Assembly: GCF_004912145.1 (NCBI RefSeq)
Contig: NZ_STGT01000009.1
Location: 1 to 64,000 of the forward strand
Length of the DNA: 64,000 bases
Direction: 5' to 3'
From: Peteryoungia rhizophila
Lineage (GTDB): Bacteria > Pseudomonadota > Alphaproteobacteria > Rhizobiales > Rhizobiaceae
Shown one piece after another: positions 1 through 64,000 of this stretch. The notes beneath the pieces were generated by a model that had not been told where the DNA came from, searched no databases, and worked only from the letters and a program-made list of their open reading frames with translations. Both the position numbers and the translations under genes were made by a program. Position 1 is the first letter of the stretch. Each line of letters begins with the position of its first letter.

Positions 1-31
1 CCTGCCCGGCAATCACACCGGCGCGGCCCAT
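1..31 (-). CDS. possible start of a gene running off the left edge
   Basis: An ATG on the minus strand at 31 is preceded by a good ribosome binding site (GGAAGAG, 3 nt spacing), and the frame stays open to the window edge. Only ten residues (MGRAGVIAGQ) are visible, too few to identify. The same frame is open back to the stop of the flavin reductase gene, so a slightly longer protein from a TTG is also possible; the extended frame has a faint look of a Fis-type helix-turn-helix. If real, it would be the last gene of the minus-strand operon. Confidence 0.25.
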   Translation of the reverse strand, partial: MGRAGVIAGQ

Positions 32-121
32 TAGCTCTTCCAGGATTGCCAATCGCCACGTCTTCTCTGTTTCCCGGAGAACTGGCGGGAGAGTTGGGTC
101 ATGGGTAAGCCGAACGGCATG

Positions 122-646
122 TCAACTCGCAATACGCCCATAGGCACGTCTGTAATAGACCAATGCCTCCGCGTCATTGCCACCATGAATGCCTTCAACT
201 GTGCAGTATAACACCCGATGGGTGCCGATGTCGCACTGCTCGCTGATACGGCAGTCGAAGGAGACGAGGGCGTCGCTCAGCACAGGCGCGCCGGTAATTC
301 CACTCCTCCATTCGGCGGCAGCGAAGCGTTCGTCGACTGGCGTCTTGCCACCGAAGACCCCGGACAGCGCCTCGTGAGAGGATGAAAGTACGTTGACGCA
401 GACTATACCGTTCTGGGTGACGGCATCGAAGACGGATGCGGATCGGTTGAGGCAGATCAGCAGCGTTGCGGGACTGTCGGTGACGCTGCAGACGGCGGTC
501 GCGGCAAAGCCGGCGCGGCCGGCCGGACCGTCCGTCGTGATGATGTTCACGGCCGCGACCATTTTTGCCATCGCGTCCCGGAATGCCTCGCGGGTAATCG
601 GGGAGATGACGTCCAGGGGTTCGGCGAAACTGGGGATGCTGTTCAT
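122..646 (-). CDS. flavin reductase domain protein, probable FMN reductase partner of the RutA-type monooxygenase
   Basis: A 174-residue protein of the flavin-reductase-like (HpaC/RutF) family. Visible features are the N-terminal helix with [17 protein letters not shown], the [15 protein letters not shown] stretch that contacts flavin in this family, and the C-terminal pattern [13 protein letters not shown]...LVYYRRAYG. Such enzymes use NAD(P)H to reduce FMN, which diffuses to a two-component monooxygenase. The window holds exactly one such monooxygenase, the RutA-type gene at 8687, so I infer this is its reductase (a RutF equivalent). The start at 646 was chosen because GAGAGG lies 9 nt upstream; an ATG at 655 abuts that site. 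It is the last clear gene of a minus-strand operon running from the substrate-binding protein at 5990. Confidence 0.85.
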
Positions 647-692
647 CGTGGTCATCCTCTCTGGCTTTGGGATCGTCTTGTTGTCGGTAAGG

Positions 693-2111
693 TCATGCCG
701 CAGACCGTGTCCTTGTCGATGGAGTAAAGGCGGCAAGCGACAGGATTAGTTCGAGGCGGCGAGCAAGGCTCGCTGCAAGGTCCTCCCGCCAGGGCCTTGC
801 AATGATCTGGATGGCAATTGGGAGACCACCGGGCGAGACCGCAACGGGAAGCGTCACCACGGGCAGTCCGAGGAAGCTGAAGGGTCGGGTGAAGGAGGTC
901 ATGGCGCTGACCACCGCGTTCATCTTCGGGCTGGTGCCGATGTCGACCTCGCTGGACAGCGGAGGGAGGGCTGGCATCGCCGGTGCAATCAGGATGTCGG
1001 TATCGCCGAAGGCCTCATTGAGGAATGCTTCCAGTAAAACCGACCGCATCTGCAGCGCCCTGATGTAGATTGGCGCCGGGATGGCCAGTGACTGCGCCAA
1101 ACGCATGCGGATCTGGGGGCCGTAGTCTTCCGCGCTCTCTCGCATCCAGTCGAAATGGACAGTGCCGGCCTCGGCCATGGCGACGACATTGGCAAGTTCT
1201 GCGATCGACGGCATGTCGATGCCCTTGCTCATTCCAAGCGAGGCAACTTCATTCTCTAGGACATGCGCAGTTGTTTCGATCGCGGTGCCGACCGCATCGT
1301 CCAGTCCGCTTTCAAACTGGCCGCCGAGAATTCCGACGCGCAGTGCGCCAATCTCATCCATCAAAGGGGCGGGGCGTGGGACGGCCATGCATGTCGTGTC
1401 TCGACCGTCTGGTCCGGCGATCACCCTCAGGACGCGATAGGCGTCCTCCACCGTGCGGGCGAGTGGGCCGACGCAGTCCTGCGAAAAGGAGAGCGGCATC
1501 ACACCATGCCGGCTGACACGGCCCTGGGTCGGTTTGATGCAGACGATGCCACAGCAGGCTGCGGGCAGCCGAATGGATCCTCCTGTATCCGAGCCGAGTG
1601 CGGCTGTGACCACGCCACCGCCGACGGCCGAACCACTGCCCGATGACGATCCCCCGGTGATCCGCTCGGGATCGATCGGGTTCAAAGCCCGGCCGTAATG
1701 AAAGTTGTAACCAGTCGGACCCATCGCGAATTCGCTCATGTTGAGCCGTCCGATGGAGATTGCACCAGCTGCCTCCAGCCGTTGCATCACAGTCGAGGTT
1801 TCCGTGGCGACATGAGATTGCCTGATCTTCGATCCGCATCCGGTGACGAAGCCTTTGCGGTCATACATATCCTTGTGGGCAAGCGGGACGCCGTGCAATG
1901 GGCCCGTTGCTTGACCCCGCGCCAGCGCCTCGTCTGCCAGATGGGCCGCCCGCAATGCCGCTTCCTCTTCGATTTCGATGAAAGCGTTCAGTTGCTCGTG
2001 GCTCGATCTTGCGCGGTCGAGTGCCGCTCTGGTCAGCTCCACGGCGCTGATCCGGCGTTCTTTGACAGCGGCTGCCGCCTCCGCGAGCGAAAGGGGATCG
2101 TCGAGGCTCAT
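693..2111 (-). CDS. amidase signature family hydrolase (AtzE/GatA-like), paired with an AtzG-like small protein
   Basis: A 472-residue amidase-signature enzyme, the usual length. The Ser-cisSer-Lys triad is visible: Lys80 in PLAHKD, cis-Ser155 in TGGSSSGSG, and nucleophile Ser179 in DTGGSIRLP. It starts by ATGA overlap with the small AtzG-like gene, so the two are translationally coupled. That pairing is known for AtzE-AtzG (1-carboxybiuret hydrolase) and resembles GatA-GatC. The substrate is not readable. Within a RutA-type cluster, an open-chain amide or ureide from ring opening is the reasonable guess. Two further amidases in the cluster (9771 and 11327) are clearly different in sequence. 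Confidence 0.9.
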
Positions 2112-2311
2112 CGATCCGCCTCCGTCTGCAGTATGCGGTCGAAGGCTGCAGGTTCCACATTGAACAATGCGCCGTTCCGCCCTTCCGGAGCCGCAGCGAT
2201 CGCAGCGCTGTCCCTGCGCAATTCGCCAACCATGGCGACGAGTTCCGGATCAACGGCCGGTCGTCCCCAATAGGCTCGAGCGAGGGCCTTCATGACGTCT
2301 TCGATATCCAT
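2108..2311 (-). CDS. AtzG-like small protein (DUF4089 type)
   Basis: A 67-residue, mostly helical protein with a late NVEPAAF motif. Size, position directly before an amidase and that motif (compare the DVEPAP motif of AtzG) suggest the AtzG/DUF4089 family, GatC-like partners that wrap around and stabilise AtzE-type amidases. It overlaps the permease stop at one end (TGATG) and the amidase start at the other (ATGA), so it is tightly coupled. The assignment rests on size, context and weak similarity; a sequence profile search would settle it. Confidence 0.65.
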   Translation of the reverse strand: MDIEDVMKALARAYWGRPAVDPELVAMVGELRRDSAAIAAAPEGRNGALFNVEPAAFDRILQTEADR

Positions 2312-3321
2312 CAGCTGAAATCCTGCGGCTGCCGGTTTCGGACCAACTGGCTGAGCGAGACCGCGATCACCATCGCACCACCATAGAAAAGGTTCTGCAC
2401 ATAGGCATCTGCGCCCAGCATGGTCAGCCCGGTGATCCCCGTGACCAGGAAATAGACGCTGATCACGGCACCGAAGGCATTGAATCGCCCCGGAGAGATC
2501 GTCGTGGCGCCCAGGAAGGCGGCGGCGAAGGCCGGCAGCAGAAGGTTGAGGCCGGAAAGCGGATCGGCGGAACCGGTCATGCCGGCATAGAGCACGCCGG
2601 CAAAGGCCGAGATCAGGCCAGAGAGGACGAAGGAGGTCGCGCGGACGCGGTCGACATTGATGCCGTTCAGGCGTGACACTTCACGACCGCGACCGACGAA
2701 GAGCAGCTTGCGCCCCGGGATCGTGTATTCGAGCGCATACCAGATGATCGCAGCCAGGATCATGGCGTAGAAAAAGGCGAGCGGTATGCCGAGGAAGCGG
2801 TTGATGATAACCCATTCCACGAGGCCCATGGAGATGCCTGATATCGTCTGGCTGTTGCTGACCCAGAGGATCAGGCCATTGACGAAGGTGCCGATGCCGA
2901 GCGTCACGATCAGCGAATGAATGCGGAAATAAAGGACGAAGAATGCATTGGCCGCGCCGATGACGATGCCGCTTGCGAGCGCCACCAAGATCACGGGAAA
3001 GATCGGCCAGCCAAGCTTCACGTTCAAAACTGCAATCAGCATGCAGCTCATGGTGAGCGTGGAGGCGCCCGACAAGTCGAAATCGCCGGAGGTGAGTGGA
3101 AGGATGATCGCCAACGTCAGGACGACGAGGATGGCCTGAGATCCGAACAGGGTGGAGAAGCTGCGCCAACTCAGGAAAGACTCCGGCATCAGGAAGCCGA
3201 AGATCACAATCAGCAGCAGCCAGGCTGCGACGAGCGCGAAGCGTTCGACCTCTGTCTTGACCGTGAAGCGGCTCTTCGCCCGGGGGAGGGATTTAGTTGT
3301 CGGCATGTCGAGCGTCGTCAT
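2311..3321 (-). CDS. ABC transporter permease, RbsC type
   Basis: A 336-residue membrane protein of the branched-chain/ribose permease family (BPD_transp_2), with about 8-10 hydrophobic segments. The conserved loop in the second half (GRGREVSRLNGINVDRVR) precedes a run of small-residue helices (FVLSGLISAFAGVLYAG), as in RbsC. It should form the membrane channel with the ATPase at 3318-4865 and the binding protein at 4890-5990. It overlaps the ATPase by 4 nt (ATGA). RbsC-type permeases carry sugars, nucleosides and other polar ring compounds, so the family does not fix the substrate; the surrounding enzymes suggest a nitrogen ring compound or nucleoside. Confidence 0.9.
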   Translation of the reverse strand: MTTLDMPTTKSLPRAKSRFTVKTEVERFALVAAWLLLIVIFGFLMPESFLSWRSFSTLFGSQAILVVLTLAIILPLTSGDFDLSGASTLTMSCMLIAVLNVKLGWPIFPVILVALASGIVIGAANAFFVLYFRIHSLIVTLGIGTFVNGLILWVSNSQTISGISMGLVEWVIINRFLGIPLAFFYAMILAAIIWYALEYTIPGRKLLFVGRGREVSRLNGINVDRVRATSFVLSGLISAFAGVLYAGMTGSADPLSGLNLLLPAFAAAFLGATTISPGRFNAFGAVISVYFLVTGITGLTMLGADAYVQNLFYGGAMVIAVSLSQLVRNRQPQDFS

Positions 3322-4865
3322 TCTGCAGCCTCCGCTTGATGGCTGTGGAAACAGGCTTCGGTGATGGACTTGCGGGAGATCTCGGAACCCTTGAGCTCCA
3401 TGACCGGGCGTCCGCGGGAGAAGACGATGATCCGATCACAGATCTGTTCGAGCTGTTCGTTGTCTGTCGAGGCGCAGAGGATAGCCGTACCCCCAGCCGC
3501 GGCCTGATCGAGCGCCTTGAAGATTTGCTGGCGAGCGCCGAAATCGACGCCCTGGGTTGGCTCGTCGAGCATCAGCAGATTGGGTTTGATCTGCAGCCAC
3601 TTTGCCAGCAGGACCTTCTGCTGGTTGCCCCCCGACAACGAGCCGAGCGGCAGTTGCGGGTCCTGGGGACGGACGTCGTAGACTTGGGCCAGGCGACCTG
3701 CTTCTCTCACCATCCAGCCACGATCGAGCCCATAAGGCTTGAGCAGCCCTTCCAGAACCGGGAGGGTGATATTGTCTGTCACCGACAGACTGCCGATACC
3801 GGCAGATCCTAGTCGGTCTCCCGGCAGAAAGGCGATGCCGAGTTTCTGCGCCAGAAGAGGGGTGATGGCGGATAGGGCAAGGCTCTGGCCGCCGATCGAG
3901 ATCGTGCCTGTGCCACGCAGCGCGCCGTAAAGCAGATAGGGCACAGAAGCGAAGCCCGAACCGATGAGGCCGGTCACTCCGAGGGTCTCGCCCTCACGGA
4001 TCTCGAAATCGAAGCCTGGGGACCTGCCGTCGCTCAGATCGCGGACACGAACGGCGGCGGGAATGCCATCCGTTGCCATCCGATCCTTTTGAAAGTGATC
4101 GATTCGCGTACCGACGATCGTATCGAGAATAGACTGGCGTTCGGCTGTTCGGGTGTCGAGGATGTCGACGAGTTCGCCATCCCGCAGAACGGCGACGCGG
4201 TCGGTGATATCCCTCACCTCGTCGATGTCGTGGGTGACGATGACGACCGAAGCTCCGGACCTGACGATAGAGCGGATCAGCGTGAACAGCCGCTGAACGT
4301 CTTCGGCAGGCAGGAAAGGTGTCGGCTCGTCGAGCACCAATATGCCCTCACCGCCATAGCCGGCATCCGAGGCGCGCAGATCTTCGAACGCCCTGACAAT
4401 GGCGACGAAGGCGCGTTCAACCGGTGCCAGGCTGGCAATGGTGCAATAGGGGTCGATGTCGAGGCCGAATTCGGCGAAAAGAGCCGAGATCGTCTGTGCT
4501 TCCCGCTTCCAGTTCACGCCCCATGGCGTCTTCTGCCCGAGCGCAGTCACCCGCATGTTCTCGAGGACGGTCAGCGAGGGAACGAGGCCGAGATGCTGGT
4601 GGACGAAGGCCACGCCACGCTTCTTGATATCCATCGGGTCAAGCGGCAGGGGCAGCGTCTGGCCCCAAAGGACCACTTCGCTGCCCTCTTCCGGCTGGTG
4701 GAAGCCCGCGAGAACCTTGATCATCGTCGACTTGCCCGAGCCGTTCTGCCCGAGCAGGCCGAAGACTTCGCCGCGGCGGATGGAAAGCGATACGCCCTTG
4801 AGCGCGTAGTAGCTCCCGAACCGCATGCGAATGTTGTTCATCCTGAGCACAGCATTCTCGGTCAT
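3318..4865 (-). CDS. ABC transporter ATP-binding protein, RbsA type (two ATPase domains)
   Basis: A 515-residue cytoplasmic ATPase with two fused nucleotide-binding domains, as in RbsA. The first has Walker A GQNGSGKST (about 38-46), and Walker B VLDEPT. The second has the degenerate GLIGSGFAS P-loop, signature LSGGNQQK and LMLDEPTQGVD, the usual asymmetric pattern. It energises the permease that follows it by a 4-nt overlap. It belongs to the minus-strand operon controlled from the 5991-6270 region. Confidence 0.92.
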   Translation of the reverse strand: MTENAVLRMNNIRMRFGSYYALKGVSLSIRRGEVFGLLGQNGSGKSTMIKVLAGFHQPEEGSEVVLWGQTLPLPLDPMDIKKRGVAFVHQHLGLVPSLTVLENMRVTALGQKTPWGVNWKREAQTISALFAEFGLDIDPYCTIASLAPVERAFVAIVRAFEDLRASDAGYGGEGILVLDEPTPFLPAEDVQRLFTLIRSIVRSGASVVIVTHDIDEVRDITDRVAVLRDGELVDILDTRTAERQSILDTIVGTRIDHFQKDRMATDGIPAAVRVRDLSDGRSPGFDFEIREGETLGVTGLIGSGFASVPYLLYGALRGTGTISIGGQSLALSAITPLLAQKLGIAFLPGDRLGSAGIGSLSVTDNITLPVLEGLLKPYGLDRGWMVREAGRLAQVYDVRPQDPQLPLGSLSGGNQQKVLLAKWLQIKPNLLMLDEPTQGVDFGARQQIFKALDQAAAGGTAILCASTDNEQLEQICDRIIVFSRGRPVMELKGSEISRKSITEACFHSHQAEAAE

Positions 4866-4889
4866 CGCGCCGCTCCCGATGTGGCTGGG

Positions 4890-5990
4890 TTACTTCAGCA
4901 TCCAGAGCTTGCGGAAACCCTCGAGATGAGCGTCGCCGTAGCCATCGTCGAAGTTGGCAGGCACCCCTGCGGTCTCGATGTTATCCTTGTCGAAGACCAG
5001 GAGCGGCACATTGAGCTTGGCCACTTCCGGCTTGCCGCACAGCATCCGCATGATGTTGTCGATGGCTGCATATCCGGCCCAGCCAAGGCTCTCGCCGATA
5101 TCCATCTCGACCTGTCCTTCGCGCACCATGTCCAGCACGAAGGGCGTACCGTTGAAGCTCGCAACCTTCACCGAGCCTTCAGAGCCGGTGATGCGCAATG
5201 CGGGCACGACGAACTGCGACATCGAATCGTAGATCGGCAGGATGTAGTTGATCGAGGGGTCGGCCAGCAGCGCCGACTGGGTGCCCGACTGGATCTTCGT
5301 TGCCCATTCGGAAACCGGCACGTCGAGATGCGTCTGCTTGCAGTCCGGGCAGAGCGCCTTGAGTTGGTCCTGGATGGACTGGACGAAAGGAATTGACGGC
5401 AGCACATCAGAGGAGCCGATGATCAGTACGTTCGGCTTGCCTTCGGTCTGCGCATAGGCCCAGGCAGCGAGCAACTTGCCCGCGCCAGTGAAGTCGACTT
5501 TGCCGGAATAGTCGACGCTCTCCACAGCCGGCTGGGTCACGTCGTAGAAATGGGTGGTGCTGATCTTGAGGCCAGCGGCGCGTGCCTCGGAGAGCTGCGG
5601 CCCCAGCACTTCCGGATTGAGGCCCCCGGCAAGGTCGACCACGTCATAGTCCTGGCTGATCGCCTGGGAAATCCCCTGAACCCACTGGTCGAGTTTCAGC
5701 TGGTTGTCCCAGGTCGTGTAGGTGAAGCCAACTTCGGCCGCTGCCGAGGCCATCGCCTTCTGAAGCTCCACATTGAACGGGATCGTCATCGAGATCGGGA
5801 TCGACAGAACCTTCTTGTCCGCCATGCAGGCCTTGGCATCGAAGGGTTCGCCAGGTGCGGCGAAGACCGGCATGGCGCGGTGCGCTTCGATGATGGCCTT
5901 TGCATCGGCCATGGGATCTGCGGCGGCTGGCGTGGAGGCGACCGCAAGTGTGGATGCGGCCAAAAGCGAACTGGCAAGAATGAGGCGCAT
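4890..5990 (-). CDS. periplasmic substrate-binding protein, RbsB-like type
   Basis: A 366-residue exported protein. The signal peptide is residues 1 to about 24 (MRLILASSLLAAS...AAADP), and the mature part has the type I periplasmic-binding fold typical of sugar-type importers (PISMTIPFNVELQKAMASAAAEVG; LIIGSSDVLPSIPFVQ). The start at 5990 was chosen over an upstream ATG at 6032 because it gives a clean signal peptide and has AGGGGA 9 nt upstream. It is the first gene of the importer-amidase-reductase operon. The substrate is unknown; a ring ureide or nucleoside-like molecule is inferred from the neighbours. Confidence 0.88.
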   Translation of the reverse strand: MRLILASSLLAASTLAVASTPAAADPMADAKAIIEAHRAMPVFAAPGEPFDAKACMADKKVLSIPISMTIPFNVELQKAMASAAAEVGFTYTTWDNQLKLDQWVQGISQAISQDYDVVDLAGGLNPEVLGPQLSEARAAGLKISTTHFYDVTQPAVESVDYSGKVDFTGAGKLLAAWAYAQTEGKPNVLIIGSSDVLPSIPFVQSIQDQLKALCPDCKQTHLDVPVSEWATKIQSGTQSALLADPSINYILPIYDSMSQFVVPALRITGSEGSVKVASFNGTPFVLDMVREGQVEMDIGESLGWAGYAAIDNIMRMLCGKPEVAKLNVPLLVFDKDNIETAGVPANFDDGYGDAHLEGFRKLWMLK

Positions 5991-6064
5991 GATTGACGTT
6001 CCCCTGTCTCTAACCCGGTTTTCCGGTGTCATCTGATGCGGTTCTCGATGACCGCTCGTAGATA

Positions 6065-6076
6065 ATGTACGTACAT
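6065..6076. promoter_or_regulatory. probable GntR operator, site 1 (upstream of the importer operon)
   Basis: A perfect 12-bp palindrome, ATGTACGTACAT, 75 bp upstream of the substrate-binding protein start. It shares its core with three other sites at 6244, 7521 and 8637, which flank every transcription unit of this cluster and its GntR regulator. GntR/HutC-family regulators commonly bind such GT...AC palindromes. Confidence 0.65.
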
Positions 6077-6243
6077 AGTCAGCCGAACGTCAATCGTGTT
6101 TTGCCTATTTTTTTGCACTGCACATTTATTCAGCGAATGCCGAAAACCCTTTCAGTCAGGCGATCGAATCGCGATCAACTGGGCGCAGCTCGTCCCCAGC
6201 AGGCGCGCGATCTCGCACGTGCAGCATCGATGAGTGCCGAGTG

Positions 6244-6259
6244 ATATGTCAGTACATAT
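6244..6259. promoter_or_regulatory. probable GntR operator, site 2
   Basis: A 16-bp inverted repeat (ATATGT, 4 nt, ACATAT) between the MFS gene and the importer operon. It matches site 1 except at the centre. Being about 180 bp upstream of site 1, it could support looping or upstream occlusion of the same promoter. Confidence 0.5.
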
Positions 6260-6270
6260 GGTGAGAGTTG

Positions 6271-7491
6271 TTATCGGCTGGCCGTATGCGCGCGCCAGGC
6301 GATCAAGCAGCCAGCGAAGCCGAAGAGGGCAAAGATCATGAAGCTGGCGCCATAGTGTCCCGTCAGTGCATAAACGCTGCCGAATGACGAGGGCCCTACG
6401 ATCACCCCGATGAAAGTGTAGACAAGCACGCCGCCGGTGATCGAGCCGACCCGTCCCTCCGGAGCATTGTGGGCCACCTCGGCGAGCAGCACGCCGTTCC
6501 ATCCGATGGTGACCCCACCCATGGCGACGAAAAGCGCCACCTGCGCGATCGTTGGCAGATCGGTCAGCCAGAACAGCAGGGCATAACCGGTGCCGCCCAG
6601 CAATCCGAGCAGGGCGAGTGTCTTGAACCCGCCACCGATCCTGTCGGCGACCACACCCCAGAAAATGCGCCCGACCGCGCCGGCAAGCTGCATGGCTGCT
6701 GCAACAGAGCCAGCCGAAAGAAGCGACCATCCGGCGTCATGCACGAGCGTTACGACGGCAAATGCCGAGACGGACAGTTGCATGGCTGAATAGGCAAAGC
6801 CGAGAGCCGACAGCGCCCTCAGTCGCGGATTGCGCCAGATCGTCGACTGCTCCTCCGCGAAGCCCTTCAAAAAAGACCGCCTTGGCGCCGGATTGACCGG
6901 CTCCGCTGCATGCGTCGCGGCCAGAAGCGCCATCGTCAGGATCGGGGCGACGGCGCCGATGAGCAGCGCGACGTGCCAGTCGAAGAAGCGCGTGAGAAAC
7001 GGAAAGGCAAAGCTCGCAAGGATGCCGCCGAGTGGCACGCCCGACTGCTTCAGGGAGAAGACGATATTGCGTCTGTTCAAGGGGGTGACCCGGCTCAGCA
7101 TTTCCGAGGAGGCGGGATTGTTGAGCCCGTAGCCGATGCCGATGAAGAGGGAGGCGGCGATGATCAGCGGGATCTTAGCGCTCGCAATGCCGACAAAGCC
7201 CAGCACGAAACAGGCGAGAGCGGCCTGTTCGATCCGGATTGGGCCGAAGCGCTGAACCAGCGTCCCGGCAATCGCCGAAGAAAACATCCCGGAGAAGTAG
7301 ATCAGGCTGATCTGGTAGCCGATCCAGTAGGCCCCGATATCTAGATCTTTCGCCACCGTGGGCGCAATCGCGGTCAGCGCGAGCACGCTTGCCGTCGCGA
7401 CGATCTGTATCAGTGTGGCCGCAATCAAGGTCTGGGTAAGCGAGGAGGCGTGTCGCGCGGGTGGCGCCTCTTCGGCGATGAAGTCAGACAT
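6271..7491 (-). CDS. MFS transporter
   Basis: A 406-residue major facilitator with about 12 membrane segments. A typical MFS loop follows the second helix (AGTLVQRFGPIR), and the second half has a matching VADRIGGGFK loop. The proline/glycine-rich helix in the first half (FSLKQSGVPLGGILA) is common in oxoacid and cyanate/NNP-like carriers. It is transcribed away from the GntR gene, with an operator-like site (7521) in the shared region, so it is probably in the same regulon as the RutA-type genes. It could import the substrate or export an intermediate. Confidence 0.85.
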   Translation of the reverse strand: MSDFIAEEAPPARHASSLTQTLIAATLIQIVATASVLALTAIAPTVAKDLDIGAYWIGYQISLIYFSGMFSSAIAGTLVQRFGPIRIEQAALACFVLGFVGIASAKIPLIIAASLFIGIGYGLNNPASSEMLSRVTPLNRRNIVFSLKQSGVPLGGILASFAFPFLTRFFDWHVALLIGAVAPILTMALLAATHAAEPVNPAPRRSFLKGFAEEQSTIWRNPRLRALSALGFAYSAMQLSVSAFAVVTLVHDAGWSLLSAGSVAAAMQLAGAVGRIFWGVVADRIGGGFKTLALLGLLGGTGYALLFWLTDLPTIAQVALFVAMGGVTIGWNGVLLAEVAHNAPEGRVGSITGGVLVYTFIGVIVGPSSFGSVYALTGHYGASFMIFALFGFAGCLIAWRAHTASR

Positions 7492-7520
7492 ATGGTGCTG
7501 TCTCGGAGGATGTGGCTAGG

Positions 7521-7536
7521 ATATGTACGTACTAAT
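7521..7536. promoter_or_regulatory. probable GntR operator, site 3 (between MFS and GntR genes)
   Basis: ATATGTACGTACTAAT lies 30 bp upstream of the MFS start and 150 bp upstream of the GntR start. It contains the same TATGTACG core as the other three sites, and its right half (ACTAA) is repeated in site 4. The position suits both autoregulation and control of the MFS gene. Confidence 0.6.
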
Positions 7537-7685
7537 TGATTTGGTGAAGGATCGCAAGCCGGTGCTGCGGCCTGCTTCGATCTCCCGAATTCCATTTGCC
7601 TTTTGCCGGGAAAGGAGGTTGAAACTCTGGCACGAGGAACTCGGCGTTGCGCCGATGGGGATGGTTGAGCTTGGATCAGAAGCGC

Positions 7686-8429
7686 ATGGACTGGAAGCCG
7701 GAAGTGGACACCGCGCCGCTCTACCTGCAGGTCGCCCATCATCTAGAGAGCCGGATCAGCGACGGCGAGTTTCCGGTCGGATCGCTTCTGCCCACGGAAA
7801 ACGAGATCGCAGCCGCTCTCGGCGTTAGCCGCCAGACCGTGCGTCAGGCGATAGCAACGCTTCGCAACAAGGGGCGCCTTTCCGCCCGCAAGGGCGTGGG
7901 CACGCGCGTTGAGGCGGGGTTCGACCCGGAGAAGAAGCGCTTCATCGCCCATTCGCGTTCGGAGCTGTTCGAGATCGCCGCCGAAACGGAATTCGTGATC
8001 GATACCAAGGAAGAGATCTCCGCGCAGGGCAAGCTTGCCGTCGAGCTCGGCTGCCGGCCCGGGCGCAAGTTCTTCCACATGGCCGGTATCCGGTATCCCG
8101 GCAATCGCAGCCGCCCGTTCTCGTGGAATGAGGTCTATGTCGACGCCAAGCTGGCTGCTGCCGTGAAGGACATCACGGTCGCCCGCAGCGCCATCTTTCA
8201 CTATATCGAGCAGTACACGGGGGAGAAGATCCAGGAAATCCAGCAGGACATCCGCCCGATGATCCTCGACGCCGAGATTGCCGCCAAGCTCGATGTCAAG
8301 GCAGGCGATCTGGCGCTGGTCGTCACTCGACGCTACTTCGGCTCCGGCCGCCGCCTGCTGGAATACGCCTTCCAGGTGCTTCCGGCAGAGCGCTTCACCT
8401 TCACCACGACGCTTCGCGCCGAAGGCTGA
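7686..8429 (+). CDS. GntR-family (HutC/UTRA) transcriptional regulator
   Basis: A 247-residue regulator. It has an N-terminal winged helix (PLYLQVAHHLESRI...LLPTENEIAAALGVSRQTVRQAI), then a UTRA ligand-binding domain ending in the family pattern LLEYAFQVLPAERFTF. UTRA regulators are usually repressors released by a pathway metabolite. The ATG at 7686 was chosen because the winged helix begins right after it; a TTG at 7647 would only add a non-conserved leader. The gene sits in the middle of the cluster, and four related palindromes surround it, so it is the obvious local regulator. Confidence 0.9.
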   Translation: MDWKPEVDTAPLYLQVAHHLESRISDGEFPVGSLLPTENEIAAALGVSRQTVRQAIATLRNKGRLSARKGVGTRVEAGFDPEKKRFIAHSRSELFEIAAETEFVIDTKEEISAQGKLAVELGCRPGRKFFHMAGIRYPGNRSRPFSWNEVYVDAKLAAAVKDITVARSAIFHYIEQYTGEKIQEIQQDIRPMILDAEIAAKLDVKAGDLALVVTRRYFGSGRRLLEYAFQVLPAERFTFTTTLRAEG

Positions 8430-8636
8430 GCCTCCCCTTTTCTCATCATAGATCCATGGCCACCAGCAGCGCTCTTGGGCGCTGATGGCGTTTCCGCGTC
8501 CTGTTTTGCCTACAGATCGTCCGTTTGAACGGTTGCTCGGCAACTCCGCCCTGCGCGCGATTCCGGCGAATGATCGAAAAATATGCAGGCCTAAAGATCA
8601 GGCATTTTTGGCTGGACAGCCTCAAAAATTTTTGCA

Positions 8637-8652
8637 TTAGTTCGTACATACT
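8637..8652. promoter_or_regulatory. probable GntR operator, site 4 (upstream of the RutA-type operon)
   Basis: TTAGTTCGTACATACT ends 34 bp before the monooxygenase start. Read on the minus strand it is TATGTACGAACTAA, differing from site 3 at one of 14 positions. It lies where it would cover the promoter of the plus-strand enzyme operon. No convincing -35/-10 pair was picked out here. Confidence 0.6.
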
Positions 8653-8686
8653 GCTTGCGTGTAGGTCATACTAAAAGGGGAACCAC

Positions 8687-9769
8687 ATGGATATCGGTGT
8701 CTTCATTCCTATCGGAAACAACGGCTGGCTGATCTCGACAGCGTCGCCGCAATACATGCCGAGCTTCGAGCTCAACAAGCAGATCGTCCAGAAAGCGGAA
8801 AGCTACGGCCTCGACTTCGCCCTCTCGATGATCAAGCTGCGCGGCTTCGGTGGCAAAGCCGAATTCTGGGACTATAACCTCGAGAGCTTCACGCTGATGG
8901 CGAGCCTCGCCGCCGTCACCGAGCGCATCAAGCTCTTCGCGTCTACAGCTGTTCTCACCCTGCCGCCGGCAATCGTCGCGCGCATGGCGACCACCATCGA
9001 CAACGTGGCGCCCGGTCGCTTCGGTGTGAACATCGTGTCCGGCTGGCAGATGGCGGAATACGACCAGATGGGCATCTGGCCGGGTGATGACTATTTCGGC
9101 TACCGCTACGACTATTCAACCGAATACGTGCACATCATGAAGGAGCTCTGGGCGAACGGCAGCTGCAGCTTCGAAGGCAAGCACTTCACCATGAAGGATT
9201 GCATGATGAAGCCGATGCCGGCGAACAAGATCGAGATCGTGGCAGCGGGCCAGAGCCCCCGCGGCATGGAGTTCGCCGCTGAATATGCGGACTACAACTT
9301 CGTCATGGGTTCCGGCATCAACACGCCGACTGCCTATGCCCCCAACAACCAAAAGCTCCTCGATGCCGCCGCGAAGACAGGCCGTGACGTCGGCGCCTAT
9401 GTCCTCTTCATGGTGATCGCTGACGAGACGGACGAGCTGGCCGAGGCGAAGTGGCAGAAGTATCGCGCAGGTGCTGATGTCGACGCGCTGGCCTGGATGG
9501 CGGATCAGGGTAGCAAGGACGCATCGGCGGACGCCAATTCGACCGCCAAGCACATCAACCTCCCCGAAGGGGCGGTCAACTTCAATATGGGCACGCTGGT
9601 CGGCTCCTATGCGAAGGTCGCCCGCATGCTGGACGAGGCGGCGGATGTGGCGGGTACAAAGGGCATCATGCTGACCTTTGACGACTTCCTTATCGGTCTC
9701 GATCAGTTCGGCGAGCGTGTCCAGCCGTTGATGGCAAGCCGCGCACCCAAACAGATCGCGGCGGAATGA
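8687..9769 (+). CDS. rutA: RutA-type flavin-dependent pyrimidine monooxygenase
   Basis: A 360-residue luciferase-fold enzyme that follows E. coli RutA closely along its length: [62 protein letters not shown] and LTFDDFL. RutA uses reduced FMN and O2 to open the uracil ring through a flavin-N5-oxide or peroxide type intermediate. It needs a separate flavin reductase, which is present at 122-646. A strong ribosome binding site (AAGGGG) precedes the ATG. It leads a plus-strand operon with two amidases, a lyase and a cysteine hydrolase. Uracil or thymine is the default substrate, but the unusual downstream genes leave room for another pyrimidine-like ring. Confidence 0.9.
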
Positions 9770-9770
9770 C

Positions 9771-11330
9771 GTGACGGCGACTCAGCCTGCATCTGTTGGC
9801 AATCCCCGCCCAGCGGCGGGGATCAACTTCGATCCGATGACACTGGCAGACCCCACCCATGTCGACCGCGTTCATCGCGATGCGGTGTTGTCGGAAGTGG
9901 ATCCTGCTTCGGTGGCTCTGCCGCCGGCGCGGGCTCCGCTGAAGAATCACCCGGTCGCAGCCGGGGTGACCGAGTTGCTCTCGGCCTATTCCAGTGGCAG
10001 CTTGCAACCGTCGCAACTTCTTGACCAGCTCAAGGCGCGCATTGAAGCTGCCCGGACGGGAGGAGAAGCAGTTCTCCGCTTCGCTCCAGACGCCGAACAG
10101 GCTGCGCGAGAGAGCGATCGGCGCATTGCCGAGGGTCGTGCGCGACCGCTGGAAGGCATCCCCTTCGGTGTCAAGGATATCATCGATGTTGCGGGTACCA
10201 TGGTTACCTCAGGCTCTCACTTCACGGGTGACCGTGTCGCGGCCGTCGATGCGCCGGTGGTGGCAGCCCTGCGTGCTGCCGGTGCGATTCCCTTCGCAAT
10301 CACTGCGACCACCGAGTTCGCGACCGGATCGCCGGACAATCCACGCTACGGCACCGTCACCAATCCGCATGACCGTCGTCGCTGGACGGGCGGATCCTCG
10401 ACAGGGTCCGGAGCCGCCCTCGCTGCTCGGCTGATGCCGCTTGCGCTCGGCACGGATACGGGAGGGTCGATCCGCGTCCCCTCCTGCTGGTGCGGCACAA
10501 CGGGGTTGAAGCCAAGCCGTGAACTGATCTCTCGGCAGGGTGTCGCTCCCCTTTCCTGGACCCTTGATCATGTCGGTCCGATGGCGCGCTCGGCCGAAGA
10601 TATCGCCCGCGTTCTGCCATTCATGCTGCACGGCGGTGGAGGGCGGCTGGCAAGCGAAATCGCCGCGCTGTTGACCAACGGCCCCGTCCGGAGCCTGAGG
10701 CTTGGCGTTCCCGTCAACTGGTTCACCGAGAAGGTCGACCAACGCGTGCTCGCCAATTGGCAGGCCGCCCTGGGACAGTTCGAGGCCCTCGGATGTCAAT
10801 TGGTGCCGCTGCCGCGAATCGAGGTAGAGCCCTTGCATGAGGCCGGTTGGGTCATCCTTCAGAGCGAGCTGGCGAGCCTTCATGCGGCCCGTCTTGACCG
10901 CGCCGAACTCTTCGATCCAGGCCTCCTGCATCGTCTGAAGAACGGGCTGGGCTACTCGGCCCGTGACTATGGCGAAGCACTTCAGCGTCGGACTGAGGCA
11001 CTTGAGGCATTCCTGACCGCCATGCGCGACATCGATGCGGTGATCACACCGGGCCTCGGTGGCGAAGCCGGCCATCTCGATGATCTCACCGTCGATATCG
11101 ATGGCGAACGCCACGCATTCCAGACAGTCATTTCACGCAACACGATGATCTTCGATGTGACGGGCCTGCCGGCGCTCATGGTGCCGTCGGGTGTCGGTTC
11201 AACCGGCTTGCCGACCGGCATCCAAATCGTCGGTCACCCCGGGGGAGATGCGCTTTGCCTGAGGCTTGGGAAGGCTTTTCAGGAGGTGACGGATTTCCAC
11301 CGGATGATGCCGCCAGAGGATGCCCTATGA
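9771..11330 (+). CDS. amidase signature family hydrolase (long form)
   Basis: A 519-residue amidase. The catalytic residues are Lys135 (GVKDIID), cis-Ser209 (TGGSSTGSG) and Ser233 (DTGGSIRVP). It has about 60 extra N-terminal residues compared with the other two amidases here. The GTG start lies one base after the monooxygenase stop, so translation is coupled. In AtzF/allophanate hydrolase the amidase domain is followed by a second domain, which this protein lacks. It probably hydrolyses an amide made by ring opening, but the bond is not predictable. Confidence 0.88.
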   Translation: MTATQPASVGNPRPAAGINFDPMTLADPTHVDRVHRDAVLSEVDPASVALPPARAPLKNHPVAAGVTELLSAYSSGSLQPSQLLDQLKARIEAARTGGEAVLRFAPDAEQAARESDRRIAEGRARPLEGIPFGVKDIIDVAGTMVTSGSHFTGDRVAAVDAPVVAALRAAGAIPFAITATTEFATGSPDNPRYGTVTNPHDRRRWTGGSSTGSGAALAARLMPLALGTDTGGSIRVPSCWCGTTGLKPSRELISRQGVAPLSWTLDHVGPMARSAEDIARVLPFMLHGGGGRLASEIAALLTNGPVRSLRLGVPVNWFTEKVDQRVLANWQAALGQFEALGCQLVPLPRIEVEPLHEAGWVILQSELASLHAARLDRAELFDPGLLHRLKNGLGYSARDYGEALQRRTEALEAFLTAMRDIDAVITPGLGGEAGHLDDLTVDIDGERHAFQTVISRNTMIFDVTGLPALMVPSGVGSTGLPTGIQIVGHPGGDALCLRLGKAFQEVTDFHRMMPPEDAL

Positions 11331-12634
11331 CATCGCACGCCCCTGTCACACCGGATCTCACAGCGCTCACGGCAACCGAGGCCCTCTCCCTGATGGCGGA
11401 TGGGCGTCTGACGTCGCGCGCGCTCGTTTCGGACTGCCTCGAACGGATCCATGATCGAGATGCCGATGTCAGGGCCTGGCTAGCACTCAGCGAAACGGCA
11501 CTAGCACAGGCCGACCTTTGCGATGCCGCCCCGAAGGCCGAGCGTGGCAGGCTTCACGGTCTGCCAATCGGGGTGAAGGATGTCTTCGATACATCAGACC
11601 TTCCCACCACGCACAATTCGCCACTCTTTCAAGGCTTCCAGCCTGCCGCAGACGCGGCCGTGGTCGATCTTCTGCGCAGCGAAGGCGCCATCATTCTCGG
11701 CAAGACCGATACGACGGAATTCGCGGCCGCCGGTTGTGATGCGGCAACCGCCAATCCTCACGACCTCGCGCACACCCCCGGAGGTTCGTCTGCGGGCTCG
11801 GCCGCAGCCGTAGCCGACATGCACGTGCCGCTGGCGCTTGCGACGCAGACGGGCGGTTCGACGATCCGGCCCGCCTCCTTTTGTGGGGTCGTCGGCTTCA
11901 AGCCGAGCTTCGGCCGGGTAAGTCGCGAAGGCGCAAAGATCTACGCGCAGAGTTTCGATACCGTCGGCTGGTTTGGCCGTTCGGTGGATGACGTAGCACT
12001 GCTCGCGTCTGTGCTCGGGCTCGATGAAGCGCTGGAGTCGGCTGACTTGCCGGGCAAGGTCAGGATTGCGATCACGCCTGGGCCCTATCGCGAGCGCCTG
12101 AAACCCGAGAGCCTCTTAGCTCTTGACTTCTCGAAGCAGCGGCTCGAAGCGCGGGGCCATTCAGTGCAGTCCATCGACCTGCCGACCGAATTCGAAGCTC
12201 TCGACAGCCACCACCGCGTGATCCTTCACCGGGAGGGGCAGGCATCCTTCCGCAATCTGGCGCGACGCCATGGAAGCCTCCTGCACGATGATTTCCACCA
12301 CCGGGTCGAAAATCGCGATGGCTCCAGCCTTCGGAACCTCGCACAGGCCTATGATGCTATGGCGCTCGGACGCATCGCATTTGACGCCTTGATGCAGGAC
12401 TTCGACATCCTGATCGCTCCGAGCGCACCTGGTTTTGCACCGCTCGGACGCCGCCCGGGGGATCCGGTCTTCAATGCCTCCTGGACGCTTCTCGGCGTCC
12501 CCTGTCTCAATATCCCGGTGCCGCTTGGCCATCCCTCTCTCCCGATCGGTGTCACGCTGATCGCCGCGCGCTTCGCCGACAAACATCTGCTCGATGTCGC
12601 GCGGCAGCTCGAACCCGTCCTCAATCCGAGATGA
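11327..12634 (+). CDS. amidase signature family hydrolase (short form)
   Basis: A 435-residue amidase with Lys84 (IGVKDVFD), cis-Ser154 (PGGSSAGSA) and Ser178 (TQTGGSTIRP). The usual TDTGGSI reads TQTGGST here, seen in a subset of the family. It starts by ATGA overlap with the previous amidase, which fixes the start at 11327. Sequence divergence from its two neighbours argues for a different substrate rather than recent duplication. It shares the operon with the RutA-type enzyme. Confidence 0.88.
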   Translation: MTSHAPVTPDLTALTATEALSLMADGRLTSRALVSDCLERIHDRDADVRAWLALSETALAQADLCDAAPKAERGRLHGLPIGVKDVFDTSDLPTTHNSPLFQGFQPAADAAVVDLLRSEGAIILGKTDTTEFAAAGCDAATANPHDLAHTPGGSSAGSAAAVADMHVPLALATQTGGSTIRPASFCGVVGFKPSFGRVSREGAKIYAQSFDTVGWFGRSVDDVALLASVLGLDEALESADLPGKVRIAITPGPYRERLKPESLLALDFSKQRLEARGHSVQSIDLPTEFEALDSHHRVILHREGQASFRNLARRHGSLLHDDFHHRVENRDGSSLRNLAQAYDAMALGRIAFDALMQDFDILIAPSAPGFAPLGRRPGDPVFNASWTLLGVPCLNIPVPLGHPSLPIGVTLIAARFADKHLLDVARQLEPVLNPR

Positions 12635-12650
12635 AAGCAGCAGACGAAAC

Positions 12651-13517
12651 ATGCCCGATCCCACTTTGAAGCAGCGGCTCACCGACGGCGAGTTCATCCT
12701 GGCGCCTGGGATCTACGACATGATCTCGGCTCTGATCGCAGACCAGATGGGCTTCAAGGCGCTCTATGTCACAGGATATGGAACGGTCGCCTCTACCCTC
12801 GGCATTCCAGATGCGGGCATTGCCACCTATCGCGACATGATCGAGCGTATTGCGCAGATGGTGAAGCTCACCCATACGCCTGTCATCGCCGATGCGGATA
12901 CCGGTTATGGCGGACTGCTCAATGTTCGGCACACCGTTCGGGGGTATGAAGAGGCCGGCGTCTCGGCCATCCAGCTCGAGGATCAGGAATTCCCGAAGAA
13001 GTGCGGCCACACGCCCAATCGGCGCGTGGTGCCCATGGCGGATATGGTGAAGAAGATCGAGGTTGCGGTCGATAGCCGGCGCAGCGACGATTTCCTGATC
13101 ATCGCCCGTACCGACGCCCGCACGAGCCTTGGTCTCGACGAGGCGGTCCGCAGAGCGAAAGCCTATGCGGCGGCAGGTGCGGACATTCTTTTCGTGGAAT
13201 CACCTGAGAGTACCGAAGAGGTGAAGGCGATCGCCGAGGCCATGGACCGGCCACTGCTCGCCAATATGGTCAATGGCGGGCGTACCCCGCTTCTGCCGGC
13301 CTCTGCCTTGCAGGCGCTCGGCTACAGGATCGCCATCTATCCCGCCCTTGGCTTTCTCGCCCATGGTCACGCGCTGCGCCATGCCTATCAGGACCTGCTC
13401 GACAACGGCATCACGACCGATGCCGTGCCGCTTTACCCCTTCAAGGACTTCAACAGCCTGCTCGGTTTCGAGGACGTGTGGGCTTTCGAGAAGAAATTCG
13501 CCGAAACCGAGGACTGA
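12651..13517 (+). CDS. isocitrate lyase / PEP mutase superfamily C-C lyase
   Basis: A 288-residue TIM-barrel enzyme of the PEP mutase/isocitrate lyase superfamily. It has the metal-binding DADTGYG (81-87) and the KKCGH loop (116-120), whose Cys118 is the acid/base in members that cleave C-C bonds (methylisocitrate lyase, 2,3-dimethylmalate lyase). The motif argues for a lyase rather than a phosphonomutase. No such enzyme belongs to the known Rut pathway. Here it could split a branched malate-like acid left after deamination. It starts 16 nt after the amidase. Confidence 0.85.
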   Translation: MPDPTLKQRLTDGEFILAPGIYDMISALIADQMGFKALYVTGYGTVASTLGIPDAGIATYRDMIERIAQMVKLTHTPVIADADTGYGGLLNVRHTVRGYEEAGVSAIQLEDQEFPKKCGHTPNRRVVPMADMVKKIEVAVDSRRSDDFLIIARTDARTSLGLDEAVRRAKAYAAAGADILFVESPESTEEVKAIAEAMDRPLLANMVNGGRTPLLPASALQALGYRIAIYPALGFLAHGHALRHAYQDLLDNGITTDAVPLYPFKDFNSLLGFEDVWAFEKKFAETED

Positions 13518-13520
13518 GCC

Positions 13521-14144
13521 ATGACCGACGATCTCACCGCAAATTATGCCAAGGCCTATGACAACAGGATCGGTTTCGGCAAAAAGCCTGCGCTCATTCT
13601 GGTCGATTTCGTTCAGGCCTATTTCGAGCCGGAAAGCCCGCTCTATGCCGGCGTGGACGCCGCGCTTGCCAGCGCCCTGCGCATCCGTGAGAAGGCGCGG
13701 GAAAAGGCCATTCCCGTCATTCTTACGGGCGTGGTGCTCCATCCCAGTGGTCTGGATGGCGGGCGATTCTTCCAGAAGGCGAAACCGCTCGCCTGCTTCA
13801 CGGCCGGAAATCCGCTCGGAGCATGGCCGCAGGGGCTCGAACCGTTTCCGGACGAATTCGTCATCACCAAGCAGTATCCGAGCGCCTTCTTCGGGACGTC
13901 GCTTGCGCCGCTGTTGACCTCGATCGGCGTCGACAATGTCATTCTGACGGGCCTGACGACGAGCGGCTGCGTGCGGGCGAGCTGCGTCGATGCCATGTCG
14001 CACGGCTTCATCACCACGGTCGTCCGCGAGGCCTGCGGCGACCGGCATGCAGCGCCGCACGAGGCAAATCTTTTTGACATGAATGCAAAATATGCCGACG
14101 TCGTTTCCGAACGAGAGATCCTCGACTTCATCGCATCTCTTTAA
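13521..14144 (+). CDS. isochorismatase-fold cysteine hydrolase (RutB / N-carbamoylsarcosine amidase-like)
   Basis: A 207-residue cysteine hydrolase with the triad Asp29 (LILVDF), Lys117 (ITKQYPSAF) and Cys150 (LTTSGCVRAS). The opening NYAKAYDNRIGFG is typical of the N-carbamoylsarcosine amidase and maleamate amidohydrolase branch rather than of E. coli RutB itself. It starts 3 nt after the lyase stop and is the last gene of the operon. It may fill the RutB role (hydrolysis of ureidoacrylate) or hydrolyse a carbamoyl or maleamate-like amide. Confidence 0.82.
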   Translation: MTDDLTANYAKAYDNRIGFGKKPALILVDFVQAYFEPESPLYAGVDAALASALRIREKAREKAIPVILTGVVLHPSGLDGGRFFQKAKPLACFTAGNPLGAWPQGLEPFPDEFVITKQYPSAFFGTSLAPLLTSIGVDNVILTGLTTSGCVRASCVDAMSHGFITTVVREACGDRHAAPHEANLFDMNAKYADVVSEREILDFIASL

Positions 14145-14353
14145 CGGACACCCAGTCCCTGCAATGCTGATAGGGCCTGTCCCCGATGCTGTTGCTAAAC
14201 CGCAGTCGCAGGTTTTCCCGATCGGCGCGACCCCCGATCTGCACCGCTCCAGTTTGCAGTTTGCCAAGGATCGGCTCTTGGCCGACCAGCTCCCCCGATG
14301 AGGCATCTCCGGGTGAGCTCGCCGACGCCAGTTCCGCCGCGCCCTCGGCTGCG

Positions 14354-14989
14354 TTACGCGGCGGCCGCGGATGCGCTCTGATCACACCGCATGCGATAGC
14401 GGATCAACTCCTCTATGGAGATGAGAGGGAGGCCGTGCAGTTCACAGAACACGACGAGATCGGGCAGCCTGGCCATGGTTCCGTCGTCATTTGCCACCTC
14501 GCAGATCACGCCGGACGGCTTCTTGCCGATCAACCGTGCGAGATCGACTGCAGCTTCCGTGTGGCCGGGGCGGCCCAAGACGCCATCAGGATGGGACCGC
14601 AGGGGAAAAACATGCCCCGGCCGAGCGAAGTCTTCGGCAGTCGATGACTTGTCCATCAGGGCGCGAACCGTCGTGGCGCGATCTGCGGCCGAGATTCCGG
14701 TCGTCGTGCCGTGGATGTAATCCACCGACACTGTGAAGGCCGTCTTCAGGTATTCCGTATTGTTCGGGACCATCAGCGGAATTCCGAGCGCATCGAGCCG
14801 GTCGCCTTCCATGGCGATGCAAACGAGCCCTCGGGCATGTTTCATCATGAAAGCGATGGTTTTAGACGTCACATGCTCGGAAGCGACGATGATGTCACCC
14901 TCGTTCTCGCGGTCCTCGTCATCGACGACGACGACCATACCGCCGCGTGCAAGGGTTTCCAATGCGTCTTCAATAGTCGAAAGTGTCAT
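14354..14989 (-). CDS. ribB: 3,4-dihydroxy-2-butanone 4-phosphate synthase (riboflavin biosynthesis)
   Basis: A 211-residue stand-alone RibB, which converts ribulose 5-phosphate to formate and the four-carbon unit of riboflavin. Diagnostic motifs are DDEDRENEGD near the N-terminus, SVDYIHGTTTGISA, DFARPGHVFPL and GHTEAAVDL. There is no GTP cyclohydrolase II domain, so it is not RibBA. The start at 14989 has AAAGG upstream. An FMN riboswitch lies in the leader. The 209 bases between this gene and the cluster to its left show no convincing gene. Confidence 0.95.
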   Translation of the reverse strand: MTLSTIEDALETLARGGMVVVVDDEDRENEGDIIVASEHVTSKTIAFMMKHARGLVCIAMEGDRLDALGIPLMVPNNTEYLKTAFTVSVDYIHGTTTGISAADRATTVRALMDKSSTAEDFARPGHVFPLRSHPDGVLGRPGHTEAAVDLARLIGKKPSGVICEVANDDGTMARLPDLVVFCELHGLPLISIEELIRYRMRCDQSASAAAA

Positions 14990-15106
14990 TCCATTGCCTT
15001 TCAAGGGTCACCGCGTCAGCGGCCAAACCACGACCTTGCGGTCGCCATCCATCCCTTGGGCGAACACAGCACACACGTCTCCCGGCAAGGGAGGCGCCAT
15101 GGCCGG

Positions 15107-15244
15107 TGCTCTCTTTCATCCGGACTGTGACCGTCGGCTCCGGCATCGCACCGGATCTGCTGCCTTCCACCGAAGTGAAAGCGCTCGCGGGCTCCCGGCT
15201 TCGCCGGATACCGCCGGTGGGGAGTTTCACCCCGCCCTGAGAAC
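15107..15244 (-). promoter_or_regulatory. FMN riboswitch (RFN element) in the ribB leader
   Basis: Read on the minus strand, the sequence has all conserved RFN blocks in order: TCTCAGGGCGGGGTGAAA, CCCCACCGGCGGTA, AGCCCGCGAGCG, CAGCAGATCCGGTG, CCGGAGCCGACGGT, AGTCCGGATG and AGAGA. It lies about 120 nt upstream of ribB. An 8-bp hairpin follows at 15076-15096 with no U-run after it, so control may act on translation or through Rho rather than an intrinsic terminator. Confidence 0.97.
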
Positions 15245-15348
15245 CCCTTCAAGGTAGGAGATTGGATACCGACTTTTCAAGCGCAAACTGAGCAGATGCA
15301 GCAAAATTGCAAGTCTTGTCGCTTGGTTGCCACGCGACGTCGCGAAAC

Positions 15349-15377
15349 AAAAAAAGCACGGTGCGCGAGCACCGTGC
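15349..15377 (-). terminator. intrinsic terminator after the SDR gene
   Basis: On the minus strand a 9-bp perfect stem (GCACGGTGC, loop TCGC, GCACCGTGC) is followed by seven Ts. It lies 30 nt past the stop of the SDR gene and ends the minus-strand sugar-transport operon. Confidence 0.9.
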
Positions 15378-15406
15378 AGGCTTGGGAGGCCTTGTTTCGA
15401 TGGGGG

Positions 15407-16195
15407 TCACCAGCAGCAGAAGCCGCCATCGACTAGGAGGTCGACACCGGTGACGAAGCTCGCGGCGCCGGACAGCAGGAAAACGGCCGGGCCGACCATT
15501 TCGTCGACATTGGCCATGCGCTGCATCGGGGTCTGTTCTTCGAAAAGTTTCGTCTGATGGACCATTTCCGGCCGCGTGTTCATCGGCGTCGCGGTATAGC
15601 CGGGGCTGATCGTATTGACGCGAACGCCACGTCCCACCCATTCCATCGCCATGGACTTTGACATGTGAATGACGCCGGCCTTCGAGGCGTTATAGTGGCA
15701 CTGGTTCAGGCCGCGATTGACGATCACGCCCGACATCGAGGCGATGTTGACGATCGAGCCGCGACCGTTCTTCAGCATGGCACGGGCTTCGGCCTGGCAG
15801 GACAGGAAGACACCCTTCAGGTTGATGTCCATCATCGTCTGGAACTGGGATTCTTCCATCTCCTCCGCCGGGTTCGCATTGGCGATGCCGGCGGCGTTGA
15901 CGGCGAGGGTCAGCGGGCCGAGTTCGGCCTCAGTCCGCGCCACGGCGTCCGTCAGCGCGCCGGCCTGGGTCACGTCCGCCGCGATTTCGATGCTGCGGCG
16001 ACCGGCGGCCGCGACGTAACGCGCAGTCGTCGCCAGACCGTCATCGGTGCGGCTGTCGAGGAGCGCGACGTCGGCCCCGCATTGGGCGAGCCCGATCGCG
16101 ATCCGTTGACCAATGCCGCTGCCGGCTCCCGTCACCAGCGCCACATTTCCCGAAAGATCGAAGAGCTTCGGTGCGTTCAAAGTCATGTCCGACAT
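15407..16195 (-). CDS. SDR-family oxidoreductase, probable polyol/sugar dehydrogenase
   Basis: A 262-residue classical short-chain dehydrogenase. It has the NAD(P) motif TGAGSGIG, NAAG, the active-site Ser in IASMSG and YNASK with the catalytic Tyr/Lys. It ends VDGGFCCW, a tail also seen in arabitol- and sorbose-type SDRs. As last gene of an operon with a sugar-type ABC importer, it most likely oxidises an imported polyol or reduces a sugar. A second, different SDR sits at 24302 in the same cassette. Confidence 0.88.
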   Translation of the reverse strand: MSDMTLNAPKLFDLSGNVALVTGAGSGIGQRIAIGLAQCGADVALLDSRTDDGLATTARYVAAAGRRSIEIAADVTQAGALTDAVARTEAELGPLTLAVNAAGIANANPAEEMEESQFQTMMDINLKGVFLSCQAEARAMLKNGRGSIVNIASMSGVIVNRGLNQCHYNASKAGVIHMSKSMAMEWVGRGVRVNTISPGYTATPMNTRPEMVHQTKLFEEQTPMQRMANVDEMVGPAVFLLSGAASFVTGVDLLVDGGFCCW

Positions 16196-16212
16196 GGGTC
16201 GTTCTCCTGCAA

Positions 16213-17706
16213 TTAAATCGTGGCGAGTTCCATGACCGAGACGTCATTGGCGTCTGCGCGGTCGAGAATTCCAGCCTGTTTTCCTTGTGCCATCACCATG
16301 ATCCTGTTGGAGACGCCGAGCACCTCTTCCAGATCCGAGCTGACGACGATGACGGCGATGCCCTGGCGGGCGAGTTCCATGATAGTGTCATAGATCGACG
16401 AGCGCGCGCCGACGTCGATGCCGCGGGTCGGCTCGTCCAGCACCACGACCTTCGGGTTGCGCGCCAGCCACTTGGCGAGCACCACCTTCTGCTGGTTGCC
16501 GCCAGAAAGCTCTCCGGCATTCTGCTCGCCGCGACCCTTCACTCCGAATTTCTTGATGTAGCCGTCGGCGAATTGGCTGAGACGCTTCGACGTCATCCAG
16601 CCGGTTCTCGAGACGGCGTCGAAATTGGCGTAGCCGATGTTTTCCGTGATCGAGTGCTCGAGGACGAGCCCCTGGAGTTTGCGATCCTCCGGCACCAGGA
16701 CCATACCGTTGCGGATCGCATCTTGCGGTGAGCGCGGCGTGATCACCTTGCCGTCGAGCACGACCTCGCCGGCGGCGATCGGGTCGGCTCCGGTGATCGC
16801 CCGGACGAGCTCGGTGCGCCCGGCACCGACAAGGCCCGCGATCCCGAACACTTCGCCACGCTTCACCGCGAAGTCGATGTTGCGGAATGTGCCTGATGGC
16901 GACGAAAGCCCGCGTATCTCCAGCATGACGTCGTCCGATGGGGCTGGCACAGCTGGAAACATGCGGTCCAGCGAGCGGCCGACCATGGCCTCGACAATGG
17001 TGCGGACGGGAACGTCCCCGCTATCGAATTCCTGCACCTTGGCACCGTCGCGCATGACGACGATGCGGTCGGCGATCTGTCGGATTTCTTCCAGTCGGTG
17101 GGAAATGTAGATGATGCCGACACCGTCGGCCTTCAGACGTTCGATCTGGCGGAATAGGAGCTGTGTTTCTTCTCCGCCGAGCGCTGCGGTCGGCTCATCG
17201 AGGATGAGCAGCCGGGCATTCAGCGTCATCGCTTTGGCGATTTCGATCAGCTGCTGCTTGGCCGTGGAGAGGCCTTCCACCAGCCGGCGCGGGGAGACGT
17301 CGAGCCCCAGCCTCTGCAGGCCGGCATGGGCGCGTTCCTCCATCGCCTGTCGATCGATGCGTCCGCCCTTGGTGAGGTAGCGCCCGACGAAGACATTCTC
17401 GGCGATCGACAATTCTGGCAGGAGTTTCAGCTCCTGATGGATCATGCCGACGCCGGCATCCATGGCGGCCCGCGGGGTGGCCGGCGCATAAGGTGCGCTG
17501 AGCCATGTCATTGTGCCGGAAGTCGGCTGAACGGCGCCGGAAATGATCCTTGAGAGGGTCGATTTTCCGGCGCCGTTCTCACCCAGCAGCGCCACGACTT
17601 CACCCGCTCTCACATCGAGGTCGATGCCGTGCAGGACCTCGAGCGATCCGTAGACCTTGCGGATCTGCCGGAGCGAGAGGATGGGCGGGAGGTCGTTGGC
17701 AGTCAT
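16213..17706 (-). CDS. sugar ABC transporter ATP-binding protein, RbsA/XylG type
   Basis: A 497-residue ATPase with two fused nucleotide-binding domains. The first has [24 protein letters not shown] and LILDEPTAAL; the second has the degenerate GLVGAGRTEL loop, LSGGNQQK and VVLDEPTRGIDVGA. It pairs with the binding protein (17728) and permease (18782). Gene order on the minus strand is permease, binding protein, ATPase, SDR. Confidence 0.93.
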   Translation of the reverse strand: MTANDLPPILSLRQIRKVYGSLEVLHGIDLDVRAGEVVALLGENGAGKSTLSRIISGAVQPTSGTMTWLSAPYAPATPRAAMDAGVGMIHQELKLLPELSIAENVFVGRYLTKGGRIDRQAMEERAHAGLQRLGLDVSPRRLVEGLSTAKQQLIEIAKAMTLNARLLILDEPTAALGGEETQLLFRQIERLKADGVGIIYISHRLEEIRQIADRIVVMRDGAKVQEFDSGDVPVRTIVEAMVGRSLDRMFPAVPAPSDDVMLEIRGLSSPSGTFRNIDFAVKRGEVFGIAGLVGAGRTELVRAITGADPIAAGEVVLDGKVITPRSPQDAIRNGMVLVPEDRKLQGLVLEHSITENIGYANFDAVSRTGWMTSKRLSQFADGYIKKFGVKGRGEQNAGELSGGNQQKVVLAKWLARNPKVVVLDEPTRGIDVGARSSIYDTIMELARQGIAVIVVSSDLEEVLGVSNRIMVMAQGKQAGILDRADANDVSVMELATI

Positions 17707-17727
17707 GGCGCTGTCTTCCGGTCGTGA

Positions 17728-18663
17728 TCAGGGATGCTCGGCGACGAACTTTTCAGCATTTTCCGGCGTCGTCAGGAAGCCGGGAAGCAGCTGCTCCGCC
17801 GGGAGTGTTTCGCCGGCTGCGAGTTTGATGGCGCTGTCGACGGCGAGACGGCCGATGCCGCGGACCTGCTGTGTCGCCGTAGCGTCAAAGCCGCCTTGCG
17901 CGAGGATCGGCAGAGCGGTGGTGTCACCATCGAACCCGCCGACATAGACCCGCTGGGAAACGCCGGAGACCTTGACTGCCTGTGCGGCACCGAGTGCCAG
18001 ACCGTCAGCCTGTGCGAAGATCAGCGAAACGTCGGGATGGGCCTGGAGAAGGTTCTGGCCGATGTTGAGGCCTTCCGCCTGCGACCACTGCTCGCTCCAC
18101 TGCTGGGCCACCAGTTCGACCCCGGAATTCTCCCCGATCGCCTGCATGCAGCCCTTGGTCCGCTCGACTTCCGGCGTTGTGCCCTTCTGGCCGTGGATCA
18201 TGAGCATCTTGCCCTGGCCGCCGGCCAGCCCGATGATGTGCTTGCAGACTTCATAGGCCGAGGTTGCGTTATCGGTGGCGATGAATGTATCGCCAGGCGC
18301 ACCGTCGGCATTGCGGTCGACATTGACGACCGGGATCCCGGCTTCCTTGGCGAGGCGCGTCGGAACGGCGGCGGCGGCAGCACCTGCAGGAATGTAGATG
18401 AAGGCGTCGATGCCCTGCGTCAACAGGTCCTGCACCTGGCTGACCTGCGTGGCGCTATCGTTCTTGGCGTCGACAGTGATGACCTCGATGCCCTTCTCCT
18501 TGGCATAGGATTCGACGCCGATCTTGATCTGGTTGAAATAGTCGGCCTGCAGGTTCGAGACGGCGAGCCCGATCTTCTTGACCTCTTCGGCAGATGCGCC
18601 GATAGGATTGAGGGCCGTTGTCGCCAGCGCTGCAGCGACCAGAAGCATGGTCTTGATTTTCAT
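17728..18663 (-). CDS. sugar ABC transporter substrate-binding protein, RbsB type
   Basis: A 311-residue exported protein. Its signal peptide ends near GASAEE (about residue 26), and it has the ribose-binding fold: IGLAVSNLQADYFNQI, VDAKNDSATQVSQVQDLLTQGIDAFIYIP, VVNVDRNADG, GGFDGD. The start at 18663 has GGAGGAG upstream and gives a clean signal peptide. Family members bind ribose, xylose, erythritol-like polyols and others. The aromatic pair and polar residues needed to predict the ligand cannot be read reliably by eye. Confidence 0.92.
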   Translation of the reverse strand: MKIKTMLLVAAALATTALNPIGASAEEVKKIGLAVSNLQADYFNQIKIGVESYAKEKGIEVITVDAKNDSATQVSQVQDLLTQGIDAFIYIPAGAAAAAVPTRLAKEAGIPVVNVDRNADGAPGDTFIATDNATSAYEVCKHIIGLAGGQGKMLMIHGQKGTTPEVERTKGCMQAIGENSGVELVAQQWSEQWSQAEGLNIGQNLLQAHPDVSLIFAQADGLALGAAQAVKVSGVSQRVYVGGFDGDTTALPILAQGGFDATATQQVRGIGRLAVDSAIKLAAGETLPAEQLLPGFLTTPENAEKFVAEHP

Positions 18664-18781
18664 GGTAGATCTCCTCCGTTGTTTCGGCACCCCGCTACCA
18701 CCGCAGGACCGAAGTTTTGCCTGGCATTTGCCGGGCGGTGAACTGGCGACAATGCCGCCAAACTGAACCGCAGCCGAGCCA

Positions 18782-19756
18782 TCACCTCCGTTTGATGGCT
18801 TCGGCCGCGACTGCGAGTGCGATGACGACGCCGATGACGACGGCCTGCGTGAAGGGCGAGACGCCCAGCAGGTTCAGGCCGTTGCGCAGGACGCCGATGA
18901 TCAAAACGCCGATGATCGTTCCGAGAATGCCGCCCTTGCCGCCACTCAGGCTTGTTCCGCCGATGACGACGGCTGCGATGGTGTCGAGTTCGTAGGAAAC
19001 GCCGGCCGTCGGTTGGACAGAATCGAGGCGCATGGCGAGAACCACACCGGCTAGGCCCGCGAGCAGGCCGGACACGACATAAACGCCGATCGTGTAGAGA
19101 TTGACGTTGATGCCGGCGAGGCGCGCGACCTCCTGATTGCCGCCGATCGCATAGAGCGAGCGGCCGCCCGTGGTGTAGCGCAGGTAGATCCAGCCGAGCA
19201 CGAATACCACCAGCATGACAGCCACTGTCAGCGTCAGGAAACCGCCGAAGCGGGTGTAGGCGAGCAGGCTGAACCAGGAAGGGAAGCCAACGATCTGCTG
19301 GCCGTCAGTGATCATGTTTGCCAAGCCGCGGGCGACGGACATCATCGCCAGCGTAGCGATGAAGGCCGGCACCCCGAGCGCCGTAATCAGTATTCCGGAA
19401 ATGGCGCCTGTCACGGCGGCGGCTCCGAGAGCCAGGATAATGCCGACAGGGAGCGCCATGCCCACCTGGTTTGCGAGGTAGCCCATCACCATCATGGCGA
19501 GTGCCATCACCGAGCCCACGGCGAGATCGATACCGCCGATCAGGATCACCATGGTCATGCCCACGGCCATGATTCCCAGCACCGTGATCTGGTCGAGGAC
19601 GTTGAGAAGGTTGCGCGCCGACATGAACTTGTCGGTGGCAAATGAGAGGAAGATGCACAGCAGGATGAGGCCGATCAGCGGGCCGGTCGTGCCTCTCAAT
19701 GCCGACAAGGCATTCGTGCCCCCGCCGCGCCCCTGGTCTGCCGCTTGAACCGACAT
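18782..19756 (-). CDS. sugar ABC transporter permease, RbsC type
   Basis: A 324-residue membrane protein of the RbsC family. It has the conserved VILIGGIDLAVGSVMAL in the first half and GGNQEVARLAGINV followed by SGLLAGLAGVVLAMRL and VVIGGTSLSGGKG in the second. The start at 19756 has a strong GGGAGGAG site; an ATG at 19807 is less likely. It is the first gene of the minus-strand operon, which diverges from the transketolase genes. Confidence 0.93.
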   Translation of the reverse strand: MSVQAADQGRGGGTNALSALRGTTGPLIGLILLCIFLSFATDKFMSARNLLNVLDQITVLGIMAVGMTMVILIGGIDLAVGSVMALAMMVMGYLANQVGMALPVGIILALGAAAVTGAISGILITALGVPAFIATLAMMSVARGLANMITDGQQIVGFPSWFSLLAYTRFGGFLTLTVAVMLVVFVLGWIYLRYTTGGRSLYAIGGNQEVARLAGINVNLYTIGVYVVSGLLAGLAGVVLAMRLDSVQPTAGVSYELDTIAAVVIGGTSLSGGKGGILGTIIGVLIIGVLRNGLNLLGVSPFTQAVVIGVVIALAVAAEAIKRR

Positions 19757-19773
19757 CCGCTCCTCCCATGCTG

Positions 19774-19797
19774 ATACCAGATCGATAGCGCTGGTAT
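19774..19797. promoter_or_regulatory. inverted repeat upstream of the sugar transport operon
   Basis: ATACCAG and CTGGTAT are separated by 10 bp, 18 bp upstream of the permease start. It could be an operator for the SorC-type regulator at 23299 or an mRNA hairpin in the leader. It does not match the palindrome at 23265 in sequence. Confidence 0.4.
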
Positions 19798-19896
19798 AAA
19801 TATTCATTGCTGTGTGTAAATTCGTAACGCAGGGATCGTTAGGCTGTCAACTACCGATGTCGTGAGGTTTCGAAGATTTAATTTCAGCAATGCGCC

Positions 19897-19926
19897 TTGA
19901 CAGGCGAAGCTGAGATGCAATTATAT
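19897..19926 (+). promoter_or_regulatory. candidate sigma-70 promoter of the transketolase-kinase operon
   Basis: TTGACA (19897-19902) is followed 17-18 nt later by an AT-rich hexamer (ATTATA/TTATAT, 19920-19926). The -10 overlaps an upstream ATG at 19925, which argues that translation starts instead at 19961, where TGAGG lies 5 nt upstream. Confidence 0.5.
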
Positions 19927-19960
19927 GAGGTACAGTATATTTATGCACAATGAGGTTTCC

Positions 19961-20770
19961 ATGCAGCCGAATGATCTCGACCGCATTGCGAGGCAGATAC
20001 GTCTTCGCGATCTCCAGGCGGTTTACGAAGCGCGCGCTGGCCATATCGGCGGAGAAATGTCAGCCATCGACGTTCTGACCGCCCTGTATTTCCAGGTGCT
20101 CAGGATCTGGCCGGATCAGCCGAAGCACCCTGACCGGGATCGATTCGTGCTGTCGAAGGGACATGTCGCTCTCGCTCTTTACGTAACCCTCGCGAAGCGC
20201 GGCTTCTTTCCCGAAGAGGAGATCTCGACCTTCCTCAAGCCGCATTCGCGCCTCAACGGACATCCGAACTGCAACAAGGTTCCGGGTGTGGAGACCAATA
20301 CCGGTCCCCTTGGACATGGTCTGCCGGTTGCTGTCGGAATGGCAAAGGCAGCCAAGCTGACCGGTGCCGCCTATCATACGTATGTGCTGACGGGTGACGG
20401 CGAGATGCAGGAAGGATCCAACTGGGAGGCGATATCGTCGGCGGCTCAGTTCGGCCTCGATAATCTCACGCTGATCATCGACCACAACCGCTTCCAGCAG
20501 GGGGCCTCCCTGAGCGACACCAACAACATGGCGCCGTTCGGCTCCAAGCTTCAGGCCTTCGGTTGGGATGTCACGGAAATCAACGGAAATGCAATGGCAG
20601 AGATCGTCCCGGCCCTGCAGCACCGGTCAGCCCGTCCCCACTGCATTGTCGCTCACACCAATAAGGGCCACGGCATTTCCTTCATGCAGGACAGAGTGGA
20701 TTGGCATCACAAGGTGCCGAATGCCGAACAATACGAAATTGCCGTGGCCGAGCTTTCGGAGGTGCTTTGA
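19961..20770 (+). CDS. transketolase, N-terminal (TPP-binding) subunit
   Basis: A 269-residue protein matching only the N-terminal third of a transketolase. It has RARAGHIGG-like EARAGHIGGEMS, FVLSKGH, GPLGHGLPVAVGMA and the thiamine-pyrophosphate motif GDGEMQEGSNWEA...DHN (145-176). The C-terminal part is encoded separately by the next gene, which begins within this gene's stop codon (TGATG). Split transketolases of this kind occur in apulose-4-phosphate cleavage (AptA/AptB) and sulfoquinovose (SqwG/SqwH) pathways, and as general enzymes. With a kinase and ABC importer alongside, a dedicated sugar-phosphate substrate is likely. Confidence 0.92.
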   Translation: MQPNDLDRIARQIRLRDLQAVYEARAGHIGGEMSAIDVLTALYFQVLRIWPDQPKHPDRDRFVLSKGHVALALYVTLAKRGFFPEEEISTFLKPHSRLNGHPNCNKVPGVETNTGPLGHGLPVAVGMAKAAKLTGAAYHTYVLTGDGEMQEGSNWEAISSAAQFGLDNLTLIIDHNRFQQGASLSDTNNMAPFGSKLQAFGWDVTEINGNAMAEIVPALQHRSARPHCIVAHTNKGHGISFMQDRVDWHHKVPNAEQYEIAVAELSEVL

Positions 20771-21738
20771 TGAACGCCGTGACCATGACCGAAAAACTGC
20801 ACGACTGCCGTGACGCATTTGTCGCCGTGCTCGAACGCCTCGGCGCCGAGAATTCGAAAGTCGTCGCTGTCTGCAACGACTCCGTCGGCTCCTCCAAGCT
20901 CGGTGGCTTCAAGTCCAAATGGCCGGAGCGGCTGGTCAATGTCGGCATCGCCGAACAGAACATGGTCGGCGTCGGCGCTGGCCTTGCGAACGGTGGTCTG
21001 CTGCCTTTCGTCTGCGGTGCCTCCTGCTTCCTGACAGGGCGTTCGCTCGAACAGGTCAAGGCCGACATTGCCTATTCCAACGCCAACGTGAAACTGATCG
21101 GCATATCCTCGGGCATGGCCTATGGAGAATTGGGCCCCACGCACCATTCGGTAGAGGATTTCGCCTGGATGCGGGTTCTGCCGAACCTCCCGGTGATCGC
21201 GCCCTGCGATTCTATCGAGACCGCTGCAGCCGTCGAATGGGCCGCGCGCTATGAAGGCCCCGTCTTCCTGCGCCTGTCGCGCGTTGGCGTGCCGGACCTG
21301 CTTCCGGCAGGTCATGTCTTCGAACCCGGCAAAGCGAACCTTCTGCGCGACGGCGATGCCGTCACCCTGATTGCCAACGGCACGCTGACGCACCGCGTTA
21401 TGAAGGCGGCCGAGATCCTTTCCGCCCGCGGCATCGAGGCACGTGTCCTCAACATGGCAACCGTGCGCCCGATCGACGTGGAAAGCATCGTTGCTGCTGC
21501 GCGCGAAACCGGCGCGATCCTGACGGCCGAGGAGCATTCGATCTATGGCGGTCTCGGGTCGGCCATCGCGGAAGTCGTCGTTGCGGAGGCGCCAGTACCG
21601 ATGAAGATCCTGGGTGTGCCCGGCATCTTTGCGCCAACCGGATCGGCCGAATTCCTCCTCGACGAATTCGGCATGTCGCCACAGGGTATCGCCACCGCTG
21701 CGGAAGAACTGCTGGCGCGGAAGAGTGGCCGCAGCTAA
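20770..21738 (+). CDS. transketolase, C-terminal (pyrimidine-binding plus C-domain) subunit
   Basis: A 322-residue partner. Its first half is the pyrimidine-binding domain: NVGIAEQNMVGVGAGLA carries the Glu that activates thiamine pyrophosphate, then GPTHHSVEDFAWMRVLPNLPVIAPCD. The second half is the transketolase C-domain (LIANGTLTHRVMKAAEIL, VLNMATVRPID, EEHSIYGGLGSAIAE). It has one-base overlap with the N-terminal subunit, so the pair should form one enzyme. The family resembles AptB and dihydroxyacetone-type transketolase subunits, but the acceptor specificity cannot be read. Confidence 0.92.
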   Translation: MNAVTMTEKLHDCRDAFVAVLERLGAENSKVVAVCNDSVGSSKLGGFKSKWPERLVNVGIAEQNMVGVGAGLANGGLLPFVCGASCFLTGRSLEQVKADIAYSNANVKLIGISSGMAYGELGPTHHSVEDFAWMRVLPNLPVIAPCDSIETAAAVEWAARYEGPVFLRLSRVGVPDLLPAGHVFEPGKANLLRDGDAVTLIANGTLTHRVMKAAEILSARGIEARVLNMATVRPIDVESIVAAARETGAILTAEEHSIYGGLGSAIAEVVVAEAPVPMKILGVPGIFAPTGSAEFLLDEFGMSPQGIATAAEELLARKSGRS

Positions 21739-21806
21739 CGGCTGCCGTACAGATCTTTGGATGCCGCCGCTGTACCGGGCGGCATCTTGCAGCATTCGGA
21801 GCCGAC

Positions 21807-23276
21807 ATGATCACTGCCATCCTCGCCATCGACCAGGGAACCACGAACTCGAAGGCCGTGCTCGTCTCGAGCGAGGGCGAGATTGTGGCGCGCGGATCTT
21901 CGCCCGTCGGCATATCGCATCCGCAGCCGGGCTGGGTGGAGCAGGATCCCGAGCGCGTCTGGCAGTCCGTCCTGGAAGCGATCGGCATATGTCTTGCCGC
22001 CGCGCCGAATGTGACCATCGCCGGTATCGCCATTTCCAACCAGCGTGAATCCGTCACCATCTGGGACGGAGAGACTGGCGAGCCACTTGGACCCCTCGTC
22101 AGCTGGCAGTGCCGCCGCAGCGCGCCGGTCTGCGCCGAACTCAAGGCATCCGGCCATTCCGCCCGTGTCGAGGCGCTCACTGGCCTGCCCATCGATCCGA
22201 TGTTCCCCGGGCCAAAGATGAGGTGGCTTCTCGACCGAGCGCCGGATGGCCGCCCGCTGCGGCTCGGAACGGTCGATTCCTGGCTTGTCCACCGACTGAC
22301 TGGCGGCAAGGTGCATGCCTGCGATGCGTCCAATGCGGCGCGAAGCCAGCTTCTCGATCTCAATCGCAAGGTCTGGAGCGACGAACTCTGCGATCTCTTC
22401 GGGGTGCCGAAGGCCCATCTCCCGGAGGTCTGCGACAGCGCATCCCGCTTCGGCGAAACGCTCGGTGTCCCCGGCTTGGCCGACGGCATTCCGATTGCGG
22501 CCGCCATCGGCGACAGCCACGCGGCCCTTTTCGGCCACGGTGCCTTCGCGCCCGGCGACGGCAAGGTCACCTTTGGCACCGGCTCGTCGATCATGACGAC
22601 GCTGCCGCATTTCATCGCGCCGCAAAACGGCATCACCACGACGATCGCCTGGTCGCTCGGTGGCAAGCCGACCTATGCATTCGAAGGCAATATCCTGGTA
22701 TCGGCCGCCTCGCTGCCCTGGATGGTTGAAATTCTCGGCCTTCCCGACGTGCAGGCGCTGATCGATCTCGCCGAGACGGCCGACCCGCAAGGTCCCGGTT
22801 TCGTCCCGGCCTTTGTCGGCCTCGGCGCTCCCCATTGGCACGCGGATGCCCGCGCGCTCTTCTCCGGCATCACCTTCAATACGACGCGCGCGCAGATGGC
22901 TCGCGCCGTAACGGATTCGATCGCCTTCCAGGTGCACGATGTGTTCAAGGCCATGGCGGCCCAGTCGCCGACGCCGCTCGGCAGGCTGTTTGTCGACGGT
23001 GGCCCCAGCAAGAATTCGTTCCTGATGCAGTGCGTCGCCGACACGCTCGTTCACCCTGTCATCCAGTGTGACGCTGCGGAAGCGTCGGCACTCGGCGCGG
23101 CCTATCTTGCGGGCCTGACGCTCGGCCTCTGGGATGATCTGGACGCGGTCAGGGCGCTGCCGCGCAAGACCGCAGGTCTCATGCCGCGGCCGATGGACCG
23201 CGCTTTACGCCTCGCCACATGGCAGGATGCAATCTTCCGCTCGACCGTGTCAGTGACTTCATCTATGGGTGAATAA
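21807..23276 (+). CDS. FGGY-family carbohydrate kinase
   Basis: A 489-residue sugar/polyol kinase. It has AIDQGTTNSKAVLV at the N-terminus (ATP phosphate loop), AISNQRESVTIW, DSWLVHRLTGG, FGTGSSIMTT and the ATP-binding LFVDGGPSKNSFLMQ. Its general architecture is glycerol-kinase-like. It lies between the split transketolase and the regulator, so it probably makes the ketose phosphate that the transketolase cleaves. Apulose, xylulose or another ketose are all possible. Its stop codon lies inside a perfect palindrome at 23265-23288. Confidence 0.9.
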   Translation: MITAILAIDQGTTNSKAVLVSSEGEIVARGSSPVGISHPQPGWVEQDPERVWQSVLEAIGICLAAAPNVTIAGIAISNQRESVTIWDGETGEPLGPLVSWQCRRSAPVCAELKASGHSARVEALTGLPIDPMFPGPKMRWLLDRAPDGRPLRLGTVDSWLVHRLTGGKVHACDASNAARSQLLDLNRKVWSDELCDLFGVPKAHLPEVCDSASRFGETLGVPGLADGIPIAAAIGDSHAALFGHGAFAPGDGKVTFGTGSSIMTTLPHFIAPQNGITTTIAWSLGGKPTYAFEGNILVSAASLPWMVEILGLPDVQALIDLAETADPQGPGFVPAFVGLGAPHWHADARALFSGITFNTTRAQMARAVTDSIAFQVHDVFKAMAAQSPTPLGRLFVDGGPSKNSFLMQCVADTLVHPVIQCDAAEASALGAAYLAGLTLGLWDDLDAVRALPRKTAGLMPRPMDRALRLATWQDAIFRSTVSVTSSMGE

Positions 23277-23288
23277 AAATTCACCCAT
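23265..23288. promoter_or_regulatory. perfect 10-bp inverted repeat at the kinase/regulator junction
   Basis: ATGGGTGAAT and ATTCACCCAT are separated by AAAA. It overlaps the kinase stop and ends immediately before the regulator's ribosome binding site (GGAGG at 23290). As DNA it could be the regulator's own operator; as RNA it would fold next to the binding site and could tune regulator translation. There is no U-run, so it is not an intrinsic terminator. Confidence 0.6.
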
Positions 23289-23298
23289 TGGAGGGTTC

Positions 23299-24249
23299 AT
23301 GGGACGTCTCAACGAGCTTCGACTGATCGCCCGCGTTGCGCAGATGTATCACGCCGAAGGCAAACGGCAGGCAGAAATCGCCGAGATCATGCACATGTCG
23401 CAGGCGACTGTTTCGCGGATGCTCAAGCGCGCCGAAATGGAAGGGATCGTGCGGACCACGATCATTCCCCCGCCGGGCACCTTTGCTGACCTGGAGACCG
23501 CCCTGCGTGATCGCTACGGCTTGACCGAAGCGATCGTGATCGACTGTTCGGAAGATCGCGACGGCGCGATCATGGCCCGTATCGGCGAGGCTGCCGCACA
23601 TTTCGTCGAAGTCACCCTGCAGCAAGACGAGATCATCGGCGTTTCGAGCTGGAGCCAGACGCTCCTGCGAATGGTCGACAACATTCATCCTCTGAAAACC
23701 GGCCGCGCCAAGTACATTGTCCAGATCCTCGGCGGCATGGGCGAGGCTTCGGTGCAGACCCATGCGACGCAACTGACGGCCCGACTTGCGAAACTGACCG
23801 GCGGTGAGCCTCGGCTGCTGCTCGTCCAGGGCATCACGTCCTCGCGCGAAGCGAAACTGGTCATGCTGGCAGATCCCGTGGTTCGCGGCACGATGGATCT
23901 CTTCGGACGTCTGACCCTTGCGGTCATCGGTATTGGCGCCGTCGAACCCTCGGAACTGTTGGCACGCTCCGGCAATGTGTTCTCGCGCCAGGAAATGGCC
24001 ATGCTGCACGATGCCGGTGCCGTCGGCGAGATTTCATTTCGCTTCTACGACCGTGACGGCAAGCCGGTCGAAACGCCGCTCAACGAACGGGTCATCGGCA
24101 TTTCGCTCGAGGAATTGCGTAAGGCAGATCGCGTCATGGCCCTGGCGGGCGGGGAATCGAAGACAGAGGCGATCGCCGGTGCCTTGAGGATGGGCATCAT
24201 CGACGTGTTCGTCACGGACAAGTTTACAGCAGCGCGACTGACAGCCTGA
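23299..24249 (+). CDS. SorC/DeoR-type sugar-binding transcriptional regulator
   Basis: A 316-residue regulator. The N-terminal helix-turn-helix (MYHAEGKRQAEIAEIMHMSQATVSRMLKRA; only the pattern matters) is followed by the SorC sugar-phosphate effector domain, with GVSSWSQTLLRMVD, VQILGGMGE, AVIGIGAVEPS, and VMALAGGESKTEAIAGALRMG near the end. Such regulators sense phosphorylated sugars, here plausibly the kinase product. The ATG at 23299 was chosen because it follows GGAGG; an in-frame GTG at 23269 lies inside the palindrome. Confidence 0.92.
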   Translation: MGRLNELRLIARVAQMYHAEGKRQAEIAEIMHMSQATVSRMLKRAEMEGIVRTTIIPPPGTFADLETALRDRYGLTEAIVIDCSEDRDGAIMARIGEAAAHFVEVTLQQDEIIGVSSWSQTLLRMVDNIHPLKTGRAKYIVQILGGMGEASVQTHATQLTARLAKLTGGEPRLLLVQGITSSREAKLVMLADPVVRGTMDLFGRLTLAVIGIGAVEPSELLARSGNVFSRQEMAMLHDAGAVGEISFRFYDRDGKPVETPLNERVIGISLEELRKADRVMALAGGESKTEAIAGALRMGIIDVFVTDKFTAARLTA

Positions 24250-24301
24250 CGCCTCGTCGAGGGTGGGTTGTCGGATCGGCTGCAAACAGGAGGAGTAGAC
24301 T

Positions 24302-25087
24302 ATGCAGCGTTTTTCCGGACAGACCGTCTTCGTCACGGGTGGCAATAAGGGGATCGGTCTGGGGGTCGCCCGGCGGTTCGCCGAAGAGGGCGCAAAAGTC
24401 GCCATCGCAGCGATCGAGCCCGACACCGAGAAGGTGGCCTTGCGGCTTGTGGAAGAGACCGGTGCCGAAATCCTTGGACTGCAGCTCGACGTCACCAAGG
24501 CCTCGGCGGTCAAGCAGGCCTATGGCGAGGCAGAAGCGCGCCTCGGACCGCTCAGCGTTTCGGTGCAGAATGCCGGTGTGATCACCATTGCCAAGGTCGA
24601 GGACCTGAGCGAGGCCGAATGGGATCTCAATCTCGACGTCAACACCAAGGGTGTCTTCCTCTGCTGCCAGGAGGCGATTGCGCGCTTCCGGGCGAGTGGC
24701 ACGAAAGGGCGCCTGATCAACACGGCATCCGGCCAGGCCCGCCAGGGCTTCATCTACACGCCCCATTATGCTGCATCGAAATTCGGCGTCGTCGGCCTCA
24801 GCCAGAGCCTCGCCAAGGAACTGGCGAAGGAAGGCATCACCGTCAACGCGATCTGCCCCGGCATCATCCACACCGAAATGTGGGACTATAACGACCGCGT
24901 CTGGGGCAAGATGCTCGGCGACTATGGCCCCGGCGAACTGATGGCCGAATGGGTCGAGGGCATCCCCATGGGCCGTGCCGGCACGCCAGCCGAAGTCGCT
25001 GCATTGGTCGCGTTCCTCGCATCCGCCGACGCGGCCTACATCACCGGCCAGACGATCAATGTCGACGGTGGGCTCATCATGTCTTGA
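24302..25087 (+). CDS. SDR-family oxidoreductase, second dehydrogenase of the sugar cassette
   Basis: A 261-residue short-chain dehydrogenase with TGGNKGIGLG for the cofactor, QNAGV in place of NNAG, active-site NTASGQ, YAASK with catalytic Tyr/Lys, and the ending INVDGGLIMS. It resembles sorbitol/acetoin-type SDRs. A strong site (AGGAGGAG) precedes it. It is the last gene of the plus-strand operon. With the SDR at 15407, it would allow polyol oxidation to the ketose used by the kinase. Confidence 0.88.
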   Translation: MQRFSGQTVFVTGGNKGIGLGVARRFAEEGAKVAIAAIEPDTEKVALRLVEETGAEILGLQLDVTKASAVKQAYGEAEARLGPLSVSVQNAGVITIAKVEDLSEAEWDLNLDVNTKGVFLCCQEAIARFRASGTKGRLINTASGQARQGFIYTPHYAASKFGVVGLSQSLAKELAKEGITVNAICPGIIHTEMWDYNDRVWGKMLGDYGPGELMAEWVEGIPMGRAGTPAEVAALVAFLASADAAYITGQTINVDGGLIMS

Positions 25088-25188
25088 ATCACTTCTGCGC
25101 AGCCCCCGGTGCCGATCTCTGTTGCGGGGCGGTTGATGGTCGCGTGCACTGCGAATTGTGAGACGCGGACGGCGATGCGTGAATGCTG

Positions 25189-25311
25189 TTAACGCAGAAT
25201 GACAGGTACTCGGCCTTCTAAGCGCTGGGCGATCTCTTCGTGACCGGCCCGACCGGCACCAATCTCAATGACTTCAGATCCATCATCATCGGTTAGCACG
25301 GCGCTCTTCAC
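25189..25311 (-). CDS. doubtful 40-residue reading frame in an otherwise empty gap
   Basis: The 25088-25397 gap holds no clear gene. One minus-strand frame starting at a GTG encodes 40 residues with a protein-like composition (GSEVIEIGAGRAGHEEIAQRLEG). It lies directly downstream of the terminator at 25331, in the same direction, with only a GGGG as ribosome binding site. It may be a remnant of a lost gene. I recognise no family. Confidence 0.2.
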   Translation of the reverse strand: MKSAVLTDDDGSEVIEIGAGRAGHEEIAQRLEGRVPVILR

Positions 25312-25330
25312 AGACCCCTCAGACCCTGGC

Positions 25331-25364
25331 AAAAAAAGGCCCCACACACCGAAGTGTGCGGGGC
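25331..25364 (-). terminator. intrinsic terminator of the arabinoside operon
   Basis: On the minus strand the stem GCCCCGCACAC, tetraloop TTCG, GTGTGTGGGGC is followed by seven Ts. It lies 34 nt past the stop of the substrate-binding protein gene. Confidence 0.92.
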
Positions 25365-25397
25365 AGGCCAGGGAGGCCTTGGGGAGTTCCGAGAGGA

Positions 25398-26708
25398 TCA
25401 AAGGTCTTCGAGCAGTTCGTTGACGCGGCTTTCGGCGGAGGTGAGTGCCTCCTCGATCGACTTGTCACCATTGACGGCAGCACCGATCTCTTCGCCGATG
25501 ATGTCCTGGATCGGGAACTGGCGCTGAACTTCGGCCGGCAGAGAGCGGCCGGTTTCGGCGATCTTCGCGATGTTGTCGCGATGCGGCAGTGCCTTGAATT
25601 CTGCCATGTCGAAGACGGCCTTGGCTGCCGGCAGGTGACCGGTGCGGGCCCATTGGAAGTCATTTTCGGCGAGGAACTTGAACAGCTTGCCGACGGCATC
25701 GATCTGCTCTGGCGAACGGTCCTTTTTCGGCATCACCCAGCTGTGGCCGTCGGCATAGGTGCTATCCTGGCCGGCAAAGAGCTGGGGCACGGGATAGACG
25801 GTGTAGCCGTTGGAAAGCGCTGTGCCTTCCTTTTCCGACTGCGCGACATAATCGCCGATCAGCCAGGTGCCGTTGACAGCAATGCCACCCTCACCGTTCG
25901 CAAATCCCGAAACCGCGGCCGCATAGTCGAGGCCGGTCGTCGAGATGCCTTCATCCTTCGTCGCCTTCATCAGTTCGACGGCAGCTATGGCTTCCGGAGT
26001 GTTGAGCTTGATTGACATCGGATCGGCGAAGAAATCCGAATTCTGCTGCTGCAGCAGGGTGTAGAGAATGCGCGCATAGGACGCCGTCTCGTTCGCCATG
26101 ATCTGGATGAGATAGGGTTTGCCGGTCTTTTCGGTAAACTGCTTGCCCTGGGCGATCAGCTCTTCGCCGGATTTGGGCAAGATCGGCGTACCGTCCGCAT
26201 TGACGAGGCCCGCTTCCTTCATCAGGTTCAGGTTGACATGGAACAGCATGGTCCAGTTGTCGAAGGGCAGGCCGAAAAGCTGACCTTCCTTGGTGACGCC
26301 GTTGCGGCCGGCATCGGTGAAGCTCTCGGGCGAAACACCTTGGGCTGCCAGCACTTCGTCGATCGGTTCGATCAGGCCGCGGCTCTGATAGTCGGAAATC
26401 GCCGAATAGTGCATCGAGACGACGTCGGGGGCTGCACCCGAGGCGAGCTGCGCGTTGAGCTGATCGTAGCCCGGCCATTCCACCGTCGTGATGTTCACGT
26501 CGATATCAGGATTGTCGGCCTCGAACTTGTTGACGAGAGCGGTAATGATACCGCATTCGCCCACGGCAGCCGAGACATCGGTGACATTTCCATATTCTGC
26601 TTCGCAGGCGCCGAAGAAGCGCTGCAATTCGATCGTGGTCTGTGCCTGCGCAGAGGCGCCATAACCCAGCGCGATCGTTGCGACCGTGGTCAATAGAATG
26701 CGTTTCAT
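25398..26708 (-). CDS. ABC transporter substrate-binding protein, family 1 (carbohydrate)
   Basis: A 436-residue exported protein. Its signal peptide is cleaved near ASAQAQ (about 20-23), and the fold is MalE/UgpB-like: VNKFEADNPDIDVNITTVEWPGYDQLNAQLASGAAPDVVSMH pattern, LFGLPFDNWTMLFHVNLNLMKEAGL and GEGGIAVNGTWLIGDY. The upstream genes encode two permeases, a MalK-type ATPase and an arabinofuranosidase, so arabinose-containing oligosaccharides are the likely cargo. It is the last gene of the operon. Confidence 0.92.
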   Translation of the reverse strand: MKRILLTTVATIALGYGASAQAQTTIELQRFFGACEAEYGNVTDVSAAVGECGIITALVNKFEADNPDIDVNITTVEWPGYDQLNAQLASGAAPDVVSMHYSAISDYQSRGLIEPIDEVLAAQGVSPESFTDAGRNGVTKEGQLFGLPFDNWTMLFHVNLNLMKEAGLVNADGTPILPKSGEELIAQGKQFTEKTGKPYLIQIMANETASYARILYTLLQQQNSDFFADPMSIKLNTPEAIAAVELMKATKDEGISTTGLDYAAAVSGFANGEGGIAVNGTWLIGDYVAQSEKEGTALSNGYTVYPVPQLFAGQDSTYADGHSWVMPKKDRSPEQIDAVGKLFKFLAENDFQWARTGHLPAAKAVFDMAEFKALPHRDNIAKIAETGRSLPAEVQRQFPIQDIIGEEIGAAVNGDKSIEEALTSAESRVNELLEDL

Positions 26709-26785
26709 GCTGTCTCACTCCCTTTTGTCGGGTCCGCTGACCCTGTTGAACTTGACCGACCGGCTCCTCCCCGGGCGGGCAGGCT

Positions 26786-27637
26786 TTACTTCACGGCACC
26801 ACCTGAAACGGCAGTGACGATGTGTTTCTGGAAGATCACGTAGACGATGAGTGCCGGCACACTGGCGAACACCGCCTGTGCCGCCAGGAAGCCAAGGCCC
26901 TCGCTCTGAGCGAAGTTGGATTGCGACGAGGCAAGCCCGACTGTCAGCGTGTACATTTCCTTCTTTGTCGCCGAAATCAGTGGCCACCAATAGTCGTTCC
27001 AGCCGCCCAGGAAGGTGAAGATGCCGAGTGTCGCCTGCGCCGGAAGGGTCTGCGGCAGCATGACCTTCCAGAAGATGCGCCATTGCGAGGCGTTGTCGAG
27101 CAGGGCCGCTTCGTCGATTTCCTTCGGGATCGCGCGGAAGAACTGCGTCATCAGGAACACGCCGAAGGCACCCGACAGGCCCGGCAGCATCAGCCCGAGA
27201 TAGCTGTTGTGCAGGCCGAACCAGTTGAACATCTGGTGGCGCGCGATGATGACGGCCTGTTCCGGCACCGCGAGTCCGAATAGCACGATGATGAAGAGCG
27301 TTCGGCGGAAGGGGAACTCGAGCCGCGCGAAGCCATAGCCGGCCAGTGACGAGAGCACCAGCACCATGAGCGTCTGTCCTGTGGCGACGACGAGGCTGTT
27401 GAAGAACCAGCCGAAGACCTGCGAGGAATGCCAGATGTTGAGGTAGTTGGCGATCGTATAGGGCGCGCGGAAGACCGAGTCCGTGCCGATCATCAGATCC
27501 TGGTTGCTCTTGATCGAAAGCCCGACCAGCCAGGCCACCGGCGCCATCATGACGACGGAGAGCAAAGCCGCACCCCAGAGCAGCGGCCGGTTGGCCGTCA
27601 GAACTTCCGGCTTGTAGGTGTCGTTCGACTGGCTCAT
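26786..27637 (-). CDS. carbohydrate ABC transporter permease, MalG type
   Basis: A 283-residue membrane protein with six hydrophobic segments and the MalG-type EAA loop (EIDEAALLDNASQWRIFWKVMLPQ; key residues E-A-A-L-D) in its second half. It overlaps the upstream permease by 4 nt (ATGA). It forms the importer channel with that permease. Confidence 0.93.
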   Translation of the reverse strand: MSQSNDTYKPEVLTANRPLLWGAALLSVVMMAPVAWLVGLSIKSNQDLMIGTDSVFRAPYTIANYLNIWHSSQVFGWFFNSLVVATGQTLMVLVLSSLAGYGFARLEFPFRRTLFIIVLFGLAVPEQAVIIARHQMFNWFGLHNSYLGLMLPGLSGAFGVFLMTQFFRAIPKEIDEAALLDNASQWRIFWKVMLPQTLPAQATLGIFTFLGGWNDYWWPLISATKKEMYTLTVGLASSQSNFAQSEGLGFLAAQAVFASVPALIVYVIFQKHIVTAVSGGAVK

Positions 27638-28515
27638 GCGCCGTCCTCCGTCTTGCGCGAGGACACGACATATTGCGCCATGGCCGCCACGAGGATGATG
27701 AGGAAGAGGTACTGTGAGGCGGCCGCTGCTCGACCCACATCCCAGCGAACGAAGCCGACTTCGTAGATATACATAACGAGCGGACGAGACGACCCGTTTG
27801 GACCGCCGTTAGTCATCAACTGCGCCTGCCCGAAGAGCTGAAACTGAAAGACGATCTGGATGATCGTCACCAGCATGATGGTGCGGGCGATCGAGGGCAG
27901 GGTGATCCGCGTCAGCACGCGCCATGGCTTCGCATTGTCGAGCGCTGCTGCCTCGTAAAGATCCTGCGGAACCTGCTGGAGCGCGGCGAGGAACAGCATC
28001 ATCGGCAGGCCCACGCACCACCAGACGGTGGCGACGCCGACGGCGAAGAGTGACCAGCCCTTGGTCGAAATGAAGTTGATCTGGTCCAAGCCCGCTTGAG
28101 CGAACAACACGGACAGGAGGCCGTCGCTCGGAATGAAGACGAAACGCCAGATCAGGGTAACGATCGTGACCGATAACACCGAGGACGAGAAGAACAGGCC
28201 GCGGAAGAAACTGGTCGTGCGCGTGGTCCGGTTTAACGCCAGGGCCAGGAAGAGGCCGAGGCCAACCAGAGTGGGTACGCTCACCAGCACGAAGACGATC
28301 GTGTTGCGCAGGGCCTGCAGAAAAACTGCGTCTCCTGCTACACGGATGTAGTTTGTCAGGCCGACGAAGCGGCCGGGACCGAAGAGATCCACCTTGTGCA
28401 GGCTGAGCCACATGCCCCAGAAGAGCGGGAACACGAGAAGGGCGATGAAGACCAGCAGATAAGGAAGGATGAAGAGCCCATGGCTCCACTGACTGCGGCG
28501 ATAGCTCTCTGCCAT
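27634..28515 (-). CDS. carbohydrate ABC transporter permease, MalF/UgpA type
   Basis: A 293-residue membrane protein with about six segments. The EAA loop reads QDLYEAAALDNAKPWRVLTRITLP and is followed by SIARTIMLVTIIQ. The start at 28515 was chosen because it lies one base after the ATPase stop and leaves a typical charged N-terminus (MAESYRRSQW); an ATG at 28548 would overlap the ATPase gene. It partners the MalG-type permease. Confidence 0.92.
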   Translation of the reverse strand: MAESYRRSQWSHGLFILPYLLVFIALLVFPLFWGMWLSLHKVDLFGPGRFVGLTNYIRVAGDAVFLQALRNTIVFVLVSVPTLVGLGLFLALALNRTTRTTSFFRGLFFSSSVLSVTIVTLIWRFVFIPSDGLLSVLFAQAGLDQINFISTKGWSLFAVGVATVWWCVGLPMMLFLAALQQVPQDLYEAAALDNAKPWRVLTRITLPSIARTIMLVTIIQIVFQFQLFGQAQLMTNGGPNGSSRPLVMYIYEVGFVRWDVGRAAAASQYLFLIILVAAMAQYVVSSRKTEDGA

Positions 28516-28516
28516 G

Positions 28517-29611
28517 TCAGTCCGCCTCCCTGCGATAGGCGCGGCCATCGGCGCCGAAGAGATGGAAGGAATGCGGATCGGCTGAGACCATCACGCGGTC
28601 GCCGGCCTTGATCAGGGAACGGCCGTCGGCTTCCACCACAAGCTTGCTACCATCATTGAGCACGCCATAGACGAGCGAACGATCGCCGAGCCGCTCGACC
28701 ACTTCAGCGGTCAGCGGTATGCCAGCGTCGCCCGTGATGACGGTGATGTCTTCTGCGCGAATGCCGAGGGTGGCGCCTTCGGGGTTAGAACCTTCAGGGA
28801 CCTCGAAGCCCGTTTCGACGCGTCCCAGACCCGCAGTTGTCACCGCGAGGCTGGCACCTCCCGGTGTCCAGCTGGTGACGGGCAGGAAGTTCATGGCCGG
28901 TGAACCGATGAAGCTTGCGACGAACTTGCTGGTCGGACGCTGGTAAACATCCATCGGCGTGCCGATCTGCTCGATCTTGCGTTCGTTCATGATGACGATC
29001 CGGTCTGCCAGCGTCATCGCCTCGACCTGGTCGTGGGTGACGAAAATCATCGTCGAGCCGAGGCGGTGGTGCAGTTGCGCCAGTTCGAGGCGCGTGCGGC
29101 CGCGCAATGCTGCGTCGAGGTTGGACAGCGGTTCGTCGAACAGGAAGGCCTTGGGTTCCTTGACGATGGCGCGGCCGATCGCAACGCGCTGGCGCTGGCC
29201 GCCCGAGAGTTTCTGAGGTTTCCGATCGAGCAGGTGGCCGATTTCGAGGGTCTCGGCGGCGGCCAGCACGCGGCTCTCGATCTCGCCCTTTGCCATGCCG
29301 ATGTTTTCGAGCCCGAAGGACATGTTCTGCTTCACGGTCATATGCGGATAGAGCGCATAGGACTGGAAGACCATTGCGACCCCGCGCTTGCCTGGGGGCA
29401 AGGTATCGACGCGCTGGCCGGCTACCGAAATGGTGCCCGCCGTCACGTCTTCGAGGCCCGCAATCATGCGCAGCAGGGTGGACTTGCCGCAGCCCGAGGG
29501 GCCAAGAAAGACCAAGAATTCACCCGCCCCGATGGACAATGAAATGTCCTCGAGCACGGTGAGTGCGCCGTAGCGCTTTGTGACGTTGTCAATTTCAATC
29601 GAAGCCGACAT
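28517..29611 (-). CDS. ABC transporter ATP-binding protein, MalK/UgpC type
   Basis: A 364-residue ATPase. It has Walker A GPSGCGKST (about 38-46), Q-loop VFQSYALYPHMTV, signature LSGGQRQRVAIGRAIV, Walker B AFLFDEPLSNLD and H-loop VTHDQVEAM. A C-terminal TOBE/MalK regulatory domain begins around residue 240 (IGSPAMNFLPV, TLGIRAEDI). It energises the two permeases that follow. Confidence 0.95.
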   Translation of the reverse strand: MSASIEIDNVTKRYGALTVLEDISLSIGAGEFLVFLGPSGCGKSTLLRMIAGLEDVTAGTISVAGQRVDTLPPGKRGVAMVFQSYALYPHMTVKQNMSFGLENIGMAKGEIESRVLAAAETLEIGHLLDRKPQKLSGGQRQRVAIGRAIVKEPKAFLFDEPLSNLDAALRGRTRLELAQLHHRLGSTMIFVTHDQVEAMTLADRIVIMNERKIEQIGTPMDVYQRPTSKFVASFIGSPAMNFLPVTSWTPGGASLAVTTAGLGRVETGFEVPEGSNPEGATLGIRAEDITVITGDAGIPLTAEVVERLGDRSLVYGVLNDGSKLVVEADGRSLIKAGDRVMVSADPHSFHLFGADGRAYRREAD

Positions 29612-29638
29612 GGTTTCTCCTCCCCGTCGTCGATTGGT

Positions 29639-31147
29639 TTACTGGCCGAGCCGGATCATCCGGTAGCTGAGCGGCGCGATCTCTCCCTTGAGGCGTCCGC
29701 TCTCGACCGTGATGCCGCTACCGTCGACCGGAGCGACGGTCTGCTTGTCGGGACCGTTCACTGCCTTCAGCGCATGACCCGCGATCACCTTGTCCATGAT
29801 CACCTTCCGGTCGCCGAAGCCTTCGAGCGCGACATCGAGCGCGACGGCGTCGGTCTCGTGGCGGTTGACGATGAAGAGGGTGAGCGCACCGTCGGTGTCG
29901 CTCTCGACCGCAGAGACGTCGAGATAGGGCACGGCGTCTGCAAAGTCGGTCGCATAAACAGGGCAGTCGATCGACAGCTGGTAGGAGGTGCCGCGGCCGT
30001 AACGCGATGCAAAGAGGTAGGGATAGTAGGTCGTCTGGCGCCAGGCCGGACCGCCGGGCACGGTCATGATCGGCGCGATGACGTTGACGAGCTGCGCCAG
30101 GCAACCGACCTTCACCACGTCTGCGCGGCGAATGAAGGTGTTGAGGATGCAGCCGACCTGCAGCACGTCTTCGAAATTGTAGATGTCTTCGAGCAGTTCC
30201 GGCGCATGCGGCCAGCCATCACGGCCTTCCAAAACCTTCCGGTCGGCTTCATTGGAATGGTACCAGACGTTCCACTCGTCGAAGCTGATATAGACGTCCT
30301 TCTTCGAGCGCTTCTTCGCCTTGGTGACGCGGATGACGGAGGCAATGGTCTCGATATAGTCATCGAGGCGGGCGTTCTGCGCCAGATAGGCTGCGGTATC
30401 GCCGGCGTGGTTCTCGAAATACATGTGCAGGCTGATGTAGTCGACGCTGTCATAGGTGTAGTCGAGGACGGTGGCTTCCCAGGCCGGATAGGTCGGCATC
30501 TTGGGAGAAGAGGAGCCGCAGACGACGAGTTCGATCGACTTGTCGAAGGCGCGCATGGCCTTGGCGGTCTCGAAGGCGACCCGGCCATACTCCTCGGCGG
30601 TCTTCTGGCCGATCTGCCAGGGACCGTCCATCTCGTTGCCGAGGCACCAGAGCTTGACGTTCCACGGCTCTTCGCGCCCGTTCTTGCGGCGCAGATCCGA
30701 CCAGTAACTGCCGCCTGGGTGATTGACATATTCGAGGAAGGCGCGGGCTTCATCCAGACCGCGCGAGCCGAGGTTCACGGCCAACATCATCTCGGTGTTG
30801 GCAGCCTTTGCCCAGTCGGCGAACTCGTGGATGCCGACCTGATTGGATTCCGAGGTATGCCAGGCGAGGTCGAGGCGAACCGGGCGGTCTTCCTTCGGCC
30901 CGATGCCGTCTTCCCAGTTATAGGCCGAAACGAAATTGCCGCCGGGATAGCGCACGACGGGAACGTCAAGTTCGCGCACGAGATCGATGACGTCCTGACG
31001 CATGCCGTTCTCGTCGGCAGTCGGGTGATTAGGCTCGTAAATACCGGTGTAGACCGCGCGGCCGAGATGCTCGACGAACGAGCCATAAAGGCGCGGATCG
31101 ATCGTGCTGATTTTATAGTCGCGGTGAACGGTGCCGACAGCCCGCAT
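29639..31147 (-). CDS. alpha-L-arabinofuranosidase, glycoside hydrolase family 51
   Basis: A 502-residue intracellular GH51 enzyme (no signal peptide), the usual length. It releases arabinofuranose from arabino-oligosaccharides. The acid/base is Glu172 in LGNEMDGPWQ and the nucleophile Glu291 in SFDEWNVWY; VRYPGGNFVSAYNWEDGIGP near residues 65-84 is also diagnostic. The start at 31147 has GGAGG 8 nt upstream. Located between the regulator and the importer, it digests what the importer brings in. Arabinan or arabinoxylan fragments from plant walls are the likely source. Confidence 0.96.
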   Translation of the reverse strand: MRAVGTVHRDYKISTIDPRLYGSFVEHLGRAVYTGIYEPNHPTADENGMRQDVIDLVRELDVPVVRYPGGNFVSAYNWEDGIGPKEDRPVRLDLAWHTSESNQVGIHEFADWAKAANTEMMLAVNLGSRGLDEARAFLEYVNHPGGSYWSDLRRKNGREEPWNVKLWCLGNEMDGPWQIGQKTAEEYGRVAFETAKAMRAFDKSIELVVCGSSSPKMPTYPAWEATVLDYTYDSVDYISLHMYFENHAGDTAAYLAQNARLDDYIETIASVIRVTKAKKRSKKDVYISFDEWNVWYHSNEADRKVLEGRDGWPHAPELLEDIYNFEDVLQVGCILNTFIRRADVVKVGCLAQLVNVIAPIMTVPGGPAWRQTTYYPYLFASRYGRGTSYQLSIDCPVYATDFADAVPYLDVSAVESDTDGALTLFIVNRHETDAVALDVALEGFGDRKVIMDKVIAGHALKAVNGPDKQTVAPVDGSGITVESGRLKGEIAPLSYRMIRLGQ

Positions 31148-31164
31148 GTGCATTTCCTCCAACC

Positions 31165-31183
31165 ATATCCGTTTATCGGATAT
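31165..31183. promoter_or_regulatory. operator-like inverted repeat upstream of the arabinofuranosidase operon
   Basis: ATATCCG, 5 bp, CGGATAT lies 18 bp upstream of the GH51 start and downstream of the candidate -10 at 31201. Bound repressor there would block transcription. The ArsR-like regulator encoded directly upstream is the natural candidate. Confidence 0.6.
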
Positions 31184-31200
31184 CTATCGTATTTGAGGAT

Positions 31201-31228
31201 ATGATACACGGGATCGACCGGAGGTCAA
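31201..31228 (-). promoter_or_regulatory. candidate sigma-70 promoter of the arabinoside operon
   Basis: On the minus strand TTGACC (31228-31223) and TATCAT (31206-31201) are separated by 16 nt. The operator-like repeat begins 17 bp further downstream. Confidence 0.6.
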
Positions 31229-31261
31229 TCCGGCAATATCCAGGGGCAAATGGTGGGTGTG

Positions 31262-32182
31262 TCAGGTCTTGATGCGCAGGACGATATCCTGGTCGTAATT
31301 ACCGAAGCCGCGGCCGAAGATATTGATTCCACCGGGATGTTCGGCCGTCTCCGGGACCTCGATCCTGAGCCGGATCGACCGGTGATCGAGCAGTTCCAGA
31401 TCATTGAGCTTGGTATCTGAGACTCGCATGCCGTCGATGAATGTACCGCCATCAGTGATGCGGAAGCTCTTCAGCACCCCATACTGGCTGCCCCTCAACT
31501 TCCACCAGTCCGGCGTGAACTTGCCGCGCCGGTCGCCGAAGTCGCCGGGCGAGGTCCAGGTCGCGACCGCCTTGCCGTTGATCGAAATTGTGATGTCCGA
31601 AGGCCAGTTGTCGGATGTGCCCGGCACCTCGGAAGAAAGCTCCATCAGAACCTCCAGTTCCCTGATCGGAGCCCCCTTGATCCTTGCATTGTTGGGGAAC
31701 TGGTAGTCCACATAGCCGCGCGTGAACCACAGCAATCCAGCCTTCATACGGTCAGGAGAAAGGAAGGTATCGGGGCTGTCGAGATAGCCGATTATCGCAT
31801 CTGGCCCGCACATGCCACAGGGGGCGTAGACGTCATACCCGCTATAGAGGCCGACGGGCATCGATACCTCTATCGCCTCGTCGGACGCCTCGTTCGGGCG
31901 TGTGAAGGAGAGAACGATCTCGTCATGCACCGCATGGCAGATCTTCTGGCTGCCCTTGCGTGCCTTCTGCACTTCGGTCCGGATGAGGCCCGCCTCTTCC
32001 ATCTGGTTGAGATGGGTGGAAGTCGTCGATTGCGGCAGGTCCAGCACCTCGGCGATCTCGTTGACGTTGAGAGGCCCGCGGGCGTGCAACAGTTCGAGGA
32101 TCGCCAGTCGCGCCGGTGCCGCGAGGCATTTAAGGACTTCCTTGCCGTCTTCCGGCGTGATCATGAGAAACCGGCTGCTCAA
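31262..32182 (-). CDS. ArsR-like winged-helix regulator with a large C-terminal domain
   Basis: A 306-residue protein. The first 90 residues are an ArsR-type winged helix (VLKCLAAPARLAILELLHARGPLNVNEIAEVLDLPQSTTSTHLNQME pattern). The rest is an unusual domain of about 210 residues with a CGMCGP motif (about 122-127) and a beta-rich, carbohydrate-module-like look (ELEVLMELSSEVPGT, ITISINGKAVATW, INIFGRGFGNYDQDI). Most ArsR proteins are about 100 residues. The gene lies directly upstream of, and in line with, the GH51 operon, so I infer arabinose-responsive control. Confidence 0.75.
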   Translation of the reverse strand: MSSRFLMITPEDGKEVLKCLAAPARLAILELLHARGPLNVNEIAEVLDLPQSTTSTHLNQMEEAGLIRTEVQKARKGSQKICHAVHDEIVLSFTRPNEASDEAIEVSMPVGLYSGYDVYAPCGMCGPDAIIGYLDSPDTFLSPDRMKAGLLWFTRGYVDYQFPNNARIKGAPIRELEVLMELSSEVPGTSDNWPSDITISINGKAVATWTSPGDFGDRRGKFTPDWWKLRGSQYGVLKSFRITDGGTFIDGMRVSDTKLNDLELLDHRSIRLRIEVPETAEHPGGINIFGRGFGNYDQDIVLRIKT

Positions 32183-32297
32183 TAAACTTACTCCCCAGTC
32201 ACCAGATCTGTATCAGAAATCTGGGTTTGAACAACCGGATTTTGTGAGGGTTCAATGACGGGCGTAGCGAAGGCGCAAGTTGATGATCAGGCTGACC

Positions 32298-33416
32298 TTA
32301 CCCTGTGTGGACCAAAACCTCGCTTGTGATGGGCTGCTTGAAAGCAACGTCTGACGAGAAATTGCTTCCTGAAATCCCGAGAACGAGATCGACGTGCAGG
32401 CCCGCCATCTGCAAGTCCTCGATCAAGGCGGCGACGGCTCCTGAGGCAGCCGCATCTCCGGCTCTCAGCAGCACCACGCGTTTTCCCGTCCGTGCCAGTC
32501 CCGCCACCAGTTGGCGCAGATTGAGTTCGCTCCCGGTCGCATTTTCGTCGACCGCGCCGACAAGCATGCGTTTGGCCTCCCGCCGTGCCAGTTCCAGCAC
32601 GTCGGAAGAAACGCCGTCATCGAAAAGGATGAGGTCGGCCGCCTGCAGGCAGCGAACGGCCTTGAGCGTCAACAGTTCCGCATCGCCAGGGCCGGCACCG
32701 ACGATGGTGACAGACCCCGAAAGCGGCAGGCTGCAGAGCGTCTCGACATCGGAAATCAGACCCTGCCGATCGTCCTCGCCGGGCACCTTCGTCGATGAGA
32801 AGCAGCGGTCGACGAAGCGCTCCCAGAAGGCGCGGCGTTTCGGCCCCGGCTCCAGTTGGCTGTTCACCGTCGCGCGAACGGTCTGCGCCAGCATGGCCCA
32901 GTCCTTGAGCGACGGAGGCAGCAGCGTCTCCACCCGTCTGCGAATGGCCTGGGCGAGGATCGGAGCCGCCCCATCCGTCGAGATGGACAGGATGACGGGC
33001 GAGCGATTGACGATGGAGCCGAATTGGAACTGGCAATAGGCGGGCTTGTCGATGACGTTGAACGGTACGCCGGCCGCGCGCGCCGCACAGGAAAAGGCGC
33101 GGGCCTCGTCGTCGCTGTCGCAATCAGCGATGGCCATGGAGGCCCCGTGAAACATGCCGATATGCCAGGGCTGGTTCAGTATCGTGACCTTCTCCGCAAT
33201 AACCAGATCCTGCATGGCTGCGCCGATCCCCTCGGCTTCGGCGTAGACATCGACCAGTGCGCCGCAGGCTGCCAGAAGTTCGGCCTTCCAGGCGGCCGCA
33301 TCCGATCCCCCGGCAATGACCACCCGTTTTTCGGAGAGGTTCCAGAAGACCGGAAGCTTGGCCAGCGGTTCGATCCGGCCAGCTTCGTCACTCTGCGGCG
33401 AGGAGCGCTTGCGCAT
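32298..33416 (-). CDS. siroheme synthase-like protein (CysG N-half plus incomplete methyltransferase domain)
   Basis: A 372-residue protein. Residues about 20-215 match the precorrin-2 dehydrogenase/ferrochelatase half of CysG (VVIAGGSDAAAWKAELL, FNVIDKPAYCQFQFGSIV, STDGAAPILAQAIRRRVE). From about 232 a uroporphyrinogen methyltransferase domain begins (VTIVGAGPGDAELLTLKA) but stops after about 140 residues and has RAGDAAASG where active enzymes have GGDPFxFGRG. The methyltransferase is probably inactive, so another SUMT must supply precorrin-2. It overlaps the nitrate reductase gene by 29 nt; siroheme is the cofactor of the NirB made from the same operon. Confidence 0.82.
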   Translation of the reverse strand: MRKRSSPQSDEAGRIEPLAKLPVFWNLSEKRVVIAGGSDAAAWKAELLAACGALVDVYAEAEGIGAAMQDLVIAEKVTILNQPWHIGMFHGASMAIADCDSDDEARAFSCAARAAGVPFNVIDKPAYCQFQFGSIVNRSPVILSISTDGAAPILAQAIRRRVETLLPPSLKDWAMLAQTVRATVNSQLEPGPKRRAFWERFVDRCFSSTKVPGEDDRQGLISDVETLCSLPLSGSVTIVGAGPGDAELLTLKAVRCLQAADLILFDDGVSSDVLELARREAKRMLVGAVDENATGSELNLRQLVAGLARTGKRVVLLRAGDAAASGAVAALIEDLQMAGLHVDLVLGISGSNFSSDVAFKQPITSEVLVHTG

Positions 33417-36045
33417 CGATTATCCTCCGGATCTCTGGGCGGCAGGAGCCGCAATTGGTTCCGGCGCTGAGCAACTGACCGATGGCGTCCATCGATCGGC
33501 AGCCTTGACCGACGGCATGGGAGATCTCCATTGCGCCGACCGAAAAACAGGAGCAGACGATCGCGCCCTTGTCCGGCTGGCCTGCACCCGGTCGCCCCGC
33601 CACGAGCCGGGAACGAGCCTTGGCATCGTCATGCTCGATGAGCATCTGGTCGACGGCCCATTGCCGCGAAACGGCAACAGGAGAACGCGACGCAAAGAAC
33701 GCAGCCATTAGGCGGGTTCCGCGCAAGGCGAGGATCCGACAATCCCCGGCTGCCATATCGCGGTAGCGCACAATCTCGATATCCTCATCCAGGCCGAGGG
33801 CCTGGTTGAGCCAAGCCTCGAACCCGTTTTCCGGCTCGTCTCCGGCCAGTTCGAGCCGGTAGCCGCCATCGGCTTTTGCGATCGCCCAGTACTCGAAGGG
33901 CAGAATCCTGGGCCGCTCGGTCGCCACCAGAAAGGCATGAAATGCGGGCGCATGACGAGCGAGCGAAACGCGCGCCTGCTTGAGTGCAGGCTGCCCGGAG
34001 ATGGGATCGACATCCGGTGGGACGAGCGCATCCACCCGTGCCCGCGAGGCTGTTTCATCCGTCCAGTGCATCGGCACGAAGATGGACCCACGTGCCTGCC
34101 GCTCGGTGAGAAGTGCGCGCACAAGGATGAAGTGACCCTTGTCGTCCGAGACCTTGACCAGGTCCGCATCACGGATCTGTTGGTCGGCTGCGTCAAGCGG
34201 ATGGATCTCGCAGAATGGCTCGGCAAGATGCGTGGAAAGGCGCGCGCTTTTTCCGGTTCGGGTCATCGTGTGCCAGTGGTCACGCACGCGTCCGGTGTTC
34301 AGCACGAAGCTGCCATGCGCGCGTTCCACAGGCTGAAGGGCGGCGTGGACGGGGACGAAACGCGCCTTGCCGTCAGGATGATAGAAGCGGCCGTCTGCGA
34401 AAAACCGTTCCTTGGTCGCTCCAATTGCAGGCCTTGGCCACTGGAACGGGGCAAGCTCTTCATACTGCTTCTGGTTGATCGCAGCAAAGGCGCCGATATC
34501 GAAATCGCGGAGGCCATCATTCTCGAAGGCGGAAAGGGCTGAGTGTTCCGCGAAGATTTCGGCTGGCGATTCGTAGTCAAATGCATCGACAAAGCCCATG
34601 CGCTTGGCAACTTCCGTGATATGCCACCAGTCGGGACGGGCCTCTCCCGGAGCCGCCAAAAACGGCCGCTGTCGTGAAATCCTCCGCTCGGAATTGGTCA
34701 CCGTGCCGGATTTCTCGCCCCAGCCGGTTGCCGGAAGCACGACATGCGCGAGCCGTGCCGTATCCGTATTTTTCTGCATGTCGGAGACGACCACGAAAGG
34801 ACAGGCCTCGATGGCGGCCTTCACCTTGTCTGCGTTGGGCATCGACACAACGGGATTGGTCGACATGATCCAGAGCGCCTTGATCCGCCCGTCCGCCACC
34901 GCATCGAACATTTCGACGGCCTTGAGGCCAGCTCTATCCGCGATCCGCGGCGATGACCAGAAGCGCCGCACCCGATCCCGGTGATCTCCATTCTCGATTT
35001 CCATATGCGCCGCCAGCATGTTGGCAAGCCCGCCCACTTCACGACCACCCATGGCATTCGGTTGCCCCGTCAGCGAGAACGGCCCCATTCCAGGGCGTCC
35101 GATGCGCCCCGTCGCCAGATGGCAATTGATGATCGCATTGACCTTGTCGCTGCCGGACGCCGATTGGTTGACCCCCTGACTGTAGCAGGTGACGACGCGT
35201 TCTGTGCCGGCGAAGAGCCAGAAGAACTGCCGGATCAACATGCCGGACAGGCCGGTCGCTTCCGAAAGCTCCGCCATGGAAAGGCGGGACGCCGAAAGCA
35301 GAGCCTCCGAAAAGCCTGTCGTATTCGCCGCGACATAGCTCTGGTCGATCCTGTCGGTTTCGGCCAGATGGGTCAGCAGACCATTGAACAGGGCAACATC
35401 CCCATCCGGGCTCACCGAAAGATGAAGGTCCGCAATATCGGAGGTCGCAGTGCGTCGTGGATCGATGACGATCACCTTCATCGCGGGCCGTGAGGCCTTC
35501 GCGGCGGCGAGACGCTGGTAGAGGACAGGGTGACACCAGGCGAGGTTCGAGCCGACCAGGACGACGAGGTCCGCGAGTTCGAGATCCTCATAGGTGCCCG
35601 GAACCGTGTCGGCCCCGAAGGCCCGACGATGCCCAGCGACCGAAGAGGCCATGCAAAGCCTGGAATTCGTGTCGATATTGCCGGAGCCGATGTAGCCCTT
35701 CATCAGCTTGTTGGCGACGTAGTAGTCCTCGGTCAGAAGCTGGCCGGAGACGTAGAACGCAACCGAGTCCGGACCATGCTCGGCGATCGTATTGCTGAAG
35801 CGATCCGCAATCAGGTCGAGCGTTGTATTCCAACTCGTTCTCTGGCCGCCGACTTCCGGAAAAAGCGCTCGTCCGTCGTCACCCAGCGTCTCGGCAAGGG
35901 CAGACCCTTTCGAGCATAGCCGGCCGAAATTGGCGGGATGCTCCGGATCGCCGCGGACGCTGACGGAACCGGCATCGTCAACGGTTGCGATGACACCGCA
36001 GCCGACGCCGCAATAGGGGCAAGTGGTGCGGGTTTCGCAGGCCAT
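33388..36045 (-). CDS. nasA: assimilatory nitrate reductase, molybdopterin catalytic subunit
   Basis: An 885-residue cytoplasmic enzyme that reduces nitrate to nitrite. It has the N-terminal 4Fe-4S motif CPYCGVGCG, central molybdopterin-binding blocks (NTNSRLCMAS-type, VVLVGSNLAWCHPVLYQR, ALWIMSTNPVVSMPN), a molydopterin dinucleotide-binding domain near 590-720 (GRVRDHWHTMTRTGKS), and a C-terminal BFD-like 2Fe-2S domain with CSCFSVGAMEI and GTNCGSCRPEI. The extra domain is typical of NasA that takes electrons from a NAD(P)H or ferredoxin-linked partner. It lies 3 nt downstream of nirD. Confidence 0.95.
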   Translation of the reverse strand: MACETRTTCPYCGVGCGVIATVDDAGSVSVRGDPEHPANFGRLCSKGSALAETLGDDGRALFPEVGGQRTSWNTTLDLIADRFSNTIAEHGPDSVAFYVSGQLLTEDYYVANKLMKGYIGSGNIDTNSRLCMASSVAGHRRAFGADTVPGTYEDLELADLVVLVGSNLAWCHPVLYQRLAAAKASRPAMKVIVIDPRRTATSDIADLHLSVSPDGDVALFNGLLTHLAETDRIDQSYVAANTTGFSEALLSASRLSMAELSEATGLSGMLIRQFFWLFAGTERVVTCYSQGVNQSASGSDKVNAIINCHLATGRIGRPGMGPFSLTGQPNAMGGREVGGLANMLAAHMEIENGDHRDRVRRFWSSPRIADRAGLKAVEMFDAVADGRIKALWIMSTNPVVSMPNADKVKAAIEACPFVVVSDMQKNTDTARLAHVVLPATGWGEKSGTVTNSERRISRQRPFLAAPGEARPDWWHITEVAKRMGFVDAFDYESPAEIFAEHSALSAFENDGLRDFDIGAFAAINQKQYEELAPFQWPRPAIGATKERFFADGRFYHPDGKARFVPVHAALQPVERAHGSFVLNTGRVRDHWHTMTRTGKSARLSTHLAEPFCEIHPLDAADQQIRDADLVKVSDDKGHFILVRALLTERQARGSIFVPMHWTDETASRARVDALVPPDVDPISGQPALKQARVSLARHAPAFHAFLVATERPRILPFEYWAIAKADGGYRLELAGDEPENGFEAWLNQALGLDEDIEIVRYRDMAAGDCRILALRGTRLMAAFFASRSPVAVSRQWAVDQMLIEHDDAKARSRLVAGRPGAGQPDKGAIVCSCFSVGAMEISHAVGQGCRSMDAIGQLLSAGTNCGSCRPEIRRIIDAQALLAAE

Positions 36046-36048
36046 GGA

Positions 36049-36378
36049 TCACTCCGCCGCCACGAGCGCGCTTTCGAGCGCGATCGACAGCTGGCCGTCA
36101 ATGTTGCGGATAGGGATGGTGCGGACAGTGCCCTCGTCTGCGCCCAATGCCTTGCCGGTCTCGAGCGAGATCACCCAGTTGTGTAGCGGACAGGTGACGG
36201 AAGCCCCATGCACGATGCCCTCCGTCAACGGTCCACCCTTGTGCGGGCAATGGTCCTCAATCGCGTAGACCTGGTTTTCAGCGGTCCGGAAGACCCCGAT
36301 CTTGCCCTGCGGGGTCTTCACGCAGCGCGCGCCGCGCAGGGGAATATCGTCGATCGTGCCGATGGCGATCCAGTTCAT
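36049..36378 (-). CDS. nirD: nitrite reductase small subunit (Rieske-type)
   Basis: A 109-residue Rieske-fold protein with the 2Fe-2S-type pattern CPHKGG and CPLHNW, so it appears to keep the cluster ligands (C-x-H and C-x-x-H), as many NirD of this type do. It partners NirB in NADH-dependent reduction of nitrite to ammonium. The start at 36378 was chosen because AGGA lies 8 nt upstream and the protein then begins MNWIAIG, as usual for the family. Confidence 0.93.
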   Translation of the reverse strand: MNWIAIGTIDDIPLRGARCVKTPQGKIGVFRTAENQVYAIEDHCPHKGGPLTEGIVHGASVTCPLHNWVISLETGKALGADEGTVRTIPIRNIDGQLSIALESALVAAE

Positions 36379-36431
36379 GGGCATGTTCCTTGTTGATCCT
36401 TTCCCTTCTCCCCGTAGGAGGGAAGAAGGGA

Positions 36432-38879
36432 CTATTCCGCCGCCGCCGAATAACCGACGGTCGCCATCGGTTTGAACTCGTGTTTGTCCTTGCCCGAAAC
36501 ACGTTCCGACCAAGGATCCACCTGCGCGAATTGCTGGGAGAACACGAAGCGCTCGTAATAGGCCCGTCGCTTGTCCGCATCCTCCATGATCTGGCGGCGG
36601 ATCTCGTCATGGCCGATGCGTTTCGCCCATTTGTAGATGCGTTCGAGATAGCGACCCTGCTCGCGATACATCTGGGTGAGCGCGACGATATGCTCCAGCG
36701 CCTCGTCCTCGGTCTTCACCAGACCCAGGACATCCGTGCCCTTGATGTCGAGACCGGCAGCGCCGGCAAAATGGATTTCGAAGCCGGAATCCACGCAGAT
36801 CACGCCGATGTCCTTGCAGGTCGCCTCCGCGCAGTTGCGCGGACAACCGGAGACGGCGAGCTTCAGCTTGGCCGGTGTCCAGGAGCCCCACATGAACTTC
36901 TCGATGCGGATGCCGAGACCCGTCGAATCCTGTGTGCCGAAGCGACACCAGTCGGAACCGACGCAGGTTTTCACGGTCCTCAGTCCTTTGGCATAGGCCT
37001 GGCCCGAGACGAAGCCGGCCTTGCCGAGATCGGCCCAGACGGCCGGCAGGTCTTCCTTCTCGATGCCGAGAAGGTCGATGCGCTGGCCACCGGTCACCTT
37101 CACCAGGGGGATTTCGAACTTGTCGACGACATCTGCGATGGCGCGCAGTTCCGCCGCATTGGTGACGCCGCCCCACATGCGGGGGACGACGGAGTAAGTG
37201 CCGTCCTTCTGGATGTTGGCATGCACACGCTCATTGATGAAACGCGACTGGTAATCGTCGGCATATTCGTCCGGCCAGTCGCAGACGAGATAGTAGTTCA
37301 AGGCCGGCCGGCACTTGGCGCACCCACAGGAGGTCTTCCATTCGAGCTCCTGCATCACTGCGGGGATCGTCTTCAGCCCCTTGGCCTTGATCAGGCGGCG
37401 CACGTCGTCATGCCCGAGTTCGGTGCAGGTGCACATCGGCGTGACGGCGGCAGGGTTGTAGGCGTCGCCGAGTGTGAGCGCCATCAGCTGCTCGACGAGC
37501 CCCGTACAATTCCCGCAGGAGGCAGACGCCTTGGTATGCGCGCGCACGCCATCCAGTGTCGTCAGGCTCTTGCCCGTGATCGTCGAGGTGATTTTGCCCT
37601 TGCAGACGCCGTTGCAGCCGCAGATTTCCGCATCATCCGGCAAGGCTGCAACGGCCGCCATAGGGTCCAGCGGAGACCCTCCCTGGTAAGACTGGCCGAA
37701 GATGAGGGTGTCCCGCATCAAGGAGATGTCGGTCTGCTTCTTCAGCAGATCGAAGAACCAGGAGCCATCGGTAGTTTCTCCGTAGAGAACCGCGCCGATG
37801 ATGCGGTTTTCCTTGAGAACGAGGCGCTTGTAGACACCGGCCGAGGCATCACGCAGCACAATTTCCTCGCGGTCCGGCGCCTCGGCGAAGTCGCCTGCCG
37901 AGAAGAGGTTGATGCCCGTTACCTTCAGCTTCGTGTTGACGACCGAGCCATGATATTCGGCATGGCCGCCCGTCAGCCGGTCGGCCAGAACGCGGGCGCT
38001 CTCGTAGAGCGGCGCCACGAGGCCGTAGCAGATACCGCGATGCTCGGCACATTCTCCCAGCGAAAAGATCGAGGCATCCGAGGTCATCATGCCGTCATCG
38101 ACGACGATGCCCCTGTTGACCGCGAGCCCTGCATCCTTGGCAAGCTGCGATGCCGGACGAATGCCGACCGCCATGATCACCATGTCGCCATCGATCACCC
38201 TGCCGTCTTCGAGCTCGATCCCTTCGACCTTGTCGGCGCCGAGGATCTGCTTCGTATTCGCCTTGGTGATGATCTCGATGCCGCGCTCGGTGAGCGCCCT
38301 TTCCAGGAGATAGGCGGCCGCCGGATCAAGCTGCCGCTCCATGATCGTCGGCATCAGGTGGATGACGGTCACCTCCATGCCTTGGCGCTTCAGGCCATAA
38401 GCGGCCTCGAGGCCGAGAAGTCCGCCGCCGATGACGATCGCGCGGCCCTTGCGTTCGGAGATTTCAAGCATCTTCTCGACATCGTCGAGGTCGCGATAGG
38501 CGAGCACGCCTGGCAGTTGATGGCCCGGAACAGGGATGATGAAGGGCAGCGACCCCGTCGCGATGACCAACTTGTCATAACCCGCAGTGATCCCATTCGC
38601 CGAGGTCACGGTCTTTGCCTGGCGGTCGATCCTCGTAACCCGCGCGCCCTTGTGCAAGGTCACGCCGTTGGCCGCGTACCAGGCATCGTCATGGATCACG
38701 ATGTCCTCATAGGCCTTCTCGCCCGAAAGCACGGGAGAGAGCATGATCCGGTCGTAATTGACCCGCGGTTCGGCGTTGAAGATCGTCACCTCGTAAAGGC
38801 CTGGCGCCTTCTCGAACAGTTCTTCCAGCATGCGGCCCGGCGCCATGCCGTTGCCGATAATGACCAGTTTTTCCGCCAT
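36432..38879 (-). CDS. nirB: nitrite reductase [NAD(P)H] large subunit
   Basis: An 815-residue enzyme. It has an N-terminal FAD/NAD domain (KLVIIGNGMAPGRMLEEL; AIVIGGGLLGLEAAYGL), then BFD-like 2Fe-2S cysteine motifs (CGCNGVCKG; ASCGNCTGLVEQ), and a second CTCTEL/CGCAKCRP pair. The C-terminal siroheme/4Fe-4S domain has the cysteines of TCVGSDWCRFGTQDS and SGCPRNCAEATC. It reduces nitrite to ammonium with electrons from NAD(P)H, with NirD. The start at 38879 places the Rossmann motif at the N-terminus. Confidence 0.96.
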   Translation of the reverse strand: MAEKLVIIGNGMAPGRMLEELFEKAPGLYEVTIFNAEPRVNYDRIMLSPVLSGEKAYEDIVIHDDAWYAANGVTLHKGARVTRIDRQAKTVTSANGITAGYDKLVIATGSLPFIIPVPGHQLPGVLAYRDLDDVEKMLEISERKGRAIVIGGGLLGLEAAYGLKRQGMEVTVIHLMPTIMERQLDPAAAYLLERALTERGIEIITKANTKQILGADKVEGIELEDGRVIDGDMVIMAVGIRPASQLAKDAGLAVNRGIVVDDGMMTSDASIFSLGECAEHRGICYGLVAPLYESARVLADRLTGGHAEYHGSVVNTKLKVTGINLFSAGDFAEAPDREEIVLRDASAGVYKRLVLKENRIIGAVLYGETTDGSWFFDLLKKQTDISLMRDTLIFGQSYQGGSPLDPMAAVAALPDDAEICGCNGVCKGKITSTITGKSLTTLDGVRAHTKASASCGNCTGLVEQLMALTLGDAYNPAAVTPMCTCTELGHDDVRRLIKAKGLKTIPAVMQELEWKTSCGCAKCRPALNYYLVCDWPDEYADDYQSRFINERVHANIQKDGTYSVVPRMWGGVTNAAELRAIADVVDKFEIPLVKVTGGQRIDLLGIEKEDLPAVWADLGKAGFVSGQAYAKGLRTVKTCVGSDWCRFGTQDSTGLGIRIEKFMWGSWTPAKLKLAVSGCPRNCAEATCKDIGVICVDSGFEIHFAGAAGLDIKGTDVLGLVKTEDEALEHIVALTQMYREQGRYLERIYKWAKRIGHDEIRRQIMEDADKRRAYYERFVFSQQFAQVDPWSERVSGKDKHEFKPMATVGYSAAAE

Positions 38880-38884
38880 GGTTC

Positions 38885-39682
38885 TCACTCCGCAGCTTCC
38901 ACGAAGCGATGGCGCTCGTAGAGGAACTTCAACACGGCCTCGCGGCATTTGAGATAGGTGCGATCAGAGGCGAGCTCGATCCGGTTGCGCGGACGCTCGA
39001 TCGGCACGTCGAGGATTTCCCCGATCCGTGCCGCCGGCCCGTTCGTCATCATCACGATCCGGTCGGAAAGCAGCACGGCTTCGTCGACGTCGTGGGTGAT
39101 CATGATCATCGTGTTGCCGAGCCGGCCGTGGATCTCCATAACCGCGTCCTGCAGGTGCGCCCGCGTCAGTGCATCCAGTGCGCCAAAGGGTTCGTCGAGC
39201 AGAAGCACTTTCGGCTCCATCGACAGCGCCCGGGCAATTCCGACACGCTGCTTCATGCCGCCCGAAATTTCGGCGGGGCGCTTGTCTTTGGCATGGCCCA
39301 TCTGCACCAGATCGAGATTGTGCATGACCCAATCATGTTTTTCGGCCTTGGTCTTGCGCCCGGAAAACACCTTGGAGACGGCCAGATTGACGTTCTCGTA
39401 GACCGTGAGCCAGGGCAGCAGCGAGTGGTTCTGGAAGACGACGGCGCGATCAGGGCCGGGCTCGTTGACCTCCTGGTTCTCCAGGAGCACCGCGCCCGAG
39501 CTCACCCGTGTGAGCCCCGCAATCAGATTGAGCAGTGTGGATTTCCCGCAACCCGAATGCCCGATGATCGAGACGAACTCTCCCTTCTCGATGGTGAGCG
39601 TGATGTCCTTGAGAACTTCGGTGCGGACGCTGCCGCGCTCGAAGCTTTTGTCGATGTGGTCGATCTTGAGATAGCTGGACAT
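38885..39682 (-). CDS. nrtD: nitrate ABC transporter ATP-binding protein
   Basis: A 265-residue ATPase of the nitrate/sulfonate/taurine family, with Walker A GHSGCGKST, Q-loop VFQNHSLLPWLTV, signature EISGGMKQRVGIARAL and Walker B VLLLDEPFGALD. The LPWLTV stretch is typical of NrtD/NasD. It lies in the nrtA-nrtB-nrtD order and ends just before nirB. Confidence 0.93.
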   Translation of the reverse strand: MSSYLKIDHIDKSFERGSVRTEVLKDITLTIEKGEFVSIIGHSGCGKSTLLNLIAGLTRVSSGAVLLENQEVNEPGPDRAVVFQNHSLLPWLTVYENVNLAVSKVFSGRKTKAEKHDWVMHNLDLVQMGHAKDKRPAEISGGMKQRVGIARALSMEPKVLLLDEPFGALDALTRAHLQDAVMEIHGRLGNTMIMITHDVDEAVLLSDRIVMMTNGPAARIGEILDVPIERPRNRIELASDRTYLKCREAVLKFLYERHRFVEAAE

Positions 39683-39694
39683 GATGCGTCCCCC

Positions 39695-40591
39695 TCAGTT
39701 CTTGGCTGTGCCACGGGTGACGATGCTGCCGAGCAGCGCGACGAGCTTGTCGAGGACGAAGCCGGTCACGCCGATATAGGCGAGCGCCACGATGATGTCG
39801 GAGAGGCGCGAGGAATTCCACGCATCCCAGATGAAGAAGCCGATGCCGACGCCGCCTGTCAGCATTTCTGCCGCGACAATCGCGAGCCAGGAGAGGCCCA
39901 CGCCGATTCGAAGGCCTGTGAAGATATAAGGCGCAGCCGCCGGCACCATGATCCGCACGAAGAATTCCAGCGGGTTGAGACGCAGCACGCGGGCGATGTT
40001 GCGATAGTCGTCCGGGATGTTGCGCACACCGACGGCGGTGTTGATGATCACGGGCCAGATCGACGTGATGAAAATGACGAAGATCGCGGACGGGTTGGAA
40101 TCCTGGAAGGCGGCGAGCGAGAGGGGCAACCAGGCGAGCGGTGGCACGGTGCGCAGAATCTGGAAAATCGGATCGAGACCGCGCATGGCCCAGATGGACT
40201 GCCCGACGACGGCCCCGAGGAAAACGCCGACGATCGCTGCAAGGCCGAAGCCCATGGCGACGCGCTCCAGGGACGTCAGCACACGCCAGGCGAGGCCGAT
40301 ATCCTGCGAGCCGAAATTGAAGAAGGGATCGACGATCAGATCGTAGCTGTCGGTCCAGACCTGGGAGGGCGGCGGCAGGGTGGCGCCCGGCTGGGAACAG
40401 GTGAGCTGCCAGATGCCGAGAAGCACCAGCGTGACCAGGAGCGGCGGCAGCGTGTTGCGAGCAAAGCCGAGCCCTCCGCGCTTCAGGTCGAATCTGGGCG
40501 TCGCGCGCTTCGCCAGGTGAACGACGGTGCCGTTCCGGCTAGGGGAGACGGCGATCGACTCTGTCTCTGCTTTTCGGGCGGTGGCGGTCAT
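39695..40591 (-). CDS. nrtB: nitrate ABC transporter permease
   Basis: A 298-residue membrane protein with about six segments, the family block FVIFITSIWPVIINTAVGVRNIP, and NPLEFFVRIMVPAAAPYIFTGLRIGVGLSWLAIVAAEM, all characteristic of NrtB. The start at 40591 avoids a non-conserved leader from 40648. It forms the nitrate/nitrite channel with NrtD and NrtA. Confidence 0.94.
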   Translation of the reverse strand: MTATARKAETESIAVSPSRNGTVVHLAKRATPRFDLKRGGLGFARNTLPPLLVTLVLLGIWQLTCSQPGATLPPPSQVWTDSYDLIVDPFFNFGSQDIGLAWRVLTSLERVAMGFGLAAIVGVFLGAVVGQSIWAMRGLDPIFQILRTVPPLAWLPLSLAAFQDSNPSAIFVIFITSIWPVIINTAVGVRNIPDDYRNIARVLRLNPLEFFVRIMVPAAAPYIFTGLRIGVGLSWLAIVAAEMLTGGVGIGFFIWDAWNSSRLSDIIVALAYIGVTGFVLDKLVALLGSIVTRGTAKN

Positions 40592-40683
40592 GGGATTGTC
40601 CTCTGCGCGTGTCGAATGGGAAGCGGGGTTCCTCCCTGCCCAAACCATTCATTTCGGGATGGGCGGGGAGGGAGGCGCCAGCG

Positions 40684-41982
40684 TCAGGCGCCAGCCTTGA
40701 TGGCGAGGCTGTCGAGATAGGCCTGGGGGTTTTCCGGATCGAAGACCTTGCCGTCGAAGAAAGTTTCCGGACCGCGGGAAGCGGATGCCGGGATGTCGGC
40801 CGCAACGACGCCGAGGTCCTTGGCGGCCTCGCGCCAGATGTCCTCGCGGTTGACCTTGTCGACCAGAGCCTTGATGTCGGTATCGGGCGCGAACTTGCCC
40901 CAGCGGACATTCTCGGTCAGGAACCAGGCATCATGGCTCTTGAACGGATAGGACGCATGATCCTTCCAGAACTTCATCTCGAGCCCGGAGTTCTCCACCA
41001 CCCGGTCATTGCCGTAATTGATCGTGCCCTTGAGACGGCCGGCAACGTCCTTCGGCGGCACGTTGAACCACTGGCGCTTGCCGAGGATTGCGGACATTTC
41101 TTCCTTGTTGCCCATGTCGTCCGCCCACATCTGGGCTTCCATCACGGCCATCAGCAATGCCTTGGCGGCGATGGGGTTCTGCTCGATCCAGTCGGACCGG
41201 AGACCCAGCGCCTTTTCCGGATGCCCCTTCCAGAGCTCACCCGTCGTACAGGCCGTGAAGCCGATGCCCTGATTGACCAGCTGCTCGTTCCACGGTTCGC
41301 CCACGCAAAAGGCGTCCATGTTGCCGACCTTCATATTGGCGACCATCTGCGGCGGCGGAACGACGATCGTCGAGACGTCCTTGTCCGGATCGATGCCGCC
41401 GGCAGCCAGCCAGTAGCGCAACCAGAGATCATGGGTCCCACCGGGGAAAGTCATGGCGACCTTCACCTCGCCACCGGCTGCCTTCTTGGCGGCGAATACA
41501 TCCCTCAGCTTGGACGCGTCGAGCTGGACGCCGGTCTCAGCATATTCCTTGGAGACCGAGATGCCCTGGCTGTCCAGGTTGAGGCGTGCCAGGATCGACA
41601 TCGGAACGGGTACATTGTTCTGCGTCACCTTGCCAGCCGAGATGAGGTAGGGCATTGGGGTCAGGATATGCGCCCCGTCGATGCCGTTCGATGCACCGCC
41701 GAGCACGAGATTGTCGCGCGTCGCGCCCCAGGATGCCTGTTTCAGCACTTCGACTTCGGGCAGGCCAAATTTCTCGAAGAGCCCCTTCTCCTTGGCGATG
41801 ATCAACGGTGCGGCATCAGTCAGCGCGATGTAGCCCAGCTTGACGCCCGTGACTTCCGGTCCTGCTCCAGCCGCGAAAGCACCCGACGGGAACGCCATTT
41901 TCGCTGCGCTGACGATTGCTGCAGCCGAAGTGAGCTTCAGCAGCTGACGGCGGGTGGTGCTCATTCCTGTAGTCTTCGTCAT
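40684..41982 (-). CDS. nrtA: nitrate ABC transporter substrate-binding protein
   Basis: A 432-residue exported protein with a Tat-type signal (STTRRQLLKLTSAAAIV) and the NrtA blocks GYIALTDAAPLIIAKEKGLFEKFG, WATRDNL-like WGATRDNLVLG, TFPGGTHDLWLRYWLAAGGIDPD, and FCVGEPWN. The start at 41982 gives the twin-arginine signal; an open frame to 42075 would run through the attenuator terminator and is not used. It is the first structural gene of the nitrate operon and a paralog of the sensor NasS at 42327. Confidence 0.95.
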   Translation of the reverse strand: MTKTTGMSTTRRQLLKLTSAAAIVSAAKMAFPSGAFAAGAGPEVTGVKLGYIALTDAAPLIIAKEKGLFEKFGLPEVEVLKQASWGATRDNLVLGGASNGIDGAHILTPMPYLISAGKVTQNNVPVPMSILARLNLDSQGISVSKEYAETGVQLDASKLRDVFAAKKAAGGEVKVAMTFPGGTHDLWLRYWLAAGGIDPDKDVSTIVVPPPQMVANMKVGNMDAFCVGEPWNEQLVNQGIGFTACTTGELWKGHPEKALGLRSDWIEQNPIAAKALLMAVMEAQMWADDMGNKEEMSAILGKRQWFNVPPKDVAGRLKGTINYGNDRVVENSGLEMKFWKDHASYPFKSHDAWFLTENVRWGKFAPDTDIKALVDKVNREDIWREAAKDLGVVAADIPASASRGPETFFDGKVFDPENPQAYLDSLAIKAGA

Positions 41983-42021
41983 GTTCTGTGCCCCTCTGAT
42001 GTGACGGAGATCCGGAAAAAC

Positions 42022-42086
42022 AAAAAAACGCCGCTCGGTGACTGCATCCTCGGGATCGAATAATCCCGTGTGCAAACCAAGCGACG
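42022..42086 (-). terminator. attenuator terminator in the nrtA leader
   Basis: On the minus strand CGTCGCTTGG (42086-42077) pairs with CCGAGCGGCG (42038-42029) over 10 bp including G-U pairs, enclosing a second stem (CGGGAT/ATCCCG at 42051-42068), and is followed by seven Ts. It lies 40 nt before the nrtA start and after the sigma-54 promoter, so it would stop transcription unless antiterminated. Confidence 0.88.
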
Positions 42087-42100
42087 TCGATGTCTCTGGT

Positions 42101-42143
42101 GAGCGCGCTTCAGGCGCTCTTTCGTCCGGTCGCCGTTGACCGG
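42101..42143 (-). promoter_or_regulatory. two-hairpin ANTAR target RNA (NasT antitermination site)
   Basis: Hairpin 1 (42143-42126) is CCGGTC, hexaloop AACGGC, GACCGG; the loop has A at position 1 and G at position 4, as ANTAR targets do. Hairpin 2 (42119-42101) is GAGCGC, a 7-nt loop with TGAAG, GCGCTC. They sit at the very start of the predicted transcript and just before the terminator, the known layout for NasR/NasT control. Confidence 0.82.
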
Positions 42144-42157
42144 ATAGTTTTTAGGTA

Positions 42158-42173
42158 AGCAAAGGCCGTGCCA
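42158..42173 (-). promoter_or_regulatory. sigma-54 promoter of the nitrate assimilation operon
   Basis: On the minus strand TGGCACGGCCTTTGCT matches the sigma-54 consensus (TGGCAC, 5 nt, TTGCW) at every conserved base, with the invariant GG and GC 10 nt apart. The predicted start, near 42147, is immediately upstream of ANTAR hairpin 1. It implies nitrogen-limitation control by NtrC on top of nitrate-responsive antitermination. Confidence 0.9.
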
Positions 42174-42272
42174 GTTTCAGAGGAGCCTTGCCAAGCTACA
42201 GTAATAGATGATGAAAATGATCTTTCGGCACAGCGGCTCAACTGTAAAACTGCATTCTCGGCGGAGCAAAAA

Positions 42273-42288
42273 TTGTGCATCTGCACAA
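42273..42288. promoter_or_regulatory. palindrome about 100 bp upstream of the sigma-54 promoter
   Basis: TTGTGCA, TC, TGCACAA. The position suits an enhancer-type activator site, and it is built from the same GTGCA/TGCAC half-sites as NtrC boxes but in the reversed order, so assignment to NtrC is uncertain. It could be the site of a different regulator. Confidence 0.4.
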
Positions 42289-42326
42289 AGCCACGCGAAA
42301 TTCAGGCCGTGTAGGTGTGCAGCCGC

Positions 42327-43610
42327 TCAGTCCTCGGCAGCCCCTCCTGGGGGTGCGCGGTCAGAGCCCACGGCAAATCCACGAACATATTCCTGCATCC
42401 GATCGGGATCGAAAACGCGGCCGTCCATGAACCGGTCGTCCGGTGATGCGCCCGGCAGATGCCCCGCCTCGTCCGGCAGAGAGGCATCTGCTCCAAGGGC
42501 CGCATGATAGAGGTCGGCCCGATAGGCACTTTGGGCACGCTGCATGTTCTCGGCGCTGAATTCGACCTGTCCCCAACGGATCATCTGGCTGTAGATCCAG
42601 AGCGCCTGGTTGGCCTGCGGATAGTTGGCAGCCTGGCGGTGAAAGACGAAATAGTCGCGGATCAATCGGCGATTTCCGCGGGCATCGAGACTGAATTCGC
42701 CTGCCAGCACGCGGCGGATAATGTCCCCCGGCGCTGAGATATAGCGCGGCGAAGCTAGGATCTCAGAGAGATGATCGTGATTGTCCGGCTGATCGCACCA
42801 GCGGGCCGACTTGTCGAGCGCAACGATCAATCGGCTGACTGTATCGGCATTCGTTTTGGCCCAGTCCGGCCGCATGCCGACCACCTTTTCCGGTGCCGAA
42901 GGCCAGATGTCTTGTTTCGCAGCCACGATACGCCCGAGGCCGCGTTCGGAGGCGACCATGTTCCAGGGAGCGCCGACGCAAAAGCCGTCGATTGCACCGG
43001 CTGCGAGCGCATCCGAGGTCAGGGGCGGCGGCACGACCACGAGCTTGACGTCGCGATCGGGATCCACCCCGCCTGCCGCCAGCCAGTAACGGAACTCGTA
43101 ATTGTGCGAGGAGAAGGGATAGGTCATGCCCAGCGTCGGCGGTTGCTCCCCCTTCTGCCGCATGTCGGTTAGCACGGCAGCGAGCGCCTTTGCATTGTCC
43201 AGGGCGCTCGCATCCTCGGCCAGATCGGCGCGTGCCTTCATGCGTTCATAGAGCCCGAGCGACAAGGTGATCGCATTGCCGCCGCGCCCGAGAGAAAAGG
43301 GCGTGATCGTGGGGGAGGGATTGGAGCCGAGATCCAGCATCGAGGCGACCGGCATCGGTGAAAGCATGTGTGCGATATCGAACTGTCGAAAGGCGAGGCG
43401 GTCGCGGACGTTGGCCCAGGAGACATCGCGCACAAGGTCGAGTGTGAGGCCTTCGCGCGCCGCAAAGCCCATTTCCGCTGCCGCGATCAGAATCGACGCG
43501 TCCATCAGCGGGATGAAACCGGCACGCAGGACCCGTTGCTCCCGCCCGGAGCCATGGAGCGCCGGGGCGCCTGTGCCGATTTCTCCCCGCCTGCTCATCA
43601 TGTCGCTCAC
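42327..43610 (-). CDS. nasS: nitrate/nitrite sensor protein NasS
   Basis: A 427-residue cytoplasmic protein related to NrtA but without a signal peptide. It has RAGFIPLMDASILIAAAEMGFA, SWANVRDRLAFRQFDIAHML, YEFRYWLAAGGVDPD and FCVGAPWNMVASERG. In Azotobacter, Paracoccus and Bradyrhizobium, NasS holds NasT inactive until nitrate or nitrite binds. It lies downstream of nasT in the same direction, 24 nt apart, and upstream of the nrtA promoter region. Confidence 0.92.
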   Translation of the reverse strand: MSDMMSRRGEIGTGAPALHGSGREQRVLRAGFIPLMDASILIAAAEMGFAAREGLTLDLVRDVSWANVRDRLAFRQFDIAHMLSPMPVASMLDLGSNPSPTITPFSLGRGGNAITLSLGLYERMKARADLAEDASALDNAKALAAVLTDMRQKGEQPPTLGMTYPFSSHNYEFRYWLAAGGVDPDRDVKLVVVPPPLTSDALAAGAIDGFCVGAPWNMVASERGLGRIVAAKQDIWPSAPEKVVGMRPDWAKTNADTVSRLIVALDKSARWCDQPDNHDHLSEILASPRYISAPGDIIRRVLAGEFSLDARGNRRLIRDYFVFHRQAANYPQANQALWIYSQMIRWGQVEFSAENMQRAQSAYRADLYHAALGADASLPDEAGHLPGASPDDRFMDGRVFDPDRMQEYVRGFAVGSDRAPPGGAAED

Positions 43611-43634
43611 TTCAGTCTCCCCACAGGATCGTCA

Positions 43635-44222
43635 TCACAGCAGCAATCCTGCTGCGGTCACCACGCTCTGGGCTATGTCGACCAGCTTCTTCTTTTCGTT
43701 CATCGCCGTCTGGCGCAGCAGCGTGAAGGCCTCCTCCTCGCTCATGCCGCGCATCTTCATGAGAATGCCCTTGGCCCGCTCGATGATCTTGCGTTCTTCG
43801 AGGGCGGAGCGGGCGTCGGCGAGTTCCCGCTGCAGGCGGCTGAAGGCGTTGAAGCGGCTGACCGCCATGTCGAGGATCGGCTTCACGCGCTCCTTGCGCA
43901 GTCCGTCGACGATGTAAGCCGATACGCCCGCATCGACCGCGGCCTCGATGGAGGCTGTATCGGATCGGTCGACGAACATGGCGATCGGCCGGCTGACCGA
44001 ACGGGTCAGCTGGAAGAGATGCTCCATCATGTCCCGGTTCGGGTTTTCGATGTCGATGATGATTACGTCGGGAGAAAGCGTTTCGACGGTCTTGGCAATC
44101 CCGTGAATCTCCAGCGCCACGGTGACATGCTGGTGTCCCGCTTCGCGCAAACCATCCTCGATGATCGCCGCGCGAACGGCGTTCTCATCAATGACGAGGA
44201 TGGTGAGGTCCAGATGGCTCAT
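43635..44222 (-). CDS. nasT: ANTAR-domain antiterminator NasT
   Basis: A 195-residue protein. Its N-terminal pseudo-receiver domain (LTILVIDENAVRAAIIEDGL, DVIIIDIENPNRD) is followed by a C-terminal ANTAR RNA-binding domain from about residue 132 (ALEERKIIERAKGILMKMRGMSEEEAFTLLRQTAM; the E-R-A-K-G-I-L-M core is diagnostic). It binds two-hairpin leaders to prevent termination, and its target is visible at 42101-42143. The start at 44222 was taken as the first ATG; the in-frame TTG at 44240 is weaker. Confidence 0.93.
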   Translation of the reverse strand: MSHLDLTILVIDENAVRAAIIEDGLREAGHQHVTVALEIHGIAKTVETLSPDVIIIDIENPNRDMMEHLFQLTRSVSRPIAMFVDRSDTASIEAAVDAGVSAYIVDGLRKERVKPILDMAVSRFNAFSRLQRELADARSALEERKIIERAKGILMKMRGMSEEEAFTLLRQTAMNEKKKLVDIAQSVVTAAGLLL

Positions 44223-44252
44223 GCGCGATTGATGACGCAATGCAGCAAAGTT

Positions 44253-44268
44253 GGCAAGCTTTTGGCCT
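44253..44268 (-). promoter_or_regulatory. possible sigma-54 promoter of nasT-nasS
   Basis: AGGCCAAAAGCTTGCC on the minus strand keeps the GG-N10-GC spacing and the TTGC of sigma-54 promoters but is weaker in the -24 box. The predicted start would leave a leader of about 20 nt before nasT. Confidence 0.35.
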
Positions 44269-44274
44269 AATATT

Positions 44275-44304
44275 TGAGCCGAGAGATTTCCGGCTCATTT
44301 TTTT
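44275..44304 (+). terminator. terminator-like hairpin facing the plus strand
   Basis: TGAGCCG, 9-nt loop, CGGCTCA followed by seven Ts. Both flanking genes are on the minus strand, so no obvious plus-strand transcript ends here. It may insulate against antisense transcription or act weakly in the other direction after the MFS gene. Confidence 0.5.
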
Positions 44305-44407
44305 GGCAGCTGCGGTGCCGCCACCAAGCGGACAAGGCGAAGCCCCGAAGTTTGCTAACTCCGGGAGCTATAGCTGTGCGATCTCCTGAGCAGGACTGTT
44401 CGGAGAC

Positions 44408-45742
44408 TTATTCTTGCCCCTTCGGCTGTAGCGAGATCTGCCGGACGATAGCCAGCGAGATGAGGGTGCAGATCGCACCCGACAGAAGGTAGAGGCCGGC
44501 GGCAAAGAGGCCGAACCAGGTGGACAGCAGAAGTGCCGCCAAGGGTGCGAAGCCAGCGCCAAACATCCACGAGAGCGCTGAAACCATGGCTGATCCAGTG
44601 TAGCGGTTGCGCCGATCAAAGAGCGATGCGACGGCGCCGGAGGACTGCGCAAAGTTGAAGCCCAGCACGACAAACCCGACCATCATGTAGATGGTCACGC
44701 CGGGAAGATCGCCATTCAACAGCAGCGGTGCCGTCAATGCGAAAGCACCGATCGCCCATGCGCCCCAGACAAGGATCTTGTCGCGGCCGATGCGGTCCGA
44801 CAGCCAGCCCGATATCAGCATGGCAAGCACGCCCAGCGCAGCACCCGCAGCCTCGATCAGGAGGAAGGTGCCGGGAGCCTCATCCGTGTACAGGAAGATC
44901 CACGATAGCGGGAAGACCGTCACCATGTGGAACATGGCAAAGCTTGCGAGCGGCACGAAGACGCCGAGCAGCACTGTGCGCCCGTCCTGCGCCATCGTGG
45001 CGCGCAGCCCGGTCGGGGTGAGCTCGTTCGTTTCGAAAAGCTCCTTGAACTCCGGCGTATCGACGATGCGAAGCCGGGCGAAGAGCGCCACGACATTGAT
45101 TGCGAAGGCGACGAAGAACGGATAGCGCCAGCCCCAGTCGAGGAAGTCTGCCGCCGAAAGCGTCATCACCAGATAGGCAAAAAGCACGGCTGCCACCGCG
45201 AGACCGACCACGGCGCCGAGCTGCGGGACCATGGCGTAGAAGCCGCGCTTGTCCTTGGAGGCGGTGATCGCGAGAAGCGGCGCCAAGCCGTCCCAGGTGC
45301 CGCCAAGTGCAAGCCCCTGTCCAATACGAAGCAGGGCAAGCATGGCAATCGCCCACCAGCCGGCGATCTCGTAGGAAGGCACGAGACCCATGGCCACGGT
45401 CGAGGTTCCCAGCAGGAAGAGCGCCACCGTAAGCTTGATGACACGGCCATGCCGCCGGTCGAGCATGGTAAACAGCACAGTGCCGAGCGGGCGCGCTACG
45501 AAGGCAAGTGCCACGAGCACGAATGACCAGAGCGTGCCGGTCAGTGGATCGAGAAAGGGAAAGATCCGGGCCGGGAAGACGAGGACGGACGCGATGGCGA
45601 AGACGAAGAAGTCGAAGAATTCCGACGTGCGCCCGATGATCACGCCGACGGCGATATCCGAGGGGGAGACGTGGTGATCGTCTTCGGAAGTTGTCCGGCC
45701 GTTCTGCGCGGCGGGGGATGCGGAACCGGTCATGCTCGCCAT
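44408..45742 (-). CDS. MFS transporter, metabolite:H+ symporter (MHS) type
   Basis: A 444-residue 12-segment carrier. The N-terminal GRTSEFFDFFVFAIASVLVFP and the loop FTMLDRRHGRVIKL place it in the MHS-like group (shikimate, proline/betaine, citrate relatives). The second conserved loop is SGWLSDRIGRDK. It diverges from cyoA, and similar carriers are often found beside cyo operons in alphaproteobacteria, but a functional link is not established. The cargo is unknown. Confidence 0.85.
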   Translation of the reverse strand: MASMTGSASPAAQNGRTTSEDDHHVSPSDIAVGVIIGRTSEFFDFFVFAIASVLVFPARIFPFLDPLTGTLWSFVLVALAFVARPLGTVLFTMLDRRHGRVIKLTVALFLLGTSTVAMGLVPSYEIAGWWAIAMLALLRIGQGLALGGTWDGLAPLLAITASKDKRGFYAMVPQLGAVVGLAVAAVLFAYLVMTLSAADFLDWGWRYPFFVAFAINVVALFARLRIVDTPEFKELFETNELTPTGLRATMAQDGRTVLLGVFVPLASFAMFHMVTVFPLSWIFLYTDEAPGTFLLIEAAGAALGVLAMLISGWLSDRIGRDKILVWGAWAIGAFALTAPLLLNGDLPGVTIYMMVGFVVLGFNFAQSSGAVASLFDRRNRYTGSAMVSALSWMFGAGFAPLAALLLSTWFGLFAAGLYLLSGAICTLISLAIVRQISLQPKGQE

Positions 45743-45847
45743 AACGCGTGATCACTTTCTCGTCTGAACAGGGCGGATCCGAACGGGGGAATGCGGTCCG
45801 CGCCTTAGTCTAACATGCCGGAAAGCGATGCCGCAGACGCGCTCAAA

Positions 45848-45874
45848 TTGACAGGTGACAAATTGTCGTATGTG
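45848..45874 (+). promoter_or_regulatory. weak candidate promoter of the cyo operon
   Basis: A perfect TTGACA (45848-45853) is followed 15 nt later by TATGTG. A short palindrome (GACAAATTGTC, 45857-45867) sits in the spacer and could be an operator. The poor -10 and short spacing keep confidence low. Confidence 0.3.
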
Positions 45875-45980
45875 CTGCACCGCAAAACCCGACTAACTAA
45901 CTCGGCGAATATCAATGGTCGTCGAGTGGAGTTTCGGGGGGACCCCTGCTCAGAGACCCGTCAGAGTATCAGGGTACGAA

Positions 45981-47186
45981 ATGCAAAAGCTTCGCCTCCC
46001 GAAATTGTTCATTGCCCTCATGGCGGTCCTTGTCCTGTCCGCCTGCAAGGCGGAGGTTCTAGCCCCTACGGGTGATATCGCCGCCCAACAGCGCGACCTT
46101 CTGGTCATCTCCACTCTGCTGATGCTGATCATCATCATCCCGGTGATGGCGTTGACCTGCTGGTTTGCCTGGCACTACCGCGCTAGCAACAAGGAAGCGA
46201 TCTACAAGCCGAACTGGTCTCACTCGACGAAACTCGAGCTCATTATCTGGGCGATACCGCTTCTGATTGTTGTGTGCCTCGGTGCCTTGACCTGGGTCGG
46301 GACCCACTTGCTGGATCCCTACCGTCCGCTGGCCCGTGTCTCCGAAGCGCAGCCGCTCGATCCGCAACAGGAGCCGCTGGACGTCCAGGTCGTCGCTCTC
46401 GACTGGAAATGGCTCTTCATCTACCCGCAATACGGCGTTGCATCGGTCAACGAGCTTCCGGTCCCGACCGATCGTCCGATCCGCTTTTCGCTGACCTCGT
46501 CCTCGGTGATGAATGCCTTCTACATCCCGCACATGGCCGGCATGATCTACGCCATGCCTGGCATGCAGACGACGCTGCATGGGGTCTTTAACACGGAAGG
46601 CACCTTTCAGGGCCTCGCCTCGCATTACTCCGGCGCCGGTTTCTCCGGCATGCGCTTCAAGGCAAATGCAACCGACGCTGCCGCCTTCGAGGCCTGGGTC
46701 GACGAAGCACGCGCTGGCGCCGAAAGGCTCGACCGCGCCAAGTATCTGGAGCTCGAGCGCCCCAGCGAAAACGTCAAGCCGGAGACCTTCGCCAGCATCG
46801 ATCCGCAGCTCTTCCCGCGCGTCGTCAATATGTGCGTCGAAGAAGGCAAGATCTGCATGGCCGAGATGATGGCCCTCGACGCCCAGGGTGGAACGGGTCT
46901 CGCCGGCACGGTCAACATGAGCGCCCTCATCCACGACAAGCACGAACGCCGGGGCACGCGCGAGCCGGTCTTCGGTTGGGAACCCTTCAAGGTTCTGGGC
47001 TTCTGCTCGGTCGAGGAGTTGGAGCAGATGCTCGCCGCAAAGCCCGCCTCCTTCAACGACAAACCCGTCGTTTCGGGTCCCCTGATGGGACACAACATGC
47101 AGCAGCCGGCATCGCCCTTCGGCGGTGAGGCCGAACGCTTCCTCACGCTCGTTCGGCAGGCAGCCGGCAATGCGCCGCAACTCTGA
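45981..47186 (+). CDS. cyoA: ubiquinol oxidase (cytochrome bo3) subunit II
   Basis: A 401-residue lipoprotein subunit. It has a signal peptide with lipobox LSAC (cysteine about residue 21), two membrane helices (LLVISTLLMLIIIIPVMAL; LELIIWAIPLLIVVCLGAL), and a periplasmic cupredoxin-like domain with the ALDWKWLFIYP block. The copper-A ligands of cytochrome c oxidases are absent, as expected for a quinol oxidase. About 75 residues extend past the usual end near 310. The start at 45981 was chosen because the signal peptide then begins correctly and GGGTACGAA precedes it. Confidence 0.95.
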   Translation: MQKLRLPKLFIALMAVLVLSACKAEVLAPTGDIAAQQRDLLVISTLLMLIIIIPVMALTCWFAWHYRASNKEAIYKPNWSHSTKLELIIWAIPLLIVVCLGALTWVGTHLLDPYRPLARVSEAQPLDPQQEPLDVQVVALDWKWLFIYPQYGVASVNELPVPTDRPIRFSLTSSSVMNAFYIPHMAGMIYAMPGMQTTLHGVFNTEGTFQGLASHYSGAGFSGMRFKANATDAAAFEAWVDEARAGAERLDRAKYLELERPSENVKPETFASIDPQLFPRVVNMCVEEGKICMAEMMALDAQGGTGLAGTVNMSALIHDKHERRGTREPVFGWEPFKVLGFCSVEELEQMLAAKPASFNDKPVVSGPLMGHNMQQPASPFGGEAERFLTLVRQAAGNAPQL

Positions 47187-47198
47187 CAGGAATTCGGC

Positions 47199-49202
47199 AT
47201 GGCTACGATAGACCATTCCACCACGCTTCTTCTCGGTCGCCTCAACTGGAGTGCGATCCCGACGGATCCGATCGTTCTGGCGACCTTCGCTGTCGTCGTG
47301 GTCGGCGGCGCGGCCACGGTGGGCGCGCTCACCTATTACCGCCTCTGGGGATACCTCTGGCGCGAATGGCTGACCTCTGTCGATCACAAAAAGATCGGCA
47401 TCATGTACATCATCCTGGCGCTGGTCATGCTGGTGCGCGGCTTCGCTGACGCCATCATGATGCGCCTTCAACAGGTGCTCGCCTTCAACGGCTCGGAGGG
47501 CTATCTCAACGCCCACCACTATGACCAGATTTTCACCGCCCATGGGGTGATCATGATCTTCTTCGTGGCGATGCCCTTCGTCACGGGTCTGATGAACTAT
47601 CTCGTGCCGCTGCAGATCGGCGCGCGCGACGTCTCCTTCCCCTTCCTCAACAACTTCTCCTTCTGGATGACCGTCGGCGGCGCAGTCCTCGTCATGGCCT
47701 CGCTCTTCGTCGGCGAGTTCGCCCAGACAGGTTGGCTCGCCTTCCCGCCGCTCTCGGGTATCGGCTACAGTCCCTGGGTCGGGGTCGACTATTATATCTG
47801 GGGTCTGCAGATCGCCGGCGTCGGAACGACGCTGTCCGGCATCAACCTGCTCGTCACCATTGTGAAGATGCGCGCACCGGGCATGACCCTGATGCGTATG
47901 CCAATCTTCACTTGGACCGCACTCTGCACCAACATCCTCATCGTCGCCTCCTTCCCGGTGCTGACGATGACGCTGATCCTTCTGACGCTCGATCGTTACG
48001 TGGGAACGAACTTCTTCACCAACGATCTCGGCGGCAATCCGATGATGTATATCAACCTCATCTGGATCTGGGGTCACCCGGAGGTCTACATCCTGATCCT
48101 GCCGCTCTTCGGCGTCTTCTCGGAGATCACCTCCACCTTCTCCGGCAAGCGGCTCTTCGGCTACAGCTCGATGGTCTACGCCACCGTCTGCATCACCATC
48201 CTCAGCTATGTCGTCTGGCTGCACCACTTCTTCACCATGGGCTCAGGCGCCTCCGTGAACGCCTTCTTCGGCATCACCACCATGATCATCTCCGTGCCCA
48301 CGGGGGCGAAGATCTTCAACTGGCTCTTTACGATGTACCAGGGACGGGTCCGCTTCGAACTGCCGATGATGTGGACGGTCGCCTTCATGCTGACCTTCAC
48401 GATCGGCGGCATGACGGGCGTGCTTCTCGCCGTCCCGCCGGCAGACTTCGTCTTGCACAACTCGCTCTTCCTGGTCGCCCACTTCCACAACGTCATCATC
48501 GGCGGTGTCCTGTTCGGCTGCTTCGCCGCGATCGCCTTCTGGTGGCCCAAGGCCTTCGGCTTCCAGCTCAATGTCTTCTGGGGCAAGGTTTCCTTCTGGA
48601 GCTGGGTCAGCGGCTTCTGGCTCGCCTTCATGCCGCTCTATGTGCTCGGCCTGATGGGCGTCACCCGCCGCATGCGCGTCTTCGACGATCCGGATCTCCG
48701 TATCTGGTTCATCCTCGCAGCCCTCGGCGCCGTGCTCATCGCCATCGGCATCGCTGCCTTCTTCATCCAGGTCGCCGTCTCGATCTGGCAGCGCAAGGAC
48801 AACATGGATCTCTCGGGCGATCCCTGGGATGGCCGCACGCTGGAATGGGCGACGTCCTCCCCGCCGCCGGCCTATAACTTCGCCTTCACGCCCGTCGTCC
48901 ATGACCTGGACGCCTGGCATGACATGAAGCAGGTCGATCAGAAGCGTCCGAAGGCGCCGTATATCCCGATCCATATGCCGCGTTACACCGGCACGGGTGT
49001 CGTCATTTCGGCCCTTGCCACGCTCTGCGGCTTTGCGCTGGTCTGGTACATCTGGTGGCTGGCGGCTGTGTCCTTCGTGGCGATCATCGCCGTCGCGATC
49101 GCCCATACCTTCAACTACGACCGGGACTACTACGTCCCCGTCGATGAGGTCGAGCGCGTCGAAAAGGCGCGTGACCGCGAACTCGCAAGCATGGGAGCGT
49201 GA
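47199..49202 (+). CDS. cyoB: ubiquinol oxidase subunit I
   Basis: A 667-residue heme-copper oxidase subunit I with about 15 membrane helices. It has [11 protein letters not shown] near the N-terminus, the D-channel region [37 protein letters not shown] with the CuB His and cross-linked Tyr, LHHFFTMG, and [11 protein letters not shown] with the heme His ligands. It reduces O2 to water with quinol electrons while pumping protons. AGGA precedes the start, 12 nt after cyoA. Confidence 0.98.
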
Positions 49203-49207
49203 CGACC

Positions 49208-49828
49208 ATGAGCACGATCACTGATTCCGAAGCACCTGCCGTCTATTGGGAAACCGAGCCGCATCATCATCCGGAAGGCGCGTCCACGCGGCTCGGCTTC
49301 TGGGTCTACCTGATGAGCGACTGCCTGATGTTCGCCGTCCTCTTCGCGGTCTTCGGGGTTGTCGGCCAGAGCTATGCGGCCGGCCCCGGCCCCAAGGCGC
49401 TCTTCGACCTAAACCTGATCGCGATCAACACCGGCTTCCTGCTGGTATCCTCGATCACCTTCGGTTTTGCCATGCTCGCCATGTACGAAGGTAGGCAGGC
49501 CCGCATGCAGGCCTGGCTCGGCGTCACCCTGCTGCTCGGCTTCGCCTTCCTGGCGCTCGAAATCTACGAATTCCATCATTTGATCGACCTTGGCGCCGGT
49601 CCGCAGCGGTCGGCCTTCCTCTCGGCCTTCTTCGCGCTGGTGGGCACCCACGGCCTGCACGTGCTGTTCGGCTGCATCTGGCTCATCACGCTGATGGTCC
49701 AGATCAACCGCAAAGGCCTGATCCCGGCCAACACCAGACGCATGGAATGCCTGAGCATGTTCTGGCACTTCCTCGATGTCATCTGGATCGGGGTTTTCAC
49801 CTTCGTCTATCTCCTGGGGATGATTTGA
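49208..49828 (+). CDS. cyoC: ubiquinol oxidase subunit III
   Basis: A 206-residue, five-helix membrane subunit with LGFWVYLMSDCLMFAVLFAVF, GPQRSAFLSAFFALVGTHGLHV and MFWHFLDVIWIGVFTFVYL. The start at 49208 was chosen because GGGAG is suitably spaced; a GTG at 49199 is too close to it. The stop overlaps cyoD by one base. Confidence 0.96.
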   Translation: MSTITDSEAPAVYWETEPHHHPEGASTRLGFWVYLMSDCLMFAVLFAVFGVVGQSYAAGPGPKALFDLNLIAINTGFLLVSSITFGFAMLAMYEGRQARMQAWLGVTLLLGFAFLALEIYEFHHLIDLGAGPQRSAFLSAFFALVGTHGLHVLFGCIWLITLMVQINRKGLIPANTRRMECLSMFWHFLDVIWIGVFTFVYLLGMI

Positions 49829-50226
49829 TGTCCAAGCACTCCATTCAGCCCCACGGTCATCACGAGCGGGGCCACGACAACACCGGCCACGATCACGGCA
49901 GCTATCGCTCCTATCTCACTGGCTTCGTGCTCGCCGCGATCCTGACGATCATTCCCTTCGCGATCGTGATGAGCGGCGGCTTCGAAAGCCGCGTGCTCAC
50001 TGCGGCCACCGTGATTGCCTTCGCCGTCGTGCAGATCCTCGTCCACATGGTCTATTTCCTGCACATGAACACCCGCTCTGACGAGGGCTGGACCATGCTT
50101 TCGATGATCTTCACCATCATCGTCGTGGTGATCATGATCGCCGGTTCGATCTGGGTCATGTACAACCTCAACACCAACATGATGCCGACAATGGATCACG
50201 AGAGCTTCCAGGGCTTCGGCTCCTGA
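49828..50226 (+). CDS. cyoD: ubiquinol oxidase subunit IV
   Basis: A 132-residue protein with a His-rich N-terminus (HGHHERGHDNTGHDHG) and three membrane helices, including VQILVHMVYFLHMN, the block typical of CyoD. It begins in the cyoC stop (TGATG). Confidence 0.95.
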   Translation: MSKHSIQPHGHHERGHDNTGHDHGSYRSYLTGFVLAAILTIIPFAIVMSGGFESRVLTAATVIAFAVVQILVHMVYFLHMNTRSDEGWTMLSMIFTIIVVVIMIAGSIWVMYNLNTNMMPTMDHESFQGFGS

Positions 50227-50240
50227 CGGAACGGCAGGGC

Positions 50241-50945
50241 ATGACGCGCGCGCGCCGACCATGGTGGTTCATCGGGCTCGGCATCCTCGCCGTCGGCCTG
50301 CTCGTCGGCCTCGGCGTCTGGCAGCTCCAGCGGCTGCAGTGGAAGACGGCGCTGATCGAACGTGTCGAGGCGGGGCTCGTCGCCGCGCCATCCGCTGCCC
50401 CCGGACCAGATCTTTGGACGGGCGTCACATTCGACACGGCGGAATATCGCCGTGTCGAAGTGCGAGGGCAGTATCTTTCTTCTGACGATACGCTCGTGAA
50501 GGCAGTCACGTCCCGAGGCTCGGGCTTCTGGGTCATGACGCCCTTCGAGACGGACGGCGGCTGGCGCCTCTTCATCAACCGCGGCTTCGTTCCGGATGAC
50601 CGGACCTCGGCCGCCGATAGACCGAAACCTGAGGGTGAGCAGACGGTCACCGGTCTCCTGCGTCTCACCCAGCCAGGCGGCGCCTTTCTCCGCGACAACG
50701 ACCCCCCGGGCAATCGATGGTTCTCACGGGACACGGCCGCCATGGCTGAGGCCCTTGGGCTGGGAGACGTCGCGCCCTATTTCATCGATGCAGATGCATC
50801 GAGCGATGACCTGCCGATCGGCGGGCTCACCGTCGTTTCCTTCCCCAACAAGCATTTCGGCTATGCAATGACCTGGTTCGGCCTGGCTGCCGTTTTCGCC
50901 TACCTGCTCTATCGCGCCACGCGACCGGACGCGGTCGAACAGTAG
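50241..50945 (+). CDS. SURF1-family oxidase assembly protein
   Basis: A 234-residue SURF1-like protein with one membrane helix at each end (WFIGLGILAVGLLVGLGVWQL; FAYLLYR near the C-terminus) and the family blocks FINRGFVP and NKHFGYAMTWFGLA. SURF1 assists heme insertion into heme-copper oxidases. Here it is the fifth gene of the cyo operon, so it probably serves the bo3 enzyme. Confidence 0.92.
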   Translation: MTRARRPWWFIGLGILAVGLLVGLGVWQLQRLQWKTALIERVEAGLVAAPSAAPGPDLWTGVTFDTAEYRRVEVRGQYLSSDDTLVKAVTSRGSGFWVMTPFETDGGWRLFINRGFVPDDRTSAADRPKPEGEQTVTGLLRLTQPGGAFLRDNDPPGNRWFSRDTAAMAEALGLGDVAPYFIDADASSDDLPIGGLTVVSFPNKHFGYAMTWFGLAAVFAYLLYRATRPDAVEQ

Positions 50946-50960
50946 CTTTCGGTCAAGCCG

Positions 50961-51869
50961 TCACGACACTTCGTATCGGCTGGCGAGCGCCGTCGAGAGC
51001 TGAGCGGCGAAACGCGCGGCGGCGACCGGAAGCGTTCTTCCACGCAACTGCCCCATGTAAAGCACGCCTGCGGGCACATCGCGCTTGTCCAGCGGTCGGG
51101 TGATCATCTCCCCTGTCATCGTATGATCCGAAAGCCCGATCGGGATCTGGAAGGTGATAATGTTCTCCGCGACCGCGTGGTTGCGCAGGAATTCGAAACT
51201 GTCGGATTCGATCACCGGCTCCAGCCGGTAGGATGACTTCTGCGCTGCCATATCCATCAGGTGGCGCACGCCGAACGGCGCCGTCGGCAACGAATAGGGA
51301 TAGTCGAGGCAGTCGCTCAGCCGGATGGTTTCTTTGGTTGCCAATGGATGATGCGGTGCCATCACCACATGCACCGGCTGGTGCACCCGGATCAGCGTCA
51401 TGAAATCCGCCATGCGCACCGGCTCGAAGACGATCGCAAGATCCGCCGAGTGATCGACCAGCGACTGCTCCGCCGCCTGACGGTCGCGCAGATGCACGCC
51501 GAAGGTCACAGCCGGATGGTCCTTCCTATACTGCGCGATCTGATAGGGCAGGAAATAAGGCAGCAGAGCCTGGCTGCAGGCGATCGACACATGACCGCGG
51601 CGAACACCAGAGAGGTCGGCGATCTGGGACCTTACCCGCTCCATGTCCGAGATCTGGTTGCGGATGTGGTGGATGAGGATCTCTCCGGCGCTCGAAAGCC
51701 GCACCCCATGCGGCAGTCGCTCGAACACCGGCACCCCCAATTCCTCCTCCAGCGCGAGAATGCGACGGTTGAGTGCGGTCGAGGTGATCGCGAGAGATTC
51801 GGCCGCCCCTCGGATGGAGCCGGCCTTCGCGACGGCATCGATGTAGCGAAGCGAAGTCAGATGACGCAT
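50961..51869 (-). CDS. LysR-family transcriptional regulator
   Basis: A 302-residue LysR protein. The winged helix is LRYIDAVAKAGSIRGAAESLAITSTALNRRILALEEELGVPVFER (pattern; residues about 6-50), and the effector domain is of the periplasmic-binding type. It diverges from the BMP-type transport/hydrolase operon across 171 bp holding a LysR-type box, so it is the likely regulator of that operon. The start at 51869 has GGGGGAG upstream. Confidence 0.9.
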   Translation of the reverse strand: MRHLTSLRYIDAVAKAGSIRGAAESLAITSTALNRRILALEEELGVPVFERLPHGVRLSSAGEILIHHIRNQISDMERVRSQIADLSGVRRGHVSIACSQALLPYFLPYQIAQYRKDHPAVTFGVHLRDRQAAEQSLVDHSADLAIVFEPVRMADFMTLIRVHQPVHVVMAPHHPLATKETIRLSDCLDYPYSLPTAPFGVRHLMDMAAQKSSYRLEPVIESDSFEFLRNHAVAENIITFQIPIGLSDHTMTGEMITRPLDKRDVPAGVLYMGQLRGRTLPVAAARFAAQLSTALASRYEVS

Positions 51870-51888
51870 GCGGCAGCTCCCCCGGTGA

Positions 51889-51901
51889 TGCAAATTTTGC
51901 A
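51889..51901. promoter_or_regulatory. LysR-type binding box between the regulator and the BMP operon
   Basis: TGCAAATTTTGCA, a near-perfect palindrome of the T-N11-A type. A related half-site (GCGCAAAAC) follows 9 bp later. The position is right for autoregulation and activation of the operon at 52041. Confidence 0.55.
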
Positions 51902-52040
51902 GCAGCTCGCGCAAAACTTAGCACAAGACAGAAGCGGCGCCATATGGGTTACTCAAAGGTGAATGCGGAGCGCCATCAATAATCAGGGGAACCAGCGCCC
52001 GCCAGACATCCACTGTTCATCCTGATCTGGGAGATCCTTC

Positions 52041-53165
52041 ATGAGCCAGTTTCTTATGCCGAGCCGCCGCCAGTTTCTGCGCCAGTCTGCGGGTCTCGCC
52101 GGTCTCGCCGCCGCCAGCAGCGTGCTTCCCTTCGACATCGCCCGGGCTGCAGGCCTCACCGTCGGCTTCATCTATGTCGGCCCGAAGGACGACTACGGCT
52201 ACAACCAGGCCCATGCGGAAGGGGCGGCCGCGATCAAGGCGATCGACGGTGTGACCGTGATCGAGGAAGAACAGGTCCCGGAAACGGTCGACGTCCAGAA
52301 GACCATGGAGAGCATGATCAATTTCGATGGCGCGTCGCTGATCTTCCCGACCTCCTTCGGCTACTTCGACCCCCATATCCTGACCATGGCGCCAAAATAT
52401 CCAGATGTCCGCTTCGAACATTGCGGTGGCCTTTGGACCCCCGACAAGCCGGCCAATACCGGCTCGTATTTCGGCTATATCGGCATGGGCCAGTATCTGA
52501 ACGGCATCGTCGCAGGTCACATGACCAAGACCAAGAAGATCGGTTTCGTTGCCGCAAAGCCCATCCCGCAGGTTCTGCTCAACATCAATTCCTTCCTGCT
52601 CGGCGCCCGCGCCGTCGATCCGACAATCACCTGCCAGGTCATCTTCACCGGCGAATGGTCGCTCGCCGTCAAGGAAGCGGAAGCCACGAACGCGCTCGCC
52701 GACCAGGGTGTAGATGTCGTCACCTGCCATGTCGACGGCCCGAAGGTCGTCATGGAAACCGGCGCCGGCCGTGGCATGTTCCTCTGCGGCTACCATGCCA
52801 ATCAGAGCCCGCTCGCACCTGAGAAATATCTGACCGGTGCCGAGTGGAACTGGTCCAAGGTCTATACCGACATGGTCAACACGACCCTGGCTGGTGGTAC
52901 GATCGACAACTTCGTCCGCGGTGGCCTCGCCGAAGGTTTCGTCAAGATGAGCCCGCTGGGCCCGGCCGTGACGGAACCGGCGCGCAAGCAGTTCGATGCC
53001 ACTATGGCCGAAATCATGAAGGGCGGCTTCGCGGTCATCAAGGGACCGCTGAACGACAACAAGGGCAATGTCATCGCCACAGAAGGCCAGGCCTTCGGCG
53101 AAACAGACGTAGCGCTCGAAAGCATGGGCTACCTCGTCGAGGGCGTCGTCGGATCCACGTCTTAA
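52041..53165 (+). CDS. BMP-family (PnrA-like) ABC transporter substrate-binding protein
   Basis: A 374-residue exported protein. It has a Tat signal (SRRQFLRQSAGLAG) and a BMP/PnrA fold: VGFIYVGPKDDYGYNQAH, LIFPTSFGYFDPHILTMA, GYIGMGQYLNGIVAGHM, and GAGRGMFLCGYHANQSPL. PnrA-type proteins bind purine nucleosides, but members in rhizobia serve other compounds. Here the downstream enzymes hydrolyse formamide- and biuret-like amides, so a ureide is the likely ligand. It is the first gene of the operon. Confidence 0.92.
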   Translation: MSQFLMPSRRQFLRQSAGLAGLAAASSVLPFDIARAAGLTVGFIYVGPKDDYGYNQAHAEGAAAIKAIDGVTVIEEEQVPETVDVQKTMESMINFDGASLIFPTSFGYFDPHILTMAPKYPDVRFEHCGGLWTPDKPANTGSYFGYIGMGQYLNGIVAGHMTKTKKIGFVAAKPIPQVLLNINSFLLGARAVDPTITCQVIFTGEWSLAVKEAEATNALADQGVDVVTCHVDGPKVVMETGAGRGMFLCGYHANQSPLAPEKYLTGAEWNWSKVYTDMVNTTLAGGTIDNFVRGGLAEGFVKMSPLGPAVTEPARKQFDATMAEIMKGGFAVIKGPLNDNKGNVIATEGQAFGETDVALESMGYLVEGVVGSTS

Positions 53166-53185
53166 GCGTACTGTAGGGGCATGCC

Positions 53186-54298
53186 ATGAGTGCACCGGCG
53201 AATCTCGCGAGCCAGGACCTGGCCAGACGCAGCGTCTCGTTCGAGACGGTTCTGCACTGGCTCGATCCGCTCTTCCTGCCGCTGGCAGCACTTCTCGCCG
53301 GCATGCTCCTCTTTGCCGCCTTCCTGCTTCTGATCGGCACCTCGCCGATCGAGTTCTACATGCTGGTCTACAAGGCGGGTTTCGGCACGTCCTTCTCATG
53401 GACCAACACGCTGGCCCGCGCGGCACCCCTCCTCTTCGCCGCGCTCTGCGTTGCCCTTCCGGCCCGCCTCGGTCTCGTCGTCATCGGCGGCGAGGGCGCG
53501 ATCGTCCTCGGTGGTGTGGGAGCTGGCGCGATCGCCATGCTGGCCCCCGGCATGCCAGGTCCGGTCGGGATCCTCGCGATGATGATCGCCGGTGCACTTG
53601 TCGGTGCCATCTGGATCGGTGGCATCGGGGCTCTCAGGCATTTCCGCGGGGTCAATGAGACGATCTCCAGCCTGCTGCTGGCCTACATAGCGATCGCCCT
53701 GATGAACCATCTGGTGGAAGGACCGCTCCGGGATCCCGCAAGCCTCAACAAGCCCTCCACCTCACCGCTGCCTGAGCTCTACCGGATCGGCGAGATCCCG
53801 GGAATCGGCGTGCATTGGGGGCTCGCAGCCGGCATCATCGCCTGCATCCTGTGCTGGGTTCTCATCGAAAAGACGACCTTCGGATTTGCGGCGCGCATTG
53901 TCGGCGGCAATCTCAGGGCCGCCCAAGTGCAGGGTCTGCCGGCCGGCCTGCTGATGATCGGCTTTACAGCGCTCGGGGGTTCACTCGCCGGCCTCGCCGG
54001 AGCCTTCGAAGTCGCCGCCGTCCATGGTTCGGCTAATGCCTCGCTTGCCGGCGGTTATGGCTATACCGGCATCCTCATCGCCTTCCTCGCCCGACACAAC
54101 TGCCTGGCGATCATCCCGGCCACCCTGCTCTTTGCCGGCTTCGAGGCGTCAAGCGGCCTCGTCCAGCGAAGGCTCGATCTGCCGGATGCCACCATCGTGG
54201 TCTTCCAGGGCATGATCTTTATCGCCATCCTGTTGGCCGACGCGTTCCGTGACCGCATCACGCTGGATGGCCTTCTGCTGAAGGGAAAGCGCGCATGA
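53186..54298 (+). CDS. ABC transporter permease, BMP-associated type 1
   Basis: A 370-residue membrane protein of the BPD_transp_2 family with about 8-10 segments. It has VVIGGEGAIVLGGVGAGAIAML in the first half and the loop RIVGGNLRAAQVQGLPAGLL in the second. It pairs with the next permease, whose start overlaps its stop (ATGA). Confidence 0.93.
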   Translation: MSAPANLASQDLARRSVSFETVLHWLDPLFLPLAALLAGMLLFAAFLLLIGTSPIEFYMLVYKAGFGTSFSWTNTLARAAPLLFAALCVALPARLGLVVIGGEGAIVLGGVGAGAIAMLAPGMPGPVGILAMMIAGALVGAIWIGGIGALRHFRGVNETISSLLLAYIAIALMNHLVEGPLRDPASLNKPSTSPLPELYRIGEIPGIGVHWGLAAGIIACILCWVLIEKTTFGFAARIVGGNLRAAQVQGLPAGLLMIGFTALGGSLAGLAGAFEVAAVHGSANASLAGGYGYTGILIAFLARHNCLAIIPATLLFAGFEASSGLVQRRLDLPDATIVVFQGMIFIAILLADAFRDRITLDGLLLKGKRA

Positions 54299-55215
54299 CG
54301 GATATCGGTCTCTGGGGCGTGCCCCTTGCCATCCTCGGCGGCGCGATCCGTGTCTCCACCCCCTTCATCTTCGTCAGCATCGGTGAATGCCTGACGGAGC
54401 GCTCCGGCCGCATCAACCTTGGCCTTGAAGGCACGCTCGTCTTCGGCGCCATGAGCGGCTATGCCGTCGCCTACCACACCGGCTCCGCCTGGGCTGGCAC
54501 GCTCGCCGCTGCCGTCTCCGGCCTCCTCTTCGGCCTCCTGCACGGCTGGATCTGCAAATTTCCCAAGGTCAACGACATCGCGATCGGCATCGCCCTGATG
54601 ATCTTCGGCTCCGGCCTCGCCTTCTTCTTCGGCAAGCCCTACGTCCAGCCTGTCGCTCCGGATTTGCCGTCGATCCCGCTCGGGTTCTGGTCGGATATCC
54701 CGCAAGTGCAGGCGGCCCTCAACGTCAATGTCCTTTTCCTGGTCGGCATTGCGCTCGCCTTCCTCGCGGCCTGGGTTCTGAAGAACACCCGCGTCGGCCT
54801 CACCATCCGCGTTGCCGGTGACAGCGCCGATGCGGCGCGTGCGCTCGGCATCAACGTCAACCGCGTGCGCCTCTGGTCGACGGCGGTTGGCGGTGCGCTG
54901 GCCGGCGTCGGCGGCGCCTATCTCTCGCTGTTTTATCCGGGCAGCTGGAACGAAGGCATTTCCTCAGGCCAGGGACTGATGGCCGTGGCCCTGGTCATTT
55001 TCGCCCGCTGGAACCCGGTCCATTGCCTCTATGCCTCGCTGCTCTTCGGCGGTGCGGGCGCGCTCGGGCCGGCGCTTCAATCGGTCGGCGTCACCCAGGG
55101 CTACTACCTCTTCTATGCCGCACCCTATGTGCTCACCCTTGGCCTCCTGATCGCGATCAGCTCGCGCACGCGGGCCATGGTCTCGGCCCCCGGCGAACTC
55201 AGCATCACCAAATAG
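54295..55215 (+). CDS. ABC transporter permease, BMP-associated type 2
   Basis: A 306-residue membrane protein with the conserved GECLTERSGRINLGLEGTLVFGAMSG and RVAGDSADAARALGINVNRVRLWSTAVGGALAGVGGAYLS blocks of the second permease in nucleoside/BMP importers. It forms a heterodimeric channel with the previous gene product. Confidence 0.93.
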   Translation: MTDIGLWGVPLAILGGAIRVSTPFIFVSIGECLTERSGRINLGLEGTLVFGAMSGYAVAYHTGSAWAGTLAAAVSGLLFGLLHGWICKFPKVNDIAIGIALMIFGSGLAFFFGKPYVQPVAPDLPSIPLGFWSDIPQVQAALNVNVLFLVGIALAFLAAWVLKNTRVGLTIRVAGDSADAARALGINVNRVRLWSTAVGGALAGVGGAYLSLFYPGSWNEGISSGQGLMAVALVIFARWNPVHCLYASLLFGGAGALGPALQSVGVTQGYYLFYAAPYVLTLGLLIAISSRTRAMVSAPGELSITK

Positions 55216-55226
55216 GAGCAGGATCC

Positions 55227-56243
55227 ATGAACGGACTTGGCGGTCTCAACAAGTCGCCTGAGGGCGTGGTCATCGGCCTCGTACAGCTGCAATTGCCGAA
55301 CACGGTCACCCGGGCCGATCTCGCGGCCCAGACCGACAAGGTCGTCGGCATGGTCGCCAAGGCACGCTGCAATATCGCCGGCATGGATCTTGTCGTCTTC
55401 CCGGAATATGCCCTGCATGGCCTGTCGATGGATACGAACCCGGAGATCATGTGCCGGATGGATGGTCCCGAAGTCGCAGCCTTCAAACAGGCCTGCCGCG
55501 ACAACAGCATCTGGGGCTGTTTTTCCATCATGGAATACAATCCGGGCGGTAACCCGTGGAATACGGGTCTTGTTATCGACGACCAGGGCGAAATCAGGCT
55601 CTATTACCGCAAGCTCCACCCCTGGGTGCCGGTCGAGCCCTGGGAACCCGGCGATCTCGGCATTCCTGTCATCGAAGGGCCGAAGGGCTGCAAGCTCTCG
55701 CTGATCATCTGCCACGACGGCATGTTCCCGGAAATGGCGCGCGAGGCGGCCTATAAGGGCGCCGAGATCATGCTGCGCACGGCGGGCTACACCGCGCCGA
55801 TGCGCGAGGCCTGGCGCTTTACCAACCAGTCCAATTCCTTCTGCAATCTGATGGTCACCGCCAATGTCTGCATGTGCGGATCGGACGGTACCTTCGATTC
55901 CATGGGCGAGGGCATGATCGTCAATTTTGACGGCAGCATCATCGCCCATGGCACGTCCGGTCGCTCGGATGAGATCATCACGGCGGAAGTCCGGCCCGAT
56001 CTCGTGCGTGAGGCGCGCCGTGTCTGGGGTGTCGAAAACAACATCTACCAACTCGGCCATCGCGGCTTTTCGGCCGTTGCCGGCGGTGCGGGCGATTGCC
56101 CCTATACCTTCATGCAGGATTTGGTGGCCGGAGAGTACAAGCTCCCCTGGGAGGATGAAGTCCAGGTGACTGACGGCACGTCCTGCGGCTTCCCAAAACC
56201 CGTCCGCCGCTACGGCGAGACCAACAAGGAGGCGGCGGAATGA
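55227..56243 (+). CDS. amiF: formamidase (nitrilase superfamily)
   Basis: A 338-residue nitrilase-fold amidase that closely follows AmiF of Helicobacter: [50 protein letters not shown], and [18 protein letters not shown] near the C-terminus. The Glu60-Lys129-Cys162 triad is intact. AmiF converts formamide to formate and ammonia. The start at 55227 has AGGAGCAGG upstream. It sits in one operon with the importer and biuret-type hydrolases, so formamide or a formyl-amide may be an intermediate of the imported compound. Confidence 0.93.
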
Positions 56244-56917
56244 CGACCATCAAGGCAGATCCCTATCTCTGGCCCTATAACGGCGATCTACGTCCTGAGA
56301 ACACCGCGCTCATCATCATCGATATGCAGACCGATTTCTGCGGCGTCGGGGGCTATGTCGACAAGATGGGCTACGACCTCTCGCTCACCCGCGCACCGAT
56401 CGAGCCGATCAAGAAAGTGCTCTCGGCCATGCGCGCCAAGGGCTACCACATCATCCACACCCGCGAAGGCCATCGCCCTGATCTCTCCGACCTGCCGCCG
56501 AACAAGCACTGGCGCTCGCAGCAGATCGGCGCCGGCATCGGCGATGCCGGTCCCTGCGGCCGTATCCTCGTGCGTGGCGAACCGGGCTGGGAAATCATCG
56601 ATGAACTGGCACCACTGCCGGGCGAGGCGATCATCGACAAGCCTGGCAAGGGCTCCTTCTGCGCCACCGATCTCGAACTCATCCTGCGCACGCGTGGCAT
56701 CGAGAACATCGTCCTGACCGGCATCACCACGGATGTCTGCGTGCACACGACAATGCGCGAGGCCAATGACCGCGGCTTCGAATGCGTGATCCTCGAGGAC
56801 TGCTGCGGCGCGACCGATCCCGGCAACCACGCCGCCGCCATCAAGATGGTCAAGATGCAGGGTGGCGTCTTCGGCTCCGTCTCCGACAGCGAAAAGCTTG
56901 TGAGTGCCCTGCCATGA
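56240..56917 (+). CDS. biuH: biuret amidohydrolase
   Basis: A 225-residue cysteine hydrolase that matches rhizobial BiuH closely: [20 protein letters not shown] pattern, [22 protein letters not shown], and [29 protein letters not shown]. The triad Asp28-Lys134-Cys167 has the same spacing (106 and 33) as in BiuH. It hydrolyses biuret to allophanate and ammonia. It overlaps formamidase by 4 nt and the ATPase by 4 nt. No allophanate hydrolase is present in the window. Confidence 0.9.
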
Positions 56918-58452
56918 GGGTCCCGGCGCAAGAGTTCCAAACAACCGATCACGCCATGTCGGTGGAAACCGTCGGCATGACCATGCGCTTCGGCAGCTTC
57001 ACGGCGCTCAACGACGTCTCGATCCGTGTCGCCGCCGGCTCCTTCCATGTCTTGCTTGGTGAGAACGGCGCGGGAAAGTCCACCCTCGTCAAATGCATGA
57101 TGGGCTTCTACAAGCCGACCTCCGGCCAGATGATGGTCGAAGGCCTTGAGGTCGAGATCCCCGACCCCCGTGCCGCCCATGATCTCGGGCTCGGCATGGT
57201 CTACCAGCATTTCACCCTCGTTCCCTCGCTGACCGCAGCCGAAAACCTCGTCATCAGCCGGGCCGATGCACCGGCGCTGATCGACTGGAAGAAGGAGCGT
57301 CAGGCGCTGTCCGTCTTCATGGACCGCATGCCTTTCTCCGTGCCGCTCGACATTCCCGTCGGCCGGCTCGCTGCGGGTGAAAAGCAGAAACTGGAACTCC
57401 TGAAGCAGCTCTATCTCGGCCGCCTTTTCCTCATCCTCGACGAGCCGACCTCGGTGCTGACACCGGCGGAAGCCGACGAATTGCTCGGCATGGTCCGAGG
57501 TTTGACGAGTGCGGGCGAACTCACCTGCCTGATGATCAGCCACAAGTTCCGCGAAGTCACTGCCTTTGCCGACGAGGTCTCTGTCCTGAGACGCGGCGAA
57601 TATGTCGGAGGCGGCAAGGTCTCCGATCTCTCGACCTCAGACATGGCGGCGATGATGATCGGTGAAAAGGAGCTGGTGAAGCCGGCCGCCCGCGTCGCCT
57701 ACCAGGGTGTACCCGTCCTCTCTGTCTCCGGCGTCAGGGCCCCGGATCGCTCCGGCCTGAAGACCATCGACATCGCCGATCTCACTGTAAAGTCCGGCGA
57801 GATCGTCGGAATTGCCGGCATTTCCGGCAATGGCCAGATGGAGCTGATGGAGATCCTGACCGGCCAGCGCCCGCTGGAAAAGGGCGAGATCCGGGTCAAG
57901 GAGGAGCCTTATCACGCCCGCCGGGGCGAAGCCCGCAAGCTCAACGTCCGTTATCTGCCCGAAGAGCCATTGAAGAACGCCTGCGCGCCGCGAATGACGG
58001 TGGCGGAAAACATCTTCTTCCGCGATTTCGACTTCGCCTCCGGCAGCAGCCAGTTCTGGCTTGATGGCAGCCGCATGCTCGAACAGGCAGGCCATCTGGT
58101 CGGCGAGTACAAGGTGAAGACCGCCTCCCTCCAGTCCCCGATTGCCTCGCTCTCAGGCGGCAATGTCCAGCGTGCGGTTCTCGCCCGCGAACTGACCGGC
58201 GACGTCGATCTTCTGATCATCACAAATCCCTGCTTCGGGCTCGATTTCTCCGCCGTCGCCGAGATCCGCGCCCGCATCATGGCCGCAAGAAATGCAGGCG
58301 CCGCAGTTCTCCTGATCTCTGAGGATCTCGACGAAATTCTCCAGCTCTCCGACCGGATCCTGGTCATGTCGGAAGGGCATATCGCATATGAGACCCCAGC
58401 CGCGAACGCCGATATCGGCGAGATCGGCCGGCACATGGCAGGACATCACTGA
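56914..58452 (+). CDS. ABC transporter ATP-binding protein, BMP-associated (two domains)
   Basis: A 512-residue ATPase. The first domain has [41 protein letters not shown] and [10 protein letters not shown]. The second has a degenerate P-loop ([10 protein letters not shown]), [17 protein letters not shown] and a Walker B where the usual DEPT/QPTRG reads TNPCFGLD, common in this subfamily. It starts by ATGA overlap with biuH and ends by TGATG overlap with the next hydrolase. An ATPase placed between two hydrolases shows the operon is built as one unit. Confidence 0.92.
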
Positions 58453-59117
58453 TGGCAATCATCAAGGCGCGCCCCTTCGACTTCGACCTCGACCGGGACC
58501 ATGCGGCCCTCATCATCATCGACATGCAGCGCGACTTCGTCGAGCCCGGCGGTTTCGGCGAAACGCTGGGCAACAAGGTCGCTCTTCTGCAGGCGATCAT
58601 TCCGGCGACGGCCCGGCTCCTCGCCGCGTTCCGCGCTGCCGGACTGCCGGTCATTCACACCCGCGAGTGCCATCGGCCCGACCTGTCCGACTGCCCGCCG
58701 GCCAAGCGCGAACGCGGCAAGCCATCGCTCCGCATCGGCGATCCCGGTCACATGGGCCGCATCCTCATTTCCGGCGAACCCGGTGCCGACATCATTCCGC
58801 AACTCTATCCGGTGGACGGTGAAATCGTGCTCGACAAGCCCGGGAAGGGCGCCTTCTACGCCACGCCGCTCGGAGAGCTGCTGGCCGAGCGGAAGATCCG
58901 CCAGCTCGTCTTCGCCGGCGTCACCACCGAAGTCTGCGTGCAGACCACCATGCGCGAGGCCAATGACCGTGGCTTCGAATGCCTGCTCGCGACCGATGCG
59001 ACAGAGAGCTACTTCCCGGAATTCAAACAGGCGGCCATCGACATGATAACCGCGCAAGGAGCCATCGTCGGATGGGCGGCAACCGTCGATCAGATTGTGG
59101 AGGCGCTCGATGTCTGA
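58452..59117 (+). CDS. second biuret-hydrolase-like cysteine hydrolase
   Basis: A 221-residue isochorismatase-fold enzyme related to BiuH (shared [50 protein letters not shown]) but clearly diverged. The Asp24-Lys129-Cys162 triad is kept. It has differences around the pocket, for example [22 protein letters not shown]. It could be a triuret- or ureido-acid hydrolase, as known for TrtA, or a carbamoyl-amide hydrolase. It is translationally coupled on both sides. Confidence 0.82.
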
Positions 59118-59442
59118 AGCCTTGAGTTTTCCGGATTTCCTGCGCGGCGGCTGGCATCACCTTCAGTTTGAATATTTTCGCGAAGGGGTGGAGATCTGCC
59201 GACTGGTGACGGGCGAGCCCGAACTGGCACTGCTGCGCTACGCCCCGGGCGCCTCCGTGCCCAAGCATCTGCATGTGGGGCTCGAGACGATCCTGGTGCT
59301 CGAGGGGTCGCAGAGTGACGAGTATGGCCACTATCCCAAGGGATCGCTGATCGCCAATCCCGAGGGAACGACGCATTCCGTCTCGTCGGAGGAGGGCTGC
59401 GTCGTGCTCATCCAGTGGACGAAGCCGGTCAAAATTCTCTAA
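59110..59442 (+). CDS. cupin-domain protein (ChrR-like)
   Basis: A 110-residue single-domain cupin with the metal-type motif [16 protein letters not shown] and the second motif [14 protein letters not shown]. The conserved His/Glu/His suggest a bound metal. It overlaps the previous gene by 8 nt and ends the operon. Small cupins of this type may be enzymes, chaperones or sensors; I cannot choose. Confidence 0.8.
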
Positions 59443-59478
59443 GATATGTTGCCGGCTAATGTTCTACTGTTCCTCAGC

Positions 59479-60216
59479 TTAGTAGGAACTCTCCAAACTA
59501 TAGCGGCTGCCGGGATAGAGAAGCCGCACCGACGTCACCAACCGGTCGCCTGACCAGGTCCTTCGCCTGACCTGGAGGCACGGTTCCGATTTCGCAATCG
59601 CCAGAAGCCGGCATTCCCAGGGCTGTGGGAGCACCGCCTCGACGAACTGCTCGGCGCGCGAGATCGGCGCGATGGAGCTCAGATAGGCACTCGGCGTGAT
59701 CGAGTGAAAATCGCTCTCGAGATAATCAGGCGCGACTTCCGCATTCACGAAGCGGTCTTCCAGCTGGATCGGAAGATTATCTTCCTTGTGCACGATCACC
59801 GAATGGAAGGCCGTCGTGCCGGCGGCAACCTCCAGCCGATCGGCAAGGTCGTGATCGCAGACTTCGGCCTGTTTCAGCACGAGTTCGGCCGAATGCAGCC
59901 CGCCACGCTCCGCGATTTCGTCCGCAATGCTGCGAACATCCGCCACGCTGGCGCTGCGTTTCTTCGGCGCGACAAACGAACCACGCCCCTGGACGCGGAT
60001 GATCACGCCTTCGCTGGCGAGTTCCCGGAGCGCCCGATGCGCCGTCATGCGGCTGACGCCCAGCAGCTCGACAAGCTCGTTCTCGGAAGGAATGCGATGA
60101 TTGGTCGGCCACTCGCCGCGCTCGATCCGGGCCTTGATCTCGAATTTCATCTGCTCGTAGAGCGGCGTGTCCCGCCGTTCCTCGGGGAGTGCAAATCCTG
60201 GCTGCTCTTCGGACAT
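59479..60216 (-). CDS. hutC: histidine utilization repressor HutC
   Basis: A 245-residue GntR/UTRA regulator. The winged helix is PLYEQMKFEIKARIERGEWPTNHRIPSENELVELLGVSRMTAHRALREL (pattern), and the UTRA domain has PIQLEDRFVNAEVAPDYL, as in HutC, which senses urocanate. It is the last gene of the hut operon (order H-G-U-D-C on the minus strand). The start at 60216 was chosen over 60252 on the basis of AAGGT upstream. Confidence 0.92.
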   Translation of the reverse strand: MSEEQPGFALPEERRDTPLYEQMKFEIKARIERGEWPTNHRIPSENELVELLGVSRMTAHRALRELASEGVIIRVQGRGSFVAPKKRSASVADVRSIADEIAERGGLHSAELVLKQAEVCDHDLADRLEVAAGTTAFHSVIVHKEDNLPIQLEDRFVNAEVAPDYLESDFHSITPSAYLSSIAPISRAEQFVEAVLPQPWECRLLAIAKSEPCLQVRRRTWSGDRLVTSVRLLYPGSRYSLESSY

Positions 60217-60303
60217 GGTGTCGACCTTGATGGTTGAGGAGCGTATCGGCATTCGTCTCTGCCGGAACGCCTCAGCCGCTCCCTTTATCGGCAGAGGCCT
60301 TGT

Positions 60304-60921
60304 CTAGGCAACCTGTTCCGCATCCGGTGTCTCACCGGAGCAGGCAGTCACTTCGATGATGTAGAGCATGCATCCGGAACCACGGGGCTCGACCGCAAGC
60401 TCGAGCGGCCCGTCGAGGCCAACAAGAACATCACCGAGTCCCACGTCCGATCGCAGGCTATCGATCGCAACAAGGGCTTCATCTCGGAAGACGACAGCGA
60501 CGGCATCGGTGGTTACCGAAAGCGTCTGCACGTCCGACACGTCGATCTTCGTCATGCGATGAACGAAACGCCTGCGGCGGCTCATCATGTTGAGGTCCAG
60601 CGTCTCCCCACCCAGACAAATCGCCTGCACCTCCGCATCGCCGGAAAAGGCGAAGGGAGGCGAGCCCACGAGAAGCGGCGGCTCCCGTCTGCCGTCGACC
60701 GTCAACTGCATGCCGTCGCCCTTGAGAACGGCAATCGTCCTGTCGATCCCGGCAAAGATCGAGAACGGACCGGAGGCCCCGACGGTCGCGAGGCTGATCC
60801 GCCAGTCGAACCCGCCGGATCCATCCGAAGCAGGCCTTGAGATCACCTCGCTGGTGATCCCCAGCCCGTTTTTCCAGGGCATCTGCCGATGTTCGCCAAA
60901 GCGCTGGATCCGGATGGACAT
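60304..60921 (-). CDS. hutD: HutD family protein
   Basis: A 205-residue HutD-like bicupin with MPWKNGLGITSEV near the N-terminus, FDWRISLATVGASGPFSIFAGIDRTIAVLKG and AFSGDAEVQA. HutD is thought to set an upper limit on histidine catabolism, possibly by binding N-formylglutamate; its role is not fully settled. It starts 17 nt after hutU. Confidence 0.93.
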   Translation of the reverse strand: MSIRIQRFGEHRQMPWKNGLGITSEVISRPASDGSGGFDWRISLATVGASGPFSIFAGIDRTIAVLKGDGMQLTVDGRREPPLLVGSPPFAFSGDAEVQAICLGGETLDLNMMSRRRRFVHRMTKIDVSDVQTLSVTTDAVAVVFRDEALVAIDSLRSDVGLGDVLVGLDGPLELAVEPRGSGCMLYIIEVTACSGETPDAEQVA

Positions 60922-60938
60922 GGGCGTGCCGTTTCCCT

Positions 60939-62612
<1,674 letters not shown>

Positions 62613-62624
62613 GGTCCTCGCTCC

Positions 62625-63425
62625 TCAGCGTTTCAGATCGAGCGCGATGGCTTCGATGGTTGTCAGAATGTCCTTGAGATTGCGTCGCAGCGCCTCTGCC
62701 TTCCCGGCGTCATAGGCGAAGGGTAGTGCTTCGGTGGCGAGGTGTGTGCCCTGCGCCAGTTCCATTTGGATGGCGTGCACGCCGGTGTCCGGCCGTCCGT
62801 AATGACGTGTCGTCCAGCCGCCCTTGAAGCGCCCGTTGACCACAGACGTGTATCCCTCGGCCCGACCGGCGATCTCGGCGGCGGCTTTTTCGATCCTGGC
62901 ATCGCAGGTGCGGCCCATGTCCGTGCCGATATTGAAGTCCGGCAGAGGCCCTTCAAACAGGAAGGGGATCAACGAACGGATCGAATGGCAGTCATAGAGC
63001 ACTGCCATGCCATGCATCGCCTTCACACGCTCGATTTCAGCCTTCAGCGCCGCATGATAGGGCGCATGAAAGTCTGCCAGCCGATCCGCTATGTCTTTAC
63101 TCGTCGGTTCCTCGCCTTGCCTCCAGATGCCAACCCCGTCGAAATCTGTTTCCGGCACGAGTCCGGTGGTGTTCTGCCCCGGATAGAGGCTCACGCCATC
63201 AGGGTCGCGGTTCGCATCGATCACATAACGATGGAAGGTAGCGCGGACCGTCGTCGCATCCGGCAGAAGACCGGCATAGAGCTCATGGATATGCCAGTCG
63301 GTATCAGCGAGCAGCTGTCCGTTCTCGTTGAGGCGATCCCGGATCGCAGGTGGTACGTCCGTGCCCGTATGCGGAAAGGCAAGGATGACGGGCGAGCTGC
63401 CTTGCTTGACATCGAAGACGGCCAT
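62625..63425 (-). CDS. hutG: N-formylglutamate deformylase
   Basis: A 266-residue N-formylglutamate amidohydrolase (FGase family, not the arginase-type formimidoylglutamase). It has LAFPHTGTDVPPAI at the N-terminus, YVIDANRDPDG, LYDCHSIRS and IGTDMGRTCDA. It releases formate and glutamate as the last step of the five-step hut route. That route needs HutF upstream, which must lie outside this window. It follows hutH with one base between. Confidence 0.95.
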   Translation of the reverse strand: MAVFDVKQGSSPVILAFPHTGTDVPPAIRDRLNENGQLLADTDWHIHELYAGLLPDATTVRATFHRYVIDANRDPDGVSLYPGQNTTGLVPETDFDGVGIWRQGEEPTSKDIADRLADFHAPYHAALKAEIERVKAMHGMAVLYDCHSIRSLIPFLFEGPLPDFNIGTDMGRTCDARIEKAAAEIAGRAEGYTSVVNGRFKGGWTTRHYGRPDTGVHAIQMELAQGTHLATEALPFAYDAGKAEALRRNLKDILTTIEAIALDLKR

Positions 63426-63426
63426 G

Positions 63427-64000
63427 TCACCCCTCCAGCCCCGGCAACAACCCGGCGGACACGGCCGAAACCAGGGTCCCGTCTGCGACCAGACGACCGG
63501 CAGCCTCTAGATCCGGCGCCATGTAGCGGTCCTCCTCCAGGGTGGCGACATGGGCACGCAAGGTGGAGATCACCCGTTGCAGTTCCGGGCTTGTCGTCAG
63601 CGGACTGCGGAACTCCACGCCCTGTGCTGCCGTCAGCGCCTCGATGCCGATGATCGAGAAGAGGTTGTCGGTCATCTGCAGCAGGCGCCGTGCGCCATGG
63701 CAGGCCATCGAGACATGGTCTTCCTGATTGGCCGACGTCGGCGTTGAATCGACCGAGGCCGGATGGGCCATCTGCTTATTTTCGCTCATCAGTGCTGCCG
63801 ACGTGACCTCCGCGATCATCAAACCGGAATTGAGGCCCGGCTTCTTGGCGAGGAAGGCCGGCAGGCCGTAGGACAGGGCCGGATCGACCAGCAGCGCGAT
63901 GCGCCGTTGTGCAATTGCACCGATTTCGCAGACGGCAATCGCGATCTGGTCAGCAGCGAATGCCACAGGCTCGGCGTGGAAGTTGCCGCCCGAGACGACG
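63427..64000 (-). CDS. hutH: histidine ammonia-lyase, C-terminal part (cut by the window edge)
   Basis: About 190 C-terminal residues of HutH, beginning at the window edge with the conserved [20 protein letters not shown] and continuing with [31 protein letters not shown], which is diagnostic. The MIO cofactor Ala-Ser-Gly lies in the missing N-terminal part. It deaminates histidine to urocanate, the first step of the pathway. Confidence 0.96.

Follow-up and report, generated by a model that had tools for sequence, protein, structure and literature searches.

To our knowledge, RutA chemistry, in which O2 is used to break a stable amide bond within a ring, is known solely from the use of uracil and thymine. 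The Rut system of E. coli (rutABCDEF) shares a RutA-family monooxygenase scoring over the family cut-off, a RutF-like reductase and an isochorismatase-fold hydrolase with a gene cluster found in Peteryoungia rhizophila, within a stretch of 64,000 nucleotides (contig NZ_STGT01000009.1; hereafter the window). This cluster differs from the Rut system in that RutB, RutC and RutD are missing, whereas three amidases, a small gene, a lyase, a GntR regulator and two transporters, a CUT2-type importer and an MFS carrier, are present. Moreover, its RutA homologue falls outside the canonical RutA clade and carries a Ser at position 105. The name RutA2 is used below for the RutA-type proteins outside that clade, the window protein included.

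Other parts of the cluster recall other catabolic systems. The hydrolase has the cysteine hydrolase fold and the GCVR stretch in common with the NicF maleamate and N-carbamoylsarcosine amidohydrolases, but it is set beside RutA2 and not beside a pyridine dioxygenase. The lyase shares the KKCGH motif and the ICL/PEP-mutase superfamily with methylisocitrate and 2,3-dimethylmalate lyase, but it stays under the PrpB cut-off, is accessory and lacks a hydratase gene in the cluster. In the AtzG-AtzE pair of cyanuric acid catabolism, as presented in the excerpts of PMC6219798 used here, an overlapping small gene is likewise found 5' of an AtzE-like amidase, whereas our amidase 1 falls under the AtzE cut-off and the cluster genes include neither AtzD nor AtzF. 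The lumichrome enzymes LumH, LumI and LumM also strip the nitrogen from a uracil-like ring stepwise by hydrolysis but, according to excerpts of PMC12746152, the lumichrome ring is opened hydrolytically, without a RutA-type monooxygenase. Among the open-licence matches listed, no description of such a RutA2 cluster was found in titles or abstract openings.

Gene content of the cluster and its relatives

All genes named in the sequence-only reading are present and intact between positions 122 and 14144, in the place and order proposed there and in two divergent units (Table 1): the RutA homologue, the RutF-like reductase, three amidase-signature enzymes, the KKCGH lyase, the isochorismatase-fold hydrolase, the ABC importer, the MFS carrier and the GntR regulator. 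The absence of RutC and RutD was borne out as well, no match to either being found among the cluster genes scanned. The earlier gene list lacked the 67-aa gene and the two operator-like elements. The window begins at base 1 of its contig (C20), and the rutF-like gene is the last cluster gene before the contig end.

Table 1. Features of the RutA2 cluster, with likely starts as read from the translations
Feature	Position	Strand	Evidence and remarks
RutF-like flavin reductase	122..646	-	TIGR03615 246.4 bits (cut-off 254.75); likely start 646, or alternatively 655
Amidase 1, AtzE-like amidase-signature enzyme	693..2111	-	PRK09201/AtzE 379.9 bits (cut-off 461); 6c62
67-aa small gene, conserved, 5' of amidase 1	2108..2311	-	4-base overlap; register kept in relatives
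CUT2-type (RbsC-like) ABC permease	2311..3321	-	Profile match
CUT2-type (RbsA-like) ABC ATPase	3318..4865	-	Profile match
Periplasmic substrate-binding protein, Peripla_BP_4	4890..6032	-	Pfam 86.2 bits
MFS carrier	6271..7491	-	Profile match
Operator-like element ATTAGTWCGTACATAY, mfs/gntR interval	7521..7536	-	Exact; conserved
GntR/HutC-type regulator	7686..8429	+	Scanned from 7668; likely start the ATG at 7686 by sequence reading
Operator-like element ATTAGTWCGTACATAY, 5' of rutA2	8636..8651	+	Exact; conserved
RutA2, RutA-family two-component FMN monooxygenase	8687..9769	+	TIGR03612 627.2 bits (cut-off 498.3)
Amidase 2, amidase-signature	9771..11330	+	Profile and motif
Amidase 3, amidase-signature	11327..12634	+	Profile and motif; likely start 11327
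ICL/PEP-mutase superfamily C-C lyase, methylisocitrate-lyase-like, KKCGH	12651..13517	+	TIGR02317 (PrpB) 269.8 bits (cut-off 354.4); likely start 12651
Isochorismatase-fold cysteine amidohydrolase, maleamate-amidase/carbamoylsarcosine-amidase-like	13521..14144	+	Similarity to solved relatives

The gene order rutF-amidase 1-permease-ATPase-binding protein-mfs / gntR-rutA2-amidase 2-(amidase 3)-(lyase)-hydrolase recurs in the relatives more than expected by chance; Peteryoungia aggregata LMG 23059 (L062), for example, has the complete cluster. The gene calls in these relatives were made in this analysis, and since contig ends truncate several loci, including L051, L053, L054 and L077, absences at those loci mean little. 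Two of the genes are facultative: amidase 3 occurs in 19 and the lyase in 12 of the 30 Rhizobiaceae-type loci, and neither can therefore be a universal step. The lyase is thus accessory to the RutA2 cluster, and the final C-C cleavage proposed in the sequence-only reading is not general.

The three amidases are 31-35% identical in pairwise comparison, and the K and GGSSxGS stretches are found in all of them. The best solved relative of amidase 1, which scores below the AtzE cut-off, is the biuret hydrolase 6c62 (7.9e-74). The 67-aa gene overlaps the permease gene by 1 base and the amidase 1 gene by 4 bases, and it is conserved, in register and in the same place, in the relatives. Its placement, like that of AtzG or GatC, suggests that it may encode a small subunit; comparisons by Pfam, PDB profile and Foldseek, and by hhalign against the GatC of the same genome, revealed no similarity.

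RutA2 and the canonical RutA clade

RutA2 passes the cut-off of the RutA model and is 62% identical to the canonical RutA of its own genome (contig C14). Indeed, among the matches listed, all 81 RutA2 proteins score as RutA at E <= 6e-150, the computed equivalent of the TIGR03612 cut-off. In an unrooted quick-method tree without bootstrap the canonical RutAs form one clade (39 rows, SH-aLRT 99), with the window protein outside it; as the tree is unrooted, with the very long row L107 at its drawn root, a RutA2 clade and a RutA2 grade are left undistinguished. Thr105 of E. coli RutA is replaced by Ser in 80 of the 81 RutA2 proteins (again among the matches listed), and is Thr in 38 of the 40 readable canonical-type rows. 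The dioxygen site of the RutA-type flavin-N5 monooxygenases is formed by L65, T/S105, N134, V136 and F224, according to literature excerpts (passages of PMC10005588, PMC7662398 and PMC8234197 were also drawn on). The window RutA2 has Leu46, Ser86, Asn115, Val117, Trp120 and Phe205, and the dioxygen-site residues are kept as L, S, N, V and F at the matching positions. The RutF-like reductase narrowly misses its own cut-off (Table 1) and is 57% identical to the RutF of the same genome.

A separate rutA-B-C-D-F operon is found away from the RutA2 cluster in the same genome, and the idea of a degraded or incomplete rut operon was rejected for this reason. RutB (identity of at least 45%) adjoins 39 of the 41 canonical-type rutA genes, the exceptions being L190 and L195, whereas RutB, RutC or RutD (by a different threshold, identity of at least 40% and a length of at least 100 aa) is found beside RutA2 at none of 80 loci, the best 80 of at least 565 confirmed stretches. 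Together with the position in the tree and the separate canonical operon, this supports the earlier view that the RutA-type unit is separate from the uracil operon. The lack of RutE, claimed in the same reading, is not constant: the Pararhizobium arenae copy holds a gene scoring over the malonic semialdehyde reductase cut-off, and members of the same sequence cluster, themselves unscored, occur in six further loci.

The hydrolase, the lyase and the regulatory elements

The last hydrolase had been described as RutB-like. With 22.9% identity to the RutB of its own genome and 34 bits against a RutB cut-off of 378, it is not a RutB. Among solved structures it is closest to an N-carbamoylsarcosine amidohydrolase and to two isochorismatase-family entries, 4l07 and 3ot4, which we take to be maleamate amidases; the E-values were 3e-39 with 26st and 1e-32 with 3ot4. 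The stretches VDF, TKQYPS and GCVR, which presumably hold the catalytic Asp-Lys-Cys, are present. The protein is about 50% identical to the hydrolases of two nicotinate-type clusters, and its relatives adjoin nicD-annotated and 2,5-dihydroxypyridine-dioxygenase genes. One module contains relatives of both the hydrolase and the lyase, together with an arylmalonate-decarboxylase-family protein and an FAD-monooxygenase; in a second, a relative of the hydrolase occurs with genes of these two types. The lyase carries KKCGH from residue 116 and matches PF13714 (166 bits), but stays below the PrpB cut-off. In four of the seven annotated plasmid loci, leuCD-type hydratase genes adjoin the lyase relatives or lie within 4 kb of them.

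The element ATTAGTWCGTACATAY occurs twice, at the divergent promoters, and not once in 100 shuffles. In 27 of 30 relatives both copies are conserved, neither with more than two mismatches, and the copy 5' of rutA is present with at most two mismatches at 29 of the 30 loci. A promoter scan gave no hit. In a whole-genome scan the exact element was found only at the two promoters of the cluster; a third copy with one mismatch lies on contig C16, inside a reading frame that by eye is glutathione-transferase-like. The sequence-only reading held that rutCDE elsewhere in the genome, co-regulated with the cluster, would refute a separate pathway. Both rutC and rutD are indeed found elsewhere, but co-regulation through the cluster element was not seen, since its exact copies are confined to the cluster. 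As for uptake, the substrate-binding protein has no NCBIfam match, and its relatives, found by weak matches, are sugar-binding.

Possible substrates and a proposed route

The different partners of RutA2, together with an importer and a switch of its own, suggest that a ring compound other than uracil is probably digested. We consider it reasonably probable that the cluster serves the inducible catabolism of such a nitrogen ring compound. A ring containing -CO-NH-CO-, i.e. a cyclic imide or ureide, would fit best, and possibly the substrate is a substituted pyrimidine or a 2,6-dioxopyridine. We infer the following order of steps. The GntR protein would act as a repressor on both operator copies and be released by the compound or its product, and the compound would be taken up by the CUT2-type ABC importer and the MFS carrier. 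The RutF-like reductase would supply reduced FMN to RutA2, whose flavin-N5 oxygen species, by analogy with RutA, would open the ring at an N-C(=O) bond. The amidases would then release nitrogen together with the maleamate-amidase-like cysteine hydrolase, which would take the place of RutB in the Rut pathway. Where present, the methylisocitrate-lyase-like enzyme might split the resulting hydroxy-dicarboxylate. Of the pathway in the sequence-only reading, the separate RutA-type unit thus stands, the general C-C cleavage and the RutB-like step do not, and the substrate and the step order are here, too, conditional proposals.

An alternative is that RutA2 performs the normal RutA reaction on uracil or thymine, with the amidases and the cysteine hydrolase replacing RutB, RutC and RutD. 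The equivalog score and the conserved dioxygen site agree with this, and the malonic semialdehyde reductase gene of some relatives would be consistent with an end product like that of uracil or thymine. Locus L191, moreover, combines Ser105 with RutB and RutC neighbours. Among 14 RutA2 genomes, RutB and RutD matches below the cut-off occur in all 14, and in six neither protein scores above it, so that RutA2 could be the uracil enzyme there; in the other eight, however, both do. Ureidoacrylate requires neither three amidases nor a C-C lyase, and the missing RutB, RutC and RutD at the 80 best loci and the dedicated importer and regulator likewise make this route unlikely.

Two other rings were considered. 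With a hydantoin-type ring, RutA2 would open N3-C4 and the resulting N-carbamoyl amino acid would be deaminated by the carbamoylsarcosine-amidase-like hydrolase, in line with the solved relatives of the latter. Dihydropyrimidinase/hydantoinase-like genes are indeed found near RutA2 in Kaistia and Acidisoma, suggesting a ureide rather than an imide. An Asp/Glu-racemase-family gene in Thioclava would also agree with a hydantoin, as would a gene of the caprolactamase-alpha family that lies some 7 kb away from RutA2 in L105, a Rhodospirillaceae MAG. Simple hydantoins, however, require no oxygenase, the lyase would be left unexplained, and two hydrolase relatives at ~50% identity sit in nicotinate-type clusters; we regard this reading as very unlikely. 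Those same clusters, and the two modules described above, would instead agree with degradation of a pyridine or 2-pyridone ring that, like the breakdown of nicotinate, ends in acids resembling maleamate and malate. This is highly improbable, as the cluster genes include no xanthine-dehydrogenase-type hydroxylase or ring dioxygenase and the target of RutA is a ring amide.

Returning to the cyclic imide or ureide, it is a tentative possibility that RutA2 represents a new functional class of O2-dependent ring openers for such compounds, mislabelled in public genomes as a uracil enzyme and heading a new pathway in which half-amides would pass to the maleamate-amidase-like hydrolase and dicarboxylates, in some species, to the C-C lyase. 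The equivalog model names RutA2 for a pathway whose remaining genes are absent alongside. The importer, the putative sensor and the putative operators offer handles for finding the ligand, presumably a nitrogen compound of soil or plants.

The RutA2 group is found in several bacterial families with other partners, which would point to a reuse of the chemistry of RutA. In Bradyrhizobium BTAi1 the genes for RutA2, the hydrolase and the lyase are consecutive, without the other cluster genes. Two Thioclava clusters combine RutA2 with amidases, without such a hydrolase or lyase in the stretches examined; one of the two plasmids does encode such a hydrolase, but far away. The ribB gene neighbouring the window cluster was rejected as a regular member: it is encoded on the opposite strand and preceded by an FMN riboswitch of its own, and no ribB appears in the homology listing of L049-L078. 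Genes annotated as ribB are found inside the Thioclava clusters, and ribB-like frames (32-33%) lie beside those of Thalassovita and Poseidonocella.

Organization and conservation of the RutA2 cluster

All the genes listed in the sequence-only reading were found in the window, none of them broken. The RutA2 cluster (RutA2 being a RutA homologue outside the canonical RutA clade) is real; it is recurrent in one family, patchy elsewhere, and built on a known enzyme, that of the RutA family. The source genome comprises 5.24 Mb in 20 contigs, and the window covers bases 1-64000 of contig C20. Two compact, divergent units make up the cluster: leftward, mfs, binding protein, ATPase, permease, a small gene, amidase 1 and rutF-like; rightward, gntR, rutA, amidase 2, amidase 3, lyase and cysteine hydrolase. 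Overlaps of 4 bases occur between amidases 2 and 3 and between the small gene and amidase 1. Among the matches listed, the closest named RutA relatives belong to Rhizobium sp. TH135 (98%) and an Allorhizobium assembly (97%), and no description of the cluster was found among the matches listed from the open-licence literature.

In 30 Rhizobiaceae-type loci (L049-L078), mfs and gntR were each present in 29, as was rutA at a threshold of 85% (the L075 copy rounds to 85, yet lies below it), and the reductase, amidase 1, permease, ATPase and binding protein in 28 each. Amidase 2 was found in 27, the hydrolase in 24 (the contig ends before it in L051, L053, L054 and L077), amidase 3 in 19 and the lyase in 12. 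On the basis of these counts, RutA2, the reductase, amidases 1 and 2, the hydrolase and the importer constitute the core, and amidase 3 and the lyase are accessory.

The 16-base element ATTAGTWCGTACATAY, also overlooked in the sequence-only reading, has two exact copies in the window, against 0 in 100 shuffles; for its 14-base core the whole genome holds one extra site only, with 1 mismatch and within a reading frame. Allowing at most 2 mismatches per site, the site upstream of rutA was found in 29 of the 30 loci and both sites in 27; the sole locus with neither is L075, where gntR is also absent by the thresholds used. We infer that the cluster forms one local regulon controlled by the GntR protein.

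The small gene had been overlooked in the sequence-only reading. A matching frame of 66-71 residues lies 5' of amidase 1 in all 28 of the loci L049-L078 that hold amidase 1, the match being the tail of a longer frame in L073 and L076 (alignments of 17 and 24 rows). At the same place in L083, L084, L094 and L102 the frames are shorter (53-66 residues) and more distant in sequence, and none was found before amidase 1 in L095, L106 and the Novosphingobium-type loci. Amidase 1 itself is nearest to AtzE by profile score, and its best relative among solved structures is the biuret hydrolase 6c62. AtzE requires a small partner, AtzG, according to PMC6219798. The small gene is AtzG-like by position; no sequence or fold similarity was found by Pfam, PDB profile search, hhalign against the GatC of the genome, or Foldseek queried with a predicted model (mean pLDDT 81.6).

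RutA2 compared with canonical RutA

A second rutA, 62% identical to the window copy, is located on contig C14 of the same genome and is followed by rutB, rutC, rutD and rutF (RutB and RutD above cut-offs, rutC and rutF called from translations). Of the 297 genomes in the family sample, 25 gave a RutA match at E <= 1e-100, and 14 of these have a gene of the window type, at 86-100% in 13 of them and at 73% in the remaining one; RutB and RutD were both above cut-off in the same 8 of these 14, and neither was in the other 6. The phylum sample of 398 genomes yielded 27 with a match at E <= 1e-120, and in just two of them, the source genome and G020, did a match reach 73% or more.

RutB (at least 45% identity) is a neighbour at 39 of 41 canonical-type loci, and RutB, RutC or RutD (at least 40%, at least 100 aa) was found at none of 80 window-type loci (the best 80 of at least 565). 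In a RutA tree of 135 rows, E. coli RutA groups with 38 other canonical-type rows in a single clade (SH-aLRT 99) that excludes the window copy. The smallest well-supported set containing the latter numbers 32, made up of the Rhizobiaceae-type rows and of L107, whose placement is poor; the tree is unrooted and fits RutA2 being either a single clade or a grade.

In PMC10005588, Thr105 of E. coli RutA is described as one of two side chains holding dioxygen. Of the 81 window-type proteins in this sample, 80 have Ser at this position; among 41 canonical-type rows, 38 have Thr there, two (L191 and L195) have Ser, and one could not be read. The remaining dioxygen-site residues are conserved in the window-type proteins. 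All 81 pass the E-value equivalent of the NCBI RutA equivalog cut-off, so that "pyrimidine utilization protein A" would become the label of a group with no adjoining RutB, RutC or RutD in this sample. The RutA-like protein of L191 (genome G720), with its Ser at 105, sits on a long branch, yet RutB and RutC adjoin it.

Proposed reactions and substrate clues

Following the RutA reaction and flavin-N5 mechanism in the literature (PMC10005588 among the sources), RutA2 would open an N-C(=O) ring bond by means of a flavin-N5 oxygen species, nitrogen would be released by the amidases and the cysteine hydrolase, and, in loci that have the lyase, this enzyme would split the resulting acid. The sequences show the gene content, its conservation, the place of RutA2 in the tree and the two element copies; from these we infer the reactions, their order, the regulation and the substrate.

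In Agrobacterium rosae, one module holds the hydrolase and the lyase together with an SDR and a protein of the arylmalonate-decarboxylase family; in strain BW5, members of these sequence clusters recur with their neighbours ordered alike. On a plasmid of Novosphingobium capsulatum, a hydrolase (70%) and a lyase (50%) are accompanied by an FAD monooxygenase and an arylmalonate-decarboxylase-family protein. Two hydrolase relatives at about 50% lie within nicotinate-type clusters (2 of 105 matched records examined). Of 7 annotated plasmid loci examined for the lyase relatives, 4 have leuC/leuD-type hydratases adjoining them or at most 4 kb away. Dihydropyrimidinase/hydantoinase-like genes are found downstream of RutA2 in Kaistia and Acidisoma, and a malonic semialdehyde reductase gene accompanies the Pararhizobium arenae and Palleronia copies. 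These neighbours converge on ring amides, ureides or imides, with no single substrate agreed between them, and suggest half-amide intermediates.

Reduced versions consist of RutA2-hydrolase-lyase (Bradyrhizobium BTAi1), hydrolase-lyase-RutA2 (Lichenifustis, L087), RutA2-amidase 2 (Methylobacterium) and RutA2-hydrolase (L075). The last belongs to Neorhizobium galegae DS1499, which has two RutA2 genes (L056 and L075); this second copy (85%) adjoins TRAP-transporter genes besides the hydrolase, without gntR or twin element. In the marine Rhodobacteraceae loci L094, L102 and L084, the RutA2 cluster contains a second RutA-like gene, 60-64% identical to the window copy, near additional reductase, hydrolase, amidase and importer genes. 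Such doubling could possibly reflect a two-ring substrate, or two related substrates.

Other loci in the window

Features located in the window
Feature	Position	Strand	Remarks
Small gene	2108-2311	-	67 residues; precedes amidase 1
Element copy 1	7521-7536		between mfs and gntR
Element copy 2	8636-8651		36-51 bases upstream of rutA
ribB with FMN riboswitch upstream	14354-15248	-	riboswitch RF00050 at 15104-15248, 110 bits
Second CUT2-type ABC importer and PRK06114-type SDR oxidoreductase	15407-19807	-	
Biuret-type cluster	53186-59117	+	BiuH above cut-off
BiuH	56240-56917	+	427 bits, cut-off 370
Second BiuH-like protein	58452-59117	+	259 bits, under BiuH cut-off
Histidine utilisation genes	59479-62612	-	HutC-type repressor and urocanate hydratase above cut-offs

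The ribB gene adjoins the FMN-dependent RutA2 cluster on the opposite strand; in Thioclava, ribB-annotated genes are found within RutA2 clusters. The second importer locus resembles one for a sugar or polyol, and a transketolase-type gene at 19925 diverges from it. In the biuret-type cluster, B6-like ABC transporter genes and a gene of the formamidase family lie among and before the genes for BiuH and the BiuH-like protein.
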